From positions 1 through 64,000 of the IMG/VR virus record IMGVR_UViG_3300034060_000182: a stretch of DNA of 64,000 nt, one strand, 5' to 3'. Numbering within the stretch: the stretch's first letter is position 1; each line of letters opens with the position of its first letter. This DNA comes from a virus. The position numbers were made by a program, and so were the translations under genes. A model generated the notes under the pieces. That model was not told where the DNA came from. It made no database searches and saw nothing but the letters and a program-made list of their open reading frames with translations. Positions 1 to 64,000 of this stretch are shown one piece after another.

Positions 1-197
1 TCACGTATTATGCCTTTACTTAATATTCCTGAATTAGAAAATTCTTCACAACCTTTTATAAAGTCGTATATACTTAGACTAATTGGATCTAGAAACACTG
101 ATTCACCTGAAAAAAAGTTTGTAACTTCTTTTCCTTCAGTGTATATTTCTCCTTCAAAGAACTCTGGTGCAATTAATTCTGTTTTTATTTTACTCAT
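1..197 (-). CDS. Hypothetical protein, C-terminus cut by window edge
   Basis: An open frame on the minus strand starts at the ATG at 195-197 and runs off the left edge without a stop, giving at least 65 residues (begins MSKIKTELIAPEFFEGEIYT). The start overlaps the stop of the upstream 49-residue gene (AATGAGTAA), the typical translational coupling of this block. The visible part is mixed and soluble, with a single Cys. I do not recognise the family. Confidence 0.6.
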   Translation of the reverse strand, partial: MSKIKTELIAPEFFEGEIYTEGKEVTNFFSGESVFLDPISLSIYDFIKGCEEFSNSGILSKGIIR

Positions 198-339
198 TTT
201 CTTCTTCTGTTTTATCTTCGATTAATAAATAAGGAACTTCGTTTATATCTAATTTTATTTGACCTATTGATAACAAGCGATCAAACTCTTCTTTAGATAA
301 TAGTTCTGCTGTCTGGTGCATGTATATTAATTTACTCAT
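190..339 (-). CDS. Small hypothetical protein (49 aa)
   Basis: A 49-residue frame (MSKLIYMHQTAELLSKEEFD...), acidic at the C-terminus (EDKTEEENE). Its ATG at 337-339 overlaps the TGA of the upstream gene as ATGA, and its stop overlaps the start of the next gene. These tight junctions on both sides are the main evidence that it is real. No motif recognised. Confidence 0.6.
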   Translation of the reverse strand: MSKLIYMHQTAELLSKEEFDRLLSIGQIKLDINEVPYLLIEDKTEEENE

Positions 340-626
340 AACATAGCTAATATTTTTCTTACTTCATCAAAATAATATTCTATTGGTCTACTTTCTCTTT
401 CTTGAATCTGCTGTTTGATAACTTCGGTAGGAAAATGTCTTGTGTCTTTTTTGCCGTTTTTTAAAGTTATTTCTACTTGAGCATATTCCTTATATGTACT
501 ATGAAAGTCTAATACAGTACTTGTACAACCAATAATATCTTCATAAGCACCATGGAATTTTAACCTATCTGTACTATCAAATCTACAACAAATAAATTCT
601 TTTCCTAATATATCTTTATCTTCCAT
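336..626 (-). CDS. Hypothetical protein (96 aa)
   Basis: A 96-residue soluble protein starting MEDKDILGKEFICCRF. It looks like a small alpha/beta fold with a beta-rich first half and a helical C-terminus (IEYYFDEVRKILAML). It is coupled to the following gene by an ATGA overlap and lies 10 bp after the upstream gene, so it belongs to the same minus-strand operon. No family recognised. Confidence 0.7.
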   Translation of the reverse strand: MEDKDILGKEFICCRFDSTDRLKFHGAYEDIIGCTSTVLDFHSTYKEYAQVEITLKNGKKDTRHFPTEVIKQQIQERESRPIEYYFDEVRKILAML

Positions 627-636
627 AATAACTGTT

Positions 637-852
637 TTAGGTGTTATCTTTTTCTATTAAAGCAGCTATATAATTCCATATATCTATTTCTTTTTTAACA
701 TGATTAATAACGCCTTCTAATTCATTTAGCGTTACTCCACCTGTTAAACCCATATAATAATCTCTTTCTAAAGACACTAATTCAAATCTAAGTGAAGATA
801 GTTTAGAAAAAGCTTTGTCACTAGTTCTTTCTTTTAATTCTATAATATTCAT
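637..852 (-). CDS. Small helical protein (71 aa)
   Basis: A 71-residue, largely helical and probably coiled-coil protein: LEGVINHVKKEIDIWNYIAA is an amphipathic segment and the N-terminal half has regular Leu/Phe spacing. It begins one base after the stop of the upstream gene and is co-oriented with it, so it is probably co-transcribed. Function unknown. Confidence 0.65.
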   Translation of the reverse strand: MNIIELKERTSDKAFSKLSSLRFELVSLERDYYMGLTGGVTLNELEGVINHVKKEIDIWNYIAALIEKDNT

Positions 853-853
853 A

Positions 854-1156
854 TTACTGAGTTAATAAAAGTTCTACTTCTCTAGCTGCTTCAAATGTTA
901 TAGCAGAACTACAACCACCAATGTGCCATTCAATTTCTTCATCTGTTTCAATAGTTCTATATTCTTTCCAGTCATAAATTGTAAAAACATCACCATTGTC
1001 TGTTTCACATGTCCATTCGAAGTTTACTTTGTCACTACCATCATTATATTGCCATTGTGCTTGACCTAATACTTCATTTAATTCATCTACTGTAGCGTAT
1101 ATAGTAGAATTATGGAAACTAGTTCCGTCTGCTGTTTTTTCTGTTAATTTTGCCAT
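854..1156 (-). CDS. Hypothetical protein (100 aa)
   Basis: A 100-residue acidic protein. The central WTCETDNGDVFTIYDWKEYR segment suggests a beta-sheet core, and ITFEAAREVELLLTQ forms a C-terminal helix. Small proteins of this general look (W-x-C with an F-x-I-Y-D-W-K stretch) occur in phages as conserved unknowns; that is a recollection, not a search result. It lies directly upstream of the 71-residue gene. Confidence 0.65.
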   Translation of the reverse strand: MAKLTEKTADGTSFHNSTIYATVDELNEVLGQAQWQYNDGSDKVNFEWTCETDNGDVFTIYDWKEYRTIETDEEIEWHIGGCSSAITFEAAREVELLLTQ

Positions 1157-1194
1157 GATTTTTTGTTTTAAGTTTTAGTGTGTATAGCAAAGTG

Positions 1195-1413
1195 TTACTC
1201 TACTATTTTAATGAAATTACCTTGTTTGTCATGTAATGTAGTAAGTTCGAATTCTCGATCTAAATGATCAAAAGCATGGTCAACCATTAAGTGTATGGCG
1301 CCAGCGTTAAATTCAGCAAATGTACCTTTAAATCCTTTTAATAAAGCATATTGATAAAAGAAATTAGTATCTACTATTTTTTTATTTCTCATTTTTATAT
1401 AATCTTCTTTCAT
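1195..1413 (-). CDS. Hypothetical protein (72 aa)
   Basis: The start chosen is the ATG at 1411-1413 (MKEDYIKMRNKK), which follows an A/T-rich leader typical here. An in-frame ATG at 1423-1425 would add four residues. The protein is small and has a His/Asp-rich stretch (HLMVDHAFDHLDREFE). It lies just after the terminator of the ATPase-VWA unit, so it needs its own promoter or read-through. Function unknown. Confidence 0.6.
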   Translation of the reverse strand: MKEDYIKMRNKKIVDTNFFYQYALLKGFKGTFAEFNAGAIHLMVDHAFDHLDREFELTTLHDKQGNFIKIVE

Positions 1414-1458
1414 AATATAAATCATTTGAGTATTAATGGTTAATAGTAAAGTATAAAA

Positions 1459-1488
1459 TAAAAAGACCCACCTTTCACAGTGGGCCCT
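1459..1488 (-). terminator. Rho-independent terminator of the ATPase-VWA unit
   Basis: On the minus strand a GC-rich stem GGCCCAC/GTGGGTC (7 bp with one G-U pair, 8-nt loop) is followed by a T-rich tail (CTTTTTATTTT). It sits 8 bp past the stop of the VWA gene. The stem resembles the terminators at 7022 and 7845. Confidence 0.8.
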
Positions 1489-1496
1489 TTAAATTG

Positions 1497-2933
1497 TTAA
1501 AAAGCATTAGAAACAGCATTTTGTGCTTTTTCAGCCATTTGAGCTTTTTTACCATCATCAATGATAGTAGTACCTTCTTCTGCATAAGCAGTAACAGAAC
1601 AGTCACGATCAACTCTAACTTGTTTACCACCAGTTTTAATACATAGTGTTTTTAACTCGTCACTGAATTCCATTAATGATATTGCGTTTACTTTATAGGG
1701 TAAAGTATCATAGCCAACTTCGTCTTGACCATCATTTATAATTAATATTTCTGGTTTTTCCTGTGATAAATCTATATCTAGATTACCTAAACGTTGTTGT
1801 TCGATGTCATTAGCAATACTAGTTACAATACCACCAATATCAGTCGTACCACCATTAGGGTCGTTAGAAAACCATGTCCAGAAGTTCATTACATCTTCTC
1901 TGTTTTTAAGATGATGAAACTGTAATTTACTTGGGTTATGTATAAAGTAACTAAAGAAAACTTCAGCTTCTTCTTTCATAACGTATTTTAAACGGTCAAT
2001 GAGTATAGCATTCACCCATATCTGTTTTTCAGGATAACCCATACTACCAGAAAAATCTAATAATATAATTATCTTTTGTTTTTGTTCTTTTTTATCTACA
2101 GGTACGTTGACTGTTAAGTCTTTAGTTAAGAACTTAGTACGAAAGTTTGGAAACATTTTTTGATATAACTCTATATTGCTGAACTGAGCATAGTCACGCA
2201 TAATCTTTTTAGCGTATTGGTCAGAGTTAGATACAATTTTTTCTTCAACTTCTTTTTCTACTTTGAACTGATCACCAAGATTACCAACGATAGATATTTT
2301 ATCTAATATATCCATTTTACGCTCTTTACTTAATTCATTGAAGTCAAGTTGGTCGTTAATGTCTGCATCAGAATATATTTTTCTATCGAAGTTTAAGCTA
2401 GTTTCAAAATCAACATCTTGTTCTTCGCCACGATCACCAATCTCGCTGTTGCCACCTATTTTTTTGTAGATGGCAATAGCTTGTTCTAGTGGAGTATTAC
2501 CTGGAATAAAAGTATCAAACAAAGAATCATACAATTGTTTTTTCTTTTCATAGTCTGCAACTTCGCTTTCAGATAATTTACTTGTGTCTGAATATTTTTC
2601 TTGAAAATAATCACGCTCATCAATCATCTTGAAATAACAAACTCTAGCTAACTCTTTAATTGTATCTAAAGACTTTTCAGCCCATACATGAGTCTTAGCT
2701 TTGATGTCTGCTTTTGTAGGTGTTATATACGTAATAGGATCTTTTATAGATAAATTAGAATTATCATCTACAACACTAGCACCATTCCAAGAATAATTAG
2801 ACCATATACTTGGTTGCCAAACATTTTTAGTATAAGATTTAGAACCACCATAACCATAACCATAATCATCATAACCATAATCATCGTCATAACCATCGTT
2901 ACGACCATAATATTTACTCCAATATTTACTCAT
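1497..2933 (-). CDS. VWA-domain protein, partner of the MoxR-type ATPase
   Basis: 478 residues. The N-terminus (about residues 8-31) is a low-complexity Tyr/Asp/Gly stretch. The middle is helical and charged. The C-terminal half is a von Willebrand factor A domain: the MIDAS motif D293-F-S295-G-S297 (IIILLDFSGSMG), then GGTTDIGG supplying the later Thr and IINDGQDE supplying a further acidic residue. It lies 20 bp downstream of the AAA+ gene and shares its terminator. Adjacent MoxR and VWA genes are a known arrangement (RavA-ViaA, NorQ-NorD, CoxD-CoxE), where the pair remodels target proteins or helps metal-cofactor insertion. Which phage or host target is used here cannot be told from sequence. 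Confidence 0.88.
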   Translation of the reverse strand: MSKYWSKYYGRNDGYDDDYGYDDYGYGYGGSKSYTKNVWQPSIWSNYSWNGASVVDDNSNLSIKDPITYITPTKADIKAKTHVWAEKSLDTIKELARVCYFKMIDERDYFQEKYSDTSKLSESEVADYEKKKQLYDSLFDTFIPGNTPLEQAIAIYKKIGGNSEIGDRGEEQDVDFETSLNFDRKIYSDADINDQLDFNELSKERKMDILDKISIVGNLGDQFKVEKEVEEKIVSNSDQYAKKIMRDYAQFSNIELYQKMFPNFRTKFLTKDLTVNVPVDKKEQKQKIIILLDFSGSMGYPEKQIWVNAILIDRLKYVMKEEAEVFFSYFIHNPSKLQFHHLKNREDVMNFWTWFSNDPNGGTTDIGGIVTSIANDIEQQRLGNLDIDLSQEKPEILIINDGQDEVGYDTLPYKVNAISLMEFSDELKTLCIKTGGKQVRVDRDCSVTAYAEEGTTIIDDGKKAQMAEKAQNAVSNAF

Positions 2934-2953
2934 GTCTTGTTATTTAAGGTTAA

Positions 2954-3991
2954 TTATTCCATTATTGAAGATACAGTTTGTTTCTTAGACAAACTTGTAT
3001 ACAATTCTGTAGCTGTTTTGATTAATGAAGCGTGAGTCGAAATAAGATCGTCTGTTACAGTTAATTTTTTCATTTCTTTAATACCTGTAGCAAGTAAACC
3101 AAGATCGCTAGTAAATTTAGCTTTTTCATCAGTAGTAATCATGTTATTACTTTGTAACTCATTGATAGTAACATCAAGATCGTTAGATAATTTTCTGAAT
3201 TTTAATGTGCTTTGGTATTTTTTAAGCGTATCAGAGATTAACGTAGGTTTTTTAGCAAACTCTGCGATAAAACTTAATGAGTCTGGACCACATTCTTGAT
3301 AAACTGTATAAGCAGTTACAGCAACACGAGGTGATATTGTAATACCACCACGGTGATACTCTTGTAATAAGAATGGAATAATAGGATCTATATTACCTTC
3401 GCCGAACTTTGTTTCCAATAATTTATTGTAACTAGCTTCAGTATAATTATCCCATATAACATTTAACTCAAGTGGAAAACGTTCCATTAAAGCTTTTAAC
3501 GATGCGTTTTTAGAGAATTCTTCACGAGTACGATTAGTACAACAGATGATGAACTTTGTTTTGATAGGGAAAATCTGCGTACCATTTCTGAACACTTTAG
3601 AAGATAAAATATCTTTTAATTGTTCTAATATAAAATCAGGAGCATCGAATAATTCTTCGAATATAACATACTCGTTATTCATAAAAGAGTTTTCAACTAA
3701 GTACTCGATTTTACCTGTTTTTTCGAATGTAGGTATATCAAGACCACCGAATAATCTATCCGTAGTCATACCTGTACCCATTGTAATAACATAAGGGTCA
3801 ATACCTTTTTCAGCAAGATATGCTAATGTAAGTTCTGATTTACCGTGACCACCTGGACCATAGAGTACGATGTTTTTACCAGTCTTAAGACCAATGTCTA
3901 AGATACTAAGTGATTTGTCCATGAATACGAAGTCAGCGCCTACGCCTTGTACTTCTTCTACTACTGCTTTTGTTTTTCTAGCTGTCGCCAT
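2954..3991 (-). CDS. MoxR-type AAA+ ATPase
   Basis: 345 residues with a standard AAA+ core: Walker A GPGGHGKS at 45-52, Walker B YVIFEE at about 108-113, a sensor-1-like CCTNRTREEF stretch, and ISPRVAVTAY as a sensor-2-like segment. The order and the short C-terminal helical lid fit the MoxR/RavA group. It precedes the VWA gene by 20 bp, the usual operon for this pair. The predicted role is ATP-driven remodelling together with the VWA protein. It is not similar to a packaging ATPase or replicative helicase, and those genes are found elsewhere in the window. Confidence 0.9.
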   Translation of the reverse strand: MATARKTKAVVEEVQGVGADFVFMDKSLSILDIGLKTGKNIVLYGPGGHGKSELTLAYLAEKGIDPYVITMGTGMTTDRLFGGLDIPTFEKTGKIEYLVENSFMNNEYVIFEELFDAPDFILEQLKDILSSKVFRNGTQIFPIKTKFIICCTNRTREEFSKNASLKALMERFPLELNVIWDNYTEASYNKLLETKFGEGNIDPIIPFLLQEYHRGGITISPRVAVTAYTVYQECGPDSLSFIAEFAKKPTLISDTLKKYQSTLKFRKLSNDLDVTINELQSNNMITTDEKAKFTSDLGLLATGIKEMKKLTVTDDLISTHASLIKTATELYTSLSKKQTVSSIME

Positions 3992-4040
3992 AATTAAAGG
4001 GTTTAAAGGGTTAAATAATAATTACCAATACGGTAACTTT

Positions 4041-4108
4041 GAGGATAAGATGGAATCGAACCATCGACGTAACTCCGTTGTCAATAACGTCATAACCATA
4101 TTTATCCG
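4041..4108 (-). tRNA. tRNA-like element, identity unresolved
   Basis: The minus strand has a perfect T-arm, GATGG-TTCGATT-CCATC, followed by a 3' acceptor strand (TTATCCT plus C) that pairs in six of seven positions with CGGATAA at the 5' end. The element is only about 68 nt. The D-arm is not convincing and the anticodon arm (CGTT-ATTGAC-AACG) has a 6-nt loop, so no anticodon can be assigned. It may be a divergent tRNA, a tRNA remnant or a tRNA mimic. Confidence 0.5.
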
Positions 4109-4140
4109 CCGCACTATGTCAAAGTGTGTATAGCAAGTCG

Positions 4141-4251
4141 CTAAGACTCGTCTGGTTCTGTTTCAAAATCACAATGTTCTAAACAGTCAGCACATAATTC
4201 ATCAAATATGTAGTGTCTACCAGCACCACAACAATCACTATATTCTTCCAT
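4141..4251 (-). CDS. Cys-rich small zinc-ribbon protein (36 aa)
   Basis: A 36-residue frame (MEEYSDCCGAGRHYIFDELC...) with Cys at 7, 8, 20, 23 and 27 in the pattern CCGA...CADCLEHC. This matches a type of tiny zinc-binding protein common in phages, recognised here by pattern only. The five Cys in 36 residues argue that the frame is real. It lies between the 90-residue gene and the tRNA-like element. Confidence 0.65.
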   Translation of the reverse strand: MEEYSDCCGAGRHYIFDELCADCLEHCDFETEPDES

Positions 4252-4263
4252 AATATTTATTAT

Positions 4264-4536
4264 TTAGTTTACATATTGTGTATTATTTAGTTTACATATT
4301 ATTATCATTTCATCTTTTGTAGGTACACTTTCAAATTCCATACCTAATGACTGTAACAATGGTTCATAGTCTTTGTAATTTTTTACTAATTCCAATGAAG
4401 CAAACGTATTTTCACCGCTGTCAATAGGTTCTATGTTTATAAAACCTAAATATCCTTCATTGTTCTTGTCAAATTGATAGTCGTTTACAACAACTCCAAT
4501 ATACTTTAATACTTCTCTACTTAATAATCTACTCAT
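4264..4536 (-). CDS. Hypothetical protein (90 aa)
   Basis: A 90-residue protein, MSRLLSREVLKYIGVVVNDY..., with alternating hydrophobic strands (YLGFINIEPI, EMIIICKL), suggesting a small alpha/beta domain. It follows the zinc-ribbon gene at 4555 by 18 bp and is probably expressed from the same promoter at 4760-4798. No family recognised. Confidence 0.65.
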   Translation of the reverse strand: MSRLLSREVLKYIGVVVNDYQFDKNNEGYLGFINIEPIDSGENTFASLELVKNYKDYEPLLQSLGMEFESVPTKDEMIIICKLNNTQYVN

Positions 4537-4554
4537 ATCTATTTGTTTTAAATG

Positions 4555-4743
4555 TTACTTTCTACGCCACGACTTGTGAACCGCCGCACTTAATTCTTGA
4601 CTTACAATCTGAATTGTATTACCTGTTTTATGTTCTATAATAGGTATATAACTATATGTTTTCATAGTTGAACAGTTTACACATGTCTTATAACCTAACT
4701 CTATCCTAACAGGATGCATTTGACTTCCACATCTACAGTACAT
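4555..4743 (-). CDS. Zinc-ribbon protein (62 aa)
   Basis: The start chosen is the ATG at 4741-4743 (MYCRCGSQMHPVRIELGYKT). A longer frame back to 4764 would begin inside the transcription-start region of the promoter at 4760-4798, so it is rejected. CxC near the N-terminus and CVNC 16 residues later form a four-Cys zinc ribbon; the C-terminus is basic (HKSWRRK). Small zinc ribbons of this kind bind nucleic acid or RNA polymerase in other phages, but no target is implied here. It is the first gene after the promoter. Confidence 0.7.
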   Translation of the reverse strand: MYCRCGSQMHPVRIELGYKTCVNCSTMKTYSYIPIIEHKTGNTIQIVSQELSAAVHKSWRRK

Positions 4744-4759
4744 AATGTTTGTTTTTAAA

Positions 4760-4798
4760 TTCAAATATATTATCTCACTATTTTATTAATAAGTCCGT
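4760..4798 (-). promoter_or_regulatory. Bipartite phage promoter P1
   Basis: Minus strand: ACGGACTTA, 15 bp, GATAATATAT, 2 bp, GAA. It is one of six copies with identical spacing. It is positioned to transcribe the zinc-ribbon gene at 4555-4743 with a leader of roughly 15 nt. The upstream box lies inside the last codons of the upstream gene (4778-4927). Confidence 0.85.
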
Positions 4799-4927
4799 AA
4801 GGCATTTAGGGAATTCTTCTAATCTATATAATTCAATTATCACTTGCTGTTGGTACATAGTTAAAGAATCATAATTTACTTCGAAATACTCTTTAGATAA
4901 GGAATCTAAACTTGCCATTATACTCAT
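4778..4927 (-). CDS. Small hypothetical protein (49 aa) overlapping a promoter
   Basis: A 49-residue frame, MSIMASLDSLSKEYFEVNYD..., ending CLTDLLIK and TAG. Its 3' end runs through the ACGGACTTA box and spacer of promoter P1, so the C-terminal residues are constrained by, or simply read through, a promoter. Helical, no motif. It lies just downstream of the tRNA. Confidence 0.55.
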   Translation of the reverse strand: MSIMASLDSLSKEYFEVNYDSLTMYQQQVIIELYRLEEFPKCLTDLLIK

Positions 4928-4948
4928 ATCTATATATTTTAAAGTTAG

Positions 4949-5014
4949 TAGTCAGGCGAGGACTCGAACCTTATCCACTTTATCAGCGTGGCGCTTCCAT
5001 TCAGCTACCTGACT
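4949..5014 (-). tRNA. tRNA-Ile (GAT), compact
   Basis: The seven-base acceptor stem AGTCAGG/CCTGACT pairs perfectly. A short D-arm with AATGGAA follows, then an anticodon arm CCACG-CTGATAA-AGTGG with four of five pairs and anticodon GAT, then TTCGAGT as the T-loop on a partly paired stem. At about 66 nt it is shorter than usual because the D-loop and variable region are reduced. A hairpin at 5032-5050 lies just upstream. Confidence 0.75.
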
Positions 5015-5031
5015 CCTTAGTAAGAGGCTTT

Positions 5032-5050
5032 ACCAAGCAAAACACTTGGT
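5032..5050 (-). other. Hairpin between CDS and tRNA
   Basis: A perfect 6-bp stem ACCAAG/CTTGGT with a 7-nt loop lies between the stop of the 165-residue gene and the tRNA. There is no T-run after it, so it is more likely an RNA processing or mRNA 3'-end stabilising structure than a terminator. Confidence 0.5.
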
Positions 5051-5057
5051 TACATTA

Positions 5058-5555
5058 CTAATTTCTTCTTAAATCTCTCATTAAATCGCTAAACAAAGCG
5101 TGTATAGCAGCCATTTCTGGCATGTCATCATTAGCAGTTTGTTTTGACTTAAGAGGTTTAATCCATTTACCATTTTTAAACACCTTGATGTTATGATAAA
5201 AGAAATGATATTCACCTTCAAAACTTAATAACTCATGCTCTTGATATTCTGAAGTATGTGGGTTCTTATCTAGTATAAGACCATGTTTAGTATTGACGCC
5301 AATAGCAAACCCACGTCTTTCAGCTTCCGCAACGAACTCCGCTAATTTAGCATCGTCTTCTGCCGAATTCCTGTTCTCGTCTATATCGTCCCAAAACCTT
5401 TGGCCTTCAGGTGCTTCACGCCAACTAAAAGCCATTGCTAGCGAAAGATCTTCTTCAACGCATCTAAGAGTATCTAATGGACCTCTTTGTTTTAGCATGT
5501 TTAATACTACTTTTTCTTTGTGCTCATTTGGCACTTGACTAATTCTAATTCCCAT
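5058..5555 (-). CDS. Conserved phage protein of unknown function (165 aa)
   Basis: The start chosen is the ATG at 5553-5555 (MGIRISQVPNEHKEKVVLNM), which avoids overlap with the upstream gene; an ATG at 5600 would add 15 residues and overlap it. The segment FSWREAPEGQRFWDDI resembles a short motif seen in many phage unknowns. The second half (HELLSFEGEYHFFYHNIKVF) is beta-rich. Soluble, no catalytic signature visible. Confidence 0.7.
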   Translation of the reverse strand: MGIRISQVPNEHKEKVVLNMLKQRGPLDTLRCVEEDLSLAMAFSWREAPEGQRFWDDIDENRNSAEDDAKLAEFVAEAERRGFAIGVNTKHGLILDKNPHTSEYQEHELLSFEGEYHFFYHNIKVFKNGKWIKPLKSKQTANDDMPEMAAIHALFSDLMRDLRRN

Positions 5556-5586
5556 GATAATATAATTTAAAGTTAATGATACAAAT

Positions 5587-5811
5587 TTATTCTTCGCCAC
5601 GTCTTACGTGTCTATGATTCCACAATCTAGTACAAGAGAATTTCTTGCTTTTACTGAATGTAGACTTCTGCCTAATTATTGTACTGTTGTATTCTCTGTT
5701 TGTTAAACCGCTACACTTTTTCTCGTTAGCGTTATTAACTAGATGTTGATCTATTCTTTGTCTACGAATATTATTACAATACTGCATAGCTACTATTGCT
5801 GCTGCTTCCAT
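5587..5811 (-). CDS. Basic hypothetical protein (74 aa)
   Basis: A 74-residue, strongly basic protein (many Arg/Lys, three Cys, C-terminal RLWNHRHVRRGEE). It may bind nucleic acid, but no fold is recognisable. It starts 2 bp after the upstream gene. Confidence 0.55.
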   Translation of the reverse strand: MEAAAIVAMQYCNNIRRQRIDQHLVNNANEKKCSGLTNREYNSTIIRQKSTFSKSKKFSCTRLWNHRHVRRGEE

Positions 5812-5813
5812 AT

Positions 5814-5981
5814 TTAATTATTTATTTCTAAGTTCAATTCACTAGTGGTCATATATTCTACGTGTCTCATATCAAAGTTATCTGTAATATAATCTTCTAC
5901 ATATTCTTCAATATCTAAACCATCTGGTATCTTATGTATTAATACCTTGCCATCACGGTAATCTAATATACTTAAATACAT
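5814..5981 (-). CDS. Hypothetical protein (55 aa)
   Basis: The start chosen is the ATG at 5979-5981 (MYLSILDYRDGKVLIHKIPD), because it falls 2 bp after the stop of the upstream 32-residue gene; the longer frame from 6002 would overlap that gene. Acidic (DIEEYVEDYITDNF). Function unknown. Confidence 0.6.
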   Translation of the reverse strand: MYLSILDYRDGKVLIHKIPDGLDIEEYVEDYITDNFDMRHVEYMTTSELNLEINN

Positions 5982-5983
5982 AG

Positions 5984-6082
5984 TTATGTTCTTTGCACCC
6001 ACGCTGCTGCGTTAGCTAAGTCTTTAAATACTACTTTGAACTTGAATAATAATACACTAATAATGTTTGCTTGCTTCTTCAT
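5984..6082 (-). CDS. Very small protein (32 aa)
   Basis: A 32-residue frame, MKKQANIISVLLFKFKVVFK..., with an amphipathic, partly hydrophobic N-terminal segment and the ending DLANAAAWVQRT. It fills the gap between two genes with a TAA-CT-ATG junction on its downstream side. Possibly membrane-associated. Supported mainly by its tight fit in the operon. Confidence 0.45.
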   Translation of the reverse strand: MKKQANIISVLLFKFKVVFKDLANAAAWVQRT

Positions 6083-6093
6083 AATTTAATTGT

Positions 6094-6255
6094 TTAAAGG
6101 GTTATTTCTTCTACTATTTCATTGTAATCTCTTAATATTTCTTCTATTGTAAAAGAGTCTAGGTATTCCATTATCTCTATTACATCTGACTCATATATCT
6201 TATTATGAAACAGACAAAAGTTTATTGCTAATGTTATTAAATACTGTTTAGTCAT
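6094..6255 (-). CDS. Small acidic helical protein (53 aa)
   Basis: A 53-residue frame, MTKQYLITLAINFCLFHNKI..., with an acidic helical C-terminus (IEEILRDYNEIVEEITL). It overlaps the upstream 59-residue gene by 8 bp. No family recognised. Confidence 0.55.
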   Translation of the reverse strand: MTKQYLITLAINFCLFHNKIYESDVIEIMEYLDSFTIEEILRDYNEIVEEITL

Positions 6256-6427
6256 TGTACACTATATTAATTAATTCTTCTAATATAACACTTCTATCAT
6301 AGTTTGTTTTCCAAGTACATTGAGTGTAAATATACTCTGATATTTCTCTGACTACCTGGTCTCTGCTTCCACCACATTTGATGAAAGCCTTGAAACCATC
6401 GATAGCATCATTAACTTGTTGACTCAT
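6248..6427 (-). CDS. Small hypothetical protein (59 aa)
   Basis: A 59-residue frame, MSQQVNDAIDGFKAFIKCGG..., helical, two Cys. The ATG at 6425-6427 lies 1 bp after the stop of the 68-residue gene and the end overlaps the next start by 8 bp, so it is part of the unit driven by promoter P2. Function unknown. Confidence 0.55.
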   Translation of the reverse strand: MSQQVNDAIDGFKAFIKCGGSRDQVVREISEYIYTQCTWKTNYDRSVILEELINIVYND

Positions 6428-6428
6428 A

Positions 6429-6635
6429 TTACCAACCAGTTTTTAAATCATCTTCTAGTATGAAAGTCCAACCTTTGTGGTTAAACCATGAGGTTATACC
6501 TTCTTGCTCTTTATCTTCGTTATAAATGAAGGCAAATCTTTGTGGTAGATTACCAATTAAAAAACCACGGTATTCTCTTTTATTCAACCATATAGTTGAA
6601 CCTCGTCTTTTGTAAGTTTGAACTGTTGTTGACAT
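6429..6635 (-). CDS. Hypothetical protein (68 aa), first gene after promoter P2
   Basis: A 68-residue basic/aromatic protein: STTVQTYKRRGSTIWLNKRE at the start, then WFNHKGWTFILEDDLKTGW. It looks beta-rich. The ATG lies 37 bp below the GAA of promoter P2. Early host-takeover proteins of phages often have this size and position, but nothing in the sequence states a target. Confidence 0.65.
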   Translation of the reverse strand: MSTTVQTYKRRGSTIWLNKREYRGFLIGNLPQRFAFIYNEDKEQEGITSWFNHKGWTFILEDDLKTGW

Positions 6636-6672
6636 AGTAAATAGGTATTAAAGATTAATGTTATAATTTAAT

Positions 6673-6711
6673 TTCGAATATATTATCACACTATAATATT
6701 ATTAAGTCCGT
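6673..6711 (-). promoter_or_regulatory. Bipartite phage promoter P2
   Basis: Minus strand ACGGACTTA, 15 bp, GATAATATAT, TC, GAA. Same boxes and spacing as the other five copies. It drives the 68-residue gene and probably the chain of small genes below it to about 5587. Confidence 0.85.
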
Positions 6712-6840
6712 ATAGATAATCTAGTTAGTTCTAAGGTGTGAAAATGTTTATTAGAACAAAACAGTTGAGAGGTATATTACTACATCTCTCATCATCTCTA
6801 TGCACTTTTAACCACAATATTGGTAGTATGAACGTTTAAT
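6712..6840 (-). ncRNA. Candidate short RNA downstream of promoter P3 (no clear gene)
   Basis: Promoter P3 points into this 129-bp stretch, but the only minus-strand frames are tiny (14 to 25 residues) and the next promoter begins directly afterwards. The stretch contains an imperfect stem of TGAGAG and CTCTCA arms (plus strand 6767-6792) and CCA-CAATAT-TGG at 6812-6823. It may be a small regulatory RNA, a leader, or a decayed cassette. Parts resemble the control region at 8590-8815. Confidence 0.35.
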
Positions 6841-6879
6841 TTCATATATATTATCTGAAGTGAAACAAAATAAGTCCGT
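6841..6879 (-). promoter_or_regulatory. Bipartite phage promoter P3
   Basis: Minus strand ACGGACTTA, 15 bp, GATAATATAT, AT, GAA, preceded by TGCTATACACTTC. A full match to the consensus, but with no evident gene immediately downstream. Confidence 0.85.
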
Positions 6880-7021
6880 GAAGTGTATAGCAAAAGCTAC
6901 TAAACAGGAAATAATGGCACAACAAAGTCGTTAATTTAAAAACTGTGACATTAGGGTCTTATATTATATAGTAACAGGCTATTGTCACACTTTTGTAGTG
7001 CTTACTATTGCTTCAAAAAGA

Positions 7022-7048
7022 TAAAAAAAAAGACCACCGAAGTGGCCT
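7022..7048 (-). terminator. Rho-independent terminator with UUCG loop
   Basis: Minus strand AGGCCAC-TTCG-GTGGTCT followed by about nine T. It lies 10 bp past the stop of the gene at 7059 and has a textbook shape. Confidence 0.92.
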
Positions 7049-7058
7049 TATTTAATAA

Positions 7059-7352
7059 TTATACCAATGTTGGTAAATTTCTTACGAAGACTGGTAAATC
7101 TTTCGAGTTAGTATAACTTCCATACTTGTCGAAGCAAGGCATTAAGTCAAATTTTGCTCGCAAAGCGTTATAAACTAAGTCGTGGTTGTAAACTTTCAAC
7201 TCGTTCTTATGATTAGTAAAACTTATAACAGTATTACTTCCAATTAATGACTTGCGAATAACAAATCTTTTTGTAGTTAATTGATTTGTAGTTGATACTA
7301 CTGCAGGAGCTGCCACTGGCGCTACAACTGCACTTGATTTTTTTGTTGACAT
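7059..7352 (-). CDS. Early small protein, paralogue of the gene at 8054 (97 aa)
   Basis: The start chosen is the ATG at 7350-7352 (MSTKKSSAVVAPVAAPAVVS), which matches the start of its paralogue; an upstream in-frame ATG at 7388 would lie in the promoter P4 start region. The N-terminus is Ala/Val-rich and variable. From LTTKRFVIRKSLIG onward it is closely similar to the 88-residue protein at 8054, including MPCF-KYGSYTN. It has its own promoter and terminator. Basic (TKRFVIRK), possibly nucleic-acid or protein binding; function unknown. Confidence 0.75.
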   Translation of the reverse strand: MSTKKSSAVVAPVAAPAVVSTTNQLTTKRFVIRKSLIGSNTVISFTNHKNELKVYNHDLVYNALRAKFDLMPCFDKYGSYTNSKDLPVFVRNLPTLV

Positions 7353-7390
7353 AGTATAAAATATTAAAATTATAAAGATTAAAATCAATC

Positions 7391-7429
7391 TTCGTATATA
7401 TTATCAATAATAAAATGTCGTAAGTCCGT
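7391..7429 (-). promoter_or_regulatory. Bipartite phage promoter P4
   Basis: Minus strand TGTATAGCACTTC then ACGGACTTA, 15 bp, GATAATATAT, AC, GAA. It sits about 40 bp above the ATG of the 97-residue protein. Confidence 0.87.
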
Positions 7430-7510
7430 GAAGTGCTATACATAATGGACCTTAAAACTAGCTTTAGCAACTAAAGTCGGCTCTGCCTGCCCATTCCACC
7501 AATAGGTAGA

Positions 7511-7534
7511 GTAAAAAACCCTATTTCTAGGGCT
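7511..7534 (-). terminator. Rho-independent terminator
   Basis: Minus strand CCCTA-GAAA-TAGGG with a GNRA-type loop followed by TTTTTT. It ends the single-gene unit of the 74-residue protein at 7543. Confidence 0.85.
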
Positions 7535-7542
7535 TTATTTAG

Positions 7543-7767
7543 TTATATGTCATAATACTTATCTACTACAGATCCTAAGAACTCTAGTGTTGCATCTGGT
7601 GCTGTAAATTCAACTAAACTGTTATCAGAGTTAGATATTGTAGCATCAAATGATGCTGTTATAACTCTCACTAACACATCATCTTCATAGATAAATGTAT
7701 TTGTGCCATCTGTGTATTCTGTGTACACTGTGCCAGATTCTTTGCTGACTGCTTTAAGTAATTTCAT
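7543..7767 (-). CDS. Early small acidic protein (74 aa)
   Basis: A 74-residue acidic protein, MKLLKAVSKESGTVYTEYTD..., apparently all-beta in the first half (TYTEYTDGTNTFIYEDDVLV) with Asp/Glu throughout. It forms a one-gene unit between promoter P5 and the terminator at 7511. The charge would suit a DNA-mimic or inhibitor role, but that is speculation. No family recognised. Confidence 0.7.
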   Translation of the reverse strand: MKLLKAVSKESGTVYTEYTDGTNTFIYEDDVLVRVITASFDATISNSDNSLVEFTAPDATLEFLGSVVDKYYDI

Positions 7768-7782
7768 AAGATATAATTTAAT

Positions 7783-7821
7783 TTCAAATATATTATCCTA
7801 ATAGAAAACTTGTAAGTCCGT
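7783..7821 (-). promoter_or_regulatory. Bipartite phage promoter P5
   Basis: Minus strand TGTATAGCACTCC then ACGGACTTA, 15 bp, GATAATATAT, TT, GAA, 15 bp before the start of the 74-residue gene. Confidence 0.87.
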
Positions 7822-7844
7822 GGAGTGCTATACACATTAATGCT

Positions 7845-7869
7845 AAAAAAAGACCACATATAGTGGCCT
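7845..7869 (-). terminator. Rho-independent terminator
   Basis: Minus strand AGGCCAC-TATAT-GTGGTCT followed by TTTTTTT. The stem is the same as in the terminator at 7022, so this cassette part is repeated. It ends the unit of the 88- and 33-residue genes. Confidence 0.9.
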
Positions 7870-7889
7870 TGTTTAGTTGTTATGATATG

Positions 7890-7991
7890 TTACACTGACA
7901 TCATGAATTGTAACGCGAAGTATACTCCGATGTATAATGCAAGTACTATTAGCGGTTTGATCTGATTGATTGTATTAGATATGTGTCTCAT
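7890..7991 (-). CDS. Single-pass membrane miniprotein (33 aa)
   Basis: A 33-residue frame, MRHISNTINQIKPLIVLALY, continuing IGVYFALQFMMSV: a short basic head followed by one strong transmembrane helix, expected N-in. It lies 62 bp below the 88-residue gene and 21 bp above the terminator, so it closes that transcription unit. Comparable phage miniproteins act on the host membrane or as superinfection or lysis modulators; the role here is unknown. Confidence 0.6.
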   Translation of the reverse strand: MRHISNTINQIKPLIVLALYIGVYFALQFMMSV

Positions 7992-8053
7992 GATTATATG
8001 ATTTAGTTAGATTAATAAAATAAGCAGTTTAACGATTTGCTTAGATCGATGCA

Positions 8054-8320
8054 TTATACTATTTCTTTTAAAGCTCTTACGAATGCTGGCAGATTATTAG
8101 TATTAGTATAACTACCGTATTTAGCGAAGCATGGCATTGCATCAAACTTAGCTTTTAATTGGTCATATACTTTATCATGATTGTATATGCATTCAACATT
8201 CTTATTGTTCATGAATGTTATTACTGTATTAGTTCCAATCAGCGATTTTCTGATTACGAATCTTTTAGTAGTTAATGCTACTTGTGGTGCTGCTGCTGCA
8301 GCTGCTGTTGATTTTGACAT
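8054..8320 (-). CDS. Early small protein, paralogue of the gene at 7059 (88 aa)
   Basis: An 88-residue protein with an Ala-rich N-terminus (STAAAAAAPQVA) followed by the conserved block LTTKRFVIRKSLIGTNTVIT and MPCFAKYGSYTN shared with the protein at 7059. It is the first gene below promoter P6. The two copies in neighbouring promoter-terminator cassettes show a local duplication. Function unknown. Confidence 0.75.
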   Translation of the reverse strand: MSKSTAAAAAAPQVALTTKRFVIRKSLIGTNTVITFMNNKNVECIYNHDKVYDQLKAKFDAMPCFAKYGSYTNTNNLPAFVRALKEIV

Positions 8321-8356
8321 AGTTATTAAATTAAATTATAAAGATCTTAATTAATC

Positions 8357-8395
8357 TTCATATATATTATCAACATCATATTCTTGTAAGTCCGT
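8357..8395 (-). promoter_or_regulatory. Bipartite phage promoter P6
   Basis: Minus strand ACGGACTTA, 15 bp, GATAATATAT, AT, GAA, 36 bp above the start of the 88-residue gene. It is the rightmost of the six copies. Confidence 0.87.
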
Positions 8396-8671
8396 GAACA
8401 TAACATCTTATTAAGATCGTAGTAACTCCGTGCGAGTGCTATACATACGCATAAGGTAAAAGCTAAATCCTATTACGACATCACGCACGTATGACTCACA
8501 TCATCAACCCAAAAGCTAAAAAGTTGGGGGACCCGGCAAAATGAAAAGCGTTTTCCTTTTCGAAAATAAAAATAGAAATTAGGTAGTAACACAATAATTC
8601 TCTACATCTCATCAAATTCACCCAGGCCCAAAAAATTTTTTTTAATATTTTTTTTACAACGCATAATATTA

Positions 8672-8700
8672 TGGACAGAACAAGTCATATTGTCTATAAT
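8672..8700 (+). promoter_or_regulatory. Sigma-70-like promoter for the plus-strand block
   Basis: TGGACA, 17 bp, TATAAT, an almost ideal sigma-70 spacing and match, in the divergent region about 130 bp before the first plus-strand gene. Note that Bacteroidota primary sigma factors usually prefer a different -7 box (TAnnTTTG), so activity in the host is not assured. Confidence 0.55.
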
Positions 8701-8711
8701 ATAACACATAA

Positions 8712-8723
8712 CCATTATAATGG
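8712..8723. promoter_or_regulatory. Perfect 12-bp palindrome, operator candidate
   Basis: CCATTATAATGG is self-complementary and lies about 12 bp past the TATAAT box, over the expected start of transcription. A related site, CCAGTATAGTGG, lies at 8753-8764, 41 bp (about four helical turns) downstream, and a third, CCACAATATTGG, at 6812. Confidence 0.45.
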
Positions 8724-8752
8724 CCATTTATGCTGTTTTAAGGCACTTTTAA

Positions 8753-8764
8753 CCAGTATAGTGG
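8753..8764. promoter_or_regulatory. Second CCA-N6-TGG site
   Basis: CCAGTATAGTGG within TTTTAACCA-N6-TGG; the flank GCACTTTTAACCA is shared exactly with the site at 6812 near promoter P3. Confidence 0.4.
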
Positions 8765-8786
8765 CTAATGTAAATATTTACTTTTT

Positions 8787-8813
8787 CGTGTGATTAGAGA
8801 GAGTATATATTAC
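8787..8813 (+). promoter_or_regulatory. CGTGTGAT-type element before the first plus-strand gene
   Basis: CGTGTGAT followed by GAGTATATATTACTCG. Similar elements CGAGTGATATATA and CGTGTGATATATA precede the chaperonin operon (18461) and the secreted protein gene (22101), and ACAAGTGATTATA precedes 40498. It may be a late promoter element or a 5' leader signal. Confidence 0.4.
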
Positions 8814-8829
8814 TCGTTAAAAATTAGCT

Positions 8830-9120
8830 ATGGCATTTCAATTAAGAAGTCAATCTTTAGAAAATCAGTCACCTTTATTAAAGCAAAAACTTTCTCCAAA
8901 AGCGGCTAAGGCCAAAGCGGAGAGAGATCTTGCCTATGCTAAAACTGACGACAGACGAAAGAAGAAGGCACACTCACAGAGAATGCGTAGAAAAGATCCT
9001 GCAGGAAAAGGTAAGGATTGGGATCACGAAGATGGAAGATGGGAAAGTGTAAAACAAAACCGTGGTAACGAAGGCGAAGGGACTAAAAAAGAGAGTGGCA
9101 AGAAATATATAATAAGATAA
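8830..9120 (+). CDS. Basic Lys-rich protein (96 aa)
   Basis: A 96-residue, highly basic protein: an Ala/Lys helix (SPKAAKAKAERDLAYAKTDD), then RRKKKAHSQRMRRKDPAGKG and KDWDHEDGRWESVKQNRGNE. It is the first gene of the long plus-strand block and is followed after 1 bp by another basic protein whose middle carries a related stretch (SQRGLWDNIRANRGSGNK). The charge suggests DNA binding or DNA packing in the head. Function unproven. Confidence 0.7.
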   Translation: MAFQLRSQSLENQSPLLKQKLSPKAAKAKAERDLAYAKTDDRRKKKAHSQRMRRKDPAGKGKDWDHEDGRWESVKQNRGNEGEGTKKESGKKYIIR

Positions 9121-9121
9121 T

Positions 9122-9610
9122 ATGGGAGTTAAAAAAGTAGAACCCACAGCACCTAAGTCTGGTGTTATGAGTAATAAATCTGGGCAAACACCACCAAAGA
9201 AAGAAATGATTAAAAGAAAAGATGGTAGTGTGTCTCAAAGAGGTTTATGGGATAATATACGTGCTAATAGAGGTTCTGGAAACAAACCTACAAAAAACAT
9301 GTTAAAAGAAGAAAAGAAGATTAAGAAAGAAAGTCCTTTAAGAAAGACTGCTGCTTGGACTCGTAAAGAAGGTAAAGATCCTAAAGGAGGATTGAACGCT
9401 AAAGGAGTTGCAAGTTATAGAAGAGAAAACCCAGGTTCTAAATTACAGACTGCTGTAACTAAGAAACCTTCAGAATTAAAGGCAGGTAGTAAAGACGCTA
9501 AGCGTAGAAAATCTTTCTGTGCTAGAATGTCTGGTATGCCGGGAGCAATGAAGAAACCAAATGGAGAACCAACTAGAAAGAAACTTGCGTTAGACAAGTG
9601 GAATTGTTAA
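9122..9610 (+). CDS. Basic protein with DUF6321-like C-terminal domain
   Basis: 162 residues, very basic. The N-terminal half is disordered (KKEMIKRKDGSVSQRG...). The C-terminal part, from about residue 77 (AAWTRKEGKDPKGGLNAKGV) to the end, carries RRENPGS, KRRKSFCARMSGMPG and a final KWNC, which I recognise as the small phage domain listed as DUF6321. Proteins of this domain occur across unrelated phages, and their function is unknown. The gene directly follows the other basic protein. Confidence 0.75.
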   Translation: MGVKKVEPTAPKSGVMSNKSGQTPPKKEMIKRKDGSVSQRGLWDNIRANRGSGNKPTKNMLKEEKKIKKESPLRKTAAWTRKEGKDPKGGLNAKGVASYRRENPGSKLQTAVTKKPSELKAGSKDAKRRKSFCARMSGMPGAMKKPNGEPTRKKLALDKWNC

Positions 9611-9628
9611 ACAATTAATTATACATAC

Positions 9629-10240
9629 ATGTCTGGAATAATATCATACCCAGTAACTACACCTGAATTAGACGATTTACTGTTAGGTACAGAAATAAAA
9701 GAAGATGGCAATACAACCAAGAATTTTCAAATGAATTCTGTTAGAGTTTTATTCGTAGAGAATACACCAATACAGTTTACAGAAGTATTAGTAGCGGCCG
9801 ATGCTAGTGACAATATAGTGGTAAACGACGGAGAAGAATTGATTTTGCCAATTGGACCAGCTCAGGTAAATATAAATAACCCGGTATCTTTAGCAGCTGA
9901 CGGAACAATAACTTTTAACGACGCTGGTTTATATACTATAAACGCTACTGCTAGTTTTGGCGTAGGTGGTGATTTGGCATCTCCGCTCATATTGTTGTTA
10001 GCAGGATTTCACAATAATACACAAGCCACTCCAACTTACAGTGGATTAGCACAATACCGTTATACACCAAATGTACAACATTATAATATAACAAAAGCTT
10101 TTGATGCAGGTGATACATTTGATTTTAGATTAGGTAAAAACGGAACGGACGACGGAGGATTATTTGCTTCTAGCGATACAAGCCCGTTTGAACCAATACC
10201 TACATTTAGCATAGTAGTAGAACAAATAAAATTAGTATAA
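9629..10240 (+). CDS. Tail appendage protein, jelly-roll/C1q-like
   Basis: 203 residues. The N-terminal part (ISYPVTTPELDDLLLGTEIK...TKNF) is a short adaptor motif repeated in the next protein. From about residue 75 the pattern LPIGPAQVNINNPVSLAADG, TITFNDAGLYTINATASF and the C-terminal IPTFSIVVEQIKLV is typical of C1q/TNF-like beta-jelly-roll domains on phage fibres. It probably forms a trimeric tip or decoration protein. Start of a run of four fibre-type genes. Confidence 0.65.
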   Translation: MSGIISYPVTTPELDDLLLGTEIKEDGNTTKNFQMNSVRVLFVENTPIQFTEVLVAADASDNIVVNDGEELILPIGPAQVNINNPVSLAADGTITFNDAGLYTINATASFGVGGDLASPLILLLAGFHNNTQATPTYSGLAQYRYTPNVQHYNITKAFDAGDTFDFRLGKNGTDDGGLFASSDTSPFEPIPTFSIVVEQIKLV

Positions 10241-10241
10241 C

Positions 10242-10988
10242 ATGGCAATAATCTATAGCTACCCAACGAATACGAATATACTAGCTACAGATCTTGTTAT
10301 AGGTTCATCAACTAAGGTTGTAAACGGAAAAAATAGGAATGTAACTAAAAACTTTGAGATAGGTAGTATCGCTGAATTCTACAACGAAATAAGCGCTATT
10401 GCTATTGCTGGTCAAAGTAATTTCTTTTTTCAAAACAACATTGCTCCAGGTAGAAAAAACGGTTCAATAAGTTTTATAAATGGAGGAGGAACAAATACTT
10501 TATTTAATAACATAACAACATTAAGATTAAGTAAGTTTGCTACATCAGGTAATCTTATTATAGACTATATAAACACTTTAGTTAATCAAGCTATTATAAT
10601 CGCACAATGTGACGACTTAAATAATTTCGGTATATATAAATTCATTAGTATAAGTCCAGTTTCAGGTCAACCTAATTTTGTAGACATCGTATTAGAATCT
10701 GTTGGTGCGCATGGAAGTATACTACAAGATAAATTCTATGCCATTGCAGTATATCCAGGTTTTGTTAATCCAGATATTGATCCTATTGTTGGTGATAAAA
10801 CTTTTGTATACACACAATCGGTACCTTCTACGATTTGGACAATAACACATAATTTAGATAAATTCCCTTCAGTTAGTGTTGTAAACATAAACAATGTTAC
10901 GATGTACGGAGATGTTGTTTATTTAAACGAGAACGAACTACAAATAGAATTTTCAGCTGGGTTTTCTGGCAAAGCATATATGAACTAA
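10242..10988 (+). CDS. Tail appendage protein with conserved fibre tip domain
   Basis: 248 residues. The N-terminus repeats the adaptor pattern of the preceding protein (YSYPTNTNILATDLVIGSST...TKNFEIG). The C-terminus (about 185-248) contains TFVYTQSVPSTIWTITHNLD, KFPSVSVV and FSGKAYMN, a recognisable C-terminal domain of many phage fibre and receptor-binding proteins. The preceding gene ends 1 bp before. It likely contacts the cell surface or caps a fibre. Confidence 0.7.
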   Translation: MAIIYSYPTNTNILATDLVIGSSTKVVNGKNRNVTKNFEIGSIAEFYNEISAIAIAGQSNFFFQNNIAPGRKNGSISFINGGGTNTLFNNITTLRLSKFATSGNLIIDYINTLVNQAIIIAQCDDLNNFGIYKFISISPVSGQPNFVDIVLESVGAHGSILQDKFYAIAVYPGFVNPDIDPIVGDKTFVYTQSVPSTIWTITHNLDKFPSVSVVNINNVTMYGDVVYLNENELQIEFSAGFSGKAYMN

Positions 10989-11007
10989 TTAATAAAAAAA
11001 ATAGAAA

Positions 11008-12384
11008 ATGGCAATTAATTTTTTAAATAGCATAAACCTCAATCAAAACGAGTTAATAAAAGCTAGGATTGAGAATCAACCAAATAACACAGCAGCTGGA
11101 ACAGGTGTAGAGGGACAACTTTACTACGATACTACTTTAGATGTATTAAAAGTTTGGGCAAATGGTGCTTGGGTAGAAGTAGGAGGAGGAGTTACTTCTT
11201 TTACGGCTACAGATGGTACGTTTATAAACCTAACGCCTAACACCACACAAGGTGGAGCAGCTACATTAACAGCTGATCTTAGTGCTACTGGAACTCCAGA
11301 TAGTACAGTATATCTTCGAGGAGATAATACTTGGTCTCCTATAGCCGCAATTCCTGGTACATACACTTGGTCTATTCAAGGTGGAACTGGTGGACCAACT
11401 ACTGTAAGCTCTGGAACAAACATAACATTTGCAGGTGGTACAAACGTAACTACTTCTTTAGTAGGTAATACGTTAACAATAAACGCAAGCAACGCAAACA
11501 TTACATTGACAGGAGAAGTAACTGGATCAGGTACAACTTCTATATCTACTACTGTAGCTAATAATGTTTTAGACATTGATAACTTTACTACAGCTACAAT
11601 CGTAACTGCAGCAGAAGGAATTCCAAACAACGATAACGATACAACGTTACCTACTAGCGCCGCTGTTAAAGCGTATGTCGATGCTTCTGTAGCAGGTGGT
11701 TTAATATATCAAGGTGGATATAATGCTTTTACAAATACTCCAAACTTAGACTCACCTCCAACAATCGCTGGTATAAAAAGAGGTTGGACATATACAGTTA
11801 CAGCAGATGGTCTTTTCTTTACAGAGCAAGTTAGAGTTGGCGATGTATTAATTGCTGAGATTGATACACCTACAACATTAACTGATTGGACTGTAGTTCA
11901 AAGTAATATTGATCTAGCTAGTTTAACTCAAGTAGGTATTGGTAATGTGAATTCATTTGGCGGTGGAATTGGTGTTACTTATTCTAATGGTACGGCTTTT
12001 GTTTCAAACCTTGATGGAGGTTCTTCTCAGAACATATTTAAAAATATTGCAGTAGGTGGTCAAAACACTATTATAGCTGATTCTAACAACGATACGTTAA
12101 CTTTCTTATCAGGAACAGGTATAACACTTACTACAAATGATACAACAGACACAATTACGATTACAGCTACACCAGCCGTAACTAATTATGCTACTACAAT
12201 ATCAGTTACATCGACTGTAACACATAACCTAAACACAAAAGATGTTAATGTACAATTATATGATACAGTTACATTTGAAACAATATTCACAGACGTTGCG
12301 CGTCCAACAGTTAATACACTTACAGTAACGTTCGCAACGGCACCAACCAACCCTATTAGAGTATTAGTAACGAAGGTTGGATAA
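11008..12384 (+). CDS. Tail fibre protein
   Basis: 458 residues, rich in Thr, Asn, Gly and Val with repeating beta-strand patterns. The N-terminus (INFLNSINLNQNELIKARIE, then GQLYYDTTLDVLKVWANGAW) is a common fibre start. The middle is a Gly/Thr-rich shaft. The C-terminus (TVTHNLNTKDVNVQLYDTVT... IRVLVTKVG) is a widespread fibre tip module. It lies between other fibre genes. Confidence 0.8.
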   Translation: MAINFLNSINLNQNELIKARIENQPNNTAAGTGVEGQLYYDTTLDVLKVWANGAWVEVGGGVTSFTATDGTFINLTPNTTQGGAATLTADLSATGTPDSTVYLRGDNTWSPIAAIPGTYTWSIQGGTGGPTTVSSGTNITFAGGTNVTTSLVGNTLTINASNANITLTGEVTGSGTTSISTTVANNVLDIDNFTTATIVTAAEGIPNNDNDTTLPTSAAVKAYVDASVAGGLIYQGGYNAFTNTPNLDSPPTIAGIKRGWTYTVTADGLFFTEQVRVGDVLIAEIDTPTTLTDWTVVQSNIDLASLTQVGIGNVNSFGGGIGVTYSNGTAFVSNLDGGSSQNIFKNIAVGGQNTIIADSNNDTLTFLSGTGITLTTNDTTDTITITATPAVTNYATTISVTSTVTHNLNTKDVNVQLYDTVTFETIFTDVARPTVNTLTVTFATAPTNPIRVLVTKVG

Positions 12385-12401
12385 TTTAATCCAAATTTAA
12401 T

Positions 12402-15400
12402 ATGAGTCAAAAATTTAAAAGTGACATAGAACTCCAAGCGGGTCTGAGGGATTCTTCAGGCTCCAATGGGACTTCAGGACAAATACTATCTTCGAACGGT
12501 TCAACAGTTAGTTGGATTGCTCAAGGTTCTTCAATTGCTAGTGATGTTCAGAACCTAGTCAAAGCGGGTGTCGCTATAAACAAAGGACAAGCTGTATATG
12601 TAACAGGTGCTGACGGAACAAATATAATTGTAGGTAAAGCGTCTAACACGTCTGAAGCTACATCATCAAAAACTTTAGGTTTACTTAATGCAACTGTAGC
12701 TATTAATGGTATGGCTGACGTTGTACAGATAGGTAGATTAGCTGGATTAAATACAATCGGAGCTATAGTAGGTGATCCAGTATGGTTAGGCACAAATGGT
12801 AATCTTATTTATGGATTAATAAATAAACCTTATGCACCTGCGCATTTAGTTTTCCTTGGTATTGTTACTAGGGTAAACTCAAATAACGGAGAGATATTTG
12901 TAAACGTACAAAACGGATTTGAACTTAATGAAATACACGATGTTGACTTAAAAACAAATGTTCCTGTAAACGGAGATATACTTGGTTATAACGGCACACT
13001 GTGGGTTAATAAAACAATTGCTGGTTGGTTAGGGTATACACCTCAAAACGCGGCAACAGCTATTACTACATCGAATATAGGATCACAATCTGTTAATTAT
13101 GCTAATACAGCAGGATCAGCAGGTAGTGTTGATTTTAATAACTTAACTAACAAAACAGGAGGTACTGGAACATATCAAACTAGTGGTGACTTTAGAGCAC
13201 CTATATTCTACGATTCAGATAACACTGGGTATTATGTAGATCCAAACGGAAGTAGTAATTTAAACGTAGTAACTGGAAATGAATTTTATAATTATGGTTG
13301 GTTTAGAAACTACAACAGTAATACAGGTTTATATAATCAAGCTAATGGAAATCATATATATTCAATAGGAGGAGCAAGATGGGGCATAACAGGCAATGGA
13401 GCTGGCTCAACTATTTATCTTGATTTTTATGGTAATTATCAAACAACATACAGAGGTTCTATTCACGCAGATACTAATAGCTCAATTGGATTTTTAACAA
13501 ATGATCAAGGTTGGGGACTTAGAGTAGAGACTAATAAGAATGTTCATATTCATGGCACTACACTTTATATTAGTGCAGATGGGCAAAATTCTTCAAACAT
13601 CATAATGAGAGATGGAGATGAAGGAGATAGACAAATACACTGCAACTCAAATAGAATTGGATTCTTAACGGCAGGCGGAAGTTGGGGTTCTTGGTGTGAA
13701 GACAATGGAGCCTGGAGCACACAGACAGCTATGTATTCTCCAATATATTACGACTATGATAACACCGCATATTATGTAGACCCATCAGCTACTAGTAATC
13801 TTGTTGGACTAACTGTTACAAATACAATAACTGGCAATATATCTGGCACTGCCGGAAGTTTACTTAGTTATCAAAGTAACTGGGCAAGTACACCAGCCAA
13901 AGATAATGTTGTAGGTTTATTAGGTTGGAAAAACTATGGTAATAGTCATGTGATATTTGATGCTTCAGCATCCACTACACCAAGTGGAACGGCTTGTAAT
14001 AATGCAAATGCACAAGTTGTTTGGTCTAGCACATATCCAACATTAATGGGTTGGAATGGAGCTAATACTTATGGAGTTAGAGTCGACAGCGCAAGAATAG
14101 CTGATAGTGCTACTTCTGCAGGAAGTGTTGACTTTAACAACTTAACAAATAAAACAGGTGGAACAGGTACATATCAAACGTCTGGTGATTTTAGAGCACC
14201 TGTATTTTATGACAGTAATAATACTGCATATTTTTTAGATCCTAATAGTAATTCAAATATAACTACGTTAGCGTTAAACGGCAATGATAATCAATTAATG
14301 ATTAATGCTCCAATTAATGGTGCTGCTGGCATTTTTTATAACGAAAACGGAAACCTTAAATGGGAAACTTATCATTTCCAAGGAGCGTTTAGATTCTATA
14401 ATTATACTACAGCTCAAGAAGAACTTAGTTTAAATAACTCTGGAGGTTTCTTAAGTGCTAGAACATCAATGAGAGCACCTATATTTTATGATTCTGACAA
14501 TACAGGATATTATTTAGATCCAGCAGGTAGCTCACAATTAAGTACCGTAAGTCTTTCAGCTGGAGCTAAACTGCATCTTGTTAGTCTTTCTGATCCCAAC
14601 CACTATTTACGATACCAAAATGCTGGATTCAGCGGGGTGACAATTGACGGACCACAACTAAGTGGTCATCAAGGCGGAGAACTGGCAACTAATTTAGGTG
14701 GCGACAACTGGAGTCTGCGTTGGGACTACAGCGGTAACACGTTCTCAAGAACTAGTTCTAGGTCACCTATATTCTACGATTCAGATAACACAGCATATTA
14801 CGTAGACCCATCAGCAACAAGTAATCTTGTAGGTTTAACAGTAGCAAATACAATAACTGGTAATATAACAGGTTCTGCTAGTTTTGCTGACGATGCAAAT
14901 TTTGCTAATGTCGCTGCAACTGCCAATATTGCTGAACAAGCCAGAAGGATTGATAATCCAAATAGAACAAACTTTACAGTAGGAGGTAACGCAAGTACTT
15001 TTTACCCTGTAGCTATTTATACTGGAGCAAGCGCAACAGATAAACAGTATGCTGAATTCATGATAGAAAGAGGTGGTTACGAAGATCCTGGATTTACTGG
15101 TGTTGGGTTTAGTACGTTTAATGCTAGATTCTCATTTAAACCTACAGGTTGGGGTTATGGAGCAAGTTATTTTAATTTAGAGCAATTAACATCAACAACA
15201 ACCTGCCTTGGTAATTATATTGATCAATATGAATCTTCTCAAGCTATAATATGGTTACGTGGCGGAACGACATATTGGATATATTCTATAGTAGGTAATA
15301 TTACTATGGTGTATGCTAATTCAGCTGGAGGTGATTATGTGATGTCATACGGTACTTATACACCAATAACATCTCCAGTAGCAAAAGCACAATATGCTAA

Positions 15401-16325
15401 ATATCAAGACAGTACTATGCTAGTTCAAGGTTCTTTATTGTCTGGTACAGATATGAAAGCTCCTGTCTTCTACGATAGTAACAACACTGGTTATTATTTA
15501 GACCCAGCTAGTACATCTGTTTTATCTGCAATAGATACAGGTAACGTTGGAGCATATAATAGATTTAGAACTTGGACAGAATTAACCGGATCTCATGGAT
15601 TTTATTCTAGTATTAACCAAGCACATATTTATCCAAACAACAGTAGTTATGGATCTTGGAAAATAGAAGGAAGTAGAAATGGATGGGCAGGTATAGAAAT
15701 GCAGTATGGATCAAATGGTAACGTTAGTTTTATGACTAATAGTACTTCTGGAGAATCTGGTATGCATAATAATTCTAACGGTTGGCAAATGAGATGGACT
15801 TCTGGTGGCTTATTTAGTGGCACTGGTGCTTATGGTGGTGGCGAACAAAGAGTTCTTAACGAAAATCAATGGATAAATAGTAAATACTTCGACAGTGGTG
15901 GAAGAATTTATGGTACAGTATTCATGGATGCTAATGACTCCGCTTTCTATTTTGATGGTAGCGATACAGGTGATTCAATTAGAGTAGCAGGTGACATTGT
16001 AGCATATTACTCTGACGAAAGACTTAAAGACAAGAAAGGTAATATAGAAAATGCTTTAGATAAAGTGTTATCATTAAACGGTTTTTATTACGAACCAAAC
16101 GAAAAAGCACAAGCTTTTGGATATAAGAAAAAACTAGAAGTTGGTTTATCAGCACAGGAAGTTGAAGCGGTATTACCAGAGATAATTAAAGACGCACCAA
16201 TAGGACACGGATATAAAACTCTTGATTATGGTAAATTAACACCTCTATTGATAGAAGCAATAAAAGAACAACAACAACAAATAAACGATTTAAAAGAATT
16301 AGTAAATAAATTAATAAATAAATAA
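12402..16325 (+). CDS. Long tail fibre/spike with S74 intramolecular chaperone
   Basis: 1307 residues. A head region is followed by a shaft in which APIFYDSDNTGYYVDP-type units recur near residues 267, 447, 600, 693, 789 and 1020, plus a degenerate one near the end. Segments reading GSVDFNNLTNKTGGTGTYQT occur twice. The C-terminal about 105 residues are a Peptidase_S74 chaperone: S1204-D-E-R-L-K1209 supplies the Ser-Lys dyad, followed by GLSAQEVEAVLPEII and a helical tail (LLIEAIKEQQQQINDLKELV). Such domains trimerise the fibre and then cut themselves off before Ser1204. It is probably the main receptor-binding fibre. Confidence 0.9.
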   Translation: MSQKFKSDIELQAGLRDSSGSNGTSGQILSSNGSTVSWIAQGSSIASDVQNLVKAGVAINKGQAVYVTGADGTNIIVGKASNTSEATSSKTLGLLNATVAINGMADVVQIGRLAGLNTIGAIVGDPVWLGTNGNLIYGLINKPYAPAHLVFLGIVTRVNSNNGEIFVNVQNGFELNEIHDVDLKTNVPVNGDILGYNGTLWVNKTIAGWLGYTPQNAATAITTSNIGSQSVNYANTAGSAGSVDFNNLTNKTGGTGTYQTSGDFRAPIFYDSDNTGYYVDPNGSSNLNVVTGNEFYNYGWFRNYNSNTGLYNQANGNHIYSIGGARWGITGNGAGSTIYLDFYGNYQTTYRGSIHADTNSSIGFLTNDQGWGLRVETNKNVHIHGTTLYISADGQNSSNIIMRDGDEGDRQIHCNSNRIGFLTAGGSWGSWCEDNGAWSTQTAMYSPIYYDYDNTAYYVDPSATSNLVGLTVTNTITGNISGTAGSLLSYQSNWASTPAKDNVVGLLGWKNYGNSHVIFDASASTTPSGTACNNANAQVVWSSTYPTLMGWNGANTYGVRVDSARIADSATSAGSVDFNNLTNKTGGTGTYQTSGDFRAPVFYDSNNTAYFLDPNSNSNITTLALNGNDNQLMINAPINGAAGIFYNENGNLKWETYHFQGAFRFYNYTTAQEELSLNNSGGFLSARTSMRAPIFYDSDNTGYYLDPAGSSQLSTVSLSAGAKLHLVSLSDPNHYLRYQNAGFSGVTIDGPQLSGHQGGELATNLGGDNWSLRWDYSGNTFSRTSSRSPIFYDSDNTAYYVDPSATSNLVGLTVANTITGNITGSASFADDANFANVAATANIAEQARRIDNPNRTNFTVGGNASTFYPVAIYTGASATDKQYAEFMIERGGYEDPGFTGVGFSTFNARFSFKPTGWGYGASYFNLEQLTSTTTCLGNYIDQYESSQAIIWLRGGTTYWIYSIVGNITMVYANSAGGDYVMSYGTYTPITSPVAKAQYAKYQDSTMLVQGSLLSGTDMKAPVFYDSNNTGYYLDPASTSVLSAIDTGNVGAYNRFRTWTELTGSHGFYSSINQAHIYPNNSSYGSWKIEGSRNGWAGIEMQYGSNGNVSFMTNSTSGESGMHNNSNGWQMRWTSGGLFSGTGAYGGGEQRVLNENQWINSKYFDSGGRIYGTVFMDANDSAFYFDGSDTGDSIRVAGDIVAYYSDERLKDKKGNIENALDKVLSLNGFYYEPNEKAQAFGYKKKLEVGLSAQEVEAVLPEIIKDAPIGHGYKTLDYGKLTPLLIEAIKEQQQQINDLKELVNKLINK

Positions 16326-16330
16326 AAATT

Positions 16331-16708
16331 ATGGAATACACTTGGGCAGTAACAGATATGAAAACAATTGACGCTGATGGCGTTGAAAATGCTGTAGTAC
16401 AAACTTATTGGACAAAAACAGGTACAGATGAAAATGGTGATCAAGGCGTGTTTGCAGGAGCAACACCTTTTCCTTTAACATCTATTGATCCTGAAAAATT
16501 TATCCCTTACGATCAATTAACAGAAGCTGAAGTTATCGCTTGGATTCAAGCAGTAGTCGTTGGGTCTTATGAAGAACATGTTAACGCTCAGATTGAAAAA
16601 CAAATTGAAGCTAAAAACATCCATGATCCAGGTTTACCTTGGGGAACACCTCCAACTCCAACACCTACTCCACCTGAACCAGTTGTTGAAGCAAAAGTAA
16701 AAAAATAA
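16331..16708 (+). CDS. Small fibre-associated protein (125 aa)
   Basis: 125 residues. The N-terminus MEYTWAVTDMKTIDADGVEN is a beta hairpin-like start seen in small phage structural unknowns. A helical segment (TEAEVIAWIQAVVVGSYEEH) and a Pro/Thr-rich tail (PTPTPTPPEPVVEAKVKK) follow. It lies 5 bp after the long fibre gene, so a fibre assembly or accessory role is likely, by position only. Confidence 0.6.
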   Translation: MEYTWAVTDMKTIDADGVENAVVQTYWTKTGTDENGDQGVFAGATPFPLTSIDPEKFIPYDQLTEAEVIAWIQAVVVGSYEEHVNAQIEKQIEAKNIHDPGLPWGTPPTPTPTPPEPVVEAKVKK

Positions 16709-16712
16709 TACC

Positions 16713-17147
16713 ATGGCTTTACCTACTAGCGGACCATTAAGTTTTTCAATGATAGCAGGTGAGTTAGGAACTGAAACACCTAACTCATTGAGAGCTATGT
16801 CTAGCGCTGTTGGGTTTTCAGAACCTGACTATGTAAGTGAATTTTATGGGTATGGTCCAGGCGGAGGATTGACTTTATTTTATATAACTGATCAAAAGGG
16901 TAGTTCTGAGGAAATTTGTAATGACAATCCATCATGTTGTACACAAGCTTGGCATAATGGATCTAATCCTTTACCTGATGTTGGTGATTTTGTATATGCT
17001 GACGTAGCTGGAACATCACCATTAACGTACAACAGACGTAGTCCATATCGTGGAATTCAAACAGGTGAATGTGATCCAGCATATATTTGGATGATAGTAA
17101 GTACTTTTAATAATGGAGAAGTAGCAGTTACTGGATCGTGCTTTTAA
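16713..17147 (+). CDS. Putative virion appendage protein (144 aa)
   Basis: 144 residues starting MALPTSGPLSFSMIAGELGT, a start pattern I associate with phage structural proteins. The rest is Gly/Pro/Cys-containing and likely beta-rich. It has five Cys, unusual here, which could bind metal or form disulfides outside the cell. It lies between the fibre genes and the lysis cassette. Confidence 0.55.
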   Translation: MALPTSGPLSFSMIAGELGTETPNSLRAMSSAVGFSEPDYVSEFYGYGPGGGLTLFYITDQKGSSEEICNDNPSCCTQAWHNGSNPLPDVGDFVYADVAGTSPLTYNRRSPYRGIQTGECDPAYIWMIVSTFNNGEVAVTGSCF

Positions 17148-17169
17148 TTAAAAAATAAATTAATAAATA

Positions 17170-17367
17170 ATGAGTAATAAAGAAAAAGTAGATCTGTTTT
17201 TAAATAAATGGGTTAGTAGAAAATTAACTGTGTTTGTAATTGCTTCAGCAGGATTATTTTATGGAAATCTTACATCTACTGATTGGGTTATTGTTGCAAC
17301 TTCTTATATAACAATAGAAGGAGTTACAAATATTGTTGAACGTCTAATGAAAACTAAAAATGTCTAA
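17170..17367 (+). CDS. Probable holin (65 aa, membrane protein)
   Basis: 65 residues: a charged N-terminus (MSNKEKVDLFLNKWVSRK), then two hydrophobic stretches (LTVFVIASAGLFYGNLTS and WVIVATSYITIEGVTNIV) and a basic end. Size, topology and position directly before a second membrane protein, a peptidase and a spanin fit a holin. Its stop overlaps the start of the next membrane gene. Confidence 0.6.
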   Translation: MSNKEKVDLFLNKWVSRKLTVFVIASAGLFYGNLTSTDWVIVATSYITIEGVTNIVERLMKTKNV

Positions 17368-17533
17368 CACGGATCTTAAACTTTACACGCTAAATAGTAT
17401 AACTATGGCATTAAGCTTTTCAAACTTAGAAAATACTTTAAAAATAATGTTGTTAATAACATCGATATTTTACACTATTCTAAAAACAGTAGAAACACTA
17501 AGAAACAAGAAAAATGACAACAAAACAGATTAA
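17360..17533 (+). CDS. Second small membrane protein of the lysis cassette (57 aa)
   Basis: A 57-residue frame, MSNTDLKLYTLNSITMALSF..., with one hydrophobic segment (LKIMLLITSIFYTILKTV) and a basic, polar C-terminus. It overlaps the upstream holin candidate by 8 bp and the endolysin gene by 20 bp, so all three are translationally coupled. It may be a second holin component, an antiholin or a holin in its own right. Confidence 0.6.
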   Translation: MSNTDLKLYTLNSITMALSFSNLENTLKIMLLITSIFYTILKTVETLRNKKNDNKTD

Positions 17534-17978
17534 ATCTAAATATGGTGAGCCTAATGTAATTGGAGAGAACTATTTAGTAACAATAATGTTACCTTATCCG
17601 ATGCGTTTAGCTTGGGACAATGACACTGTTGTAACAAAGATGAGATGTCACAAATTAGTTTCTGGTAGATTTTTAGCAGTGTTTAATGAAATACACAGAG
17701 TATATGGTTATGCTAAAATAAAAGAACTAGGAATTGATTTGTTTGGAGGTTGTTTTAATTATAGAAAAAAACAAGGAGGCACAAGTTTATCTATGCACGC
17801 TTGGGGAATAGCCGTTGATTTAGATCCAGTTAGAAACCAATTGCACGAAACACATAAAACAGCAAGGTTTGCAAGGCCAGAATATAAAGCTATGATTGAT
17901 ATATTTTACAAGCATGGGTTTATATCTTTAGGTAGAGAAAAGAATTACGATTGGATGCATTTTGAAATAAAAGAATAA
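17514..17978 (+). CDS. Endolysin, M15-family peptidoglycan peptidase
   Basis: 154 residues. Zinc-peptidase signature of the M15 (VanY/L-Ala-D-Glu peptidase) family: S-M-H95-A-W-G-I-A-V-D102 and C-terminal DWMH149FE, giving the His/Asp/His metal site. No signal peptide is visible, so it needs the holin for export. It cuts the peptide part of the cell wall. It lies inside the overlapping lysis cassette, before the spanin. Confidence 0.88.
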   Translation: MTTKQIKSKYGEPNVIGENYLVTIMLPYPMRLAWDNDTVVTKMRCHKLVSGRFLAVFNEIHRVYGYAKIKELGIDLFGGCFNYRKKQGGTSLSMHAWGIAVDLDPVRNQLHETHKTARFARPEYKAMIDIFYKHGFISLGREKNYDWMHFEIKE

Positions 17979-17982
17979 AACT

Positions 17983-18447
17983 ATGAAATATATTTTAATA
18001 TTATTATCTACATTGTTTTTTGCCTGTGGTGCAAGAAAAGTAAACAAACAAGAAAAAGTAGAAGAAAAAACAACAGTAGAAGTTGTAACGAAAAAAGACT
18101 CAGTAATTGAAGTTGTTAAAACAGAGATTAAATATGATGTAGAAACACACGAAATAGAAGTAACCGCAATTGATTCAACAAAAGAATTTGTAGTTGAAGG
18201 AAAGAAGTATTTTAACGCGCGTATTAAGATCAAAAAGAAAAAAGACAACACTATATACTCTGAAGACAATAAAGTGTCTAAAACAAGCTTAGAACAGTCT
18301 AAAACAGTAGTTAAAGAACTTAAGAAAGATAAAGTTAAAACAGTTGATAAAAAAGCTAGTTATGCTTGGATCTCGTGGTTATTGATTTTATTATTAATAC
18401 TTTATACAATATGGAGAAATAGAAGAAGACTCATTGGTTTATTGTAA
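17983..18447 (+). CDS. Probable unimolecular spanin
   Basis: 154 residues with both ends membrane-anchored. The N-terminus is a lipoprotein signal (MKYILILLSTLFFACG, lipidated Cys15). The middle is long, charged and beta/helical. Near the C-terminus is one transmembrane helix (WISWLLILLLILYTIW) followed by basic RNRRRLI. This architecture, outer-membrane lipid plus inner-membrane helix in one chain, is that of a u-spanin (as in T1 gp11), which fuses the two membranes at lysis. The position just after the endolysin supports it. Confidence 0.78.
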   Translation: MKYILILLSTLFFACGARKVNKQEKVEEKTTVEVVTKKDSVIEVVKTEIKYDVETHEIEVTAIDSTKEFVVEGKKYFNARIKIKKKKDNTIYSEDNKVSKTSLEQSKTVVKELKKDKVKTVDKKASYAWISWLLILLLILYTIWRNRRRLIGLL

Positions 18448-18460
18448 AAGTTACAAAAAA

Positions 18461-18473
18461 CGAGTGATATATA
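18461..18473 (+). promoter_or_regulatory. CGAGTGATATATA element before the chaperonin operon
   Basis: Thirteen bases matching the element at 22101 (CGTGTGATATATA) in 12 of 13 positions, 28 bp before groEL. It may be a promoter or leader element of the plus-strand block. Confidence 0.4.
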
Positions 18474-18500
18474 CAATATATAAATTTAATCAAATAAAAA

Positions 18501-20045
18501 ATGTCAGAAGCAATAGTTAAAAATCTAAGTTTCGGTACCGAAGCTAGTGAGAAAGTATTTGAAGGAATAAAGAAACTAACAATGGCTGTTAGTTCAACAC
18601 TAGGTGCTAGTGGTAAGTGTGTTCTTTTAGAAGATCAGTTTGGAAAACCAGTTATAACAAAAGATGGTGTTACAGTAGCTGACTCTATAATTCTATTAGA
18701 TCCTGTTGAAAACATGGGAGCAACACTATTAAAAGAAGCTGCTAGAAAAACAGTAAGAGAAGCAGGTGATGGTACAACTACCGCGACTGTTCTTGCTCAT
18801 GCTATTTTAAAGAACGCTTATGCTGTTGAAAATCCAAATGCTAGAAAAATTAAAGAAGGTATAAACAAAGCTGTTGATAAAGTTATAAAATACCTTGAAG
18901 ACATATCTATAACCGTAGAAGGTGATATGTTAGATCAAATTGCAACTATATCAACTAATAACGACCCGGAACTAGGTAAGTTAGTTGGAGATGCTTTTAG
19001 ATCTGTAGGAAACACAGGGATAGTTATGATGGAAACATCTGCTGATCCAGAGTGTAGTCTACAAGTAGTTGAAGGAGTTCAATGTGATATGGGATTAACA
19101 AACTCTCATTTCATTACTAATCAAAAAAACAAGACGGCAGAACTAGATAATCCATTAGTATTACTAATAGAATCTCCAGTAGATAGTATAAGACAGATAC
19201 AGTCTGTTTTAGAATACGTGATAAAAAATAATAAATCATTGCTTATAATTGCAGATTTAGACCAAGTGGTTTTATCTACATTAGCTATGAATAAATCAAA
19301 AGGTAACATAAAGGTAAACGTTATAAACGCTCCTACTTTTGGTGTTAATAGAAAAGAAATATTTGATGATTTAGCTTTGTTAACTGGAGCTACTTTAATC
19401 AACGAAGATCTAGGAGATGACTTAGATTTAATACAACCAGAATTACTAGGTACTTGTTTAAAGAGTATTACTAATCATGAAGAAACAATACTTCACGTGG
19501 AAGAGAGTTCTGAAGAAATATTAAATATTATAGATGATATTAAAAAATCATTACTAGAAAAGAATAGTAGTAATACTGTTATTAAACTAGAAAAAAGATT
19601 AGCACGTTTAACAGCTAAGATTGCTGTTGTAAAAGTTGGTGCTAATTCTGAGATAGAACTAAAAGAAAAAGCAGATAGAATAGAAGATGCAATCTGTGCT
19701 ACAAAAGCTGCTATTAAAGAAGGTATTGTGCCAGGTGGAGGAATCGCTTTATTAAACGCTGCTCATAGTATAGATAGTTTTTCTGATGGTGAAGAAATAT
19801 TACTAAATTCAATTAGAGCACCTTTTAATACAATATTAGATAACGCTGGAATAGAATATGCACCATTAGAATCATTTTCAAAGATTGGATATGGTCTTGA
19901 TGTAATAACAGGTAAAACTGTTAACATGATTGATGCAGGAATTATTGACCCTTTATTAGTTACTAAAAGTGCTTTAAGAAACGCTGCTTCTGTAGCTACT
20001 ACCATATTATCAACTGATTGTGTAATTAATAATTTAAGAGCATAA
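18501..20045 (+). CDS. groEL: Phage chaperonin GroEL (Cpn60)
   Basis: 514 residues, slightly shorter than cellular GroEL (about 545). ATPase residues are kept: D55 in ITKDG, D90 in GDGTTTATVL, and D396 in IEDAICATKAA followed by GGGIALLNAA. The C-terminal equatorial part (NMIDAGIIDPLLVTKSALRN) is also clear. The apical domain is divergent and shortened, and the Gly-Gly-Met tail is missing. It forms an operon with a GroES gene (TAATG overlap). It should assemble a folding chamber, perhaps for virion proteins or to replace host chaperonin. It is plainly homologous to GroEL, not a remnant. Confidence 0.96.
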   Translation: MSEAIVKNLSFGTEASEKVFEGIKKLTMAVSSTLGASGKCVLLEDQFGKPVITKDGVTVADSIILLDPVENMGATLLKEAARKTVREAGDGTTTATVLAHAILKNAYAVENPNARKIKEGINKAVDKVIKYLEDISITVEGDMLDQIATISTNNDPELGKLVGDAFRSVGNTGIVMMETSADPECSLQVVEGVQCDMGLTNSHFITNQKNKTAELDNPLVLLIESPVDSIRQIQSVLEYVIKNNKSLLIIADLDQVVLSTLAMNKSKGNIKVNVINAPTFGVNRKEIFDDLALLTGATLINEDLGDDLDLIQPELLGTCLKSITNHEETILHVEESSEEILNIIDDIKKSLLEKNSSNTVIKLEKRLARLTAKIAVVKVGANSEIELKEKADRIEDAICATKAAIKEGIVPGGGIALLNAAHSIDSFSDGEEILLNSIRAPFNTILDNAGIEYAPLESFSKIGYGLDVITGKTVNMIDAGIIDPLLVTKSALRNAASVATTILSTDCVINNLRA

Positions 20046-20305
20046 TGAGAGCGATAGGTAAAACACTACTGATAAAGAAAATAAAAGAAGGTACTACTGA
20101 AACAAAAGGAGGACTTCTATTAGCCGAAAACCATAGAGAAGATATTAGATATGTAGAAGCTGTAGTTTGGAAAGTAGGAGACGAAGTAGTAGGTATAAAA
20201 GAAAACGATCATATATTCTTTGATAGACATGCTGGACATAAGATTGAACCAGATAAAGAAACATATTATGTAATTAAGGTAACTGATGTAGTTGTAGTAT
20301 TATGA
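20045..20305 (+). CDS. groES: Phage co-chaperonin GroES
   Basis: 86 residues (cellular GroES about 97). The mobile-loop region KEGTTETKGGLLLAEN carries the GG-L-L-L hydrophobic triplet that binds GroEL, and the C-terminus (YYVIKVTDVVVVL) matches the final GroES strand. The ATG overlaps the GroEL stop. It should cap the phage GroEL, and possibly host GroEL too. A second, larger GroES-like protein is encoded at 24018. Confidence 0.85.
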   Translation: MRAIGKTLLIKKIKEGTTETKGGLLLAENHREDIRYVEAVVWKVGDEVVGIKENDHIFFDRHAGHKIEPDKETYYVIKVTDVVVVL

Positions 20306-20757
20306 CGAGAATAGAACCTACTGATATAAAGAAAATAGGTCTATTAAAGCATTACAGAATAATAAGAAAATGGGCTTGTAAAAACAATGGTTTATCCGAC
20401 GCAGATTTAGAGTTATTGATTTACCTTGACTGTATGGAGTTTTTTACAAAACAAGATTTTAAAACAGGTACTTATACATATAGTTGGAATAATAGGCGCT
20501 GGAACAATTTGTTAAAAGAAGGTTGGATAACGGTTTGGAGAGAACGAAACCATACAACTCAGAAATACAATATATATAAAGTTTCTTTCAAGTGCAAACA
20601 GCTAATAAGTAAAATGTACCGTATAATGTTAGGTATAGAAGATATACCAACAAGTCATAGAAACTCAATAATGAGTGGTAAAACATATACTGACACAGTA
20701 ATGATTACTGCTATAGAAAATACAAACAAAGATAAAACAAGAAACAATGGATTTTAA
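20302..20757 (+). CDS. Putative winged-helix protein (151 aa)
   Basis: 151 residues: helices around KIGLLKHYRIIRKWACKNNG, then LSDADLELLIYLDCMEFFTK, and a hairpin-like RWNNLLKEGWITVWRERNHT that resembles the recognition helix and wing of MarR-like winged-helix domains. It overlaps the GroES stop by 4 bp (ATGA). It may be a transcription factor or an adaptor; the evidence is from fold appearance only. Confidence 0.55.
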   Translation: MTRIEPTDIKKIGLLKHYRIIRKWACKNNGLSDADLELLIYLDCMEFFTKQDFKTGTYTYSWNNRRWNNLLKEGWITVWRERNHTTQKYNIYKVSFKCKQLISKMYRIMLGIEDIPTSHRNSIMSGKTYTDTVMITAIENTNKDKTRNNGF

Positions 20758-21091
20758 AACTAAAAATAGCCCAATGAAACAAAGTATTGTAGATCCTTCT
20801 ATGATGCAACCAGACAATATGGATCCTATGCAAACTCCTTATGGTCAAGTTAGAAGTATGAAACCTGGATTACAATATAACAACATAAACCCAAAAGCCA
20901 TTAGTAACCAAGACACAGTACAAGGTGTTATGGGTAAACCAATGATGAATACTCCGTTTATGCAAATGACAGATCCTTTGACTGGGCAATCGATAGATCC
21001 TACTATGGATCAATCAACAAATCAACCTGTTATGCCACCAGCTGGAGTTCAAACGAGCATTACACCTGGTTACGGGTTAAACAACTACTAA
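20747..21091 (+). CDS. Met/Pro/Gln-rich low-complexity protein (114 aa)
   Basis: 114 residues with repeated DPM, QPM and NTP-like turns (PSMMQPDNMDPMQTPYGQVR), no hydrophobic core and almost no predicted structure. It is probably a disordered virion or assembly protein. It overlaps the winged-helix gene by 11 bp. Confidence 0.6.
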   Translation: MDFKTKNSPMKQSIVDPSMMQPDNMDPMQTPYGQVRSMKPGLQYNNINPKAISNQDTVQGVMGKPMMNTPFMQMTDPLTGQSIDPTMDQSTNQPVMPPAGVQTSITPGYGLNNY

Positions 21092-21108
21092 CAGTAAAAA
21101 ATAAGAAA

Positions 21109-21330
21109 ATGAATTTAAACGAAACAAAGCATCCTACTACGGTTTTTGATAGAGAAGCTAAAATGTCTGGAGTTGGAGCAAACGCTCTTTGGAATGGTCC
21201 TTTTGACACAACTGGTTATCCAAAAGGAAAAGGATCTAGTTCTGGTAAAGACGGTATAAAACTTAGATTTGATGATCCTAAGCCTTGTGAATGTGGTGTT
21301 CCTATCACATCAAGAGCTAAAATGAGATAA
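21109..21330 (+). CDS. Small hypothetical protein (73 aa)
   Basis: 73 residues, Gly/Lys-rich (NGPFDTTGYPKGKGSSSGKD), with a single CECG at the end followed by a basic tail. The pair of Cys could be half of a metal site. It belongs to the group of small genes between the chaperonin operon and the terminase. Confidence 0.55.
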   Translation: MNLNETKHPTTVFDREAKMSGVGANALWNGPFDTTGYPKGKGSSSGKDGIKLRFDDPKPCECGVPITSRAKMR

Positions 21331-21332
21331 TC

Positions 21333-21752
21333 ATGTCTTTAGGTATTATAAATAAAAATACTGGTTCTCCTTTTATGTTAAGGAGAAGTATTGTAAACCA
21401 AGGAGGTCAAGGTGGTGCTTACGAGTCTGGTGGTTTCAATCCTGAAGCAACTTACTCTGATGGTGGTGCTGCTGAAGCAATAGCTTCTGTTGGTAAAGTT
21501 GTTGGTGCGGCTATATCTTCTAGAACTGCTGGTGATGAAAACAAAAGTGATATTGCTAAGTCAGAAAGAATAAACAAGAGAACAGAAAAAATAAACAGTA
21601 AAATATCTGATTCTAGCACAGACGCTGAAAAAGCAAAAGCTAGTAAAAAAACAGGTAGATTAACTGAAAGAAAAAACAAAGTAGATTCAAGAATAAAAGA
21701 ATACAATGAATTTGTAAAACCTACTTTGGCTTCTGACGTTAAAAAAATTTAA
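21333..21752 (+). CDS. Hypothetical protein with coiled-coil (139 aa)
   Basis: 139 residues. The N-terminus is Gly-rich (NQGGQGGAYESGGFNPEATY), then an Ala/Gly hydrophobic stretch (AAEAIASVGKVVGAAISS), then a Lys/Glu-rich helical region. The mix of a possible membrane-interacting segment and a charged helix is reminiscent of small internal virion proteins. Function unknown. Confidence 0.55.
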   Translation: MSLGIINKNTGSPFMLRRSIVNQGGQGGAYESGGFNPEATYSDGGAAEAIASVGKVVGAAISSRTAGDENKSDIAKSERINKRTEKINSKISDSSTDAEKAKASKKTGRLTERKNKVDSRIKEYNEFVKPTLASDVKKI

Positions 21753-21762
21753 ACAAAGAATT

Positions 21763-22098
21763 ATGGCTTTTAAAATGTCTGGTCCACCTTATAATATCGA
21801 TAATACTCCTATATACAGTACAGATATGGACGATAACGTTTTAGGAATGGCACAATCAAACGGTACTATATTAATTAATAAGAATGTATCTCCTTTAGAG
21901 TTAAAGAAAAATAAAACTATATCCCACGAGAAAGTTCATATCGATCAAATGAAGAGAGGTGATCTAGCATACGACGATAAAACAGTTACTTGGAAAGGAA
22001 AGAAATATCTTAGATCTAAAATGAAAGAAGGAGCTAAAAATTTACCTTGGGAAAAAGAAGCTTATGCAAAACAAGGAAAAAACATAAAAAGTAAATAA
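21763..22098 (+). CDS. Small HExxH zincin-like protein (111 aa)
   Basis: 111 residues with H-E-K-V-H in KTISHEKVHIDQMKRG and a downstream Glu in LPWEKEAYAKQ that could be the third zinc ligand, the arrangement of a minimal gluzincin metallopeptidase. No signal peptide. It is too small for most proteases but similar in size to minimal metallopeptidase domains found in phage and contractile-injection loci. It may be a maturation protease or an ejected enzyme. Confidence 0.65.
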   Translation: MAFKMSGPPYNIDNTPIYSTDMDDNVLGMAQSNGTILINKNVSPLELKKNKTISHEKVHIDQMKRGDLAYDDKTVTWKGKKYLRSKMKEGAKNLPWEKEAYAKQGKNIKSK

Positions 22099-22100
22099 TA

Positions 22101-22113
22101 CGTGTGATATATA
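22101..22113 (+). promoter_or_regulatory. CGTGTGATATATA element
   Basis: Closely matches the element at 18461 and the start of that at 8787. It lies 33 bp before the gene for the secreted protein, in one of the few real gaps of this block. Confidence 0.4.
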
Positions 22114-22145
22114 TATTAATACTAATCTAATTAAATACATACACT

Positions 22146-22490
22146 ATGAGAAATTTATTTATTATTACAATGTTAGCTTTTTCTTTATTTTCTAACGCTC
22201 AGAAAATTACACCTAAATTTTTAGAAGGAACTTGGGAAACAGAATTCCACAATGTTGAATTTAAAATATTAGATAAAAAAGAAATTAAAATAACAATAAC
22301 TTTAAAAGATTCTAACGAAGAAGTTAAAGTAGTTAGATACAAAATACATGATAACGCTCTATACTTTGAAACTTATTATGCTAAAAATAACTGGAAATCT
22401 ACAAATAAATTAGTAACAATGGACGATAACACTATGGTTGCCGATGTTTTTTCAGATTCTAGGGATATATTAATTTACGAAAGAAAATAA
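22146..22490 (+). CDS. Secreted protein, lipocalin-like appearance (114 aa)
   Basis: 114 residues with a classical signal peptide (MRNLFIITMLAFSLFSNA, cut before QK), of the style seen in Bacteroidota exported proteins. The mature part begins PKFLEGTWETEFHNVEFKIL, where a G-T-W near the start followed by alternating beta strands suggests a small calycin-like barrel. A host-derived periplasmic protein, or one acting in superinfection exclusion, would fit. It has its own gap and a promoter-like element upstream. Confidence 0.65.
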   Translation: MRNLFIITMLAFSLFSNAQKITPKFLEGTWETEFHNVEFKILDKKEIKITITLKDSNEEVKVVRYKIHDNALYFETYYAKNNWKSTNKLVTMDDNTMVADVFSDSRDILIYERK

Positions 22491-22508
22491 CTTAACAAAA
22501 ACAAAAAA

Positions 22509-23210
22509 ATGGCTTACAAACAAACACCAGGTAGAGGCAATAGTAAAAAGACTGGATCAGGAATTTCTCCTATGTTAATGGGAGGTTCACCAATGTATCA
22601 AGAAAAGAAAAAAGATCCTTATTCAGGTAAAACTTTTAGAGAACTAGGTAGTGAAATCGAAAACTTTGCTGCAGAAAACAAAAAAAGAATAGCTTCTGAA
22701 ATGGTTGCTAAATCAGACAGTACTTCGGCTGCTAATAACGCTATGAAACTAGACAAAACATTATCTAAAAAAATGGCTGGTAGAATAGGTAACGAAGCTG
22801 CTAATAAAACTAGATCTGAGAAAAAAATACCAAGAGTAAACAGAGGAAAGTACACAGATGGTGGTTACATGACTCCATCAAAATTTGGAGACACATACGA
22901 TAGACAGGGTCAATTAGAGCGTGATTTCCCAACTAGTTTAGTAACCGCTTTTAGAAAAGCTTCTCCAACTAGACAGATGTCAAAACTTAAATCTGGTAAA
23001 TCTCCAGCTAAACAAGTTTCTAAGATGCCAAGTAAAAGTGCAGAGGGTGAAAAAACACATCAAGACAGAATGGGCAAAATGACGACTGCCGACCGTGAAA
23101 GAATTAAAACAGGTTCAAAACGTCCAGAAGGTAGAAGTTTAGATAAAAACGGAACTGCCGCACGACCAAAAGCTGATAAAAAAGCTCCAATGAAAATGAA
23201 AAAATGCTAA
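22509..23210 (+). CDS. Basic protein, probably virion-associated (233 aa)
   Basis: 233 residues, Lys/Arg/Met/Gly-rich. The N-terminus is disordered, the middle has a short Ala/Lys helix, and the C-terminus is very basic (RPEGRSLDKNGTAARPKADK then MKMKKC). It resembles in composition the two basic proteins at 8830 and 9122. Possibly DNA-binding or part of the head interior. No domain recognised. Confidence 0.6.
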   Translation: MAYKQTPGRGNSKKTGSGISPMLMGGSPMYQEKKKDPYSGKTFRELGSEIENFAAENKKRIASEMVAKSDSTSAANNAMKLDKTLSKKMAGRIGNEAANKTRSEKKIPRVNRGKYTDGGYMTPSKFGDTYDRQGQLERDFPTSLVTAFRKASPTRQMSKLKSGKSPAKQVSKMPSKSAEGEKTHQDRMGKMTTADRERIKTGSKRPEGRSLDKNGTAARPKADKKAPMKMKKC

Positions 23211-23450
23211 ATGAAAAATATATCTACAAAAGGTTATAAAAGAAATAGTCCAGATAAAGACAACTCTTATAATATTATACCGAGCGGAGATATAACTATG
23301 GAAGATGTAGATTTTCCAGTATTAGGCATAGACAATAAAGGAAATAAAAAAGTAATGAAACCAGGAAGCAATTATAAGTTTCCTGGTGACGTTGTTTTAG
23401 AGGTACCAATGAAAAAACAAAGTTTATACAACAAAATATTTAAAAAATAG
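23211..23450 (+). CDS. Small hypothetical protein (79 aa)
   Basis: 79 residues. The first half is polar and disordered, the second has short strands (EDVDFPVLGIDNKGNKKVMK). It directly abuts the stop of the preceding gene. Its TAG stop touches the tRNA: the final G is the first base of the predicted tRNA acceptor stem. Confidence 0.55.
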   Translation: MKNISTKGYKRNSPDKDNSYNIIPSGDITMEDVDFPVLGIDNKGNKKVMKPGSNYKFPGDVVLEVPMKKQSLYNKIFKK

Positions 23451-23521
23451 CAGGTGGGAGGTAAGGTATCTCACGAGTCTCATAAGCTCGCTTAAACTGG
23501 TTCGACTCCAGTACGTTGCTA
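23450..23521 (+). tRNA. tRNA with CAT anticodon (tRNA-Met or lysidine-type Ile)
   Basis: D-arm GAG-GTAAGGTAT-CTC, anticodon arm CGAGT-CTCATAA-GCTCG with anticodon CAT, 5-nt variable loop, and T-arm ACTGG-TTCGACT-CCAGT are all good. The acceptor stem is weak: only the outer four pairs (GCAG with TTGC, one wobble) form. It lacks the GGG/CCC anticodon stem of initiator tRNAs. CAT could decode Met or, if lysidine-modified, Ile AUA. Confidence 0.65.
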
Positions 23522-23549
23522 CTAATACTAATAATTAAATTAAATAAAA

Positions 23550-23795
23550 ATGGCAAAAGCAAAAAAGATTACAAAAGAACAATTAGAAAAAATCGTTTCT
23601 CAACAAAAAGACTTAAACACCTTGTTAACAAACATCGGTGTATTAGAAGCTCAAAAACATTCTCTATTACATCAGGTTGCTGAAGTTAACAAAGAAGTTG
23701 AAGAGTTTAAAACTGTTTTAGAGTCTGAGTATGGAGCTATCAATATTAATTTAGAAGATGGTAGTTATGAAGAAATAGAAAAACCTAATGAGTAA
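23550..23795 (+). CDS. Coiled-coil protein (81 aa)
   Basis: 81 residues, one long helix (TKEQLEKIVSQQKDLNTLLT ... HQVAEVNKEVEEFKTVLE) with heptad Leu/Val/Ile, then an acidic tail. Small coiled-coil proteins of this type are common in Bacteroidota phages. Possibly an assembly or scaffold helper. It overlaps the next gene by 8 bp (ATGAGTAA). Confidence 0.65.
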   Translation: MAKAKKITKEQLEKIVSQQKDLNTLLTNIGVLEAQKHSLLHQVAEVNKEVEEFKTVLESEYGAININLEDGSYEEIEKPNE

Positions 23796-24018
23796 TAATG
23801 TTATAAGAAAGATAAGCATTGGCGCAGATTACAAAAATGAAGCAATGCATTATTCTATAGGACAATCTGTTTATGGAGGTCATGAAATTGCTTATATAAA
23901 ACTAGACAATGAAGATCATTCGTATAACATATATATTAAAAAAGGAGACGAGGTAATGCCGTGGAAGAAATTTAATTCAAACATGGCAATATCCGTTGAG
24001 TATGATTTAGAATACTAA
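23788..24018 (+). CDS. Hypothetical beta-rich protein (76 aa)
   Basis: 76 residues with alternating strands (QSVYGGHEIAYIKLDNEDHS, YNIYIKKGDEVMPWKKF, MAISVEYDLEY), which looks like a small barrel or sandwich. It sits between a coiled-coil gene and the tandem GroES-like gene, coupled on both sides (the A of the next ATG is the last base of its stop). Function unknown. Confidence 0.6.
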   Translation: MSNNVIRKISIGADYKNEAMHYSIGQSVYGGHEIAYIKLDNEDHSYNIYIKKGDEVMPWKKFNSNMAISVEYDLEY

Positions 24019-24626
24019 TGAGAAGTGTATTTGATTTTATCGTTAAACCAGTAGGTGATAGGTACGATAACAAAATTAAAGTAGAAGGAAAAGATCTTAT
24101 ACTAAATACAAAAATAGAAAGTTTTAAATCTGTGAATAATTTAGCGGAGGTTGTTGCAATCCCGCTAGCTTATTCGACTGACATTAAAGTTGGTGATCTA
24201 GTAATAATACATCATAATGTTTTTAGAAGATTCTATGACATAAGAGGTAATCAAAAAAACAGTAGATCATACTTCATGGAAGATTTATATTTTTGTAATG
24301 TGGATCAGATATATTTATATAAGACAGATAAGAAATGGAAAGCACTTGGAAACAGGTGTTTTATAAAACCATTAAGGAATAAAGATAAATTTGAGTTAGA
24401 TAAAGAACAAAAGCTTATTGGTATATTAAAATATGGAAATAGTTCTTTAGAAGCACTTAAAATCAACGAAGGAGACTTAGTTGGTTATACTCCACTTGGA
24501 GAGTTTGAATTTATAGTTGATGGACAAAGACTATACTGCATGAAATCTAATGATATTGTAATTAAATATGAATATAAAGGAAACGAAACAGAATATAATC
24601 CAAGCTGGGCACAAAGCAGTACTTGA
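24018..24626 (+). CDS. Tandem GroES-like (co-chaperonin fold) protein
   Basis: 202 residues that look like two GroES-type beta-barrels in a row. Part one (about 5-105): FIVKPVGDRYDNKIKVEGKD, then AEVVAIPLAYSTDIKVGDLV, IIHHNVFRRF and a final VDQIYLYK strand. Part two (about 106-193): ALGNRCFIKPLRNKDKF, LIGILKYGNSSLEALKINEG, DLVGYTPLGEFEF and MKSNDIVIKYEY. The K-V/I-x-x-G-D followed by a V/Y-x-H/T position and the terminal strand are GroES hallmarks. A tandem co-chaperonin next to the terminase may cap a ring asymmetrically or serve as an assembly factor, as T4 gp31 does for the capsid. Inference from motif pattern only. Confidence 0.6.
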   Translation: MRSVFDFIVKPVGDRYDNKIKVEGKDLILNTKIESFKSVNNLAEVVAIPLAYSTDIKVGDLVIIHHNVFRRFYDIRGNQKNSRSYFMEDLYFCNVDQIYLYKTDKKWKALGNRCFIKPLRNKDKFELDKEQKLIGILKYGNSSLEALKINEGDLVGYTPLGEFEFIVDGQRLYCMKSNDIVIKYEYKGNETEYNPSWAQSST

Positions 24627-24843
24627 GTTAATAAAGGTTGCTGAAGAAGCTATTATAGAAAATGGCGAAGATGATTTATCTGCTGATAAATTAAAAAATG
24701 CAGCAGCAACTAAAAAACTAGCTATATTTGATGCTTTTGAAATATTAAGTAGAATACAAGAAGAAGAAAAACTATTACTTGATGTTGAAAAAGAAACTGA
24801 GACTAAAGTTTTTAAAGGTTTTGCAGAAGGGAGATCTAAGTAA
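24568..24843 (+). CDS. terS: Probable terminase small subunit (91 aa)
   Basis: 91 residues, all-helical, acidic (AGHKAVLELIKVAEEAIIEN, FDAFEILSRIQEEEKLLLDV). It directly precedes the large terminase gene with its stop overlapping that start, the usual place for TerS. It overlaps the upstream gene by 59 bp in a different frame, which is unusually long for this window. No clear helix-turn-helix, so the assignment is by position and size. Confidence 0.55.
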   Translation: MNIKETKQNIIQAGHKAVLELIKVAEEAIIENGEDDLSADKLKNAAATKKLAIFDAFEILSRIQEEEKLLLDVEKETETKVFKGFAEGRSK

Positions 24844-27065
24844 TGTACGAGCAAAGTTTATATAAAATAGTAGATGCTCATATAAAACCTAGTGTTTTAA
24901 AACAAAACAACCGTCTTAAAAAATGGAAATATGGGTATGATAAGGATTATGACATGGTTGTTATTAGTAAGACTGGAAAGATTGGTGAGATACTTGAAAT
25001 CCAAGACTTAAAAATAGCATTACCATTAGCAGAAGATACTTACTCTAGATCTAATAAAAAAGAAGATCAATACTGGGAACAAATGGAGTTTCCAAAAGAA
25101 ATAAGTAAAATAAAAAGCACATTCGATTGGAATAGACAGCCAGAGGTTTTTAAAGACAGATGGTATGACTACATAGACAACGAGTTTAAATACAGAGAAG
25201 AAGGTTTATTCTTTTATAACAACGGAAAACCTACTTATATAACAGGTACGCATTACATGTACTTACAGTGGAGCAAGATAGATATTGGTGCCCCAGACTA
25301 CAGGGAATCAAACAGGTTATTTTTTATATTCTGGGAAGCTTGTAAAGCAGATCCAAGATGTTATGGTATGTGTTACCTTAAAAACAGACGTTCTGGTTTT
25401 TCTTTTATGTCTTCTTCTGAACTAGTTAATCTAGCGACTATATCTAGTGATTCTAGATTTGGTATTCTATCAAAATCTGGAGCAGATGCTAAAAAAATGT
25501 TTACAGACAAAGTAGTTCCAATTTCAATTAATTATCCTTTCTTTTTTAAGCCTATCCAAGATGGTATGGATAGACCAAAAACAGAGTTAGCATATAGAGT
25601 TCCGGCTTCTAAGTTAACTAGAAAGAAACTAGATTCTAACGAATCTTTAGAAGAAATGGAAGGTCTTGATACAACCATTGACTGGAAGAATACTGGAGAC
25701 AATAGTTATGATGGTGAAAAATTAAAACTATTAGTTCATGATGAAAGTGGTAAATGGGAAAAACCTGATAATATATTAAACAACTGGCGTGTAACAAAAA
25801 CAACACTAAGGTTAGGTAGTAGAATTATTGGTAAATGTATGATGGGTTCTACTTCTAATGCTTTAGATAAAGGTGGTGAAAATTTTAAGAAATTATACTA
25901 CAACTCTGATGTTACAAAAAGAAACCGTAATGGACAAACTAGTTCAGGATTATATAGCTTGTTTATACCTATGGAGTGGTCCTACGAGGGATTCATTGAT
26001 ACTTATGGCTTACCTGTATTCGATAATCCAGAAAAACCAGTTAAAGGAGTAGATGGTAACTATATTGAATACGGTGTTATAGAACATTGGCAAAATGAAG
26101 TAGATGGTTTAAAATCTGATCAAGATGGTTTAAATGAATACTACAGACAGTTTCCAAGAACAGAACAACATGCGTTTAGAGATGAGGCAAAGCAATCTTT
26201 GTTTAATCTTACAAAAATATATGAACAAATAGATTATAATGAAGATTTAAGAAATACAAACATTATAACTAGAGGAAGTTTCCAATGGGAAAATGGCATA
26301 CCAGATACTAGGGTTATATTTAATCCAAATAAAGATGGTAGATTTTTAGTATCTTGGATTCCACCAGTTCATCTTCAAAACAATATTATAATTAAAAACG
26401 GTGTCAAATATCCAGGCAATGAGCATTGTGGTGCTTTTGGATGCGACCCTTACGATATATCAGGAACAGTAGACGGTAAAGGATCTAATGGTGCTTTAAG
26501 TGGTTTAACTAAGTTTTCAATGGAAGATGTTCCACCAAGTAGTTTTTTCTTAGAATATATAGCTAGACCACAGACTGCTGAGATATTCTTTGAAGAAGTA
26601 TTAATGGCTTGCGTATTTTACGGAATGCCTATATTAGCAGAGAATAATAAACCTAGATTACTTTTTCATTTTAAAAGAAGAGGTTATAGAGGCTACTCAA
26701 TGAACAGACCAGATAAATCTTGGAATAATTTATCTATAACAGAAAGAGATATTGGAGGCATTCCAAACTCAAGTCAAGATATAAAGCAAGCTCACGCAGC
26801 TGCTATAGAATCTTATATAGAAGAATATGTTGGATTAAAAGAAACAGGTTATGGTGATATGTATTTTAACAGAACACTTAATGACTGGGCAAGATTCAAC
26901 ATAAACGATAGAACAAAATTTGATGCTTCTATTAGTTCTGGTCTAGCGATAATGGCGTGTAACAAAAGCAAATACACTCCAAATGCTCCTTTGGTAAGAA
27001 GGGTTTATGATTTAGGAATTAAAAAATATGATAACACAGGTTCTTCATCAAAAATAAATAAGTAA
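24843..27065 (+). CDS. terL: Terminase large subunit
   Basis: 740 residues, longer than the common 500-600. ATPase part: a divergent Walker A around K180-N-R-R-S-G-F-S, Walker B LKLLVHD300E301, and a coupling motif CMMGSTSN. Nuclease part: FGCD535PYDIS as the first metal-binding Asp of the RNase H-like fold, followed later by YGMPILAENNK. It packages DNA into the prohead by ATP-driven translocation and cuts the concatemer. It is followed directly by the portal gene, with the start one base after its stop. Confidence 0.92.
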   Translation: MYEQSLYKIVDAHIKPSVLKQNNRLKKWKYGYDKDYDMVVISKTGKIGEILEIQDLKIALPLAEDTYSRSNKKEDQYWEQMEFPKEISKIKSTFDWNRQPEVFKDRWYDYIDNEFKYREEGLFFYNNGKPTYITGTHYMYLQWSKIDIGAPDYRESNRLFFIFWEACKADPRCYGMCYLKNRRSGFSFMSSSELVNLATISSDSRFGILSKSGADAKKMFTDKVVPISINYPFFFKPIQDGMDRPKTELAYRVPASKLTRKKLDSNESLEEMEGLDTTIDWKNTGDNSYDGEKLKLLVHDESGKWEKPDNILNNWRVTKTTLRLGSRIIGKCMMGSTSNALDKGGENFKKLYYNSDVTKRNRNGQTSSGLYSLFIPMEWSYEGFIDTYGLPVFDNPEKPVKGVDGNYIEYGVIEHWQNEVDGLKSDQDGLNEYYRQFPRTEQHAFRDEAKQSLFNLTKIYEQIDYNEDLRNTNIITRGSFQWENGIPDTRVIFNPNKDGRFLVSWIPPVHLQNNIIIKNGVKYPGNEHCGAFGCDPYDISGTVDGKGSNGALSGLTKFSMEDVPPSSFFLEYIARPQTAEIFFEEVLMACVFYGMPILAENNKPRLLFHFKRRGYRGYSMNRPDKSWNNLSITERDIGGIPNSSQDIKQAHAAAIESYIEEYVGLKETGYGDMYFNRTLNDWARFNINDRTKFDASISSGLAIMACNKSKYTPNAPLVRRVYDLGIKKYDNTGSSSKINK

Positions 27066-29462
27066 ATGAAAGTATACACAAATACAGATAGTTCGTTCCC
27101 AAGTCAGGTAGTACCTGATTCTGTAAAGGCTTCAGAAGATTATGGTCTGCAAGTCTCACGCGCTATAGAACAAGAATGGTTTGATCAAGGAAGGACTACA
27201 CAGAATAGATACACTTCTAATTGGAATAACTTTCATCAATTAAGATTATATGCAAGAGGAGAGCAATCAGTACAGAAATATAAAGATGAATTATCTATAA
27301 ACGGAGATTTATCTTACTTAAACATCGACTGGAAACCTGTTCCTGTTGTTTCAAAGTTTGTTGATATTGTAGTAAATGGAATGTCGCAAAAAACATACGA
27401 CATAAAAGCATACGCTCAAGATCCAGAATCTTTAAAAGCAAGAACATCTTATGCTCAATCTATTTTGAGAGATATGTATTCTCAAGATTTGATAAACAAA
27501 GCAAAAGATTTAACTGGTAAAGATTTTAATGCATCTCCATTACCTCAAGACGAGTTACCAGAGACTAAAGAAGAATTAGATTTACACATGCAACTTTCTT
27601 ACAAACAATCTATCGAGATTGCTGAAGAAGAAGCTATTAATAATGTTCTTGCGAACAACAAGTGGGATTTAACAAGAAGAAGATTAAATTACGATCTAAC
27701 AGTATTAGGAATAGCTTGCGTTAAAACAAACTTTAACACTAGTGAAGGTATTAGAACAGAATACGTTGATCCAGCTTATTTAGTTTACTCTTATACAGAA
27801 GATCCAAACTTTGAAGATATATACTATGTTGGAGAAGTAAAAGCAGTTACAATACCTGAGTTAAAAAAACAATTCCCTGGTATCTCAGAAGAAGAGTTGC
27901 AGAGAATACAGAATATGCCTGGTAACAGACAATATATAACAGGTTGGGGTAACTACGATGAAAACACAGTTCAAGTACTATACTTCGAATATAAAACATA
28001 TATGAACCAAGTTTTTAAAATAAAACAAGGTGAAAATGGTTTAGAAAAAGCAATAGAAAAAACAGATGATTTTAATCCTCCACCAAATGATAACTTTGAA
28101 AGAGTGTCAAGAAGTATAGAGGTTTTATACACTGGAGCAAAAATATTAGGTACAAATCAAATGATCGAATGGAAACTGTCTGAGAATATGACAAGACCAT
28201 ACGCTGATACTACTAAAGTAGAAATGAACTACGTTATATGTGCTCCTAGAATTTATAAAGGTAGAGTAGATTCATTAGTTAATAGAATTACAGGCTTTGC
28301 CGATATGATTCAATTAACACACTTGAAGTTACAACAAGTTATGTCTAGAATAATACCAGATGGTGTGTTCTTAGACGTAGATGGTTTAGCCGAAGTTGAT
28401 CTAGGTAATGGTACTAATTATAATCCTGCAGAAGCACTTAATATGTATTTCCAAACAGGTAGTATAGTTGGTAGATCAATATCGCAAGACGGTGGTTTAA
28501 ATCAAGGTAAAGTACCTATCCAAGAATTATCAAGTTCTTCTGGTCAAGCTAAAATAGCAGCGCTTATACAAACTTATCAATATTATTTACAAATGATAAG
28601 AGATGTGACCGGACTAAACGAAGCAAGAGACGGTAGTGCTCCAGAAAGAGACGCTTTAGTAGGTATTCAAAAGATGGCCGCTAATGCATCAAATACTGCT
28701 ACTAAGCATATTTTACAAGCGAGTTTATATTTAACTCTTAGAACATGCGAGAACATCTCTCTTAGAATAGCAGACTGTTTAGACTTTCCATTAACAGCTA
28801 AAGTATTAGAACAAAGTATAACAACATACAATACTTCTACTTTAAGAGAAATAAAAAGTTTAAATCTTCATGATTTTGGTATATACTTAGAATTAGAACC
28901 AGATGAAGAAGAAAAAATGATGTTAGAACAAAACATACAAGTTGCTTTACAAAGCGGTACAATAGATCTGGATGATGCTATCGATATTAGACAGATCAAA
29001 AACTTAAAGTTAGCTAATCAACTTTTGAAACTTAGAAAAACTAAGAAACAAAAAATGGTACAAGAGCAACAAATGGCAAATATAAATGCTCAAGCTCAAG
29101 CTAATCAACAAACCGCTCAACAAACAGCTTTATTTGAAGTTCAAAAACAACAAGCTCTAACACAAGAGACTATTAACATAGAAAGAGCAAAAGCAGATTT
29201 CGCGTTAGAGAAACTTCAAACAGAAATGCAATTAAAACAACAATTGCTAGAACAAGAGTTTCAATATAATATGCAACTAGCTCAGTTAGATTCTCAAACA
29301 AAAACACAAGGGTTACAATTAGCAGAAGACAGAAAAGACGCTAGAACTAAAATTCAAGCAACACAAGCTTCAGAGTTAATAAACCAAAGAAACACAAACT
29401 CTCTGCCAGTTAATTTTGAATCATCAGGATTTAATGGATTAGAAGATTTTGCAATGCAATAA
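27066..29462 (+). CDS. Portal protein
   Basis: 798 residues, positioned directly after TerL. The N-terminal two thirds have the mixed alpha/beta stem-and-clip character of podovirus portals (SRAIEQEWFDQGRTTQNRYT; later GRVDSLVNRITGFADMIQLT and RDVTGLNEARDGSAPERDAL, a typical portal stretch). The C-terminal about 130 residues are a Gln/Ala-rich helix (QAQANQQTAQQTALFEVQKQ onward), likely the helical barrel inside the capsid. It forms the dodecameric DNA gate. Confidence 0.88.
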   Translation: MKVYTNTDSSFPSQVVPDSVKASEDYGLQVSRAIEQEWFDQGRTTQNRYTSNWNNFHQLRLYARGEQSVQKYKDELSINGDLSYLNIDWKPVPVVSKFVDIVVNGMSQKTYDIKAYAQDPESLKARTSYAQSILRDMYSQDLINKAKDLTGKDFNASPLPQDELPETKEELDLHMQLSYKQSIEIAEEEAINNVLANNKWDLTRRRLNYDLTVLGIACVKTNFNTSEGIRTEYVDPAYLVYSYTEDPNFEDIYYVGEVKAVTIPELKKQFPGISEEELQRIQNMPGNRQYITGWGNYDENTVQVLYFEYKTYMNQVFKIKQGENGLEKAIEKTDDFNPPPNDNFERVSRSIEVLYTGAKILGTNQMIEWKLSENMTRPYADTTKVEMNYVICAPRIYKGRVDSLVNRITGFADMIQLTHLKLQQVMSRIIPDGVFLDVDGLAEVDLGNGTNYNPAEALNMYFQTGSIVGRSISQDGGLNQGKVPIQELSSSSGQAKIAALIQTYQYYLQMIRDVTGLNEARDGSAPERDALVGIQKMAANASNTATKHILQASLYLTLRTCENISLRIADCLDFPLTAKVLEQSITTYNTSTLREIKSLNLHDFGIYLELEPDEEEKMMLEQNIQVALQSGTIDLDDAIDIRQIKNLKLANQLLKLRKTKKQKMVQEQQMANINAQAQANQQTAQQTALFEVQKQQALTQETINIERAKADFALEKLQTEMQLKQQLLEQEFQYNMQLAQLDSQTKTQGLQLAEDRKDARTKIQATQASELINQRNTNSLPVNFESSGFNGLEDFAMQ

Positions 29463-29489
29463 AAACAAATTATTTAATTATATTATATT

Positions 29490-30596
29490 ATGTCAGAAAT
29501 TATTAAACAAGAAGGTGATTTTAAAATCCAAAAAAGAAAACCAAAAAACTTAAATGCAGAACAAAGTTTAACTAAGGTAGATTTATCTGTACCTGCAAAA
29601 GAAGCAGATGTAACGAAAGTAGTAATACCTAATACATCTGAAGAAACTCCTGTTGAACAACCAGAAGTAATTGTTGTAGAAAACACCGATGAAACTGTTG
29701 TTATGGAAGAAATTCCAAATGAAGTTGTTGAAACTCCAGAACCAGTAGTTGAACCAGTTATTACTCAAAAAGTATTACCAGAAAACATTGAAAAATTAGT
29801 TTCTTTCATGGAGGAAACAGGTGGTACAGTTGAGGATTATGTTAGACTTAACACTGATTATTCAAATGTAAACGAATTAACGTTACTAAAAGAATATTAT
29901 ACAAACACAAAAACTCATTTAGATAAAGAAGAAATTGATTTCTTAATTGAAGATAATTTTTCTTATGATGAGGATTTAGAAGAAGAGCGAGATATTAGAA
30001 AAAAGAAACTCGCCTTCAAAGAAGAGGTTGCTAAAGCCAAAAAACATTTAGAGTCTATAAAAGATAAATACTACGATGAGATAAAACTTAAACCGGGTAT
30101 GAATCAAGATCAAAAAGAGGTTTTTGACTTTTTCAATAGATACAAGAAGAACGAAGACGAAGCCAAACAGCGACACGACAAGTTCAAGAATGAAACTAAA
30201 AGCTTATTTACTAACGATTTCAAAGGTTTTGAATACTCAGTTGGTGAAAAAAGATTTAGATATGGTATTCAGAACAACGATCAAATTGCTGAAAAACAGT
30301 CTGATATTAACAATTTTATAGGGAAGTTCCTTGATAAAGATGGAAATGTTAATGATGCTGCAGGTTATCACAAAGCTTTATACACTGCTATGAATTCAGA
30401 TAAAATTGCTCAACACTTTTATGAGCAAGGAAAAGCTGATGCGGTTAAAGAAGTTGTTAGCGGATCTAAGAACCAATCTATAAACCAACCAAGGCAAGCG
30501 CCTGGTGAAGTTTTTATTAATGGTTTAAAAGTTAAAGCTATCAGTGGTTTTGATTCTTCTAAATTAAGAATACAAACAAAGAAATTTAACAATTAA
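29490..30596 (+). CDS. Probable scaffolding protein
   Basis: 368 residues, very acidic and Lys/Glu-rich. The N-terminus is disordered (Val/Glu/Pro-rich, about 25-90), the middle is helical (EEVAKAKKHLESIKDKYYDE), and a C-terminal part follows (HKALYTAMNSDKIAQHFYEQ). Position between portal and capsid, charge and predicted helices match scaffolding proteins. The upstream sequence AATTATATTATATTATG resembles that of the gene at 32185. Confidence 0.75.
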   Translation: MSEIIKQEGDFKIQKRKPKNLNAEQSLTKVDLSVPAKEADVTKVVIPNTSEETPVEQPEVIVVENTDETVVMEEIPNEVVETPEPVVEPVITQKVLPENIEKLVSFMEETGGTVEDYVRLNTDYSNVNELTLLKEYYTNTKTHLDKEEIDFLIEDNFSYDEDLEEERDIRKKKLAFKEEVAKAKKHLESIKDKYYDEIKLKPGMNQDQKEVFDFFNRYKKNEDEAKQRHDKFKNETKSLFTNDFKGFEYSVGEKRFRYGIQNNDQIAEKQSDINNFIGKFLDKDGNVNDAAGYHKALYTAMNSDKIAQHFYEQGKADAVKEVVSGSKNQSINQPRQAPGEVFINGLKVKAISGFDSSKLRIQTKKFNN

Positions 30597-30607
30597 AAAT
30601 TACGATT

Positions 30608-32101
30608 ATGTCAGCAATGGTTAACTCGATTACAGGGACACCTTACGGTACCCTTAAACCGTCTCAAAAACAACAAGCTTTAGAGACAAATTACCTAAAC
30701 TTCACGGATGGAAGTGGTAATGATTTCGCACAACAATACTTACCAGAAGTATACGAAGCAGAAGTAGAACGTTATGGAAACAGAACTTTATCTGGATTCT
30801 TACGTATGGTTGGTGCTGAAATGCCAATGTCTTCTGACCAAGTAGTTTGGTCTGAACAAAACAGATTACATATTGCATATAACAATGTTACTTGTGCAAG
30901 TGCTACTACTTTAACATTCGTTACAGGTGGAACAGGAATTAACTTTGTAAACAATGTTATTTCTGTAGGTCAAACTTTAGTAGTTATGAGTCCTTCTACA
31001 GGAAAAGAACTTAAAGTTTATGTAACAGCTTCTACTGCAAATGCTACAACTGGAGCAGGTGGATCTACAAACCCAGCTGTAATCACAGTTAAACCTTACA
31101 CTCAGTTAGATTTAACTACTGGTGCAGGAAACGCAGTTAACTTCGCTGGAGCAACAGACCTTAAAATATTCGTTTACGGTTCTGAATTTGCAAAAGGTAC
31201 TACAGATGCTACTATTAACTCTGTAACACCTTCTTTCACTCAGTACAGTAACTCTCCAATCATCATCAAAGAAAGATACCAAATCTCTGGATCTGACACT
31301 GCTCAAATCGGTTGGGTTGAAGTTGCTACAGAAGATGGTACTAGCGGTTTCTTATGGTACTTAAAAGCAGAATCTGAAACAAGATTACGTTTTGAAGATT
31401 ACTTAGAAATGTCAGTTATTGAAGGTGAATTAGTTGGTGGTGGTTCTACATTAGGAAGCAACAACATCAAAGGTACTCAAGGTTTATTCTCTGCTGTTAA
31501 GCAAAGAGGAAATGTTGTGAACAACTTTACAGCTGCTGGAGGTTTGAATGATTTTGATTCTATCTTAAAAGGTTTAGATACTCAGGGAGCAATTGAAGAA
31601 AACATGTTCTTCTTGAACAGAGCTACTTCTCTTGATTTTGATGATATGTTAGCTGGAGTAGGTGCTCCTACAACTGGAGTATACCAAGGAGGTAGTTCTT
31701 ACGGTTTATTTGAAAACTCTGAGCAAATGGCGTTAAACTTAGGTTTCTCTGGTTTCCGTCGTGGATCTTACGATTTCTACAAAACTGACTGGAAATACTT
31801 AAACGATGCTTCTACTCGTGGAGGTATGGCTACTACTTCAATTGATGGTATCTTAGTTCCTGCTGGAACTTCTACAGTATACGATCAACAATTAGGAACA
31901 AATATCCGTAGACCTTTCTTACACGTTCGTTATAGAGCTTCTCAAGCTGACGACAGAAGAATGAAATCTTGGATCACTGGATCAGTTGGTGGTGCTTACA
32001 CTTCTGACTTAGATGCAATGCAAGTACACTTCTTATCTGAAAGATGTTTAGTTACTCAAGGTGCTAATAACTTCGTGTTATTCACTTCATCTGCATCGTA
32101 G
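30608..32101 (+). CDS. Major capsid protein
   Basis: 497 residues, right after the scaffold. It has a helical N-arm (GTLKPSQKQQALETNYLNFT), a beta-rich middle and a C-terminal region (RRPFLHVRYRASQADDRRMK...), consistent with an HK97-fold capsid. The gene uses visibly more TTC, AAC and CGT codons than its neighbours, as expected for the most highly expressed protein. It is followed by an RNA hairpin. Confidence 0.88.
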   Translation: MSAMVNSITGTPYGTLKPSQKQQALETNYLNFTDGSGNDFAQQYLPEVYEAEVERYGNRTLSGFLRMVGAEMPMSSDQVVWSEQNRLHIAYNNVTCASATTLTFVTGGTGINFVNNVISVGQTLVVMSPSTGKELKVYVTASTANATTGAGGSTNPAVITVKPYTQLDLTTGAGNAVNFAGATDLKIFVYGSEFAKGTTDATINSVTPSFTQYSNSPIIIKERYQISGSDTAQIGWVEVATEDGTSGFLWYLKAESETRLRFEDYLEMSVIEGELVGGGSTLGSNNIKGTQGLFSAVKQRGNVVNNFTAAGGLNDFDSILKGLDTQGAIEENMFFLNRATSLDFDDMLAGVGAPTTGVYQGGSSYGLFENSEQMALNLGFSGFRRGSYDFYKTDWKYLNDASTRGGMATTSIDGILVPAGTSTVYDQQLGTNIRRPFLHVRYRASQADDRRMKSWITGSVGGAYTSDLDAMQVHFLSERCLVTQGANNFVLFTSSAS

Positions 32102-32116
32102 ATTAAAAATAGGTTA

Positions 32117-32147
32117 TATTACCCTCGTTGAAACTACGGGGGTAATA
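32117..32147 (+). terminator. Strong hairpin after the capsid gene
   Basis: An eleven-base-pair stem (TATTACCCTCG/CGGGGGTAATA, with one G-U pair) with a 9-nt loop lies 15 bp after the capsid stop. There is no long T-run, so it may be a partial terminator or an mRNA stabiliser that keeps capsid mRNA abundant. Confidence 0.6.
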
Positions 32148-32184
32148 AATACCTTTAATTAGAAATATTAAATTATATTATATC

Positions 32185-33063
32185 ATGGCAATAAAAGCAA
32201 AAACACCAATAAAAAAAGAATTAGATACAGTTACAGAAGAAATTAATATGGTTAATGAAATAGAAGTTAACGAACCTGTAGAAGTTGTAACTAAAATTAT
32301 AAAAAATAAAGAAGCAAATCTTAAAAGTGGTTGGGAAATAAAAGATAGAACTTATGTTATATCTGATGTAGATTTACCAATAACATACACTTTACAATCA
32401 AGACACTCTTCTAGATACCCTTTACTTTGGTTTAATAAAGAAACCGGAGAACAAGAAGAAATAAGATATGCAACAAACCAAAACTCACCTCTGGTTAGAG
32501 ATCAGAAAGGTCAAGTTACGTTAGGTCATATCGTATTTGAGAATGGTATATTAAATGTACCAAAAGAAAAACAAAGTCTTCAAAAATTATTATCTATTTA
32601 TCATCCTGGTTTAAACAACAAATATTATGAGTTTGATCCTAAAGAAGAAGCTATTGATGAATTAGAACACTTAGAAATAGAAATGGAAGCTATGAATGCT
32701 GCTTTTGAAATGGACATAGACCAAGCGGAAGCAATAGTAAGAGTAGAAGCTGGTTCTAGAGTCAATAAGATGAGCTCTAAGGAGATAAAAAGAGATTTAT
32801 TACTATTAGCTAGGTCAAATCCTTATTTGTTCTTAGAATTAGCGAATGATGATAATGTTCAACTTAGAAATATTGCTATCGTAGCAACAGAATCAAACAT
32901 AATTAAATTATCTCAAGATAATAGAACTTTTATGTGGGGCGAAAACGATAGAAAATTAATGACAGTGCCATTTGATGAAAACCCGTATTCAGCTATGGCA
33001 GCATTTTTCAAAACAGATGAAGGAATAAATATTCTAAGATCTATTGAGAAAAAATTAAAATAA
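32185..33063 (+). CDS. Virion-associated protein downstream of capsid (292 aa)
   Basis: 292 residues. An acidic N-terminus, then a central beta part (ISDVDLPITYTLQSRHSSRY, PLLWFNKETGEQEEIRY), then a helical C-terminus (SSKEIKRDLLLLARSNPYLF). It sits between two hairpins and carries the same start-leader as the scaffold gene (AATTATATTATAT before the ATG). A head decoration or head-tail role is likely by position. Family not recognised. Confidence 0.6.
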   Translation: MAIKAKTPIKKELDTVTEEINMVNEIEVNEPVEVVTKIIKNKEANLKSGWEIKDRTYVISDVDLPITYTLQSRHSSRYPLLWFNKETGEQEEIRYATNQNSPLVRDQKGQVTLGHIVFENGILNVPKEKQSLQKLLSIYHPGLNNKYYEFDPKEEAIDELEHLEIEMEAMNAAFEMDIDQAEAIVRVEAGSRVNKMSSKEIKRDLLLLARSNPYLFLELANDDNVQLRNIAIVATESNIIKLSQDNRTFMWGENDRKLMTVPFDENPYSAMAAFFKTDEGINILRSIEKKLK

Positions 33064-33082
33064 AAGTATAATACTAGTACAT

Positions 33083-33107
33083 AAGCGGTAACTAAAAACT
33101 ACCGCTT
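33083..33107 (+). terminator. Hairpin between virion genes
   Basis: A perfect 8-bp stem AAGCGGTA/TACCGCTT with a 9-nt loop, 19 bp after the preceding stop. No T-run follows; a weak terminator or processing site is possible. Confidence 0.55.
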
Positions 33108-33130
33108 TAATACTATAATAAAGATAACAA

Positions 33131-34063
33131 ATGGCTATAAATGTAGATACAGTTTACAAAACAGTTTTATTAATACTTAATAAAGAACAGCGAGGATATA
33201 TGACTCCTGATGAATTTAATAAAGTAGCAACACAAGTTCAACTTGAAACGTTTGAAAGTTATTTTGAAGATCTTAATCAACAATTAAGAATACCAGAGAA
33301 CGATAGTGAGTATTCTAATAGAATAAAAAACCTAGACGAGCAGATATCAGTATTTAAAACTATTGGTAATTGCACTTGGGACACGGTTAATAACCAATGG
33401 TCACTTCCTACTTCTTCAGGTTCTACTATTTATTCTTATTCTTTCCCAACTGTAATAAATCAACAAGTTTATTTATTAGACAATAACCAGATAAACCAAG
33501 CAACAATACAAGACGGTTTAATGAAAGTATACTTTAATGGTGTGCTTCAAAACCCATCTCAATACTCTACAGTTAGTAATACTATAACATTAACAGATCA
33601 ACCAAGCACGGTGTTTACTGTACTTGTTACTGTTACTGCTAATGACTTTTACAGATTAGGTACTGTAATATATAACGACTCAATAGAAATGCAGAGAGTG
33701 CAAAGAAATGATTTGTTATATGTTAATAAATCACCTTTAACAAAACCGACTGAAAAATATCCACTATATATATACCAAGACGAAAAACTATACGTATATC
33801 CTGAAACAATAACTACAGGTGTTTCTGCTTCTTATATTAGAAAACCTAAAAATGTTATATGGAACTTTACAGCAACACCTCAAACGAACTATACTTATCT
33901 ATACAACCCAAATACGTCACAACAATTTGAGTTAATGCCATCAGAGCAAACAAACGTTATAACAAAAATACTGTTGTATTCTGGTATTGTGATAAAAGAT
34001 CCTCAGATAGTTCAAGCAGCCGCTCAACAAATACAAACTGAAAACATTAATTCAAAATCATAA
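33131..34063 (+). CDS. Head-tail connector or adaptor protein (310 aa)
   Basis: 310 residues. Helical N-terminus (VDTVYKTVLLILNKEQRGYM), then a beta-rich centre and a short helical end. The beginning, with a kinked helix and the phrase GYMTPDEFNKVATQVQLETF, is typical of small adaptor proteins in this class of podovirus-like phages. Position between capsid and tail-hub genes fits a connector. By context, not by motif. Confidence 0.6.
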   Translation: MAINVDTVYKTVLLILNKEQRGYMTPDEFNKVATQVQLETFESYFEDLNQQLRIPENDSEYSNRIKNLDEQISVFKTIGNCTWDTVNNQWSLPTSSGSTIYSYSFPTVINQQVYLLDNNQINQATIQDGLMKVYFNGVLQNPSQYSTVSNTITLTDQPSTVFTVLVTVTANDFYRLGTVIYNDSIEMQRVQRNDLLYVNKSPLTKPTEKYPLYIYQDEKLYVYPETITTGVSASYIRKPKNVIWNFTATPQTNYTYLYNPNTSQQFELMPSEQTNVITKILLYSGIVIKDPQIVQAAAQQIQTENINSKS

Positions 34064-34069
34064 TAGAAT

Positions 34070-35272
34070 ATGGCGTTTCCTAATGGAGGTTTAATAACCG
34101 AAACAAATAGACAGTACTACGCTGGTTCACAGGGTTTTCAAGTACAAGATTTAGCACAAACAAAGTTTACATTTGATTTTAATACAGACTTGTACTTAGG
34201 AAGTTGGGATCAAAACGAAGCAGATTATACTTTAAATAATTTTAAACTATATAAAAGTGCAGATGGTATAGACTACGACGAGTACTTAACACCATACACG
34301 TTACTAAATAATACTATAACTTTTCCTACCGCAATTCCGATTGGTCATGTTATTGTTGTTCAATTAAAATCACTAGAAGGTGGTAACTATGGTAATTACG
34401 ATGCTTACGGTGAAGCGGTTGAAAATAACTATGGAGGTTATTCTTATATATCTTTAGACGATATTATAAATAACTTTATAGTCGCTTATGTTGGAGATGG
34501 TAAATTAATATCAAACGTTAAGAGAACAGATGTTCTTTTCCACGCTAAAAGAGCTTTGCAAGAATTTAGTTATGATACTTTAAAAAGTATTAAATCACAA
34601 GAATTAACTGTACCTCCTAGTTTAAGTTTGATATTGCCTCAAGACTATGTTAACTATGTTAAAATGTCTAGAATAGATCATCATGGTATAAAACATATTA
34701 TATATCCAACATCGTTAACTATAGATCCTTACGAAACTCCGTTACAAGATAACATAGGTCAACCAATACAAAGTAGTTTTGATGACAACATACAGGGTAC
34801 TTCTTTGACTGAAGAAAGATATAAAGAAAACAATAACAACCTTTTATTTAACGAAGATTTTAATAACAGAAGTGAAAATGGTTACATTAATAGAGGAAAT
34901 TACTACGGAAGACAATATGGAATGGATCCTCAGTATGCTAATTATAATGGTAATTTTTTTATAAACGACAGACAAGGTAAAATATCTTTTTCTAGTAACT
35001 TAGTACATTCGTTATTAGTATTAGAATATGTATCAGATGGTTTAGCTTATGAATTAGACTCTAGAGTTCCTAAGATGGCAGAAGAAGCAATGTATGCATA
35101 TATATTACATGCTATTGTTTCTACTAGAGCTAATCAACCAGAATATTTGGTACAGAGATTAAAACAAGAGAAAAACGCTAAATTAAGAAATACCAAAATA
35201 AGATTATCTAATATCAAGTTGGAAGAAATATCTCAAGTATTCAGAGGACAATCTAAATGGATAAAACATTAA
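34070..35272 (+). CDS. Tail or connector protein (400 aa)
   Basis: 400 residues. The N-terminal part is beta-rich (FTFDFNTDLYLGSWDQNEAD). A helical part around ISNVKRTDVLFHAKRALQEF resembles the core of a head-completion/tail-tube adaptor. A polar Asn/Tyr-rich loop lies in the middle (about 250-305). It is 6 bp from both neighbours. Likely part of the neck or tail tube. Confidence 0.6.
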   Translation: MAFPNGGLITETNRQYYAGSQGFQVQDLAQTKFTFDFNTDLYLGSWDQNEADYTLNNFKLYKSADGIDYDEYLTPYTLLNNTITFPTAIPIGHVIVVQLKSLEGGNYGNYDAYGEAVENNYGGYSYISLDDIINNFIVAYVGDGKLISNVKRTDVLFHAKRALQEFSYDTLKSIKSQELTVPPSLSLILPQDYVNYVKMSRIDHHGIKHIIYPTSLTIDPYETPLQDNIGQPIQSSFDDNIQGTSLTEERYKENNNNLLFNEDFNNRSENGYINRGNYYGRQYGMDPQYANYNGNFFINDRQGKISFSSNLVHSLLVLEYVSDGLAYELDSRVPKMAEEAMYAYILHAIVSTRANQPEYLVQRLKQEKNAKLRNTKIRLSNIKLEEISQVFRGQSKWIKH

Positions 35273-35278
35273 AAAAAT

Positions 35279-38200
35279 ATGGCTGAAGTAAAAAATAGTT
35301 TTCTAAAATCTAAAATGAATCAAGATTTAGATGATAGACTTTTACCTAACGGTGAATACAGATCTGCTTTAAATATATCTGTTGGAAAGTCTGAAACTGA
35401 TGACATTGGTACTTTACAAAACGTTTTAGGTAACGAAAAATTACCTTTAACAGATTATGACAATCCAGATTTAGAATGCATAGGTGTGTTTATGGATAAT
35501 CAAAATAATTGTATATATCAGTTTTTGACTGACTACAATGATGATGAACCAAGCAAGATAACACCACCTACTAGTGGTACAATGATGATAACAATGTATG
35601 ATCTTAATGGTGCTGGAACTTATTCAGTGCTTGTTGAGGGATTGTTTTTAAACTTTGCTAAAAATAAAGAATTTAAAGTAACAGGTATTAATTTAATTGA
35701 AGGTTTGTTGTTTTGGACTGATAATAGAAATCAACCAAGGAAAATAAACGTTAACAAAGCATTAAGCTCTTCTAGTTATTATACTACGGAAGAGCAAATA
35801 TCTGTCGCGAAATATGCTCCAGTTGATCCAATATCATTATATAGAAAAGTAACTGCAAAAGTTTCTAGTGTTACAAGTACTACTGTTTTCAATGTTCCAA
35901 TTGGAACTAGTATATCAAAAGGAATGACAGTTATATCTGATGATATATCAGGAAGTGAATATATTACTGTTACAGATTATAATATCGCTACAGGTGCTGT
36001 TACTTTATATAAAGCGCCTTTAAATAATATATCGACAGATGAAGTGTTGACTTTTTTAATTTCAACAATGTCAGACAAGTCAGATGTGCCTTCTTGGCCA
36101 GGTGATCCAGCATTTTTAGAAGACAAATATGTTCGTTTTAGTTATCGTTTTAAATATGATGACAACGAGTATTCTTTAATGGCACCATTCACACAAATAG
36201 CTTATGTTCCAAAACAAAAAGGTTTTTTTATAGATGGTAACGAAACAGATGCTTATAGAAGTACTGTTATAAATTGGTTTGAAAACAATGTAAACAATAT
36301 AGATTTAATTGTACCTCTTCCAGACAAAATAGGAAATTTAAGTAATAGTTATAAAATACAAGAGATTGACATTTTATACAAAGAATCAGATTCATTAGCT
36401 GTTAAGGTTTTTGAAACAATACCTGTTTCTTCTATAAATACTACAATTAACACAAACAACAATTACTACGTACAACCTTATCAATCACAAAAACCATATA
36501 AAACATTACCTGAAGATCAAACAACAAGAGTTTACGACAAAGTACCTGTTAGAGCTAAAGCTCAAGAATCAGCAGGTAATAGAATAATTTATGGTAATTA
36601 TTATGATAAATATACTTCTTTGTCATCTATAAACTATAACGTATCAGTTCAACCTAAATCAGATATTGAAACTAGTTTTATAGAATATCCAAACCATACA
36701 TTAAAAAAGAATAGAAACTATCAAGTAGGTTTTGTTATTGCTGATAAATTTGGCAGACAATCGCCTGTGATATTATCTTCAGTAGATTTAACTGGTGCTT
36801 TAATAGGTGATGGAACTTATGCAAAAGGTTCGACCGTTTATTCAAGTTATGAAGATACAACTCTTTTTACAGATGTTAGATCTTGGTTTGGTGATGCATT
36901 AATATTATATTTAAACGCACCAATAGATCAGTTAAGAGATATACCTACTGGTCAACCTGGCTTATACGCTATACCAAAGTCAAGTTCAGGTTTTGCAATC
37001 ACTGCATCAACAATAACAAACACAACATATACTTTTACATTAGATCCACCAGCAGTTGGAGGAACTAACACTATACCTCTTCCTGGTGATATAATGAGAG
37101 GTTTTTATACAGATTATGTAAAAGTAACTAATGTATCACCAACCCCAACTATTCCATACTCAGGTTCTTATGTAGTAACTACAGACGGAAGAGTTAATGA
37201 TATTTATTTATATACACCTCAACTTGGGGGAGTTAAAGATATTAAGTTTTCTTATGAATATAATCCTATCGGATGGTATTCTTATAAGATAGTTGTAAAA
37301 CAACAAGAACAAGATTATTATAATGTTTATTTACCAGGCATGTTAAATGGTTATCCTAAGAATCAAACCTCAGGATCTCAAGTTGTATACTCAACTACTG
37401 GATCAACTACTACGCCTACATTACAAAACGGTATAAACACAACACAATTTCCAGTAAGCGAAACTGGTAATACATCTCATATCGTATTAATTAACGATAA
37501 CATTAATAAAGTGCCTAGAGACTTGTCTGAAGTAGGACCTGATCAAAAGCAATACAGAAGTAGTGTGCAATTATACGGTAGAGTAGAGAACACAAAAGAC
37601 AATTTAACAATAACTGGAAATGATCCAGCTTTTTCAGCTAAAGTAACTACTATAAGATATAGTACTTTAACGGCTGGTAATGAAGATTGGATATTTATAA
37701 AACCAGGTGACGGAATTCAATGTGTTCAAGCTAACGAACCTGTTCCAAACACACCACCTTTAGGAGGAACTCAACCTAGTCCTTATAGATGGTTAGGTAA
37801 TACTGTTGTTGTTTCTAATGTAGTTGTTGGAACTGCTGGTACCATAACAATATCTTCACCAAACTGGGTTTTAAAATCAAGTATTTCAAATCCTGATTAT
37901 GTAACTTTTATTATAACTAGAGCAGAAAATAGACAATATTTTCCTACTAGAAAAGCAGATACAGTAATATCAATTGCTTACGCTGATGAATTTAACTTTA
38001 TTGATAGTTCTGAAGATAACTTAAGTGGAACTGCTGGATTAAACTTTTATCAATTACAAAATAAACCTTTAATAGGTAGAGTTTCTACCGTTAATGATAT
38101 AGGCGTTGTAGCATCTGATATGATACCATTTTTAAGCGTGTATGAAACAAGACCTGAACAAAGTTTACTAGAGATATTTTGGGAAACAGCTTCCACTGGT

Positions 38201-40444
38201 TTAATATCTGACTTAAATGCTGAAGTCTTAACTGGCTTTTCAGGACCTACTGGTTTTGCAGATTTTGAATATCTTCATTTTGAAAACCAAGATCCTGATG
38301 GTACAGATCTTAACGTAAACAACTTTGGACAATCAGATTCAAAATATATAACAAGTCAATTTGTACCAATTGGTCAACAAGGTTTTCCTTTTGCTAATAC
38401 AACGGTTACGTTGTTAGAAGTCGTAGATGATGCGGGTAATATTAGAACATCTGAATTTGGTATAGAAGCAGGTACTTCTGGTGGAAACGATGTATATAGA
38501 TTGTTTATAGATTATACACCAACACCTGATAGTAATCCTTTTGTTTTTAATAACACAGCAAATACTGTTCAAAATTATACCTTTTCGTTTTTTGTTACAA
38601 ACATAGCTGAACCTTCAACGGCAACTACTTTAACAATGAAAGGCAGATTAAGTAATATTGCACCAACTATAACAACATCAATCGTTAATTATAGTATAAC
38701 GCAAAATACAACGGCGTTCGCTACATTAGAAGCTAAAAACGGTTCTTTTCATGCACCTTCTCAGCCAGTTCCAACCTATGCAAAATCTAATTTAAAATGG
38801 AGCATAGAAAGTGGTAACACTGGAAACTATTTTACAATAAACCCATATACTGGCGTTTTAAGTTTACAAAACTCTTCAGTCCCTTTAAGTGTATATAACT
38901 TAACTATAAGAGTACAAGATGCTATTAATACAACCAATGGAAGCTCATTACAACCTGAAAATACCACATTTGGAACTCTTTATAACGACATTGAGCTTAC
39001 CGTTAACGTAGGTGACGCTCCGATGCCATATTGGTTAAGACCTAATTATATTAGTTCAAATGTATATAGTTCTGGTTCATGTGGTGGTTCTGGAAGTAGT
39101 TTTGCAAACTCCTATGGTATGGCTTATATAGGTAAAAATCCAAACCCATCAAATGTTTATCTTCCTGAAATTCCAGGTTCTAATAGTAATTACTTAGTAA
39201 TTGAGAATGTAGAATCAGTTAATGCGGCAACATTTGGTGAAAACAATATTATACCAGACGGCTTGGATCAAGGTGAATATAGATTTAAAATAAAATTAAC
39301 AGTTAATGCAATTCCAATATGTCCTGCTGGTCCTGATGATCCAACTACTAATTTTGCCAATTCAAGAGGAGAAGTTGAAATATATTTGTATAAAAGAAAA
39401 TGGAATCCATCAGCTCCTTTCTCTTGGCAACTGGTAAATAACGAAAATAATTTTGGAATACCTAATCCTCCAACTGTGCCTTCTTACAAAATAGGACCTT
39501 TAGTAGTAAATACAGCTTATGATGAATTTACTGGTCAAACAACCTATGGACAACCAAAATCTCTTACAACTTCTTTTACTATTGAAGCAGAAGACGAATT
39601 GCAAGAATATGCTGTTGGTGTTAGATTATTAGGCGCTTATCAAAGTGGGTTTGGATCTAGTGGACAAACTGTTACTTTCTTTGGAAATGACGCAAACTAT
39701 TCTTATCCACAAGTACAACCGTTTTCTCCAGCTCAAACTAACGATTATAAATATTACACAGGAGTAGAAACAATAACAGGTGATACAACAGGTGTACCTT
39801 ACGATACACTAGATGCAATTAGAGGAATTATTTATAATTCACCTACAAACTCAGTAGCGTCTGGAACAGTTACTTTGGGAGATATACCAGTTAGTCTTAC
39901 ATTGTCCAGCGTTAATAGTCAAATAGTAGCTGGTCTTAAATGTCAATTAACAAGTACTGCAAATCCAGGGTTTCCTTTTTCAGGTACTATAACTTATGTT
40001 GATCCAATTAATCCACTTCAAATACTTTTACAATTAGATTATGGTTGGCCATACGCTGGAACAACTAATTTAGTTAATTTAGGTGTTTCAACACAAGGTT
40101 CAAACGAAGCGATTGGTGTGTTGTATGCGAATACAGAAGAAGGTACTGAGATAAAAAGACTTTATGTAGATGAAAATTTCACAACAAAATGGATTCCACC
40201 AGTAGCAGACAAGTATTATAATTTTTTAACAGAAAAAAGTTACAACACTTATCAAACAGGATTTTATAGTGAATTTCCATTCTACTGTGCTCTTATAGAT
40301 GAAAATGGTGAGGTAACGCCTAGACAAGCACCAATTCCAAACGTACAAACAGCTTGGATTGGACAAAACACAGCAAATACATTGCCTATTGACATTGCAA
40401 ATTATAGTTACAACGTGTTGTATGAGAACCAACCTGTTCCGTAA
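35279..40444 (+). CDS. P22 gp10-like tail hub protein with cadherin-like domain (1721 aa)
   Basis: 1721 residues. The N-terminus (FLKSKMNQDLDDRLLPNGEY then DIGTLQNVLGNEKL) is the recognisable start of gp10-like tail hub/stabilisation proteins that close the portal channel. About residues 330-465 continue that family (EIDILYKESDSLAVKVFETI; ESAGNRIIYGNYYDKYTSLS). The long middle is beta-rich. About 1135-1250 a cadherin-type repeat is visible (YFTINPYTGVLSLQ ... TIRVQDAINT). The missing C-terminal part of the gp10-like family appears to be encoded by the next gene, so the two products may act as one complex. Surface or virion role. Confidence 0.75.
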   Translation: MAEVKNSFLKSKMNQDLDDRLLPNGEYRSALNISVGKSETDDIGTLQNVLGNEKLPLTDYDNPDLECIGVFMDNQNNCIYQFLTDYNDDEPSKITPPTSGTMMITMYDLNGAGTYSVLVEGLFLNFAKNKEFKVTGINLIEGLLFWTDNRNQPRKINVNKALSSSSYYTTEEQISVAKYAPVDPISLYRKVTAKVSSVTSTTVFNVPIGTSISKGMTVISDDISGSEYITVTDYNIATGAVTLYKAPLNNISTDEVLTFLISTMSDKSDVPSWPGDPAFLEDKYVRFSYRFKYDDNEYSLMAPFTQIAYVPKQKGFFIDGNETDAYRSTVINWFENNVNNIDLIVPLPDKIGNLSNSYKIQEIDILYKESDSLAVKVFETIPVSSINTTINTNNNYYVQPYQSQKPYKTLPEDQTTRVYDKVPVRAKAQESAGNRIIYGNYYDKYTSLSSINYNVSVQPKSDIETSFIEYPNHTLKKNRNYQVGFVIADKFGRQSPVILSSVDLTGALIGDGTYAKGSTVYSSYEDTTLFTDVRSWFGDALILYLNAPIDQLRDIPTGQPGLYAIPKSSSGFAITASTITNTTYTFTLDPPAVGGTNTIPLPGDIMRGFYTDYVKVTNVSPTPTIPYSGSYVVTTDGRVNDIYLYTPQLGGVKDIKFSYEYNPIGWYSYKIVVKQQEQDYYNVYLPGMLNGYPKNQTSGSQVVYSTTGSTTTPTLQNGINTTQFPVSETGNTSHIVLINDNINKVPRDLSEVGPDQKQYRSSVQLYGRVENTKDNLTITGNDPAFSAKVTTIRYSTLTAGNEDWIFIKPGDGIQCVQANEPVPNTPPLGGTQPSPYRWLGNTVVVSNVVVGTAGTITISSPNWVLKSSISNPDYVTFIITRAENRQYFPTRKADTVISIAYADEFNFIDSSEDNLSGTAGLNFYQLQNKPLIGRVSTVNDIGVVASDMIPFLSVYETRPEQSLLEIFWETASTGLISDLNAEVLTGFSGPTGFADFEYLHFENQDPDGTDLNVNNFGQSDSKYITSQFVPIGQQGFPFANTTVTLLEVVDDAGNIRTSEFGIEAGTSGGNDVYRLFIDYTPTPDSNPFVFNNTANTVQNYTFSFFVTNIAEPSTATTLTMKGRLSNIAPTITTSIVNYSITQNTTAFATLEAKNGSFHAPSQPVPTYAKSNLKWSIESGNTGNYFTINPYTGVLSLQNSSVPLSVYNLTIRVQDAINTTNGSSLQPENTTFGTLYNDIELTVNVGDAPMPYWLRPNYISSNVYSSGSCGGSGSSFANSYGMAYIGKNPNPSNVYLPEIPGSNSNYLVIENVESVNAATFGENNIIPDGLDQGEYRFKIKLTVNAIPICPAGPDDPTTNFANSRGEVEIYLYKRKWNPSAPFSWQLVNNENNFGIPNPPTVPSYKIGPLVVNTAYDEFTGQTTYGQPKSLTTSFTIEAEDELQEYAVGVRLLGAYQSGFGSSGQTVTFFGNDANYSYPQVQPFSPAQTNDYKYYTGVETITGDTTGVPYDTLDAIRGIIYNSPTNSVASGTVTLGDIPVSLTLSSVNSQIVAGLKCQLTSTANPGFPFSGTITYVDPINPLQILLQLDYGWPYAGTTNLVNLGVSTQGSNEAIGVLYANTEEGTEIKRLYVDENFTTKWIPPVADKYYNFLTEKSYNTYQTGFYSEFPFYCALIDENGEVTPRQAPIPNVQTAWIGQNTANTLPIDIANYSYNVLYENQPVP

Positions 40445-40480
40445 CATAAAACACTATAGTTAAACTAAAAACACTAAAAA

Positions 40481-40493
40481 ACAAGTGATTATA
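40481..40493 (+). promoter_or_regulatory. ACAAGTGATTATA leader element
   Basis: Resembles the CGTGTGATATATA elements at 18461 and 22101, and lies immediately before the start of the gene at 40498. Because it sits at the start codon it may act in translation, not transcription. Confidence 0.25.
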
Positions 40494-40497
40494 AAAT

Positions 40498-42039
40498 ATG
40501 GCTGCAATATTAGAATTAAAATACTTTAACTCTTTCTGGTTAAAGAAACTAGATACAATAGTAGAGGTTGAAAAAGCAACGGCTAACTTAGTTACAGCCG
40601 TTGTTAATTCACCTAACTTAGAAATAACAACTCCTAATGGTGACATTGGAGTAGGACAACTTGTTACTTATGAAAACCAAGACGAAAGCGATGGTCCATA
40701 TTGGATATACAAAATAACAAACTCCACGAATATAGTATTAAATGAACCTGTTAATATAGCTGTTACTGATAAAATTACTTTTGGTAAAATAGTTAATTTT
40801 GATTATATTCCAGCTGCTTACACTGCTACTCCTTTAACAGATTGGTATGTAGAAGAAGCTAGAATACGAGGTGGTTATAATAACACAAATGTAGATCTTG
40901 GCGTTAAAGCTTATATAGTTGAAGATAATATTAATCAACAACATCGAAAAAGTTCGTTAATACATTCTGGTGTTTTTAACTCTAGAACAGGTATAAACCA
41001 AACAAACCAATTTTCTGTTGGTGAAGATATAACTAGAAGTTTAGATCCATATAATGGTTCTATTCAAAAATTATATTCAGAAGACACTAACTTAACTGTT
41101 TTTCAAGAGTTCAAAGTAAGTAGAGCTTTAATAGATAAAGACGCTATTTACTCAGCGGAAGGTCAACCAATGACTACTTCTGGAACACAGGTTATTGGAC
41201 AGATTCAAGCTTATTCTGGTAACTATGGTATAGGTACTAATCCAGAAAGTTTTGCAGTTTATGGTTATAGAAAATACTTTGTTGATAGAAACAGAAACGC
41301 TGTATTAAGACTATCACAAGATGGTATAACAGAAATATCCGAATATGGAATGATTGATTTCTTTAGAGATAATTTATCACTAATAGGTAACGATGGTTTT
41401 ATATTAGGTTTTTGGGACATGCATAATAAACAATATGTTGTATCATTGCAACCTACAGATACAGAAGAATACAATACTCTTTCTTTTGATGAAGACGTTA
41501 ATGGTTGGACTAGTTTCTTTAATTATAAACCAAACTTTGGAGACAGTTTAAGAAACAACATGTATACTTTTAAAAATGGTAATATATGGCAACATTATTC
41601 AAACACATCAAACTGGGGTAGTTTTTATAACTTCGACTATGATTCATCAGTTAACCTAGTATTAAATCCAAATGTTTCTACAATAAAAACATTTAAAACA
41701 TTAAACTACGAAGGTAGTGATGGTTGGGAGATGGAATATCTTTACACAGATACAGATACTTCTGCTTCTATACTAAAATCAACAACTAATCAAGTTTTCA
41801 CATTAGAAGATTTAGAACAACAGTTATTTGTAAATTCTTTCAAAAGAAAAGAAAACAAATATTTTTCTAACCTTATAAATATAACTCCTTCTGCTAGCAC
41901 GGAAGTTCTTTGGGGAAATTCAGTTGCTGGAGTAAAAGGAGCTTATGCCACGGTAAGAATGAAATATTCTAATCTTAGTAATTCTTCAAAAGCAGAGTTA
42001 TATGCTGTATCTTCAGAATATGTAGAATCTTCTTATTAA
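40498..42039 (+). CDS. Tail hub protein, second part of the gp10-like family
   Basis: 513 residues. Includes FNSRTGINQTNQFSVGEDIT, SIQKLYSEDTNLTVFQEFKV, GYRKYFVDRNRNAVLRLSQD and GWTSFFNYKPNFGDSLRNNM, a series that in related phages I associate with the C-terminal half of the long gp10-like hub protein. Here it starts 53 bp after that gene's stop, with its own ATG. A split of one ancestral gene, or an insertion-driven separation, is likely. Confidence 0.72.
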   Translation: MAAILELKYFNSFWLKKLDTIVEVEKATANLVTAVVNSPNLEITTPNGDIGVGQLVTYENQDESDGPYWIYKITNSTNIVLNEPVNIAVTDKITFGKIVNFDYIPAAYTATPLTDWYVEEARIRGGYNNTNVDLGVKAYIVEDNINQQHRKSSLIHSGVFNSRTGINQTNQFSVGEDITRSLDPYNGSIQKLYSEDTNLTVFQEFKVSRALIDKDAIYSAEGQPMTTSGTQVIGQIQAYSGNYGIGTNPESFAVYGYRKYFVDRNRNAVLRLSQDGITEISEYGMIDFFRDNLSLIGNDGFILGFWDMHNKQYVVSLQPTDTEEYNTLSFDEDVNGWTSFFNYKPNFGDSLRNNMYTFKNGNIWQHYSNTSNWGSFYNFDYDSSVNLVLNPNVSTIKTFKTLNYEGSDGWEMEYLYTDTDTSASILKSTTNQVFTLEDLEQQLFVNSFKRKENKYFSNLINITPSASTEVLWGNSVAGVKGAYATVRMKYSNLSNSSKAELYAVSSEYVESSY

Positions 42040-42055
42040 ATAAAAATCAAATCAA

Positions 42056-42463
42056 ATGGAATTAAAAACACGCGCATTAGAAGGATCAGACTGGGAAACT
42101 CTAACTTCATGGTGGAAATCATGGAGATGGCCAGAAATGAGCAAAGAGATACTACCAATGAATGGAACTGGTGGCATTATGGTTTACAAAGATGATACAC
42201 CAATAGTTGCAGGTTTTTTATATTTAACCAATTCAAAGGTAGCGTGGTTAGATTGGATAGTGTCTAATCCTTCTTACAAAGAAATCGACCGTAAGGAAGC
42301 AATAGTGTTACTTATAAATACATTAGAAGAGATAGGTAAAAACCAAGGTTATAATGTGATTATTAGTATTACTAGAAGTAAAAGTCTTATAAATATACAT
42401 AGAGAACTAAATTATACGATAGATGAAAATCCATCGCACGAAATATCAAAAAAAATAAATTAA
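42056..42463 (+). CDS. GNAT-like protein in the virion block (135 aa)
   Basis: 135 residues with an acetyltransferase-like layout: N-terminal W/E-rich helices (LTSWWKSWRWPEMSKEILPM), a strand pair (IMVYKDDTPIVAGFLYLTNS), WLDWIVSNPSYK as the equivalent of the acetyl-CoA binding strand, and a C-terminal segment. The canonical R/Q-x-x-G-x-G/A is not evident. Small GNAT-like proteins are frequent next to tail genes of podoviruses; their role there is unclear. Confidence 0.6.
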   Translation: MELKTRALEGSDWETLTSWWKSWRWPEMSKEILPMNGTGGIMVYKDDTPIVAGFLYLTNSKVAWLDWIVSNPSYKEIDRKEAIVLLINTLEEIGKNQGYNVIISITRSKSLINIHRELNYTIDENPSHEISKKIN

Positions 42464-42464
42464 T

Positions 42465-43184
42465 ATGGCAGCAGTAACAGCAGCAGTAGGAGGAGCGGTC
42501 GCAATAGGCGGTTCTTTGATACAAGCAAACCAATCGAAACAAGCAGCAAAAAACGCTAACAACGAAGCAAATAGAAAAGCTGCGGAAATTGAAGCTATAG
42601 AAAGAAATAGACAACCAATACCAAACCCTTATGCAAACGTTAAAGATCTTAGTTATCTAGCAAAAGATCTTAGTGGTAGTATGAGTAATCCTTATGCAAA
42701 CTTAGGAGTAGCTACTCAAGCAGCAGAAATGCAAGCAGAGGAAGCAGATATTTCTTTAGCTAACACATTAGATACTCTTAGAGCAACTGGAGCAAGTGCA
42801 GGTGGTGCAACGGCATTAGCACAAGCTGCTTTACAAAGTAAGAAAGGTGTTGCTGCTAGTATTGAACAACAAGAAGCTAATAATGAAAAATTAAAAGCAC
42901 AAGGAGAAGAAGGTCTTCAGACTGCTAGATTAGAAGAAAAGAAAAGAATACAAGGTATCAAAATGAGTGAAGCAGGAAGAATGCAAGCTGCTGAAACTGA
43001 AGGTATACTTTTCAAATATGGAGAACAAGAATCAAGAGATATAGCTAAGTTGAATAGATTGTCTGGACAACAAGCTCAAGCTCAATCTAATTATAGTGCG
43101 GCTAAATCTGCTCAAAATGCTGCGATAGCTGGTGGAATTAGTGCTGTTGGTAGTATAGCTGGTTCTTTTGCAGGAGCAAAATAG
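42465..43184 (+). CDS. Internal virion protein, T7 gp14-like (239 aa)
   Basis: 239 residues. The N-terminus is a Gly/Ala hydrophobic helix (AAVTAAVGGAVAIGGSLIQA), followed by a long Ala/Gln/Glu-rich helical stretch and a second Gly/Ala-rich segment at the C-terminus (IAGGISAVGSIAGSFAGA). This amphipathic, small-residue pattern matches ejection proteins that form the pore across the outer membrane (T7 gp14). It lies directly upstream of two larger internal proteins, as in T7. Confidence 0.75.
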   Translation: MAAVTAAVGGAVAIGGSLIQANQSKQAAKNANNEANRKAAEIEAIERNRQPIPNPYANVKDLSYLAKDLSGSMSNPYANLGVATQAAEMQAEEADISLANTLDTLRATGASAGGATALAQAALQSKKGVAASIEQQEANNEKLKAQGEEGLQTARLEEKKRIQGIKMSEAGRMQAAETEGILFKYGEQESRDIAKLNRLSGQQAQAQSNYSAAKSAQNAAIAGGISAVGSIAGSFAGAK

Positions 43185-43210
43185 TAATAATAAAACAAAA
43201 TATATAAAAT

Positions 43211-44995
43211 ATGGGATATTATGAAAATCCTCCAATGATAAACTCCAATAGAGGGAGCGAGATGATTTCTTCTGCTATCGCAAACGCTGCTAGTTCTTTA
43301 GCACAGGGTTTACTTGATAAAGGAGAGAGAAGACGTCAGGAAGAAAAAGAAAGAAAACTTACTATTCAGAAGTTACAAGATAGAAAAAATGAAACAGATC
43401 TTTTCTATAATGATAAACTTACTGAATGGTCTTCTAAATATCAAAAAACAAACGATGCTGTCGATGCTCAATTGGGTGAATTAGTTAATAGCAAAATATC
43501 TAAAGCCGCAGATTCAAGAATAGCTCTTTTAACAGAAACAGATCCTACCGTTAGACAAGAATATTTAAAAAATATAAGAAATGCAGATTCTTTTTTAGTT
43601 TCATCTAGTAAGTTTGCTAAGTCTTTAGCTGAACAAACTGCTACATGGCGTATGTCTGCTAAAGGAGCAAAAGTTGGAGTTCCTGGAGGATATGTTATAA
43701 ACGGTAAAGATGATAAAGAAATATTAGACAATACTGCTTTCGTAGAAGTTTTAGGCGGAATGGATGCAATGTATGAAAATACAGATATAAGTATTACAGA
43801 CGATCCAAATGGTGATGGTTCTGTAGTTACTGTACGTGGAAAACATAAAGATTCTGGAGAAGAATTTGTTGTGTCTAAAAACTCTAAAGACTATGAAAAA
43901 GCAGAGGCAGAGGTTGAAGATGGTATATTATTACCAGTAGAAAGTTTATCTACTTTTAACACTCAAGCAAGAGAAGTTGTTGCAGATAAGAAAGGTAATA
44001 TATTTCCTGGATTCTTAGATGACACAAGACAGACTATTGATTTAGATAGTTCAGGTACTTCTGGTGGAGTAGGAAAAGATGTTTATCAGTTAAAAAATGC
44101 TCAAATACTACAAGAAGAAGCAATAAAAAAAGAAATTGGAAAAAAATCAGAAGTAACTGCTACTGGTTATATTTCTGCAGATAGTCCTTCTAGACTTAGA
44201 GTGTTACTAGATTACACACTGAAGAAAGGTCCTGGTTGGTATGATGATAATTTTAAAAAATTAACTGTAGACGAGCAGAAAAAAACATTATCAGGAATAT
44301 TAACAGACTCTGCGTGGGAAACACTAACTGAGAGTTTAGAAAGAAAAGAAATGAATGGTAAAATGGTTTATTTTAATCCTTCTGCTGATTTACAATTAAA
44401 AGATAAGGTATCTGCTGCTAGTTTAAGACAAAGTCAACCAAAAGAAGAAAAACCGGAAGAAGAACCATTGTACCAAGAAGAATACTTTGATGAAATTATA
44501 AATGGTTATAATCCTCCAGCTGGATCAAAACTATCTACAAGTGAAATGGAATTTAAGAATAGACAGAGTCTAGCAATAAACTTAAATAGACTAACTGGAG
44601 AAGGAGATAAGTATAGAACTAAAGAATATCTTTATAAAACATGGTTAAATTCACCATACAAACAAGGTAGTTATGATACTGGATTAACAAGAGCAGAAGC
44701 ATATAAAGAAGGAAAAATAAAAGGTAAACCAGAAGATGCTTTTAAAAAGAGTTTTAATGGTGAATTATTTGTAAAAGGAGACGGTGGTGTTTATAGACCA
44801 GTTCAAGGTTATAACCTAAAGACAGCTACAGGTAGAGTAAAACTAGCATTAGATCAAGCAACAAGCTCTTCAGAGAAAAAAGCACTTCAAAAGAAATTAA
44901 CAGGAGCTAAATTAGCAGACTGGATGCAAAAAAATCCAATCAAAAAAGGAGAAACACAACAACAATATGCTATTAGAGCTCAAAAATCTATCTAA
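43211..44995 (+). CDS. Internal virion protein, T7 gp15-like position (594 aa)
   Basis: 594 residues. It has a helical N-terminal region (SAIANAASSLAQGLLDKGER) and a long charged middle, followed by mixed segments. Placement between the gp14-like gene and the giant protein corresponds to the middle ejection protein of podoviruses. No enzyme motif is visible. Function by context. Confidence 0.6.
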   Translation: MGYYENPPMINSNRGSEMISSAIANAASSLAQGLLDKGERRRQEEKERKLTIQKLQDRKNETDLFYNDKLTEWSSKYQKTNDAVDAQLGELVNSKISKAADSRIALLTETDPTVRQEYLKNIRNADSFLVSSSKFAKSLAEQTATWRMSAKGAKVGVPGGYVINGKDDKEILDNTAFVEVLGGMDAMYENTDISITDDPNGDGSVVTVRGKHKDSGEEFVVSKNSKDYEKAEAEVEDGILLPVESLSTFNTQAREVVADKKGNIFPGFLDDTRQTIDLDSSGTSGGVGKDVYQLKNAQILQEEAIKKEIGKKSEVTATGYISADSPSRLRVLLDYTLKKGPGWYDDNFKKLTVDEQKKTLSGILTDSAWETLTESLERKEMNGKMVYFNPSADLQLKDKVSAASLRQSQPKEEKPEEEPLYQEEYFDEIINGYNPPAGSKLSTSEMEFKNRQSLAINLNRLTGEGDKYRTKEYLYKTWLNSPYKQGSYDTGLTRAEAYKEGKIKGKPEDAFKKSFNGELFVKGDGGVYRPVQGYNLKTATGRVKLALDQATSSSEKKALQKKLTGAKLADWMQKNPIKKGETQQQYAIRAQKSI

Positions 44996-45010
44996 TTAAA
45001 ATAAAAAAAA

Positions 45011-48000
45011 ATGGAAGAAATATATACTTTACCTGATGGTTCAACTGTAGACATATCTAGTTATTCTCAGTTTCAAAAGACTCTTTTTTTAATGAACAAT
45101 GCTGGAGCAAAAAAGTCGAAAGGTACTGCGAAAAGTGCGAACGCATTACCTACGAAGAAAGCACAGAATCAGGAGTTTCAAAAAGTTACGGAAGAGCATC
45201 GTCAAAAAATGGGTACGGTGTCCAAATCGGGAAGTGGTTCTTCGGGTTCAAAGAAATATAGACTACTTACAGAAGCAGATGTAGACAAAGCAAGAAAAAA
45301 AGGCGTATTGCCTCCTCCTTCTACTATACGTTTTTCTGAAGGAGAGTTAAACGCAGATAGTTATGAATATGACTTCAAAGGAAATCTAAGTAAGAAATTA
45401 AACAAACCTTTACCAGAATATAAATACGGTAAAGATTATAAACCTAAACACGAAGAAACGAGAGAAGTTTACTTAGCTAACAAGGATAATATAAGTGTAA
45501 AAATAGATAAAAAACTAAATACTGAAACCGAGTATGAAACAAATCGTGTTGATGTAAATGGAGTGCCAGATCCGTTTTTAAATGACTTAAAAATAAGACA
45601 ATTAGAAAGAGAGAAAGCTAAAACAGATTCTGCTTTAGAACATCCTTATTTATATTATTCTTCTTACAATCAAGAAAAACCAGATTCTTTTGTTAAAGAT
45701 AATTTTAACGAAATGGAATTAGAGGATCTTGGTATAAATGCTCAGGACTTTGATGGTTTCTTAAACAAGAATAAATACAAAGAAGATTTTTTAGATAAAG
45801 AACAAAGAGGTTTATTTACAAAAGGAACTGGTGTTGCTGGATATGATGTAGAATTAGCTAAAGAATTACAGAAGAAAAAGTTACTTACTTTATACATGTC
45901 TAATATTCAAAGTAGAGATATTACTAGACAAACTATCAATCAAGATATTGAAATAACTAAAGGACTTAGAGACAAGAGAGATATAAAAGAAAACGTTATA
46001 TTTGATAGTAACAAGTTAATAAATTACGTTGAAAAGAATTTTCCTATATATACTCAAAAGTTAAAAGAAAGCGAAGCAAAAAGCAGAAAAATATACGAAG
46101 AAGCTAAAACAGGTGGAACAGACTTTTGGAGTTGGGACACTGGTGCTAAAATGACAAACGCTACTTGGAATGGTTTTACAAACAGAGTGCATCAATTTAG
46201 TGCCACCGTTTACGACAAAATAGGCATGAAAGATGTTGCAGAATATTCTAGATTCATGGCGGATCAAGATGCTGTAGAAACTCCAGACGACAGATCTGTA
46301 GGATATGTTGGTGGTAAAGAAACTTATGTTGATGGTAAAAAATATTTAGTTAGTTCTAAAGGAGATGTTTACGATGCTGATTTAAAAATACGAATAACAG
46401 ATATATTAGAACCTAAAAAGAGAGAAAAAATATATGAAAACTCTAAATATGGACAAAGTGGTTTTGTATTTAGTCCTCAAGGAGTAGCTATAGGAACATC
46501 TGCTGTAATAGGCGATATGATCTTACAAGCTGCTTTAACTAGAGGTGTAGGTGCTTTTGGTACAGTTGCTACTGAAACTAGATTAGCGTTAAGTGTTGCT
46601 GGAAAACAAACTCAAGCAAGTCAATTGTTTAATAGTGCTTCTTCTGCTTTAAAGATGATACCAATGAAAAGATCTACTGGATATGCAATGATTTCTCAAG
46701 GAGCATTAGGATATTCGCAAGGATTTGAAGAGACATTAAAAGCAGCTAGAGAAAATGGTATTAATGATAAGGAAGCGTTTGCTTTAGCTTCTAACGCTGC
46801 TCAAAGAATGGGTGCTTTATATGCCACAACAGGTGTAATAAATCCACAAACAAACGTTGTTGATAATTTATTCACTGCTAAAAACGTAGTAAAAAAAGCA
46901 ATAGAACAATACACTAAAACTGGTAAGAAAGGTTTTATTCAATCAATAGACGACGTAGTAAGAAATACACCTAGAAACTTAGTTGAATTTGCAGAAGAAG
47001 GTGGTAAAGAAGTTGTACAAGAGAATGTGCAACAAGTTGGTGAGATTGGTTTAAATAAATTAACAAATCAAGAAGCTGGTAAAAAAATACTTAATGAAGA
47101 ATATACTGCTAGTGATTTCATAAATACTTCTATATTATCTTTTATATCTTCTGGTTTAATATCTAAAGCAAAATTACCTGACTTTAAAGTAGAAGACAAT
47201 GATGTAAACGATTTAATTTCTTTAAGTAAATTAGCTCAAAATAAAAAACAATTCGTAAGTACAATAGATGGTTTAGTTGATAGCAAGGTATTTACCGTAG
47301 ATCAAGCTAATAACTTAAAAGCAGACGTAGATATTTATTCTAATAATATAAACAAACTACCTAAAGTTGTTCCTCCTTCTGCGGCGATGCCAATTATGAG
47401 GGAGTTGGACAATATTACTAAACTAGAAAACGAAAAGAAATCTACAGATAAAGCATTTCATTCTCAAATAGATAGAAAAATAGAAGAAGTTAGGTCAAAA
47501 ATGCTTGACATACAATATGAAGGTGAATTAAAAGAAAAAAATGAAGCTATATCAAGAGCTATAAAAAAAGGAATTGCTAAAGGTATTGAAATGCAAACTT
47601 TTTCTAATAGAGAAGAAGTAAAAAACTATTTAGTAAACGAAGTTGGAATGTCTAACGAAGATGCAGAACTTTATTATACTCAAACTGGTTTTGCTTTAAG
47701 TGCTGACACAATAAGAAAATATTCTAAAGATCCAAGTTCTATTTCAGACAACAAACAGATTATAGTTGTAAATGAGGGAGCTTCAAGAGACGCGGGTGTT
47801 ATACAACACGAATTTTTACATGGATTATTACAAAAAACATTAAAAGATAATCCTGAAGCACAAAAACTACTTGGAGTAGCTTTAAACGACGAACTTTTTA
47901 AAATACAAGACAACATAAATAAAAATAAACTTAAAGGAACTGTTGTTCCAGCGGAGTTTATGGAAAAAATGGAAAAATATTTTAAAAGAAATCAAGAAGA

Positions 48001-51000
48001 CAAAGCAAAATCTATTGGTCAATATCAAAAAGATGTTATGTTTGCTGATGGAGACGTATCAAGAATAGCTCAAATAAAAGCAGAACATAACGACTATATG
48101 AAAAAGTTAGATGGTGTTATGTGGGAAGAAGCTATAACTGTTTTTTCTGATGCGGTAAGACAAGGTTATGTTACTTATGAAGAAAGTAAATTTACAAAAC
48201 TAGGCGATGTAATAAGAAGAGTTTTACAGCAATTAGGTATAGTAAATATAAAATTTAATAACGGAAGAGATGTTTATAATTTTATAAAAGATTATAATAA
48301 AAGCGTTGAAACAGGTAACTGGGGTAGAGCTATTACTAAAATGAGTAACAAAGGCGCTAAGATTAACATTAAATCAAAAACAAACGCGCCTGTTCAAAAC
48401 ACAAAGCCAAAAGAAGGTTCTAAATTTTCTACCACTGCAAAATTTACTTTATCAGAAAGAAAATCATCTGAAGATATAAAGAAAGATGTAAATAAAAATT
48501 ATGATAAAGATAAATGGGGAGCAGGTAGTATTTTAGGAAGAGATGAAAACCCAGCTATTGAAAGAGTTCTTTATAACATACTTAGTGAATATGATTATAT
48601 AATAAAAGGTAAAGCAAAAGTATTAAACTTTGCTAACACTCCAGGTTATAATGACATGGATATGATTAGTGAAACGTATATACAGTTAATGCCTCATATT
48701 AGAAACTTTAATAAAGAGTTCCTACAAAAAAGGGAAGAGTTTAAAAAAGAACTAGTAAATAAAGGTTTAGACCCTAATAGTGCGGAATTTAAACAAAAAA
48801 TAGAAGAACAAGACAAAAAAGGTTATGAAGGTAAAAAAGGCATTGTAAAAGAAAATGATGACTTAAACGCTTGGATAAACTCTCAACTTGTAAATAAAAT
48901 GAATGCCGCTATGAAGTCAGGGAATGTTTCTGAAGAAGCATTTACAGACGACATTGAAGGAGAAATGTTTAAAGAGTCTAGAATAGTAGATGGTTTCACA
49001 GGCGATCAAAGCTACCTAGAGGAAGAAGGTGATAGTATTTACGAAGCAGAAGAAGACTTTGCTCAAGAACAAAATCAACTAGCTGTATTACTTAGTGATC
49101 CAATATATAGATTTGTAGATGAAAAAGGTAAACCAATAGACATTGAAACAGTGCCTTTTGGTGGTTTCTTTGTTACTGATATTTCAGATCCAAGTATTGC
49201 CGCTAATATAAAACTAAGAACAGAAACTGATCCTACTAAAATAGCGGAGCTTAATAAGGAATTAAAAGATTTAGAAAGAGGCTTAGAGTTACAGAATAAA
49301 CAAGATATTACATTTGAAGAAAAAGAAGAACTTAAACAGTTAAAATCTTTTAAATCTTACGATCTTTCTACTGGAATGATGGTAAACACGTTTAAAGCTC
49401 TTTCTATTCAAGATACACCTGCTAAAATCATTACAGATGAGGTTGGTAGAGAAATATTAAGATCACCAAACATTCAAACATTAGAATATAGAAATTTTAA
49501 AGAAAAATTGTCTACATTGTCAAAAACAATGGCGAGAAGAATGACATTTAAAAATGGTCCAGAGATTGAATCTTTAATGTATAATGAATGGGCGTTGCTT
49601 TATGATGTGATAAACCACCCTGTAGATCCTGTTACAGGACAATCTAGTTATGCGTCAAAGAAGTTACCTCCTACATTAAAAGAAACAGACGAAAAAGGGA
49701 ATTTTAAGAAAATAAACAATATAACTAGAGTTAAGTTTTTGCAAGCTTATTACGGAGTTGAAGAAGCTAGTCGTATAATAAAAACATACGGAGGAATCGA
49801 TGCTGAAAAAGAATTGCGTGAATTTGAAGATCCAGAATTAAGTGAAAAAGATCAAAAAGCATTAAGACCAACAACCTACTTTGATAGAAGAACAGCTTTA
49901 ATGGAGTTGTTTGGAGATGTTTTGGTTTTACAAGAAGCCAGAAGACTCTTACGTAATCCTGAGTTCTTAGATAGAGTATCTGAAAGAAATGTGAACTTAT
50001 ACAACGAGTTAAAAGACGATGTTATTAGAGCTAGTGTTTTAAATGACATGTCTAAAGGCAAAAGTGATATTGTTAAGTTCACTTTGTCTGACAACAAAAT
50101 AATGTCTGGTTTAACTGATTCTGAAACTAGAAGATATAATTCTTTATTTGAAACAGGAACAAAGCTAAGAAACAATATAGCTGATAACGTTTTGTTTAGC
50201 TATGATTCTTCTCCTAAAACTAAGGATATTATTAAATTTAGTTTATCTGATTTAGAAAAAGAAAAATCAAATAAAGTTTCACCTTTTAAAAATACAAACA
50301 AAAAATACGAAAACAACTTTAAACCACCTTCTAGTATATTCGAAGAAACTGATTACAGTGAAGAAGAATTAATTATAGCTAAAAACTATTATATAAAAGC
50401 TTTACAATACTCAGATATAACTGATACAGAACCCGGCACAAAGCTTCATACTTTTAAATACTACGAAGATGTAGAAAAAGAAGTGATAAAAAGAGTAATG
50501 GAAACTCTAAGATTATTACAAATATTTCCTAGAACAGTAACAAACATAGAAGACTTTTTAGATCCAGAAACTGGAGAGATAGATTTTAATTTTAAAGAAA
50601 ATAGTAATAATCCTTTTGTTATTAAAGATTACAAAGATGGTTACGTAGATTCTATGATACAAAAATCTATAACACAACAAAATGAATCGTATGTAAAATA
50701 TTGGACTGAAATAAAAAACAATCCTGTTTTTAGAGTTAAAGAAATAGATAAATTATCTTACAATCAGTACTCTGCTTTAAAAGCTTTAGTTGATGCGGTT
50801 TATGATGAAGATAATTCTTATCATAATGGTGTTAAAATTGAAGGTCAAAACAAATTTGGACTTTATGAAGAAGGAAATAATAACAACTTAAAATTTAATC
50901 CTTTTTTCACATACTTGTTTTTAAAAGATGTTTTATCTAGTAGATATAGATCAAATCCAGATACAAATTCTTCTGAAAGAAAACCATTTAAGAAATCAGA

Positions 51001-54000
51001 TTATTTTACTACATTAGAACCAATAGACACTTATCTTGATATAATTATACAAGATGTTCAAGACAACTTCAGCGATGTAAAATCGCAACCAGGAATGGTT
51101 TATTCTTTAATAAATATTGATTACGGAAAAACATTTTCTAAAGATTGGGAAGAAAATAGACTTGTTTATAGAGAAGATGATGTTTCTATATTTAAGTTTG
51201 AAGCAGGTAGTAAAGACCAAAACAAAGCATATTCTTTAAATAGATTAACTGCAAACAACACAAATCCAAAAGGACTTTGGTGTACAGGTCAAAGCGTTTC
51301 TACAGCAGCTATGCAGTTAGGAGAAGGTGATTTTTACACCGCTACTGATAACGAGTATAAACCTATCATAGCTATTAGAATGGATGCAAGTGCAAATTAT
51401 TCAGTGGCTGAAGTAGACGGTGTTGGAGAAGAACAGGTTTTTAAAACAGAAGACCTGCCACTTGTTTCTAAAATATTCTTAGAAACAGATTTAGAAAATA
51501 AAGAAAGTTTTTCTAATATAGTAAACGAAATGTACAATATTGCTACTCAGAATAAAGAAGATTTTGAAGCAAGCAGTAATCCTACAGTAAATGAAGAATT
51601 GATCAGGAATGTAAAAAAAATGACTAAAGGAGGTTATTTTATTTTTAAACTTGATGAAAAAGACAGAAATAAGGTTCTTAACAAAGCAGATGAATTAAAG
51701 AAGTTTTTAACAGAAGCAGGTTACCATGGTGAACAAGTTAGCTTAGGTGATTTCGTTGATACTGGAAGTAGACATGACTTAAACATAACTGAGGAATCTG
51801 CTGAATTACTAGCAGAACAAGCAATTATAACAGAGCAAGAGTTAAACTTAGACGAGGCAGATGACGGAGGAATTTTTATATATCGTGCTGATGAAAATAA
51901 TAAACTAAAAAGTTCTAATTTTGTTCTTCCTTATTTACAAGAAATTGATTATGTTTATTTTGAAGGTGCTGAAAGATTATTTGCACCACAGTTAGCTAAA
52001 GGAAATTTACTTTCTGTTAGTGGAAGACTAGACACGTCTTTTGATGGTGGTTATTTAGAACTTCCTGATTCCATAAACTTCGATGTTGATGTAATGGTAA
52101 CACTTGAGGGAACAGCAAATCATTTTGTTTTATCTGATTCTGATACAAACTTCGAAGGAAGACAATTCACTCTAACAACTAGTATCGAATTACCAAAAGA
52201 ATTACTAGAAGAAGAAGGTACTAGTATAGATATTACGACTGTAGATAATACTTCAGAAATACTTTTAAGAGGATTAGCAGATGTTATTTATTTACCTGAC
52301 AATATAAGAAGTTTAGCTCTTCAAAAAGGAAGTATGCCTAATAGTACTAAACAAACTATGATTGTAGGCTCTATTGATATAGAAGAATTATATATAGAGT
52401 CAGGATATACAGACGAAGGTTTTGATCCAAATCAATTTAATTTTGTTAATGAAAGAACTTCTATAAAAGAAACATTTTTTGCTTTAAACAAAATGCCTAA
52501 CGAAGCTCTTGTTAAAAACATATTAAATAGTGATATTGGTTTAATGTCAGAAAAAATAGTTTTAGAAGGAACAGAAAGTTTTAGAGATGACAATGGTGTT
52601 CTTAATTTTAAAGATTTTGAAATAACAGTTAAAGAACCAAGTAAAGGTAAACCAAACATTGGTAAATTTACTTTAGCAGAAGAAGAAAACGGTAAATTAA
52701 ATCCTTTGTTAAAAGGTCTTCCTTTTTCAAAACAATGGGTTGTTGCTAGAGATATAGACAATGCTATCAATAAAGGTAGAGCCGCTGAGGGAATAAGAAT
52801 ACCATTTAGCGTACCAAGTAGGTCTAAGTTCTCTGATGAACAAACAGCTTATTTTATAATACAAAAAGTAGCAGAAGGTTTTAATGATTTTGAATTTAGA
52901 GTAAAGAAAAATGCTAAAGGACCTTTGACTAAACAAGTGCTTGATGCATTAGATATTAAATCTAAAGAATACCAAGACAGAGCAGAAAGAAACAACAATA
53001 TAGAAAGAACTATAAACGAATTTATAGAAGAAAATAAAGGTGTGTCTGCCGCTGAAACATTTTCACCTGAAACTGCTAAAAACATTGGTAAAAATGTTGG
53101 TAAATATGAAATGTACTTACCACCAGAAGACGAAGATTTCTTAGGTTTGCTATACACACTCGCGGGTGCAAAAGGTAAAAAAGGTGATGATCAATTAAAG
53201 TTCTTAACAGATACTTTGTTAAAGCCATATAGTGATGCAATGCTTAACTTAATGAAAGCAAGACAGACTATGTATAAAGACTGGCAAGACTTAATTAATA
53301 AAAAGCATAAAGGTATAAGTAAATTACTTAAACAAGATTCAGGATATGGAGGTTATTTAGTTGACCAAGCTGTTAGGGTTTATCTTTGGAGCGCTGCTGG
53401 TTACGATATACCTGGATTAGATAAAAAAGATTTATTCCATTTAAGAGAAATAGTAAGAACTAATCCTAAACTAAGAACCTTTGCTGCTGATGTATCTTTA
53501 CTTTCTAAACAAGCAAATGGCTATACTGAACCAGATAGTAACTGGGGATTTGGAAGTGTGGTAAGTGATATCAACGGAGTTATATCTAAATCTAATAGAA
53601 AAAAGTATTTAGAACAATGGCAAAATAATATTGATAAGGCTTTTTCTAAAGATAACATGAGTAAGATAGAAGCTGTATACGGAAGAAAGTACGTTAAAGC
53701 TTTAAGAAACACTCTTGATAGAATGAAGACTGGTAGTAACAGAGCAGAAGGATCAAACGATGCTTTTCTTAACTGGTTAAATGGAGCTACAGCGGTAACA
53801 ATGTTTACCAACATAAGATCTGCTTTCCTTCAAACTTTAGGCGCTGTCAATTACTTAAATACTTCTGATAATAATATAGTTAAAGCTGGCGCTGCACTTT
53901 TAAACGTACCTCAGTTCCTTAAAGACTTTAAAACTATATGGAACTCAGACTACTCTAAAGATAGAAGATCTGGTCTTACTAATGATATAGCCGAAGCTGA

Positions 54001-55051
54001 ATTAGCGCAGATAATGAATGATCCTAGAAATAAAAGTGTTTTAGATAAATTCAAAGCAGCTAATTACTGGATATTGAAAAAAGGTTATGGTCCTACTAGA
54101 TTTGCAGATAGTTTTGCAATTGCTTTTGGTGGTGCTACTTTTTATAGAAATAGACTAGACGCTTATACTAAAAAAGGCATGAGTGAAGCAGAAGCTGAAA
54201 AAGAAACAATGCGTGACTTTTATGAAATATCAGAGTCTTCACAGCAATCAGCAGACGTTTCTAAAATATCAATGAACCAAGCAAGTACTAAAGGACGTTT
54301 ACTTTTATCTTTCTTAAATACACCATTTCAATATTCAAGAATAATAAAAAGATCTGTTATTGACCTAGCGAAAGGAAGAGGAGACGTTGCAAATAATATC
54401 GCTAAAATAGTTTACTATTCTGCTATTCAAAACATTATGTTCAACTTCCTACAAAATGCTTTATTTAGTATTATATTTGACGATGACGACGAAAGAGATG
54501 AAGCAGGTAAAGGTAAATTTGATCAAGCTAAGATCAGAGCAGTAAGTGGATCTTTAGATACGTTATTAAGAGGCTCTGGATTACAGGGAGTAATTATATC
54601 TACCGTTAAAAATATAATAATAAAATGGTATGAGAAGAGTGGTGATCCAAAAGGATATGGAGACGTATTATTAGAAGCTGCAAACCTTGCTCCTTCTATA
54701 GGTATTAAAACAAGAGCTTTGGCTAAGTCTTATAAAGCTGTTGAATATAATAAAGATGAAATAGAATACAAAGGATTTAGTTTAGATAATATCTATGCGT
54801 TAGAAGCATTGACATCTTTGACATCAGCTGCAACGAACGTACCTGTAGATAGATTAATGCAGAAAATTGAAAATGTATCAAACGCATTAAATGAAGAATA
54901 TGAAGCATGGCAAAGAGTTGCTTTTGCGATGGGTTATAATAAATGGAACTTAGGTATTAGTGACGAGAAAAACGTGTCAACAAATGCTGCAGGTGAATTG
55001 AAGATACCAGAGTTAAAACAAGAGGAATTAAAAATGCCAGAATTAAAATAA
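45011..55051 (+). CDS. Giant multidomain internal virion protein (3346 aa)
   Basis: 3346 residues, last gene of the plus block, where podoviruses keep their largest ejected protein (T7 gp16 position). Visible parts: a charged N-terminus with small-residue hydrophobic stretches (about 490-560); a zincin motif H933-E-F-L-H937 (IQHEFLHGLLQK); short repeated K-F-T/S-L-S/A motifs at 1144, 1689, 1742 and 2552 that appear to separate modules; and a C-terminal region (from about 2900: IRSAFLQTLGAVNYLN, later LLSFLNTPFQYSRIIKRSVI, then a hydrophobic stretch near 3142 and DDDDERDE) typical of DNA-ejection proteins. It resembles the polyvalent protein class, which carries several enzymatic effectors into the cell with the DNA. 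Confidence 0.82.
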   Translation: MEEIYTLPDGSTVDISSYSQFQKTLFLMNNAGAKKSKGTAKSANALPTKKAQNQEFQKVTEEHRQKMGTVSKSGSGSSGSKKYRLLTEADVDKARKKGVLPPPSTIRFSEGELNADSYEYDFKGNLSKKLNKPLPEYKYGKDYKPKHEETREVYLANKDNISVKIDKKLNTETEYETNRVDVNGVPDPFLNDLKIRQLEREKAKTDSALEHPYLYYSSYNQEKPDSFVKDNFNEMELEDLGINAQDFDGFLNKNKYKEDFLDKEQRGLFTKGTGVAGYDVELAKELQKKKLLTLYMSNIQSRDITRQTINQDIEITKGLRDKRDIKENVIFDSNKLINYVEKNFPIYTQKLKESEAKSRKIYEEAKTGGTDFWSWDTGAKMTNATWNGFTNRVHQFSATVYDKIGMKDVAEYSRFMADQDAVETPDDRSVGYVGGKETYVDGKKYLVSSKGDVYDADLKIRITDILEPKKREKIYENSKYGQSGFVFSPQGVAIGTSAVIGDMILQAALTRGVGAFGTVATETRLALSVAGKQTQASQLFNSASSALKMIPMKRSTGYAMISQGALGYSQGFEETLKAARENGINDKEAFALASNAAQRMGALYATTGVINPQTNVVDNLFTAKNVVKKAIEQYTKTGKKGFIQSIDDVVRNTPRNLVEFAEEGGKEVVQENVQQVGEIGLNKLTNQEAGKKILNEEYTASDFINTSILSFISSGLISKAKLPDFKVEDNDVNDLISLSKLAQNKKQFVSTIDGLVDSKVFTVDQANNLKADVDIYSNNINKLPKVVPPSAAMPIMRELDNITKLENEKKSTDKAFHSQIDRKIEEVRSKMLDIQYEGELKEKNEAISRAIKKGIAKGIEMQTFSNREEVKNYLVNEVGMSNEDAELYYTQTGFALSADTIRKYSKDPSSISDNKQIIVVNEGASRDAGVIQHEFLHGLLQKTLKDNPEAQKLLGVALNDELFKIQDNINKNKLKGTVVPAEFMEKMEKYFKRNQEDKAKSIGQYQKDVMFADGDVSRIAQIKAEHNDYMKKLDGVMWEEAITVFSDAVRQGYVTYEESKFTKLGDVIRRVLQQLGIVNIKFNNGRDVYNFIKDYNKSVETGNWGRAITKMSNKGAKINIKSKTNAPVQNTKPKEGSKFSTTAKFTLSERKSSEDIKKDVNKNYDKDKWGAGSILGRDENPAIERVLYNILSEYDYIIKGKAKVLNFANTPGYNDMDMISETYIQLMPHIRNFNKEFLQKREEFKKELVNKGLDPNSAEFKQKIEEQDKKGYEGKKGIVKENDDLNAWINSQLVNKMNAAMKSGNVSEEAFTDDIEGEMFKESRIVDGFTGDQSYLEEEGDSIYEAEEDFAQEQNQLAVLLSDPIYRFVDEKGKPIDIETVPFGGFFVTDISDPSIAANIKLRTETDPTKIAELNKELKDLERGLELQNKQDITFEEKEELKQLKSFKSYDLSTGMMVNTFKALSIQDTPAKIITDEVGREILRSPNIQTLEYRNFKEKLSTLSKTMARRMTFKNGPEIESLMYNEWALLYDVINHPVDPVTGQSSYASKKLPPTLKETDEKGNFKKINNITRVKFLQAYYGVEEASRIIKTYGGIDAEKELREFEDPELSEKDQKALRPTTYFDRRTALMELFGDVLVLQEARRLLRNPEFLDRVSERNVNLYNELKDDVIRASVLNDMSKGKSDIVKFTLSDNKIMSGLTDSETRRYNSLFETGTKLRNNIADNVLFSYDSSPKTKDIIKFSLSDLEKEKSNKVSPFKNTNKKYENNFKPPSSIFEETDYSEEELIIAKNYYIKALQYSDITDTEPGTKLHTFKYYEDVEKEVIKRVMETLRLLQIFPRTVTNIEDFLDPETGEIDFNFKENSNNPFVIKDYKDGYVDSMIQKSITQQNESYVKYWTEIKNNPVFRVKEIDKLSYNQYSALKALVDAVYDEDNSYHNGVKIEGQNKFGLYEEGNNNNLKFNPFFTYLFLKDVLSSRYRSNPDTNSSERKPFKKSDYFTTLEPIDTYLDIIIQDVQDNFSDVKSQPGMVYSLINIDYGKTFSKDWEENRLVYREDDVSIFKFEAGSKDQNKAYSLNRLTANNTNPKGLWCTGQSVSTAAMQLGEGDFYTATDNEYKPIIAIRMDASANYSVAEVDGVGEEQVFKTEDLPLVSKIFLETDLENKESFSNIVNEMYNIATQNKEDFEASSNPTVNEELIRNVKKMTKGGYFIFKLDEKDRNKVLNKADELKKFLTEAGYHGEQVSLGDFVDTGSRHDLNITEESAELLAEQAIITEQELNLDEADDGGIFIYRADENNKLKSSNFVLPYLQEIDYVYFEGAERLFAPQLAKGNLLSVSGRLDTSFDGGYLELPDSINFDVDVMVTLEGTANHFVLSDSDTNFEGRQFTLTTSIELPKELLEEEGTSIDITTVDNTSEILLRGLADVIYLPDNIRSLALQKGSMPNSTKQTMIVGSIDIEELYIESGYTDEGFDPNQFNFVNERTSIKETFFALNKMPNEALVKNILNSDIGLMSEKIVLEGTESFRDDNGVLNFKDFEITVKEPSKGKPNIGKFTLAEEENGKLNPLLKGLPFSKQWVVARDIDNAINKGRAAEGIRIPFSVPSRSKFSDEQTAYFIIQKVAEGFNDFEFRVKKNAKGPLTKQVLDALDIKSKEYQDRAERNNNIERTINEFIEENKGVSAAETFSPETAKNIGKNVGKYEMYLPPEDEDFLGLLYTLAGAKGKKGDDQLKFLTDTLLKPYSDAMLNLMKARQTMYKDWQDLINKKHKGISKLLKQDSGYGGYLVDQAVRVYLWSAAGYDIPGLDKKDLFHLREIVRTNPKLRTFAADVSLLSKQANGYTEPDSNWGFGSVVSDINGVISKSNRKKYLEQWQNNIDKAFSKDNMSKIEAVYGRKYVKALRNTLDRMKTGSNRAEGSNDAFLNWLNGATAVTMFTNIRSAFLQTLGAVNYLNTSDNNIVKAGAALLNVPQFLKDFKTIWNSDYSKDRRSGLTNDIAEAELAQIMNDPRNKSVLDKFKAANYWILKKGYGPTRFADSFAIAFGGATFYRNRLDAYTKKGMSEAEAEKETMRDFYEISESSQQSADVSKISMNQASTKGRLLLSFLNTPFQYSRIIKRSVIDLAKGRGDVANNIAKIVYYSAIQNIMFNFLQNALFSIIFDDDDERDEAGKGKFDQAKIRAVSGSLDTLLRGSGLQGVIISTVKNIIIKWYEKSGDPKGYGDVLLEAANLAPSIGIKTRALAKSYKAVEYNKDEIEYKGFSLDNIYALEALTSLTSAATNVPVDRLMQKIENVSNALNEEYEAWQRVAFAMGYNKWNLGISDEKNVSTNAAGELKIPELKQEELKMPELK

Positions 55052-55099
55052 CAGGAACAAGACAACTGAGCACCATACTCAAAGTTCCTATATAAAGAA

Positions 55100-55124
55100 A
55101 GGGGATCACTTAATTGTGTCCCCT
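55100..55124. terminator. Bidirectional terminator between convergent blocks
   Basis: AGGGGA-(T)-CAC, 6-nt loop, GTG-TCCCCT: nine base pairs with one bulged T. It is followed by ATTCTTATT on the plus strand and TTTCTTTATA on the minus strand, so it can stop transcription from both sides. It lies between the giant-protein stop and the end of the minus-strand block. Confidence 0.85.
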
Positions 55125-55191
55125 ATTCTTATTCATAGTAAGTTCGTCGCTGTACTGTTTATTCTTTCGACTAAGATATAGCGTTGCACCT

Positions 55192-55398
55192 CTATATCGC
55201 GCTGGTACGATTTACTACTTCTTTTAGTTCTTTTTTAAGTTTACTGAATAATTGTTTTTCTGTTAATTCTTTTTCTGGTTTTGGTATTGGAATTTCATTT
55301 ACAATCCAACTCATTGGATCACTTGTTAGCACAGTATGACCTGTATAGTGCAAAAAAGCACTATCATAGCCAATAAGTCTTGACGGCATTCTACTCAT
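55192..55398 (-). CDS. Small hypothetical protein (68 aa)
   Basis: The start chosen is the ATG at 55396-55398 (MSRMPSRLIGYDSAFLHYTG); a TTG two codons upstream is in frame. The C-terminus is a Lys/Glu helix (LTEKQLFSKLKKELKEVVNR). It overlaps the upstream gene by 8 bp and is last in the minus block. Function unknown. Confidence 0.6.
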   Translation of the reverse strand: MSRMPSRLIGYDSAFLHYTGHTVLTSDPMSWIVNEIPIPKPEKELTEKQLFSKLKKELKEVVNRTSAI

Positions 55399-55624
55399 TT
55401 TCAACTATTTGACCCATTTCTAAACCATCAATTTCTTCTTTTTCTTTCTTAGCTTTCTCAGTCATAGACTTAATAGCTTCATCATAACCAGGCATTAATT
55501 TTAAAGTTTGAAATGTTCCAGCGGCTAATGTAGTTAAATTTTGCTGTTCATTCATTACTTGTTGTAGAACTCTTACTAGAGCTTCTACCTTATTCTTCAT
55601 TTCAACTAAAGTTTGTTCTTTCAT
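55391..55624 (-). CDS. Coiled-coil protein (77 aa)
   Basis: 77 residues with a long heptad helix (MKNKVEALVRVLQQVMNEQQ) and a Lys/Glu-rich second helix (SMTEKAKKEKEEIDGLEM). It resembles small helical phage proteins that dimerise. Coupled to the neighbouring genes by 1-8 bp spacings. Confidence 0.6.
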   Translation of the reverse strand: MKEQTLVEMKNKVEALVRVLQQVMNEQQNLTTLAAGTFQTLKLMPGYDEAIKSMTEKAKKEKEEIDGLEMGQIVENE

Positions 55625-55625
55625 A

Positions 55626-56198
55626 TTAAATTGTTTTATAAAACATTACAAATACATATCTTCCTTTTTCCCAAGCAGTCGCTGGATATTTACTATGAAA
55701 ATAATTAGAAGGATAACTAACTAATCTATTTTCATTATTACCTATAAGTGATCTTAATTTCCACTTTTTTTCTTCATTAGAATCTTCTAATATCATTCTA
55801 TCAAATTCTTCAGCAGTAACATAATCAGGCAGTTTATCGCCATAGCGTTCATGTTCCCAAAAAGCAGTCCCATTTAAACCTTCTATTTCTGATTTAGACA
55901 TGTATAAGACACAAGCTCTATCTGGTTTAACACCTTCAATTATATAGTCAGAGTGTATTCTTAAGTCATTATCTAATTTATCAGTAGCACATCTAAAAAA
56001 AGATAATATAGGTTGTATAGTTTTGTTTTCTTTTTCAGAAAGTATATTACAAACTACTTCAATAAAATCTTCATCAGCTTTTTGAACATAGAAAGATTTT
56101 TCACCCATAACTACTTCAGTGTTTTCATTGTTTTGAATAGTATAAGAATAAAAATCATAATAACTTTGTTCTAAGAAATTATCTACTACATATATCAT
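55626..56198 (-). CDS. 2OG-Fe(II) oxygenase-like protein
   Basis: 190 residues with the facial triad pattern of the 2-oxoglutarate/Fe(II) oxygenase double-stranded helix: H82-S-D84 as the first part, H168 in YPSNYFHSKYP, and R180 in GRYVFVMFY as the 2OG-binding basic residue. Such enzymes hydroxylate proteins, small molecules or nucleic-acid bases. In phages they are often near nucleotide or host-modifying genes, but the substrate is unknown. Confidence 0.75.
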   Translation of the reverse strand: MIYVVDNFLEQSYYDFYSYTIQNNENTEVVMGEKSFYVQKADEDFIEVVCNILSEKENKTIQPILSFFRCATDKLDNDLRIHSDYIIEGVKPDRACVLYMSKSEIEGLNGTAFWEHERYGDKLPDYVTAEEFDRMILEDSNEEKKWKLRSLIGNNENRLVSYPSNYFHSKYPATAWEKGRYVFVMFYKTI

Positions 56199-56226
56199 AT
56201 CTTTTCTTTTTTAATGTTGTTAACCT

Positions 56227-56258
56227 GCCACAAATCATTTATGTAGCAGGTATATATC
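56227..56258 (-). other. Hairpin after the ribonucleotide reductase gene
   Basis: ACCTGC/GCAGGT outer stem with an inner ACATAAAT/ATTTGTG pairing lies between the reductase stop and the oxygenase start. It has no T-run, so it is an mRNA end structure more than a clear terminator. Confidence 0.45.
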
Positions 56259-56279
56259 CAACATTTAGTTCCTAAATAA

Positions 56280-58148
56280 CTATACAATTTCACAATTACC
56301 ACCTCCACAAGCAGCAGAGTCTGAGAAATTAGTATTATCTTGTACTTCTACAACTTTAGATAAATCAACATCTTTTAATGTAGACATCATTTGCTCATAA
56401 ACCTCTTTAGTACAATCTTCAAATGGCGTTTGTTTATAAGTACCTCCATTATAGGGTAAAACAGATAAGCCATTATAATAATCTTTGTTTGCCCACATCC
56501 ATTCACCAATGATTTTCCATTCATCATCTCTAACTGAAACAGTACAAGAAACATTATGAGTATTATTACCTTTAATATGACCAGGTTTAACCCAGTCTTT
56601 AGATATTAGTTTTACTCTTTCAAGAGCATCTAATGTAGACTCATGTCTTGTTATTGCTCCTTCTGGTGCTTTCTGAGGAACAGAAATTACAGATTGCAGT
56701 GTAGGATTAAAATATTCATCTTCTAACAGTTCTGGGTGATTAATTGCTAAATAAGAATATATAGCTTCGTTTTTCCCTAATCGCATGCGACGAATATAGT
56801 AATCATTATGCCAAGCATGAATACCAGAAGAGGTACCAAGAACCAAGCTAGTTGTACCTGCTGGTTTAACTGCTGTTGTTCTTGCTGCAACATTGATTCC
56901 AATTGATTTAGCGACTTCAGCATTTGTAGTCTTGACAACGTTTGCTGCTTCTTCATAATTTAAAGTTAAGTTATACTCTGATGCGATACCAGTCATTGAT
57001 ACACCTAATAACGCGTCTTTCTCTGTGTTTTTTCTCCATATATCACGTAGATAATGAAAATCAGAATATGACGCTTGTAATGTACCTAAGAACGATGCTG
57101 CTGATGATCTAGCGTTAAACTCTTCTTGACTATCTATATCAGACATATTAATCTCTGTTAAGTTACAGAATTGATAAGGTCTTAAAGCAATTTCACAGCA
57201 AGGATTAGTTCCCCAGTCTTTGTCGTTAGTTAAATATATACCAGGTTCACCAGATCCAGATGCCTCAATTCTTTCCCATACTTTATCAAAAGTCTTTTTG
57301 TTAATCTTATGACGTACTAAAACAACAGAATTATTAGCTCTACCTCTCTGTGGATTGTCTTCCCACCAATTACCTGCTTTACAGTTTAACATTGCTGTGC
57401 TGTCTAAATCAAACAAAGAAATCATTGCCGCTCTTCTAATTCCACCTGCTAATACAGCGTCTGCAATATGACATTGAATATCGTGGCATTCAATATCTGT
57501 TAACTTTGATCTGTCTTCTTTTTCTCTAAGAATAGCTTCAATTTTGACTAAAGCTAATCTCAATGGTTCTGGACCAGGTGCTTTACCACCAGCGGTAACA
57601 AGCAGCGCTCCTTTCTGCCTAATATCTGATAAATCAAACTCTATATGAGATGTTAATCCTCCAGTATAAGACTTAAACAAGGTTTTAACTGCGTCTGCCC
57701 AACCAATAATACTGTCTTGAACTACATATCTTTTCTTTCTATCGTAATTAGGTTTTCTAATTTCTGGTAATTTTTCTATTTGATGATTTTGGACTGAATA
57801 CCCAACACCAGTTCCACCAAGTAACAAGAACATCGTCTCTGAAAAACTATGTATGCTATCAACAGGTAGAAAAGCACAATTATAAATCCGTGCATTATTG
57901 AGCTCGATTGCTTTACCGCCGAATTGTAAACTACGCATTGATGGTAAAACCTTTTTATTAAATACAAAATTTTCATAAATACCTTTTATACTTTCTTTTA
58001 GTTGAGGAAACTTCTCTATATGCATTTCCATATTCCTTGTTACTAATTCTTCCCAAGTTTCTCGCCTTTCTTTTTGCGGAAGATATTTAGCGTACTTAGT
58101 GTATACCGTAATTTCAGATAAAATCTGTTTGTCTAGTGTTAAACTCAT
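56280..58148 (-). CDS. nrdJ: Class II (adenosylcobalamin-dependent) ribonucleotide reductase
   Basis: 622 residues, shorter than the monomeric Lactobacillus RTPR (739). Key residues align: C91 (NCAFLP) as the first redox Cys, N-P-C317-C318-E319 with the thiyl Cys and catalytic Glu (a Cys replaces the usual Gly at 318), C328 (FCNL) as the second redox Cys with the expected 11-residue spacing, and the C-terminal relay pair C614/C619. VTAGGKAPGPEPL is also class II-like. It makes dNTPs without a second subunit and works with or without oxygen, but needs B12. It is the largest gene of the nucleotide block. Confidence 0.9.
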   Translation of the reverse strand: MSLTLDKQILSEITVYTKYAKYLPQKERRETWEELVTRNMEMHIEKFPQLKESIKGIYENFVFNKKVLPSMRSLQFGGKAIELNNARIYNCAFLPVDSIHSFSETMFLLLGGTGVGYSVQNHQIEKLPEIRKPNYDRKKRYVVQDSIIGWADAVKTLFKSYTGGLTSHIEFDLSDIRQKGALLVTAGGKAPGPEPLRLALVKIEAILREKEDRSKLTDIECHDIQCHIADAVLAGGIRRAAMISLFDLDSTAMLNCKAGNWWEDNPQRGRANNSVVLVRHKINKKTFDKVWERIEASGSGEPGIYLTNDKDWGTNPCCEIALRPYQFCNLTEINMSDIDSQEEFNARSSAASFLGTLQASYSDFHYLRDIWRKNTEKDALLGVSMTGIASEYNLTLNYEEAANVVKTTNAEVAKSIGINVAARTTAVKPAGTTSLVLGTSSGIHAWHNDYYIRRMRLGKNEAIYSYLAINHPELLEDEYFNPTLQSVISVPQKAPEGAITRHESTLDALERVKLISKDWVKPGHIKGNNTHNVSCTVSVRDDEWKIIGEWMWANKDYYNGLSVLPYNGGTYKQTPFEDCTKEVYEQMMSTLKDVDLSKVVEVQDNTNFSDSAACGGGNCEIV

Positions 58149-58158
58149 TAATTGTTTT

Positions 58159-58320
58159 TTAATATATTATCGTTAGTGAAATTGATATAAATGGAATATA
58201 TAAAGCGAAACATCTTTCTTGGTTTATTGGATCGTCATATACTCTAAAACCTAATAATAAACCTGGATATAAACCCACTTCAAATTCCCATTCTTCATAT
58301 TCGTTATTATTTAACGTCAT
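58159..58320 (-). CDS. Conserved phage miniprotein (53 aa)
   Basis: A 53-residue frame, MTLNNNEYEEWEFEVGLYPG..., with the pattern EVGLYPGLLLGFRVYDDP that I associate with a small conserved phage protein family. It overlaps the upstream endonuclease gene by 14 bp, and its stop lies 10 bp before the reductase start. Function unknown. Confidence 0.6.
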   Translation of the reverse strand: MTLNNNEYEEWEFEVGLYPGLLLGFRVYDDPINQERCFALYIPFISISLTIIY

Positions 58321-58762
58321 AATTTCTATTTTTTAAGATTAATTCAATAGTTGCATCACATTCTTTTTGACTTTGAGGTTTGTATAATTTTCTTTTATCT
58401 TCTTCTATTGCCATTAAATACTTAAACATTTTCCATCGTAGTGGAAAAGAATCATTAGCTCTACCTTTTGTTTCTATTATAAAATCATCTCCAATAAAAT
58501 CAGGTGTATATTTTAGATTTAATACCTTTTTGTTTCCTCTATTTACATAATCACCTTTACCGTTAGATTGTCTTTCATAACATTCATTACTAAAATGAAA
58601 AGCAGGTAGCAATTCAAATGTTTGACCTTCGTACTTAAACTTTAATCCAGCGTCTTTTAGAATTTTGTACATGTACTTTTCTAAACCAGAAGCGAAGGTG
58701 ATACCGTCGTATACCACCTTCTTTGAAACCACTGGTCCTTTTTTTCTAACTATTCTCTTCAT
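58307..58762 (-). CDS. PD-(D/E)xK nuclease, T7 endonuclease I-like
   Basis: The start chosen is the ATG at 58760-58762 (MKRIVRKKGPVV), with a basic head; ATGs upstream would add seven residues. The core has an Glu in YDGITFASGLEKYMYKIL, then YTPDF and IIETKG, giving the E...D...E-x-K active site of the T7 endonuclease I / phage Holliday-junction-resolvase group (E35, D95, E104, K106 counting from the longer start). It probably resolves branched DNA before packaging or degrades host DNA. Confidence 0.75.
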   Translation of the reverse strand: MKRIVRKKGPVVSKKVVYDGITFASGLEKYMYKILKDAGLKFKYEGQTFELLPAFHFSNECYERQSNGKGDYVNRGNKKVLNLKYTPDFIGDDFIIETKGRANDSFPLRWKMFKYLMAIEEDKRKLYKPQSQKECDATIELILKNRNYDVK

Positions 58763-59102
58763 AATGTAAACCTTCATTACCATTCTGACCTATCACGTCC
58801 ATTCTTTCTTCGTCTATAACAAATTTGTAGTTATGACCATCTGGAACGTCTTTGAATTCTTGTAACAAAGCTTCTTCTGTTAAATCTTGAATTTCTTCTT
58901 TACACGCTTGTATGTATAGCACAGCATCCATTAACTCTTCCTGAACGTCATTTAGATACTTAAAAAGACCTTTCATTTTTTTAGTACGCTCGTCGTGTAA
59001 CGTATTGCCATACTTAGCATAACCTACATCTGATCTTGATACTAATTTGTCTACTACTCTTTCTACTATTGGATCTCTAAATGCAATTTTCTTTTCTGTC
59101 AT
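58746..59102 (-). CDS. MazG-like (all-alpha NTP pyrophosphatase) protein
   Basis: 118 residues. The helical segment YLNDVQEELMDAVLYIQACK contains the E-E-x-x-D metal-binding pattern of MazG/dUTPase-like all-alpha enzymes. The C-terminal part is less conserved. It overlaps the endonuclease start by 17 bp and follows the second MazG-type gene. A house-cleaning role on nucleotides such as dUTP or modified dNTPs is possible. Confidence 0.65.
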   Translation of the reverse strand: MTEKKIAFRDPIVERVVDKLVSRSDVGYAKYGNTLHDERTKKMKGLFKYLNDVQEELMDAVLYIQACKEEIQDLTEEALLQEFKDVPDGHNYKFVIDEERMDVIGQNGNEGLHYEENS

Positions 59103-59103
59103 A

Positions 59104-59928
59104 TTATAAAGTTGATTTTAAATGTTCGTTTACTTGTTTAACAAATGTTCCATTGACCATTTTGCCTTGTCTTGATTTAATTACATCATAAGCCGATACA
59201 ACACAGTCTTCTACTTTTAATCCTTCTAACGCGGCTAAATTAGTTAACACAACCATCATATCGCCAATCGCATCAATAAATTCTGCTCTGTCATTCTTAA
59301 GAATTGCTCTGGCTAATTCACCAGCTTCTTCTTGTAATTTAGCAAACTGAGTTTTAGTATCACCAGACTTATATATACCACGATCATCTGCCCATTGTCT
59401 AATTAAGTCATATACATTAGGAGCTTCGTTAGTTTCGTCTAAACAAGATGTGTCTTGCTGTTTTAAAAATTCACTCATTGCTTTATTGTATATGTAACAC
59501 CTAGAAGGGTTATACATAGACGTTTTAGCGTTTTTAACAATCCATTCAGCTAATTCATAAGTTAAACCATATTTACCAAAATGAGTTTCTATTTCCATAC
59601 CAATGTTATCCATTAGATTACCTTTTAACTTATTTACTGGAAAAGGAAATGTCGTTGTTTGTTCTGTTACGTTTAATACCATTTGATTTGATTTTTTAGT
59701 TTTTCTACTAGTTATTAATTGTTTATAAGATTGCCTATCTACTTTGTAACCATAGACAAGTTGAAGTTCTAATTCTTTTTCAGATATATAATCTATATCA
59801 TCGCTAGAGTCTAGAACTTCATATTCGCCACAAGCATAACCTTGTTGTCTTGTTAACCTATCCTTAAGATCACACGTTACGCCGATCTTTTTACCAAAAA
59901 TATGATATAAATAATACTTCATACTCAT
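59104..59928 (-). CDS. GIY-YIG-like N-terminus fused to a MazG domain (274 aa)
   Basis: 274 residues. The first about 75 residues (YYLYHIFGKKIGVTCDLKDR ...) resemble a divergent GIY-YIG nuclease-type fold, with Y-x-Y and G-V-T. A middle linker follows. Residues about 175-240 are a MazG nucleotide pyrophosphohydrolase: E200-E201-A-G-E204 and E216-F-I-D219-A-I-G-D223. The fusion is unusual; it could couple nucleotide sanitation to DNA or RNA binding. The GIY-YIG catalytic residues are not all clear, so the first domain may be inactive. Confidence 0.7.
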   Translation of the reverse strand: MSMKYYLYHIFGKKIGVTCDLKDRLTRQQGYACGEYEVLDSSDDIDYISEKELELQLVYGYKVDRQSYKQLITSRKTKKSNQMVLNVTEQTTTFPFPVNKLKGNLMDNIGMEIETHFGKYGLTYELAEWIVKNAKTSMYNPSRCYIYNKAMSEFLKQQDTSCLDETNEAPNVYDLIRQWADDRGIYKSGDTKTQFAKLQEEAGELARAILKNDRAEFIDAIGDMMVVLTNLAALEGLKVEDCVVSAYDVIKSRQGKMVNGTFVKQVNEHLKSTL

Positions 59929-60362
59929 TTATTTACATTATTTTGATCTTTATCAACTTCTTTTTCCATTTGTTCATAATAAATTTTAATTATTTTATCA
60001 TCTTTACATTTTTCACAATATAGTTCGTTTGTTTTTTCACCTGTAGAAATTACTGATCTACACTTATTACATAACATAGCTCCATTACTGTTATTTAACT
60101 TGTATATTGGATTTACCTTGCTTTTTAAATAATCTTTTATATCTCCTATAGTATATATGCCTTGTGCACTATTATCTAGTGGAAATACTCTCATATCTCT
60201 TGGCAACATTTCACCAAAAGGACTTAACCACCTATCATTTCTACCTCTAAAGAAAACGTTTTCAAAAAAAGAAGTATCTATATACTCGTGTAACTCACCA
60301 TTTTCATCTAAAAGTCTATCTATATTAACCTGTGATTTAGGTATTCCGAAAGTTGTACTCAT
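59925..60362 (-). CDS. Zinc-ribbon protein (145 aa)
   Basis: 145 residues with a CxxC ... CxxC zinc ribbon in the second half (MLCNKCRSVISTGEKTNELY CEKC). The first half has IDTSFFENVFFRGRNDRWLS. Overlaps the neighbouring gene start by 4 bp. Zinc ribbons of this sort bind nucleic acids or serve in protein-protein contact; role unknown. Confidence 0.65.
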   Translation of the reverse strand: MSTTFGIPKSQVNIDRLLDENGELHEYIDTSFFENVFFRGRNDRWLSPFGEMLPRDMRVFPLDNSAQGIYTIGDIKDYLKSKVNPIYKLNNSNGAMLCNKCRSVISTGEKTNELYCEKCKDDKIIKIYYEQMEKEVDKDQNNVNK

Positions 60363-60564
60363 AATCTTCTTTTTTGTTTTTTAAAGTTTGTTTATACTCT
60401 ATTATAAATCCTATTGCAACTATTATATTCATTCCTAACGATGCTATTATCTCGTGTATGTCTTTATATACGTTTGTACTTAAATGTATATGACCAACCA
60501 TCCAAAATGGTATTGATAAGTTGTTAGCTATCCATATTATTGTAAACGTTAAGAACTGTTTCAC
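60337..60564 (-). CDS. Small membrane protein (75 aa)
   Basis: 75 residues with two hydrophobic segments (FLTFTIIWIANNLSIPFWMV and ASLGMNIIVAIGFIIEY) and a basic end (LKNKKEDYEYNFRNT). The start codon is GTG at 60562-60564, overlapping the preceding gene's TAG (TAGTG). It may act at the host membrane. The only membrane protein of this block. Confidence 0.6.
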   Translation of the reverse strand: MKQFLTFTIIWIANNLSIPFWMVGHIHLSTNVYKDIHEIIASLGMNIIVAIGFIIEYKQTLKNKKEDYEYNFRNT

Positions 60565-60734
60565 TAGTCTAAGAATATTTTTAGAGTTTTACCGCCGTCT
60601 TGTACAGATATTTCTATACCTTCAAAATCACCAATTTCTTTATATAAAGTTAGTAATCTGCCTACGGTAAGATCATTATTAGCGTGATTAATTATCTCTA
60701 ACCTGTTTATTTTTGTTTCGTCTATTTCTTTCAT
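60564..60734 (-). CDS. Conserved small phage protein (56 aa)
   Basis: A 56-residue frame, MKEIDETKINRLEIINHANN, then LTVGRLLTLYKEIGDFEG and IEISVQDGGKTLKIFLD. The pattern is one I have seen as a conserved unknown in Bacteroidota phages. It is coupled to both neighbours. Function unknown. Confidence 0.65.
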   Translation of the reverse strand: MKEIDETKINRLEIINHANNDLTVGRLLTLYKEIGDFEGIEISVQDGGKTLKIFLD

Positions 60735-60735
60735 T

Positions 60736-60978
60736 TTATTTATATTTTCTTATTATTTCAAATGTTTTTGATATATCAGTTATTTCCATTTTTTTACCAA
60801 TTTTATTCGGCAAAAAAGCAATAGTAAATCCGTGGTTTCCAAAATAATAATCTTCTTCTTTTATTTCATTACCATTTACTTTATCAAGATATATCCAAGG
60901 ATAATTTCCTGATAACTCTATATTAATACCAATTTTATTTAATCTTAAAGTTAGTATAGTTAAAACATTATCTTCCAT
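60736..60978 (-). CDS. Hypothetical protein (80 aa)
   Basis: 80 residues, alpha/beta, with a YPWIYLDKVNGNEIKEEDYY stretch. It follows the 64-residue gene by 11 bp in the same operon. No family recognised. Confidence 0.6.
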   Translation of the reverse strand: MEDNVLTILTLRLNKIGINIELSGNYPWIYLDKVNGNEIKEEDYYFGNHGFTIAFLPNKIGKKMEITDISKTFEIIRKYK

Positions 60979-60989
60979 ATTACAATTTT

Positions 60990-61184
60990 TTAATAAGGTC
61001 CTGAGTTTAAATCTTCTTTTAAAACACTAGCCATTTCAATTATATGTTGGTCAATAGTCATAGGATGCCAACCAGTAGCAACTAACATACCTTTAAAAGC
61101 ATCAAATATTTGTTCTAAATCTACATCAAAGTTATGAAACTCTGTTGTAATTTGGTCGTGTTGTCTTTCTATCCTTATTATCAT
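60990..61184 (-). CDS. Hypothetical protein (64 aa)
   Basis: 64 residues, MIIRIERQHDQITTEFHNFD..., with a short helix (LEQIFDAFKGMLVATGWHPM) and a C-terminal IIEMASVLKEDLN. Overlaps the nucleotide-modification gene upstream by 4 bp. Function unknown. Confidence 0.65.
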   Translation of the reverse strand: MIIRIERQHDQITTEFHNFDVDLEQIFDAFKGMLVATGWHPMTIDQHIIEMASVLKEDLNSGPY

Positions 61185-61819
61185 AGTTTATCGTTGTATA
61201 AATGTAAGTTATGTGCAAAGTGATAATATGTACCAACTTCTAATTGTAAAATATCAGCAACATCTTTTTGTAACATTGAAAAACAGAATTGATCGTTACA
61301 GAAACCATACCAGAGATCATTAGAACGCATTAGAACAGACATGTTTAATTTTCCGTCTAAGATTGTGAATTGAACTGCGTATGTGCAAGGAGTGTCATTA
61401 GAATATGTGTCTATTTCTTTACCATCGTATATCGATATTGTTGCTTTTCTAGTATTTGGATTATCTTGTAATAGTTTTATAACTTTACCTATTTGATCGT
61501 TTCTTCTCCATTGCCAACCGTAATTAGACCTAACGTTGCCATCAGCGTCCATCATGTTTTTCCACATTGGTGCATACTTAGATATTTCAACACCAGAAGG
61601 ATCACCAGATAGATACCATTGCCATTCCCTCATAGCATAAGTAGGATTCCATTTTCTTTCAGTGTATTCTATGTGATTGTCTTCAGGGTTTTGAATCTCG
61701 AAACCAATATTGAACAAAGCTTTTGTATTATCGAAATCAACACCATCTTGTCTTATTTTATCTAAAAAATAAACAAATGCTTCATCGGCATTTTTAAAAC
61801 TATTTTTTGTATTTTTCAT
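61181..61819 (-). CDS. Thymidylate synthase-family enzyme, dCMP hydroxymethylase-like
   Basis: 212 residues (T4 gp42 is 246). Family marks: S-N-Y-G-W (98-102), catalytic Cys145 in DTPCTYAVQF, R165-S-N-D168, and YYHFAHNLHLY. Where thymidylate synthase has Asn (E. coli N177), this protein has D176 (GFCNDQF), as T4 dCMP hydroxymethylase does (D179 in GFRNDY). The stretch MRSNDLWYGFCNDQFCF lines up closely with T4 MRSNDVVFGFRNDYAW. This implies dCMP as substrate, hence a possible 5-hydroxymethyl (or methyl) cytosine nucleotide. Whether the product enters phage DNA is not known. Confidence 0.8.
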   Translation of the reverse strand: MKNTKNSFKNADEAFVYFLDKIRQDGVDFDNTKALFNIGFEIQNPEDNHIEYTERKWNPTYAMREWQWYLSGDPSGVEISKYAPMWKNMMDADGNVRSNYGWQWRRNDQIGKVIKLLQDNPNTRKATISIYDGKEIDTYSNDTPCTYAVQFTILDGKLNMSVLMRSNDLWYGFCNDQFCFSMLQKDVADILQLEVGTYYHFAHNLHLYNDKL

Positions 61820-62045
61820 AATAGTAAATATAAAATTCGTACATTTTTTTCCATATTTCCATTTTCCTATAAGACTCTGGACTAATACTTGTTTTTTTAT
61901 TCATTTCAATACATATATACCATTCTAAAGTTGATTTTGCTAATGGAGATATATATATTCCATTTTTAATACACCAATCTCTTGCTTCTTTTTCTTTAGT
62001 AGAGTATAAGTAATTACCCATATCTATAACAGTTCTTTTTGCCAT
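61800..62045 (-). CDS. Hypothetical protein (81 aa)
   Basis: 81 residues, Tyr/Lys/Glu-rich and helical (YRKMEIWKKMYEFYIYYYEK). It overlaps the downstream nucleotide-modification gene by 20 bp and starts within the stop of the primase-helicase (TAATG). Probably a small regulator or partner of a neighbour; no motif. Confidence 0.6.
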   Translation of the reverse strand: MAKRTVIDMGNYLYSTKEKEARDWCIKNGIYISPLAKSTLEWYICIEMNKKTSISPESYRKMEIWKKMYEFYIYYYEKYKK

Positions 62046-63766
62046 TATTCCCAGGGTAGTTTGCTATTACTAGTGTCTATAGGTATATGAGGTATAAAAC
62101 AACCAGATCTTGGTTCCCATTTAAAATGTGCTTCAGCTCCATTCTCACCTAAGTTTTGGAACTTAACTTTTAATACTTTACATTTAACTGTTTTTTGTTC
62201 ATAATCTCTATGCACTAATAAACCATGATAAGATGCATCATACCATTCACCACCACCTTTAATGTTATACATTGTTGGTTCTTCTATTTTACCATCTTTG
62301 TCTTTATACATTTTAGTTGGGTGAGCAACTACTATAACTAACACATCGTATTTTTTAGCAAATATCTCTATCTGTTGTAGATATTCTAATGTATAAACAT
62401 TAACATCTCCAGAAGCATCAGTTGCTCTAACTTTGTTAAAAGGATCTATAACTAAACATTTAATACCTTTTCGTTTAACTAGCTCAGCGCCTTTTCTAAG
62501 AACAGATTCTAACGTATATCTTTCCATGTCTATGAAAAAATAACTGTCATTAACGTGACTAGCTACTTGATTCCATTTTTCACCGTGTATTTCTTCTGGC
62601 GAAGGCATATCTCCCCAGGTTTTACGCATTAACTTATGAGCATGTAGATAAGTTGGTTGATTCTCAGGTGAAGCGAAAGCAGCTTTCCAGCCATAGTTAT
62701 TGTTATATCCAACAACCATTTGGTCAACGAAGTCAGATTTACCAGAACTAGGTATTCCAGTGACTGTAATGAATTGGCCAGTATATGTAGAAAATATACT
62801 ATCAAAATTGTCCAACCCAACTTGGAAACCAGGTTTAAAACCATTTCTAACGAAATCTGTAACATCATCTTCTATGTCTTTAAATGTTTTTACGTTTTCT
62901 AATGGAACAGGTCTTGATTGAGATATTCTTTGCGATAACTTTTCTTTACCATACTTTAATAAGTATTCATTCGCATCTTTACAATCTTCAAACGATGCTA
63001 AATAGCATACTTCTGAACCTAATCTACGTATTAATTCTGTTTGTAATGCTTGACCAGCGGCATCAGAATCTACTGCTAGTATAATCTTTTCTTTATCATC
63101 AAAGTAATCAATACAACTGTCTAGGTAATCTAAGTTATTTGTATTCAAAGTAGCACCGTTTGGAACAGATATAACATTTGTTATACCAGCTTCGTGTAAA
63201 GCTAACACGTCCATTTCACCTTCTACTATTACACAATACTCGTAACCTACAATACTGTTTATGTTATAGAATACTTTTTCCGCGCCTTTATATAATTTAA
63301 AATGCTTATGACCATCTCTATATTTTATGTTGACTAATTCATCGCCAACAAAGTAATTGAAGTGTATAGCATTCTCTTCTTTGCCTGTTTGAGGCATAAA
63401 TTCTTTTCCCTCTGATATTTGTAATTCATAAAGAGTTTCTTTTGAAATACCACGATCGTTAAACCATTTTATCACTGGTTCACTTATTTGCATTTCTTCA
63501 ACATGTTCTTTAACTGGTGGTTTAACATAAACCTTTTCACTAGAACCTTTACGTTGATAAGTATGTAACTGAAATGACTTATTACAATTATGACAAGTTC
63601 CAAGACCACGTTCCCAGTCGTAAGATGCGCATTTTGCTTTCTCATTCTTGGGTTTTCTATCAGAAGAACACAAAGGGCAAATACCTTGTGTTTTACCTTC
63701 TTCAAGACCATACTTATTGAATGTATCAATCAAGAAACCATTGATCTCCGTGTTGTTTACTTGCAT
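62045..63766 (-). CDS. Primase-helicase (T7 gp4-like)
   Basis: 573 residues with the full T7 gp4-type order. Zinc ribbon: C30, C33, C58, C61 (CPLC ... CHNC). TOPRIM: IVEGEMDVLALHE and AVDSDAAG. Helicase: Walker A GIPSSGK343S, Walker B CLVID441PF, and VVIVVAHPTK. It unwinds DNA and primes lagging-strand synthesis as a ring. It lies downstream of the SSB gene, separated by a terminator and a structured stretch. Confidence 0.93.
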   Translation of the reverse strand: MQVNNTEINGFLIDTFNKYGLEEGKTQGICPLCSSDRKPKNEKAKCASYDWERGLGTCHNCNKSFQLHTYQRKGSSEKVYVKPPVKEHVEEMQISEPVIKWFNDRGISKETLYELQISEGKEFMPQTGKEENAIHFNYFVGDELVNIKYRDGHKHFKLYKGAEKVFYNINSIVGYEYCVIVEGEMDVLALHEAGITNVISVPNGATLNTNNLDYLDSCIDYFDDKEKIILAVDSDAAGQALQTELIRRLGSEVCYLASFEDCKDANEYLLKYGKEKLSQRISQSRPVPLENVKTFKDIEDDVTDFVRNGFKPGFQVGLDNFDSIFSTYTGQFITVTGIPSSGKSDFVDQMVVGYNNNYGWKAAFASPENQPTYLHAHKLMRKTWGDMPSPEEIHGEKWNQVASHVNDSYFFIDMERYTLESVLRKGAELVKRKGIKCLVIDPFNKVRATDASGDVNVYTLEYLQQIEIFAKKYDVLVIVVAHPTKMYKDKDGKIEEPTMYNIKGGGEWYDASYHGLLVHRDYEQKTVKCKVLKVKFQNLGENGAEAHFKWEPRSGCFIPHIPIDTSNSKLPWE

Positions 63767-63800
63767 TTGTTATTTGATTTAATTGTTACTAATTATAGAT

Positions 63801-63825
63801 AGAAAAACCCCAATTAATGGGGTTT
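63801..63825 (-). terminator. Rho-independent terminator downstream of SSB
   Basis: Minus strand AAACCCC-ATTAATT-GGGGTTT followed by TTCT (five T in a row in total). It lies between the SSB stop and the primase-helicase start, so the two genes may be differently regulated. Confidence 0.85.
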
Positions 63826-63934
63826 AACTAACTACTAAAGGTGTTGTTGGGCGATGGTTCAAAAACCGTCACAGCACATAAAAGCCGATTCTTATTTGTA
63901 ACCTCTGCAGTGGTGTCGGCTAACGACCTATTTA
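63826..63934. other. Structured intergenic stretch between SSB and its terminator
   Basis: 109 bp with no supported frame. On the plus strand GATGGTT-CAAA-AACCGTC forms a 7-bp hairpin (63853-63870). AGCCGA (63883-63888) pairs with TCGGCT (63916-63921) around a segment containing CTGCAG. It could be a regulatory RNA or 3' UTR element. It is not a convincing tRNA. Confidence 0.45.
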
Positions 63935-64000
63935 TTAAAATGGTAAATCATCTTCTGGTGCAGATACTTGTTTCGCAGGAGCACTACGTTGTTGTGGTTG
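63935..64000 (-). CDS. ssb: Single-stranded DNA-binding protein, C-terminal tail only
   Basis: The last 21 residues (QPQQRSAPAKQVSAPEDDLPF) are visible before the window ends: a Gln/Pro/Ala-rich linker and the acidic tip DDLPF, the standard protein-interaction tip of bacterial-type SSBs. The OB-fold lies beyond the right edge. Adjacent to the primase-helicase, as expected for a replication module. Confidence 0.85.
   Translation of the reverse strand, partial: QPQQRSAPAKQVSAPEDDLPF

Follow-up and report, generated by a model that had tools for sequence, protein, structure and literature searches.

What reads a two-box element that recurs, with an invariant gap between its boxes, along one strand of a virus genome? 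We addressed this question in a 64,000-bp window, the whole stretch of DNA analyzed, which corresponds to positions 1-64,000 of a 68,048-bp virus record; features beyond the window are given by record position. Judged by eye, the ~150 terminal bases of the record repeat its first ~150, so the record is probably a complete circular assembly. Two arms can be distinguished. The left (early/replication) arm occupies the minus strand, extending from ~8.4 kb down via the record end to ~55 kb, and contains small genes, a sigma factor, an ERF recombinase, a DUF3799 nuclease-like protein, a primase-helicase (62045-63766, minus strand, downstream of the sigma gene), thymidylate synthase, MazG and ribonucleotide reductase. 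The plus-strand arm is structural; among its products are GroEL, terminase, portal and a protein bearing a crAss muzzle domain. Given a terminase at most 46% identical to those of named genera, the phage likely belongs to a lineage separate from Elemovirus, Pachyviridae and Pervagoviridae.

A sigma-70-type motif on the left-arm strand

The exact motif ACGGACTTA-N15-GATAATATAT-NN-GAA occurs six times in the window, always on the minus strand, and all six copies listed in a preliminary description of this DNA proved exact in sequence and in their 15-bp spacing. Dinucleotide shuffles gave a chance expectation of 0, even with three mismatches allowed. Extending the search to the rest of the genome, as that description had advised, revealed a weaker seventh copy (record 67709-67742, two mismatches across both boxes) and a decayed eighth site, ACGGAGTTA-N15-GATGTTATGT (8398-8431, minus strand), directly upstream of the first promoter and present also in the relative G010 (11.8 bits). 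With a scoring matrix trained on 74 sites from other phage lineages only, the six copies and the seventh scored 24.9-52.6 bits and the degenerate copy 10.0 bits, while the rest of the genome did not exceed 0.3 bits (the plus-strand maximum) and the reversed sequence reached 1.3 bits. Since every match is on the minus strand, the motif is confined to the left-arm strand and absent from the structural module; no copy was found on the structural (plus) strand in the matrix scan of the whole record.

The full motif is longer than first described, namely CTnCACGGACTTA-N15-GATAATATAT-n-Y-R-A-A. In standard terms all six sites have the geometry CGGACT-N17-GATAAT, the gap between the longer boxes being 15 bp, and two boxes at ~17 bp are what is expected of a sigma-70-type promoter. 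Columns 35/36 are pyrimidine/purine in nearly all own-type sites, which fits positions -1/+1 with GATAAT taken as the -10 element; CGGACT is then separated from it by the standard 17 bp.

The location of the sites is also that of sigma-70-type promoters, between genes and upstream of start codons. The promoter reading was to be given up if the motif proved equally common inside genes; of 214 family sites, only 12% fall within ORFs, compared with a coding share of 75% for the strand. The next ORF start is a median of 25 bp away, and a start codon is found no more than 60 bp from 78.5% of these sites, against 11.9% of random positions. On this evidence of form and position, the motif sites are almost certainly promoters.

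Cassettes, leaders and an upstream block

In the interval from 8.4 to 6.4 kb, small cassettes follow the promoters, and terminator-like hairpins close two of them; all features described in this section are on the minus strand. P1 (8357-8395; -35 box 8387-8395, -10 box 8362-8371, predicted start G 8359; 41.7 bits) precedes an 88-aa ORF (8054-8320), the first cassette gene, whose product has no Pfam match and by eye resembles the product of 7059-7352; a hairpin at 7850-7870 closes this cassette. P2 (7783-7821; -35 box 7813-7821, -10 box 7788-7797, predicted start G 7785; 52.6 bits) precedes the 74-aa ORF of the second cassette (7543-7767). In the third cassette, P3 (7391-7429; -35 box 7421-7429, -10 box 7396-7405, predicted start G 7393; 46.6 bits) is followed by a 97-aa ORF read from the ATG at 7352 (7059-7352; listed as 7059-7388 with a TTG start) and a closing hairpin at 7030-7049. 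P5 (6673-6711; -35 box 6703-6711, -10 box 6678-6687, predicted start G 6675; 47.5 bits) is followed by a 68-aa ORF (6429-6635), and P6 (4760-4798; -35 box 4790-4798, -10 box 4765-4774, predicted start G 4762; 47.6 bits) by a 63-aa ORF from the ATG at 4743 (4555-4743; listed as 4555-4764 with a TTG start).

The remaining copy, P4 (6841-6879; -35 box 6871-6879, -10 box 6846-6855, predicted start G 6843; 50.0 bits), is followed here by a leader only. In the relative G001, the same leader leads into an 81-aa gene, which is absent from this genome and from G006, though both keep the leader. The initial count of five of six copies before a gene start is thus correct for this genome, and the sixth has its gene in G001.

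A short block is found upstream of several promoters: as TGTATAGCAC at 8436-8445 (upstream of the degenerate copy), 7825-7834 (P2) and 7433-7442 (P3), and as TGCTATACAC at 6883-6892 (P4). The two forms are a single element in opposite orientations, which is also a dispersed element in its own right. Four of the six window promoters have the block, compared with three in the preliminary description.

A phage sigma factor and its association with the motif

The preliminary description had suggested looking for a phage sigma factor outside the window, and a sigma-70-family gene is indeed found there (record 65742-66524, L008:7743-8525, minus strand), 1.2 kb downstream of the seventh motif copy, which likewise lies past the window end. 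Its 260-aa product is a sigma homologue. Region 2 is recognized by Pfam Sigma70_r2 (26 bits, curated cut-off 24), the protein matches PHROG 351 (sigma factor) at 3e-15, and the PDB matches of a ten-sequence profile are SigA, RpoD and FliA. For the region 4 helix-turn-helix, a Pfam match is absent, but the region is supported by FliA/SigA profile matches that reach residue 249-260, by helices predicted at high confidence for residues 199-250 and by the full-length structural alignment described next. A structure model built with 47 family sequences has a pLDDT of 78 and is aligned by Foldseek full-length with sigma A chains (E 2.7e-6, probability 1.00). Whole-chain rigid-body TM-scores are low (~0.3), as expected for a flexible multi-domain protein; the structural support therefore rests on the Foldseek alignment. 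Relatives of the protein are encoded on at least 382 uncultured viral contigs in IMG/VR, while none was detected at 1e-5 in INPHARED, a GenBank phage collection, where a search at E up to 10 returned weak RpoD-like similarity only.

We asked how sigma and motif are distributed among related viruses. An exact IMG/VR search for ACGGACTTA-N15-GATAAT returned 59 stretches. Nine near-complete records (G001, G002, G004, G006, G008, G009, G010, G012 and G022) have 4-8 copies each, always on one strand; all nine, and the two-copy record G021, encode the sigma factor (54-100% identical), and all their motif sites share its strand. Nine genomes, that of the present phage among them, have a motif copy ~1.2-3.3 kb upstream of the sigma gene and in the same orientation, an arrangement that suggests autoregulation. 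Multiple motif copies were accompanied by sigma in every near-complete record but one, G017 (59.5 kb, 5 copies), whose array is near a contig end and which may be incomplete; the other many-copy records without sigma are fragments. The association also held when loci were selected by sigma alone: the other-lineage matrix found 138 sites on the sigma strand, 1 on the opposite strand and 0 in reversed sequence, and in 78 sigma-bearing loci the -10 core GATAATATA[AT] occurred 344 times in sense and 12 times in antisense orientation. Single-copy matches in the unrelated records G015, G016, G018, G020, G023 and G024 carry 2-3 mismatches each and appear to be chance occurrences.

In other clades, the upstream box is ACAAACTAAATACGA rather than ACGGACTTA, with GATAATATA unchanged. 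A simple code linking the type of region 4.2 helix to the -35 box was considered and rejected, since different helices occur with a similar box and no clean rule emerged; comparison of the ACGGACTTA and ACAAACTAAATACGA clades gave no simple matching change in this helix.

The motif was not found in five relatives that lack the sigma factor, MW202828.1, an Elemovirus, Cellulophaga phi38:1, phi46:3 and Tenacibaculum Gundel_1. With terminases 32-65% identical, these controls are fairly distant, so loss of motif and sigma is not separable from general divergence, and the coupling of motif and sigma is strong but not phylogenetically independent. The early arm of MW202828 has 16 copies of a palindrome instead of the motif.

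Together, these observations support the early suggestion of a phage-modified polymerase, given that a phage sigma is present and its distribution matches that of the motif. We consider it very probable that the six sites and the seventh are promoters read by the phage-encoded sigma on the host core polymerase. The 260-aa sigma would bind the core RNA polymerase of the Bacteroidota host and redirect it to genes of the early arm, its region 2 reading the -10 element GATAAT (within GATAATATAT) and its region 4 the 9-bp -35 box ACGGACTTA; the constant 15-bp gap would reflect the constant distance between the two regions. The promoter can then be written CGGACT-N17-GATAAT-N6-R, with transcription predicted to start at the conserved G after GATAATATATnn. 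Such promoters would drive the one- and two-gene cassettes and the long left-arm operon with its replication, recombination and nucleotide genes. As the seventh copy is upstream of the operon containing the sigma gene, sigma should boost its own synthesis, and the structural arm, having no such promoter, must be switched on otherwise. While motif, positions, conservation and co-occurrence are direct observations, we infer binding, start site, timing and autoregulation from sequence.

Host promoters, other polymerases and known systems

A first alternative would have the host polymerase use these sites as early promoters by means of its own primary sigma, with the late (structural) genes left to the phage sigma. 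The sites do head an arm that looks early. Flavobacterial sigma A reads TAnnTTTG (PMC9723704), and TATATnnG in the downstream box becomes this sequence when nn is TT, as is exactly the case at 7783 and 4760. In that register, however, the exact sequence is found in 4 of 325 family sites and in none of those of G002, G006, G009 and G010. A bilingual promoter based on this overlap (TATATTTG), present at 2 of 6 sites here but 4 of 325 family-wide, was accordingly discarded as a conserved feature. The motif is also missing from 198 Bacteroidota genomes, with up to one mismatch allowed, which speaks against a host sigma, as does its absence from the five sigma-less relatives. For the late genes, k-mer searches returned chiefly codon signals, plus a weak GTGATATATA close to some starts, and no common motif was established as a target of the phage sigma. 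Reading by the host primary sigma is therefore improbable.

Between genes of sigma-bearing phages, TAnnTTTG is not enriched (265 occurrences, 273 expected), whereas it is enriched in the sigma-less MW202828 (17 versus 3.9 expected) and the Elemovirus (20 versus 5.8 expected); in phi38:1, phi46:3 and Gundel it is near expectation. The combination TTG-N17-23-TAnnTTTG, with TTG near -33, is not found between genes in the record, and the whole record has 13 occurrences compared with 16.7 in Markov sequences. Our search of the record gave no clear host-type promoter for making the first sigma. It is conceivable, if rather unlikely, that host-type promoters have been almost wholly replaced in this lineage, and that infection must start with sigma already present, for example carried in the virion, or with dual-read promoters. 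In that case, an injected sigma subunit would switch the host polymerase at the entry stage.

The other alternatives are all very improbable. A host alternative sigma factor, which the preliminary description had also proposed, could be of the ECF or sigma 54 type. Flavobacteria do possess these, one sigma 54 and seven ECF factors (PMC9723704), but the motifs given in that paper (-24/-12, TAnnTTGY and a CGT box) are unlike GATAATATAT. Together with the count of 0 of 198 Bacteroidota genomes, this leaves the proposal strongly disfavoured. A phage-encoded RNA polymerase of crAss-like or N4-like type is just as hard to sustain. Phages of the crAss-like group are known to carry a virion polymerase, and one protein here has a crAss muzzle domain; still, no polymerase domain or DxDGD motif was found in the large proteins scanned (a subset of ORFs), and a two-box promoter at sigma-70 spacing is a sigma signature. 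Finally, the idea that the sites are binding or recombination sites spread through cassette duplication, for which the similar proteins of two cassettes and the repeated units with terminators could be cited, is most unlikely given unrelated spacers, boxes, spacing and YR start conserved over sigma lineages 54-71% identical, and promoter-like positions relative to start codons.

Reading by the phage sigma would make this a natural sigma-promoter pair with hundreds of variants in uncultured phages, the -10 element constant and the -35 box varying by clade. How Bacteroidota phages control transcription has received little study, and the host primary sigma reads unusual promoters. The pair makes the sigma-promoter code testable in vitro and provides an orthogonal system for expression in Bacteroidota, and the motif is a searchable signature linking fragments of these abundant phages. 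A limited literature search turned up no publication describing a comparable pair from phages of Bacteroidota.

Among phages with related terminases (identity from 64.5% down to 32%), whose hosts, as far as they are known, are Flavobacteriia, the members tested of Elemovirus, Pachyviridae and Pervagoviridae and the uncultured MW202828.1 differ from this phage in that neither a sigma homologue nor the motif was detected in them. Compared with promoters of the Bacteroidota primary sigma (TTG at ~-33, TAnnTTTG at -7), TATATnnG here can overlap the -7 box, but the conserved boxes are CGGACT-N17-GATAAT and TAnnTTTG is not conserved. The middle and late sigma factors gp28 and gp34 of Bacillus phage SPO1 redirect the host core polymerase to phage promoters (PMC9429907); our system would likewise combine a phage sigma with promoters that have two boxes of their own, but the boxes differ, the relatives are Bacteroidota phages and late-gene sites are lacking. 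In phiEco32 and 7-11, phage (middle) promoters recognized by their conservation precede the gene for the phage sigma and drive its transcription (PMC4331800). The arrangement here is similar, with another sigma sequence and another promoter, and neither clear host-type promoters nor an anti-sigma gene were identified. To annotated phage sigmas, the protein has no detectable sequence relation beyond weak RpoD-like matches. The proposed mechanism is known in principle from SPO1 gp28 and the phiEco32 sigma, while the sigma lineage and its promoter language are new.

Elements flanking promoter 6841

The leader 3´ of promoter 6841, a two-box site predicted for the phage-encoded sigma factor, spans window positions 6712-6840 on the minus strand and is conserved in three related uncultured phages (G001, G006 and G010). 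The conserved blocks read ...GAGAG...ATAnACC(T/C)CTC... and CTAATAAACATTTTAACACCTTA. This leader persists in our genome and in G006 despite the absence of the downstream gene, which encodes an 81-aa protein in G001. The leader may be an RNA element. Upstream of the same promoter (6945-6990, minus strand), we noted by eye an inverted repeat, TGTGACAATAG ... CTAATGTCACA, with an AT-rich centre between the arms. The second of its two copies, also on the minus strand (record positions about 67247-67292), overlaps the start of the gene for a 205-aa HTH protein, and the repeat may serve as an operator for this protein.

tRNA genes and the structural arm

An Rfam match identified a tRNA gene at window positions 4949-5014 (minus strand), which ARAGORN did not call. 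By eye, further tRNA-like sequences were seen near 4040-4130 (minus) and 23450-23530 (plus). On the plus strand, GTGATATATA or AACAAGTGAT was found close to the starts of some structural-arm genes, GroEL among them (18448-18501, 22099-22146 and 40442-40498), and likewise in relatives, hinting at a possible late signal. The plus strand also encodes a 3346-aa protein (45011-55051) for which Pfam, PHROG and PDB searches returned zero matches.

Dispersed repeats of the early arms

The early arm (43000-60850) of MW202828.1, an uncultured phage with a related terminase and no detected sigma homologue, contains a palindrome, GTGTCGTTAACGACAC, in 14 exact copies (6 of them within ORFs), or 16 counting variants; the remaining genome has none.

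Scattered through the left arm of our genome, the 9-mer TGCTATACA occurs in 11 copies, against 0.4 expected, including minus-strand copies at window positions 1180-1188, 4126-4134, 5100-5108, 6883-6891 and 63362-63370 and copies past the window end at record positions 65452-65460 and 66769-66777; its abundance is similar in five relatives. Our genome, G001 and G002 (another related phage) share an unchanged GCTATACAC in their HTH, ERF and primase genes, while neighbouring bases vary. Copies of TGCTATACA adjoining promoters lie directly upstream of the -35 box in both orientations; those distant from promoters, copies within coding genes included, are almost always on the transcribed-sense strand. 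Mycobacteriophage stoperators are repressor sites with an orientation bias (compare PMC9283540), and TGCTATACA, as a site for a hypothetical binder, resembles them.

Follow-up and report, generated by a model that had tools for sequence, protein, structure and literature searches.

To our knowledge, the regulatory RNAs of Bacteroidetes phages are little catalogued. Elsewhere, the putL element of HK022, about 70 nt long and located just behind PL, acts as an RNA-only antitermination element (PMC9378689). In Bacteroidetes, the −7 box of the primary sigma factor reads TAnnTTTG (PMC6847099, PMC9723704), and start regions in Flavobacterium (F. johnsoniae) favor A at position −3 and upstream (PMC6847099).

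Here, we describe a noncoding element behind an early phage promoter that is most probably an RNA leader with a regulatory role, rather than a miniprotein gene or mere wreckage. The element is defined by coordinates, an alignment, and a profile, and its phage group has cultured relatives infecting Flavobacterium and Cellulophaga. As a conserved island between unalignable flanks, the element makes an 'empty' promoter distinguishable from decay.

The DNA analyzed (the window) covers the first 64 kb of a virus record of 68 kb. Its terminase, portal, and capsid proteins have matches among phage head families; by terminase, the closest of the annotated records belongs to an uncultured podovirus of Manatee Spring, USA (64.5% identity), followed at 32–46% identity by the cultured Flavobacterium Elemovirus, Cellulophaga Baltivirus/Callevirus, and Tenacibaculum Gundelvirus. 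Judged from these relatives of its terminase and head proteins, the window is therefore a Bacteroidetes-type phage. Megablast against named phages returned no match, the genes on either side of the locus (gene A and gene 6429–6635, below) had none in the phage collection, and a search of bacterial genomes for the element's neighbor gene found no relative. Elsewhere in the window lie a full-length GroEL-like chaperonin frame, judged from its translation alone (18501–20045, plus strand, 514 aa); a MoxR-like ATPase (1497–3991, minus strand; PF20030, E 3.6e-14) adjoining a long frame that may be a vWA-type partner; and a tRNA-like sequence (4949–5014, minus strand; Rfam 42.5 bits) that ARAGORN missed; it is unusually short and may be a degenerate or atypical tRNA.

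Promoter P3 and its gene-free interval

The features of the locus, by coordinate, are:

6429–6635, minus strand: next gene downstream, coding for an uncharacterized 68-aa protein, with at least 206 viral relatives; the first gene reachable by a P3 transcript
6673–6712, minus strand: promoter P4, the tandem promoter of gene 6429–6635
about 6728–6809, minus strand: conserved noncoding leader element, about 75 nt; core 6733–6795 by an HMM from distant phages only
6732–6756, minus strand: conserved tail TTCTAATAAACATTTTCACACCTTA; relatives start translation of small gene X in this region
6766–6791, minus strand: predicted hairpin UGAGAG-A-UGUA-GUAA-UAUA-C-CUCUCA, with loop-strand AGAG pairing with 3′ CUCU; moderate covariation
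6802–6823, minus strand: operator-like repeat CCA-N6-TGGTTAAAAGTGC, common to 8743–8764 and window-specific
6841–6880, minus strand: promoter P3, CACGGACTTA (6880–6871) plus GATAATATATATGAA (6855–6841), predicted start about 6838
6944–6990, no strand assigned: second conserved element, interrupted palindrome TGTGACAATAGCC-N-CCCTAATGTCACA, upstream of P3
7023–7049, minus strand: intrinsic terminator closing the gene upstream of P3
7059–7352, minus strand: gene A, 97 aa, with a paralogue at 8054–8320 (minus strand); conserved neighbor of the element

The original prediction had read P3 as a full promoter with only very short frames before the next one, and both observations hold. The motif GGACTT-N17-ATAATATA occurs six times in the window at fixed spacing, always on the minus strand between 4766 and 8393, against 0.01 copies expected by chance; P3 is one of these six and is also among the four copies of CACGGACTTA-gap-ATAATATAT (expected 0.00). 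Its −7 box, TATATATG (6850–6843), agrees with the primary-sigma box of Bacteroidetes at five of its six conserved positions, and from the position of this box transcription is therefore expected to start near 6838. Close relatives have a promoter at the same site. The interval between P3 and P4 (6713–6840, 128 bp) holds short frames only and no gene, and no terminator-like signal was found between P3 and gene 6429–6635, including within and after the window's copy of the element, so that transcription from P3 is expected to continue across P4 into the leftward operon.

The CCA-N6-TGG site noted near this start is present (6812–6823), but the bare motif shows no excess over chance (9 found against 5.1 expected). 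Its extended form, CCA-N6-TGGTTAAAAGTGC, has two mismatch-free copies, at 6802–6823 and 8743–8764; it is not conserved in relatives, being absent from these places in the close ones, and may be a phage-specific operator. The divergent control region at 8712–8764 contains two CCA-N6-TGG sites, 41 bp apart.

Upstream of P3, the palindrome at 6944–6990 is flanked by A and T runs and recurs near the early promoters of at least 15 virus contigs, with one or two copies in each fetched locus. Because it is more conserved than a terminator needs, it is possibly a protein-binding site or a bidirectional terminator. Gene A and its paralogue are extremely conserved small proteins (TTKRFVIRKSLIGTNTVI...) with several copies per genome in many relatives; neither has a Pfam, PHROG, or PDB fold match.

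A conserved element between P3 and P4

A sequence-only profile built from 11 close copies recovered further copies of the element in many distant phages. An HMM from distant phages alone, with none from the window's own clade, has a single match in the 64-kb window, at 6795–6733 (E 6.4e-11), and a second profile finds the element in 39 of 45 whole relatives, essentially one copy each. In profile searches of the relatives, every copy is on the coding strand of the neighboring early genes; the alignment comprises 43 copies and is accompanied by a search profile. Compared with relative L014, the window has an identical promoter, then 29 nt that are no more alike than shuffled sequence (0.49 against 0.51), then the element at 82% identity; compared with L054, the 21 nt separating the element from P4 are at shuffled identity (0.38 against 0.40). 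As aligned, the element is an island of conservation between flanks that have diverged to random identity, and by these searches it is a real conserved feature of most uncultivated relatives, present once per genome.

Elemovirus, Baltivirus/Callevirus, and Gundelvirus are terminase kin, yet the sampled cultured relatives (one genome each: Elemovirus, phi19:3, phi38:1, Gundel_1) have no significant copy of the element, and neither does the uncultured Manatee Spring podovirus. At the gathering thresholds of Rfam 15, only tRNA was found in the window and relatives; weak matches to a snoRNA (E 0.02) and the type-P3 twister (E 0.69) scored far below gathering and were rejected. A scan for TTAACACCTTWAACYATG returned the known relatives plus about 10 chance matches within unrelated genes.

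Potential stems had been noted in this stretch, and one is indeed present as the predicted hairpin at 6791–6766. Covariation of the stems in relatives, proposed as a check, was found at p of about 0.003 with 29 distinct copies but fades once near relatives are removed. In this test, which compares pairing within a sequence to pairing across sequences, helix S1 around the AGAG loop gave p 0.003 and helix S2, formed by the loop AGAG with the 3′ CUCU strand, gave p 0.0016 (n=29 for both), and two negative controls gave p 0.39 and 0.81. Stricter removal of near copies left p 0.07 for S1 and 0.012 for S2 at n=21, and no significance at n=14. An outer stem between the 5′ flank and the 3′ strand had no support (p about 0.5). 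The mean folding z-score is only −0.9, RNAalifold found no consensus structure on the sequence (unstructured) alignment, and a 7-nt insertion breaks up S1 in the window copy. S1 and S2 together would make an H-type pseudoknot; this predicted fold is suggestive only.

A miniprotein of 14–25 residues, one of the products proposed for the interval, is ruled out because no short frame is conserved. The transcribed strand lacks a stop-free frame in 28 of 38 distinct element copies, no short ATG frame recurs across the copies in relatives, and the window's own 14-residue frame (6795–6751) is missing there, either stopped at once (ATG TAG, in L002) or without an ATG. Coding-frame conservation, the outcome that the original prediction had set against a regulatory RNA, was looked for in relatives and not found.

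Neighboring genes and possible roles of the element

In seven close relatives, a small gene X (81–87 aa) lies between P3 and P4 (L002, L003, L004/L020, L018, L015, L016, L019), and the tail of the element abuts its start codon; elsewhere the tail abuts the start codons of other genes. X is absent from the window, its near-twin L001, L054, and L017. The closest relatives of the window, L013 and L014 (the same phages as L003 and L002), match it at 93% in the next gene and 98% in gene A and the MoxR-like protein, and carry X. As the window nests among X-bearing phages, in a weakly supported tree, its lack of X appears to be derived. ACACCTTAGA and the P4 spacer of the window resemble their counterparts in L017 and L054, and the absence of X could reflect either its loss or an exchange with a relative lacking it. 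X belongs to no known family; structure prediction, in which an RNA-binding partner was sought, gave no close fold match, and the predicted structures of gene A and X had no fold match better than E 0.06.

A start codon follows the tail in the X clade and in L022, L095, L097, L011, L070, L125, L133, L106, L055, and L124; the next promoter follows it directly in the window, L054, L017, L066, L071, L072, L085, L110–L112, and L115, and likewise in L117, L118, L130, L134, L077, L105, and L096. In front of the element lies a close promoter (X clade, L022, L095, L097, L117), another small gene (L015, L016, L017), or gene A (L070, L124, L125, L133, L055), and in some distant genomes no sigma-A-like promoter was found close upstream. 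From these varied neighbors before and behind it, small genes therefore seem to come and go around a fixed element. A near-palindrome, GGAAGAGTAGACTCC, recurs in the early regions of more distant phages, upstream of the element in L066, L071, L085, L110–L112, and L115, and further from it in L095, L096, L118, L124, L125, and L133; it is absent from the window's interval.

The best explanation, which we hold to be somewhat probable, is a P3 transcript with a cis-acting noncoding leader element. P3 would be an active early promoter, its transcript opening with a noncoding leader, and the leader's element of about 75 nt would form a short stem whose AGAG loop pairs with the 3′ CUCU strand, followed 3′ of the pairing by a U-rich stretch and then by an unstructured A-rich tail ending ACACCUU(A). 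Acting in cis on the nascent or mature P3 transcript, the element may tune elongation, processing, or translation downstream. In sister phages, gene X would follow with its start codon right behind the tail; in the window phage, where X is absent, the leader would run through P4 into gene 6429–6635 and the leftward early operon. We infer that the element is transcribed, acts at the RNA level, and acts in cis. Weighing against this reading are the fading covariation, the lack of an RNAalifold consensus, the modest folding z-score, the disrupted S1 of the window copy, and the distant genomes in which no sigma-A-like promoter was found close upstream. A cis-acting leader is favored since, in phages that carry X, translation of X starts at this tail, with A at −3, and it is favored over a free small RNA because no terminator precedes the next gene.

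Such a free, trans-acting RNA of about 75–110 nt, made from P3, ended or processed near the U-rich stretch, and regulating host or phage transcripts, is unlikely. It would have its own promoter with no gene behind, and the gene-free layout in many relatives, the roughly single copy per genome, the inconstant neighbor genes, and a strong stem directly followed by UUUUU in L124 are all consistent with it. However, a terminator or defined 3′ end of its own is missing before gene 6429–6635 in the window, the tail doubles as a gene start region in about a dozen relatives, and several genomes have the element within an operon, immediately after a gene. The regulatory RNA originally suggested thus survives as a conserved noncoding element but stays hypothetical as a separate small RNA.

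Quite unlikely is a nascent-RNA element that modifies RNA polymerase, as HK022 put does, and permits read-through of leftward-operon terminators. The position just behind the early promoter of a long operon agrees with this reading, as do a length near 70 nt and a single copy whichever gene follows, putL being about 70 nt and just behind PL (PMC9378689). Against it, no Rfam family matches, no resistant terminators were identified downstream, and in L015–L017 and others the element lies behind another gene, although putR is about 270 nt downstream, so distance need not exclude it.

That the stretch is a pure remnant, the functionless and decaying leader of a lost small gene, is very unlikely. 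The decayed cassette originally suggested is right insofar as X is absent between P3 and P4 by comparison with L013 and L014, the closest relatives, with which the window nests, and the window copy has lost stem S1 through its 7-nt insertion. Yet the element stays 82% identical while both flanks look neutral, at shuffled level, and the gene-free arrangement is kept in L054 and L017, each with its own diverged flanks, and is common in distant phages; the element is therefore not just a ruin. A DNA-level control site, whether an operator or an upstream element of P4, is likewise very unlikely: the tail directly abuts the next promoter in many distant phages and S1 pairing is strand-symmetric, but in X-bearing phages the tail adjoins a start codon and the next promoter is 250 nt away, and covariation of S2 is stronger on the transcribed strand (p 0.0016 against 0.07).

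Comparison with known systems

The likeness to preQ1-I riboswitches, which are small H-type pseudoknot aptamers, lies in the AGAGG...ACACCUCU helix strands, the pseudoknot-like loop pairing, and the location upstream of a start codon, and is superficial. No Rfam match to preQ1-I was obtained even at E up to 10 (L070 and window), and on the 3′ side of its stem the element is rich in U instead of A. With ordinary Bacteroidetes 5′ leaders, which have no Shine-Dalgarno sequence and an A-rich start region, the element shares its A-rich tail before ATG, in keeping with the F. johnsoniae preference for A at −3 and upstream (PMC6847099); it differs in being conserved over about 75 nt and in being kept where no start codon follows.

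Like HK022 putL/putR, the element lies behind an early phage promoter (P3) and is of about the same size. In contrast to them, it has no Rfam match, belongs to another host phylum, and is not tied to one promoter distance, and antitermination is only hypothetical here. Put RNA is characterized by two stem-loops that bind the zinc-binding domain of RNAP beta-prime and suppress termination; a pair of long stem-loops is not obvious in the element's predicted fold. The element might represent a new class of early control elements made of RNA alone in phages of Bacteroidetes, small and pseudoknot-like, about one per genome, acting on polymerase or freed as a regulatory RNA, and staying in place while small genes swap around it, a prospect we regard as rather unlikely. 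We consider it a new element of a familiar general type, that of phage leaders or regulatory RNAs.
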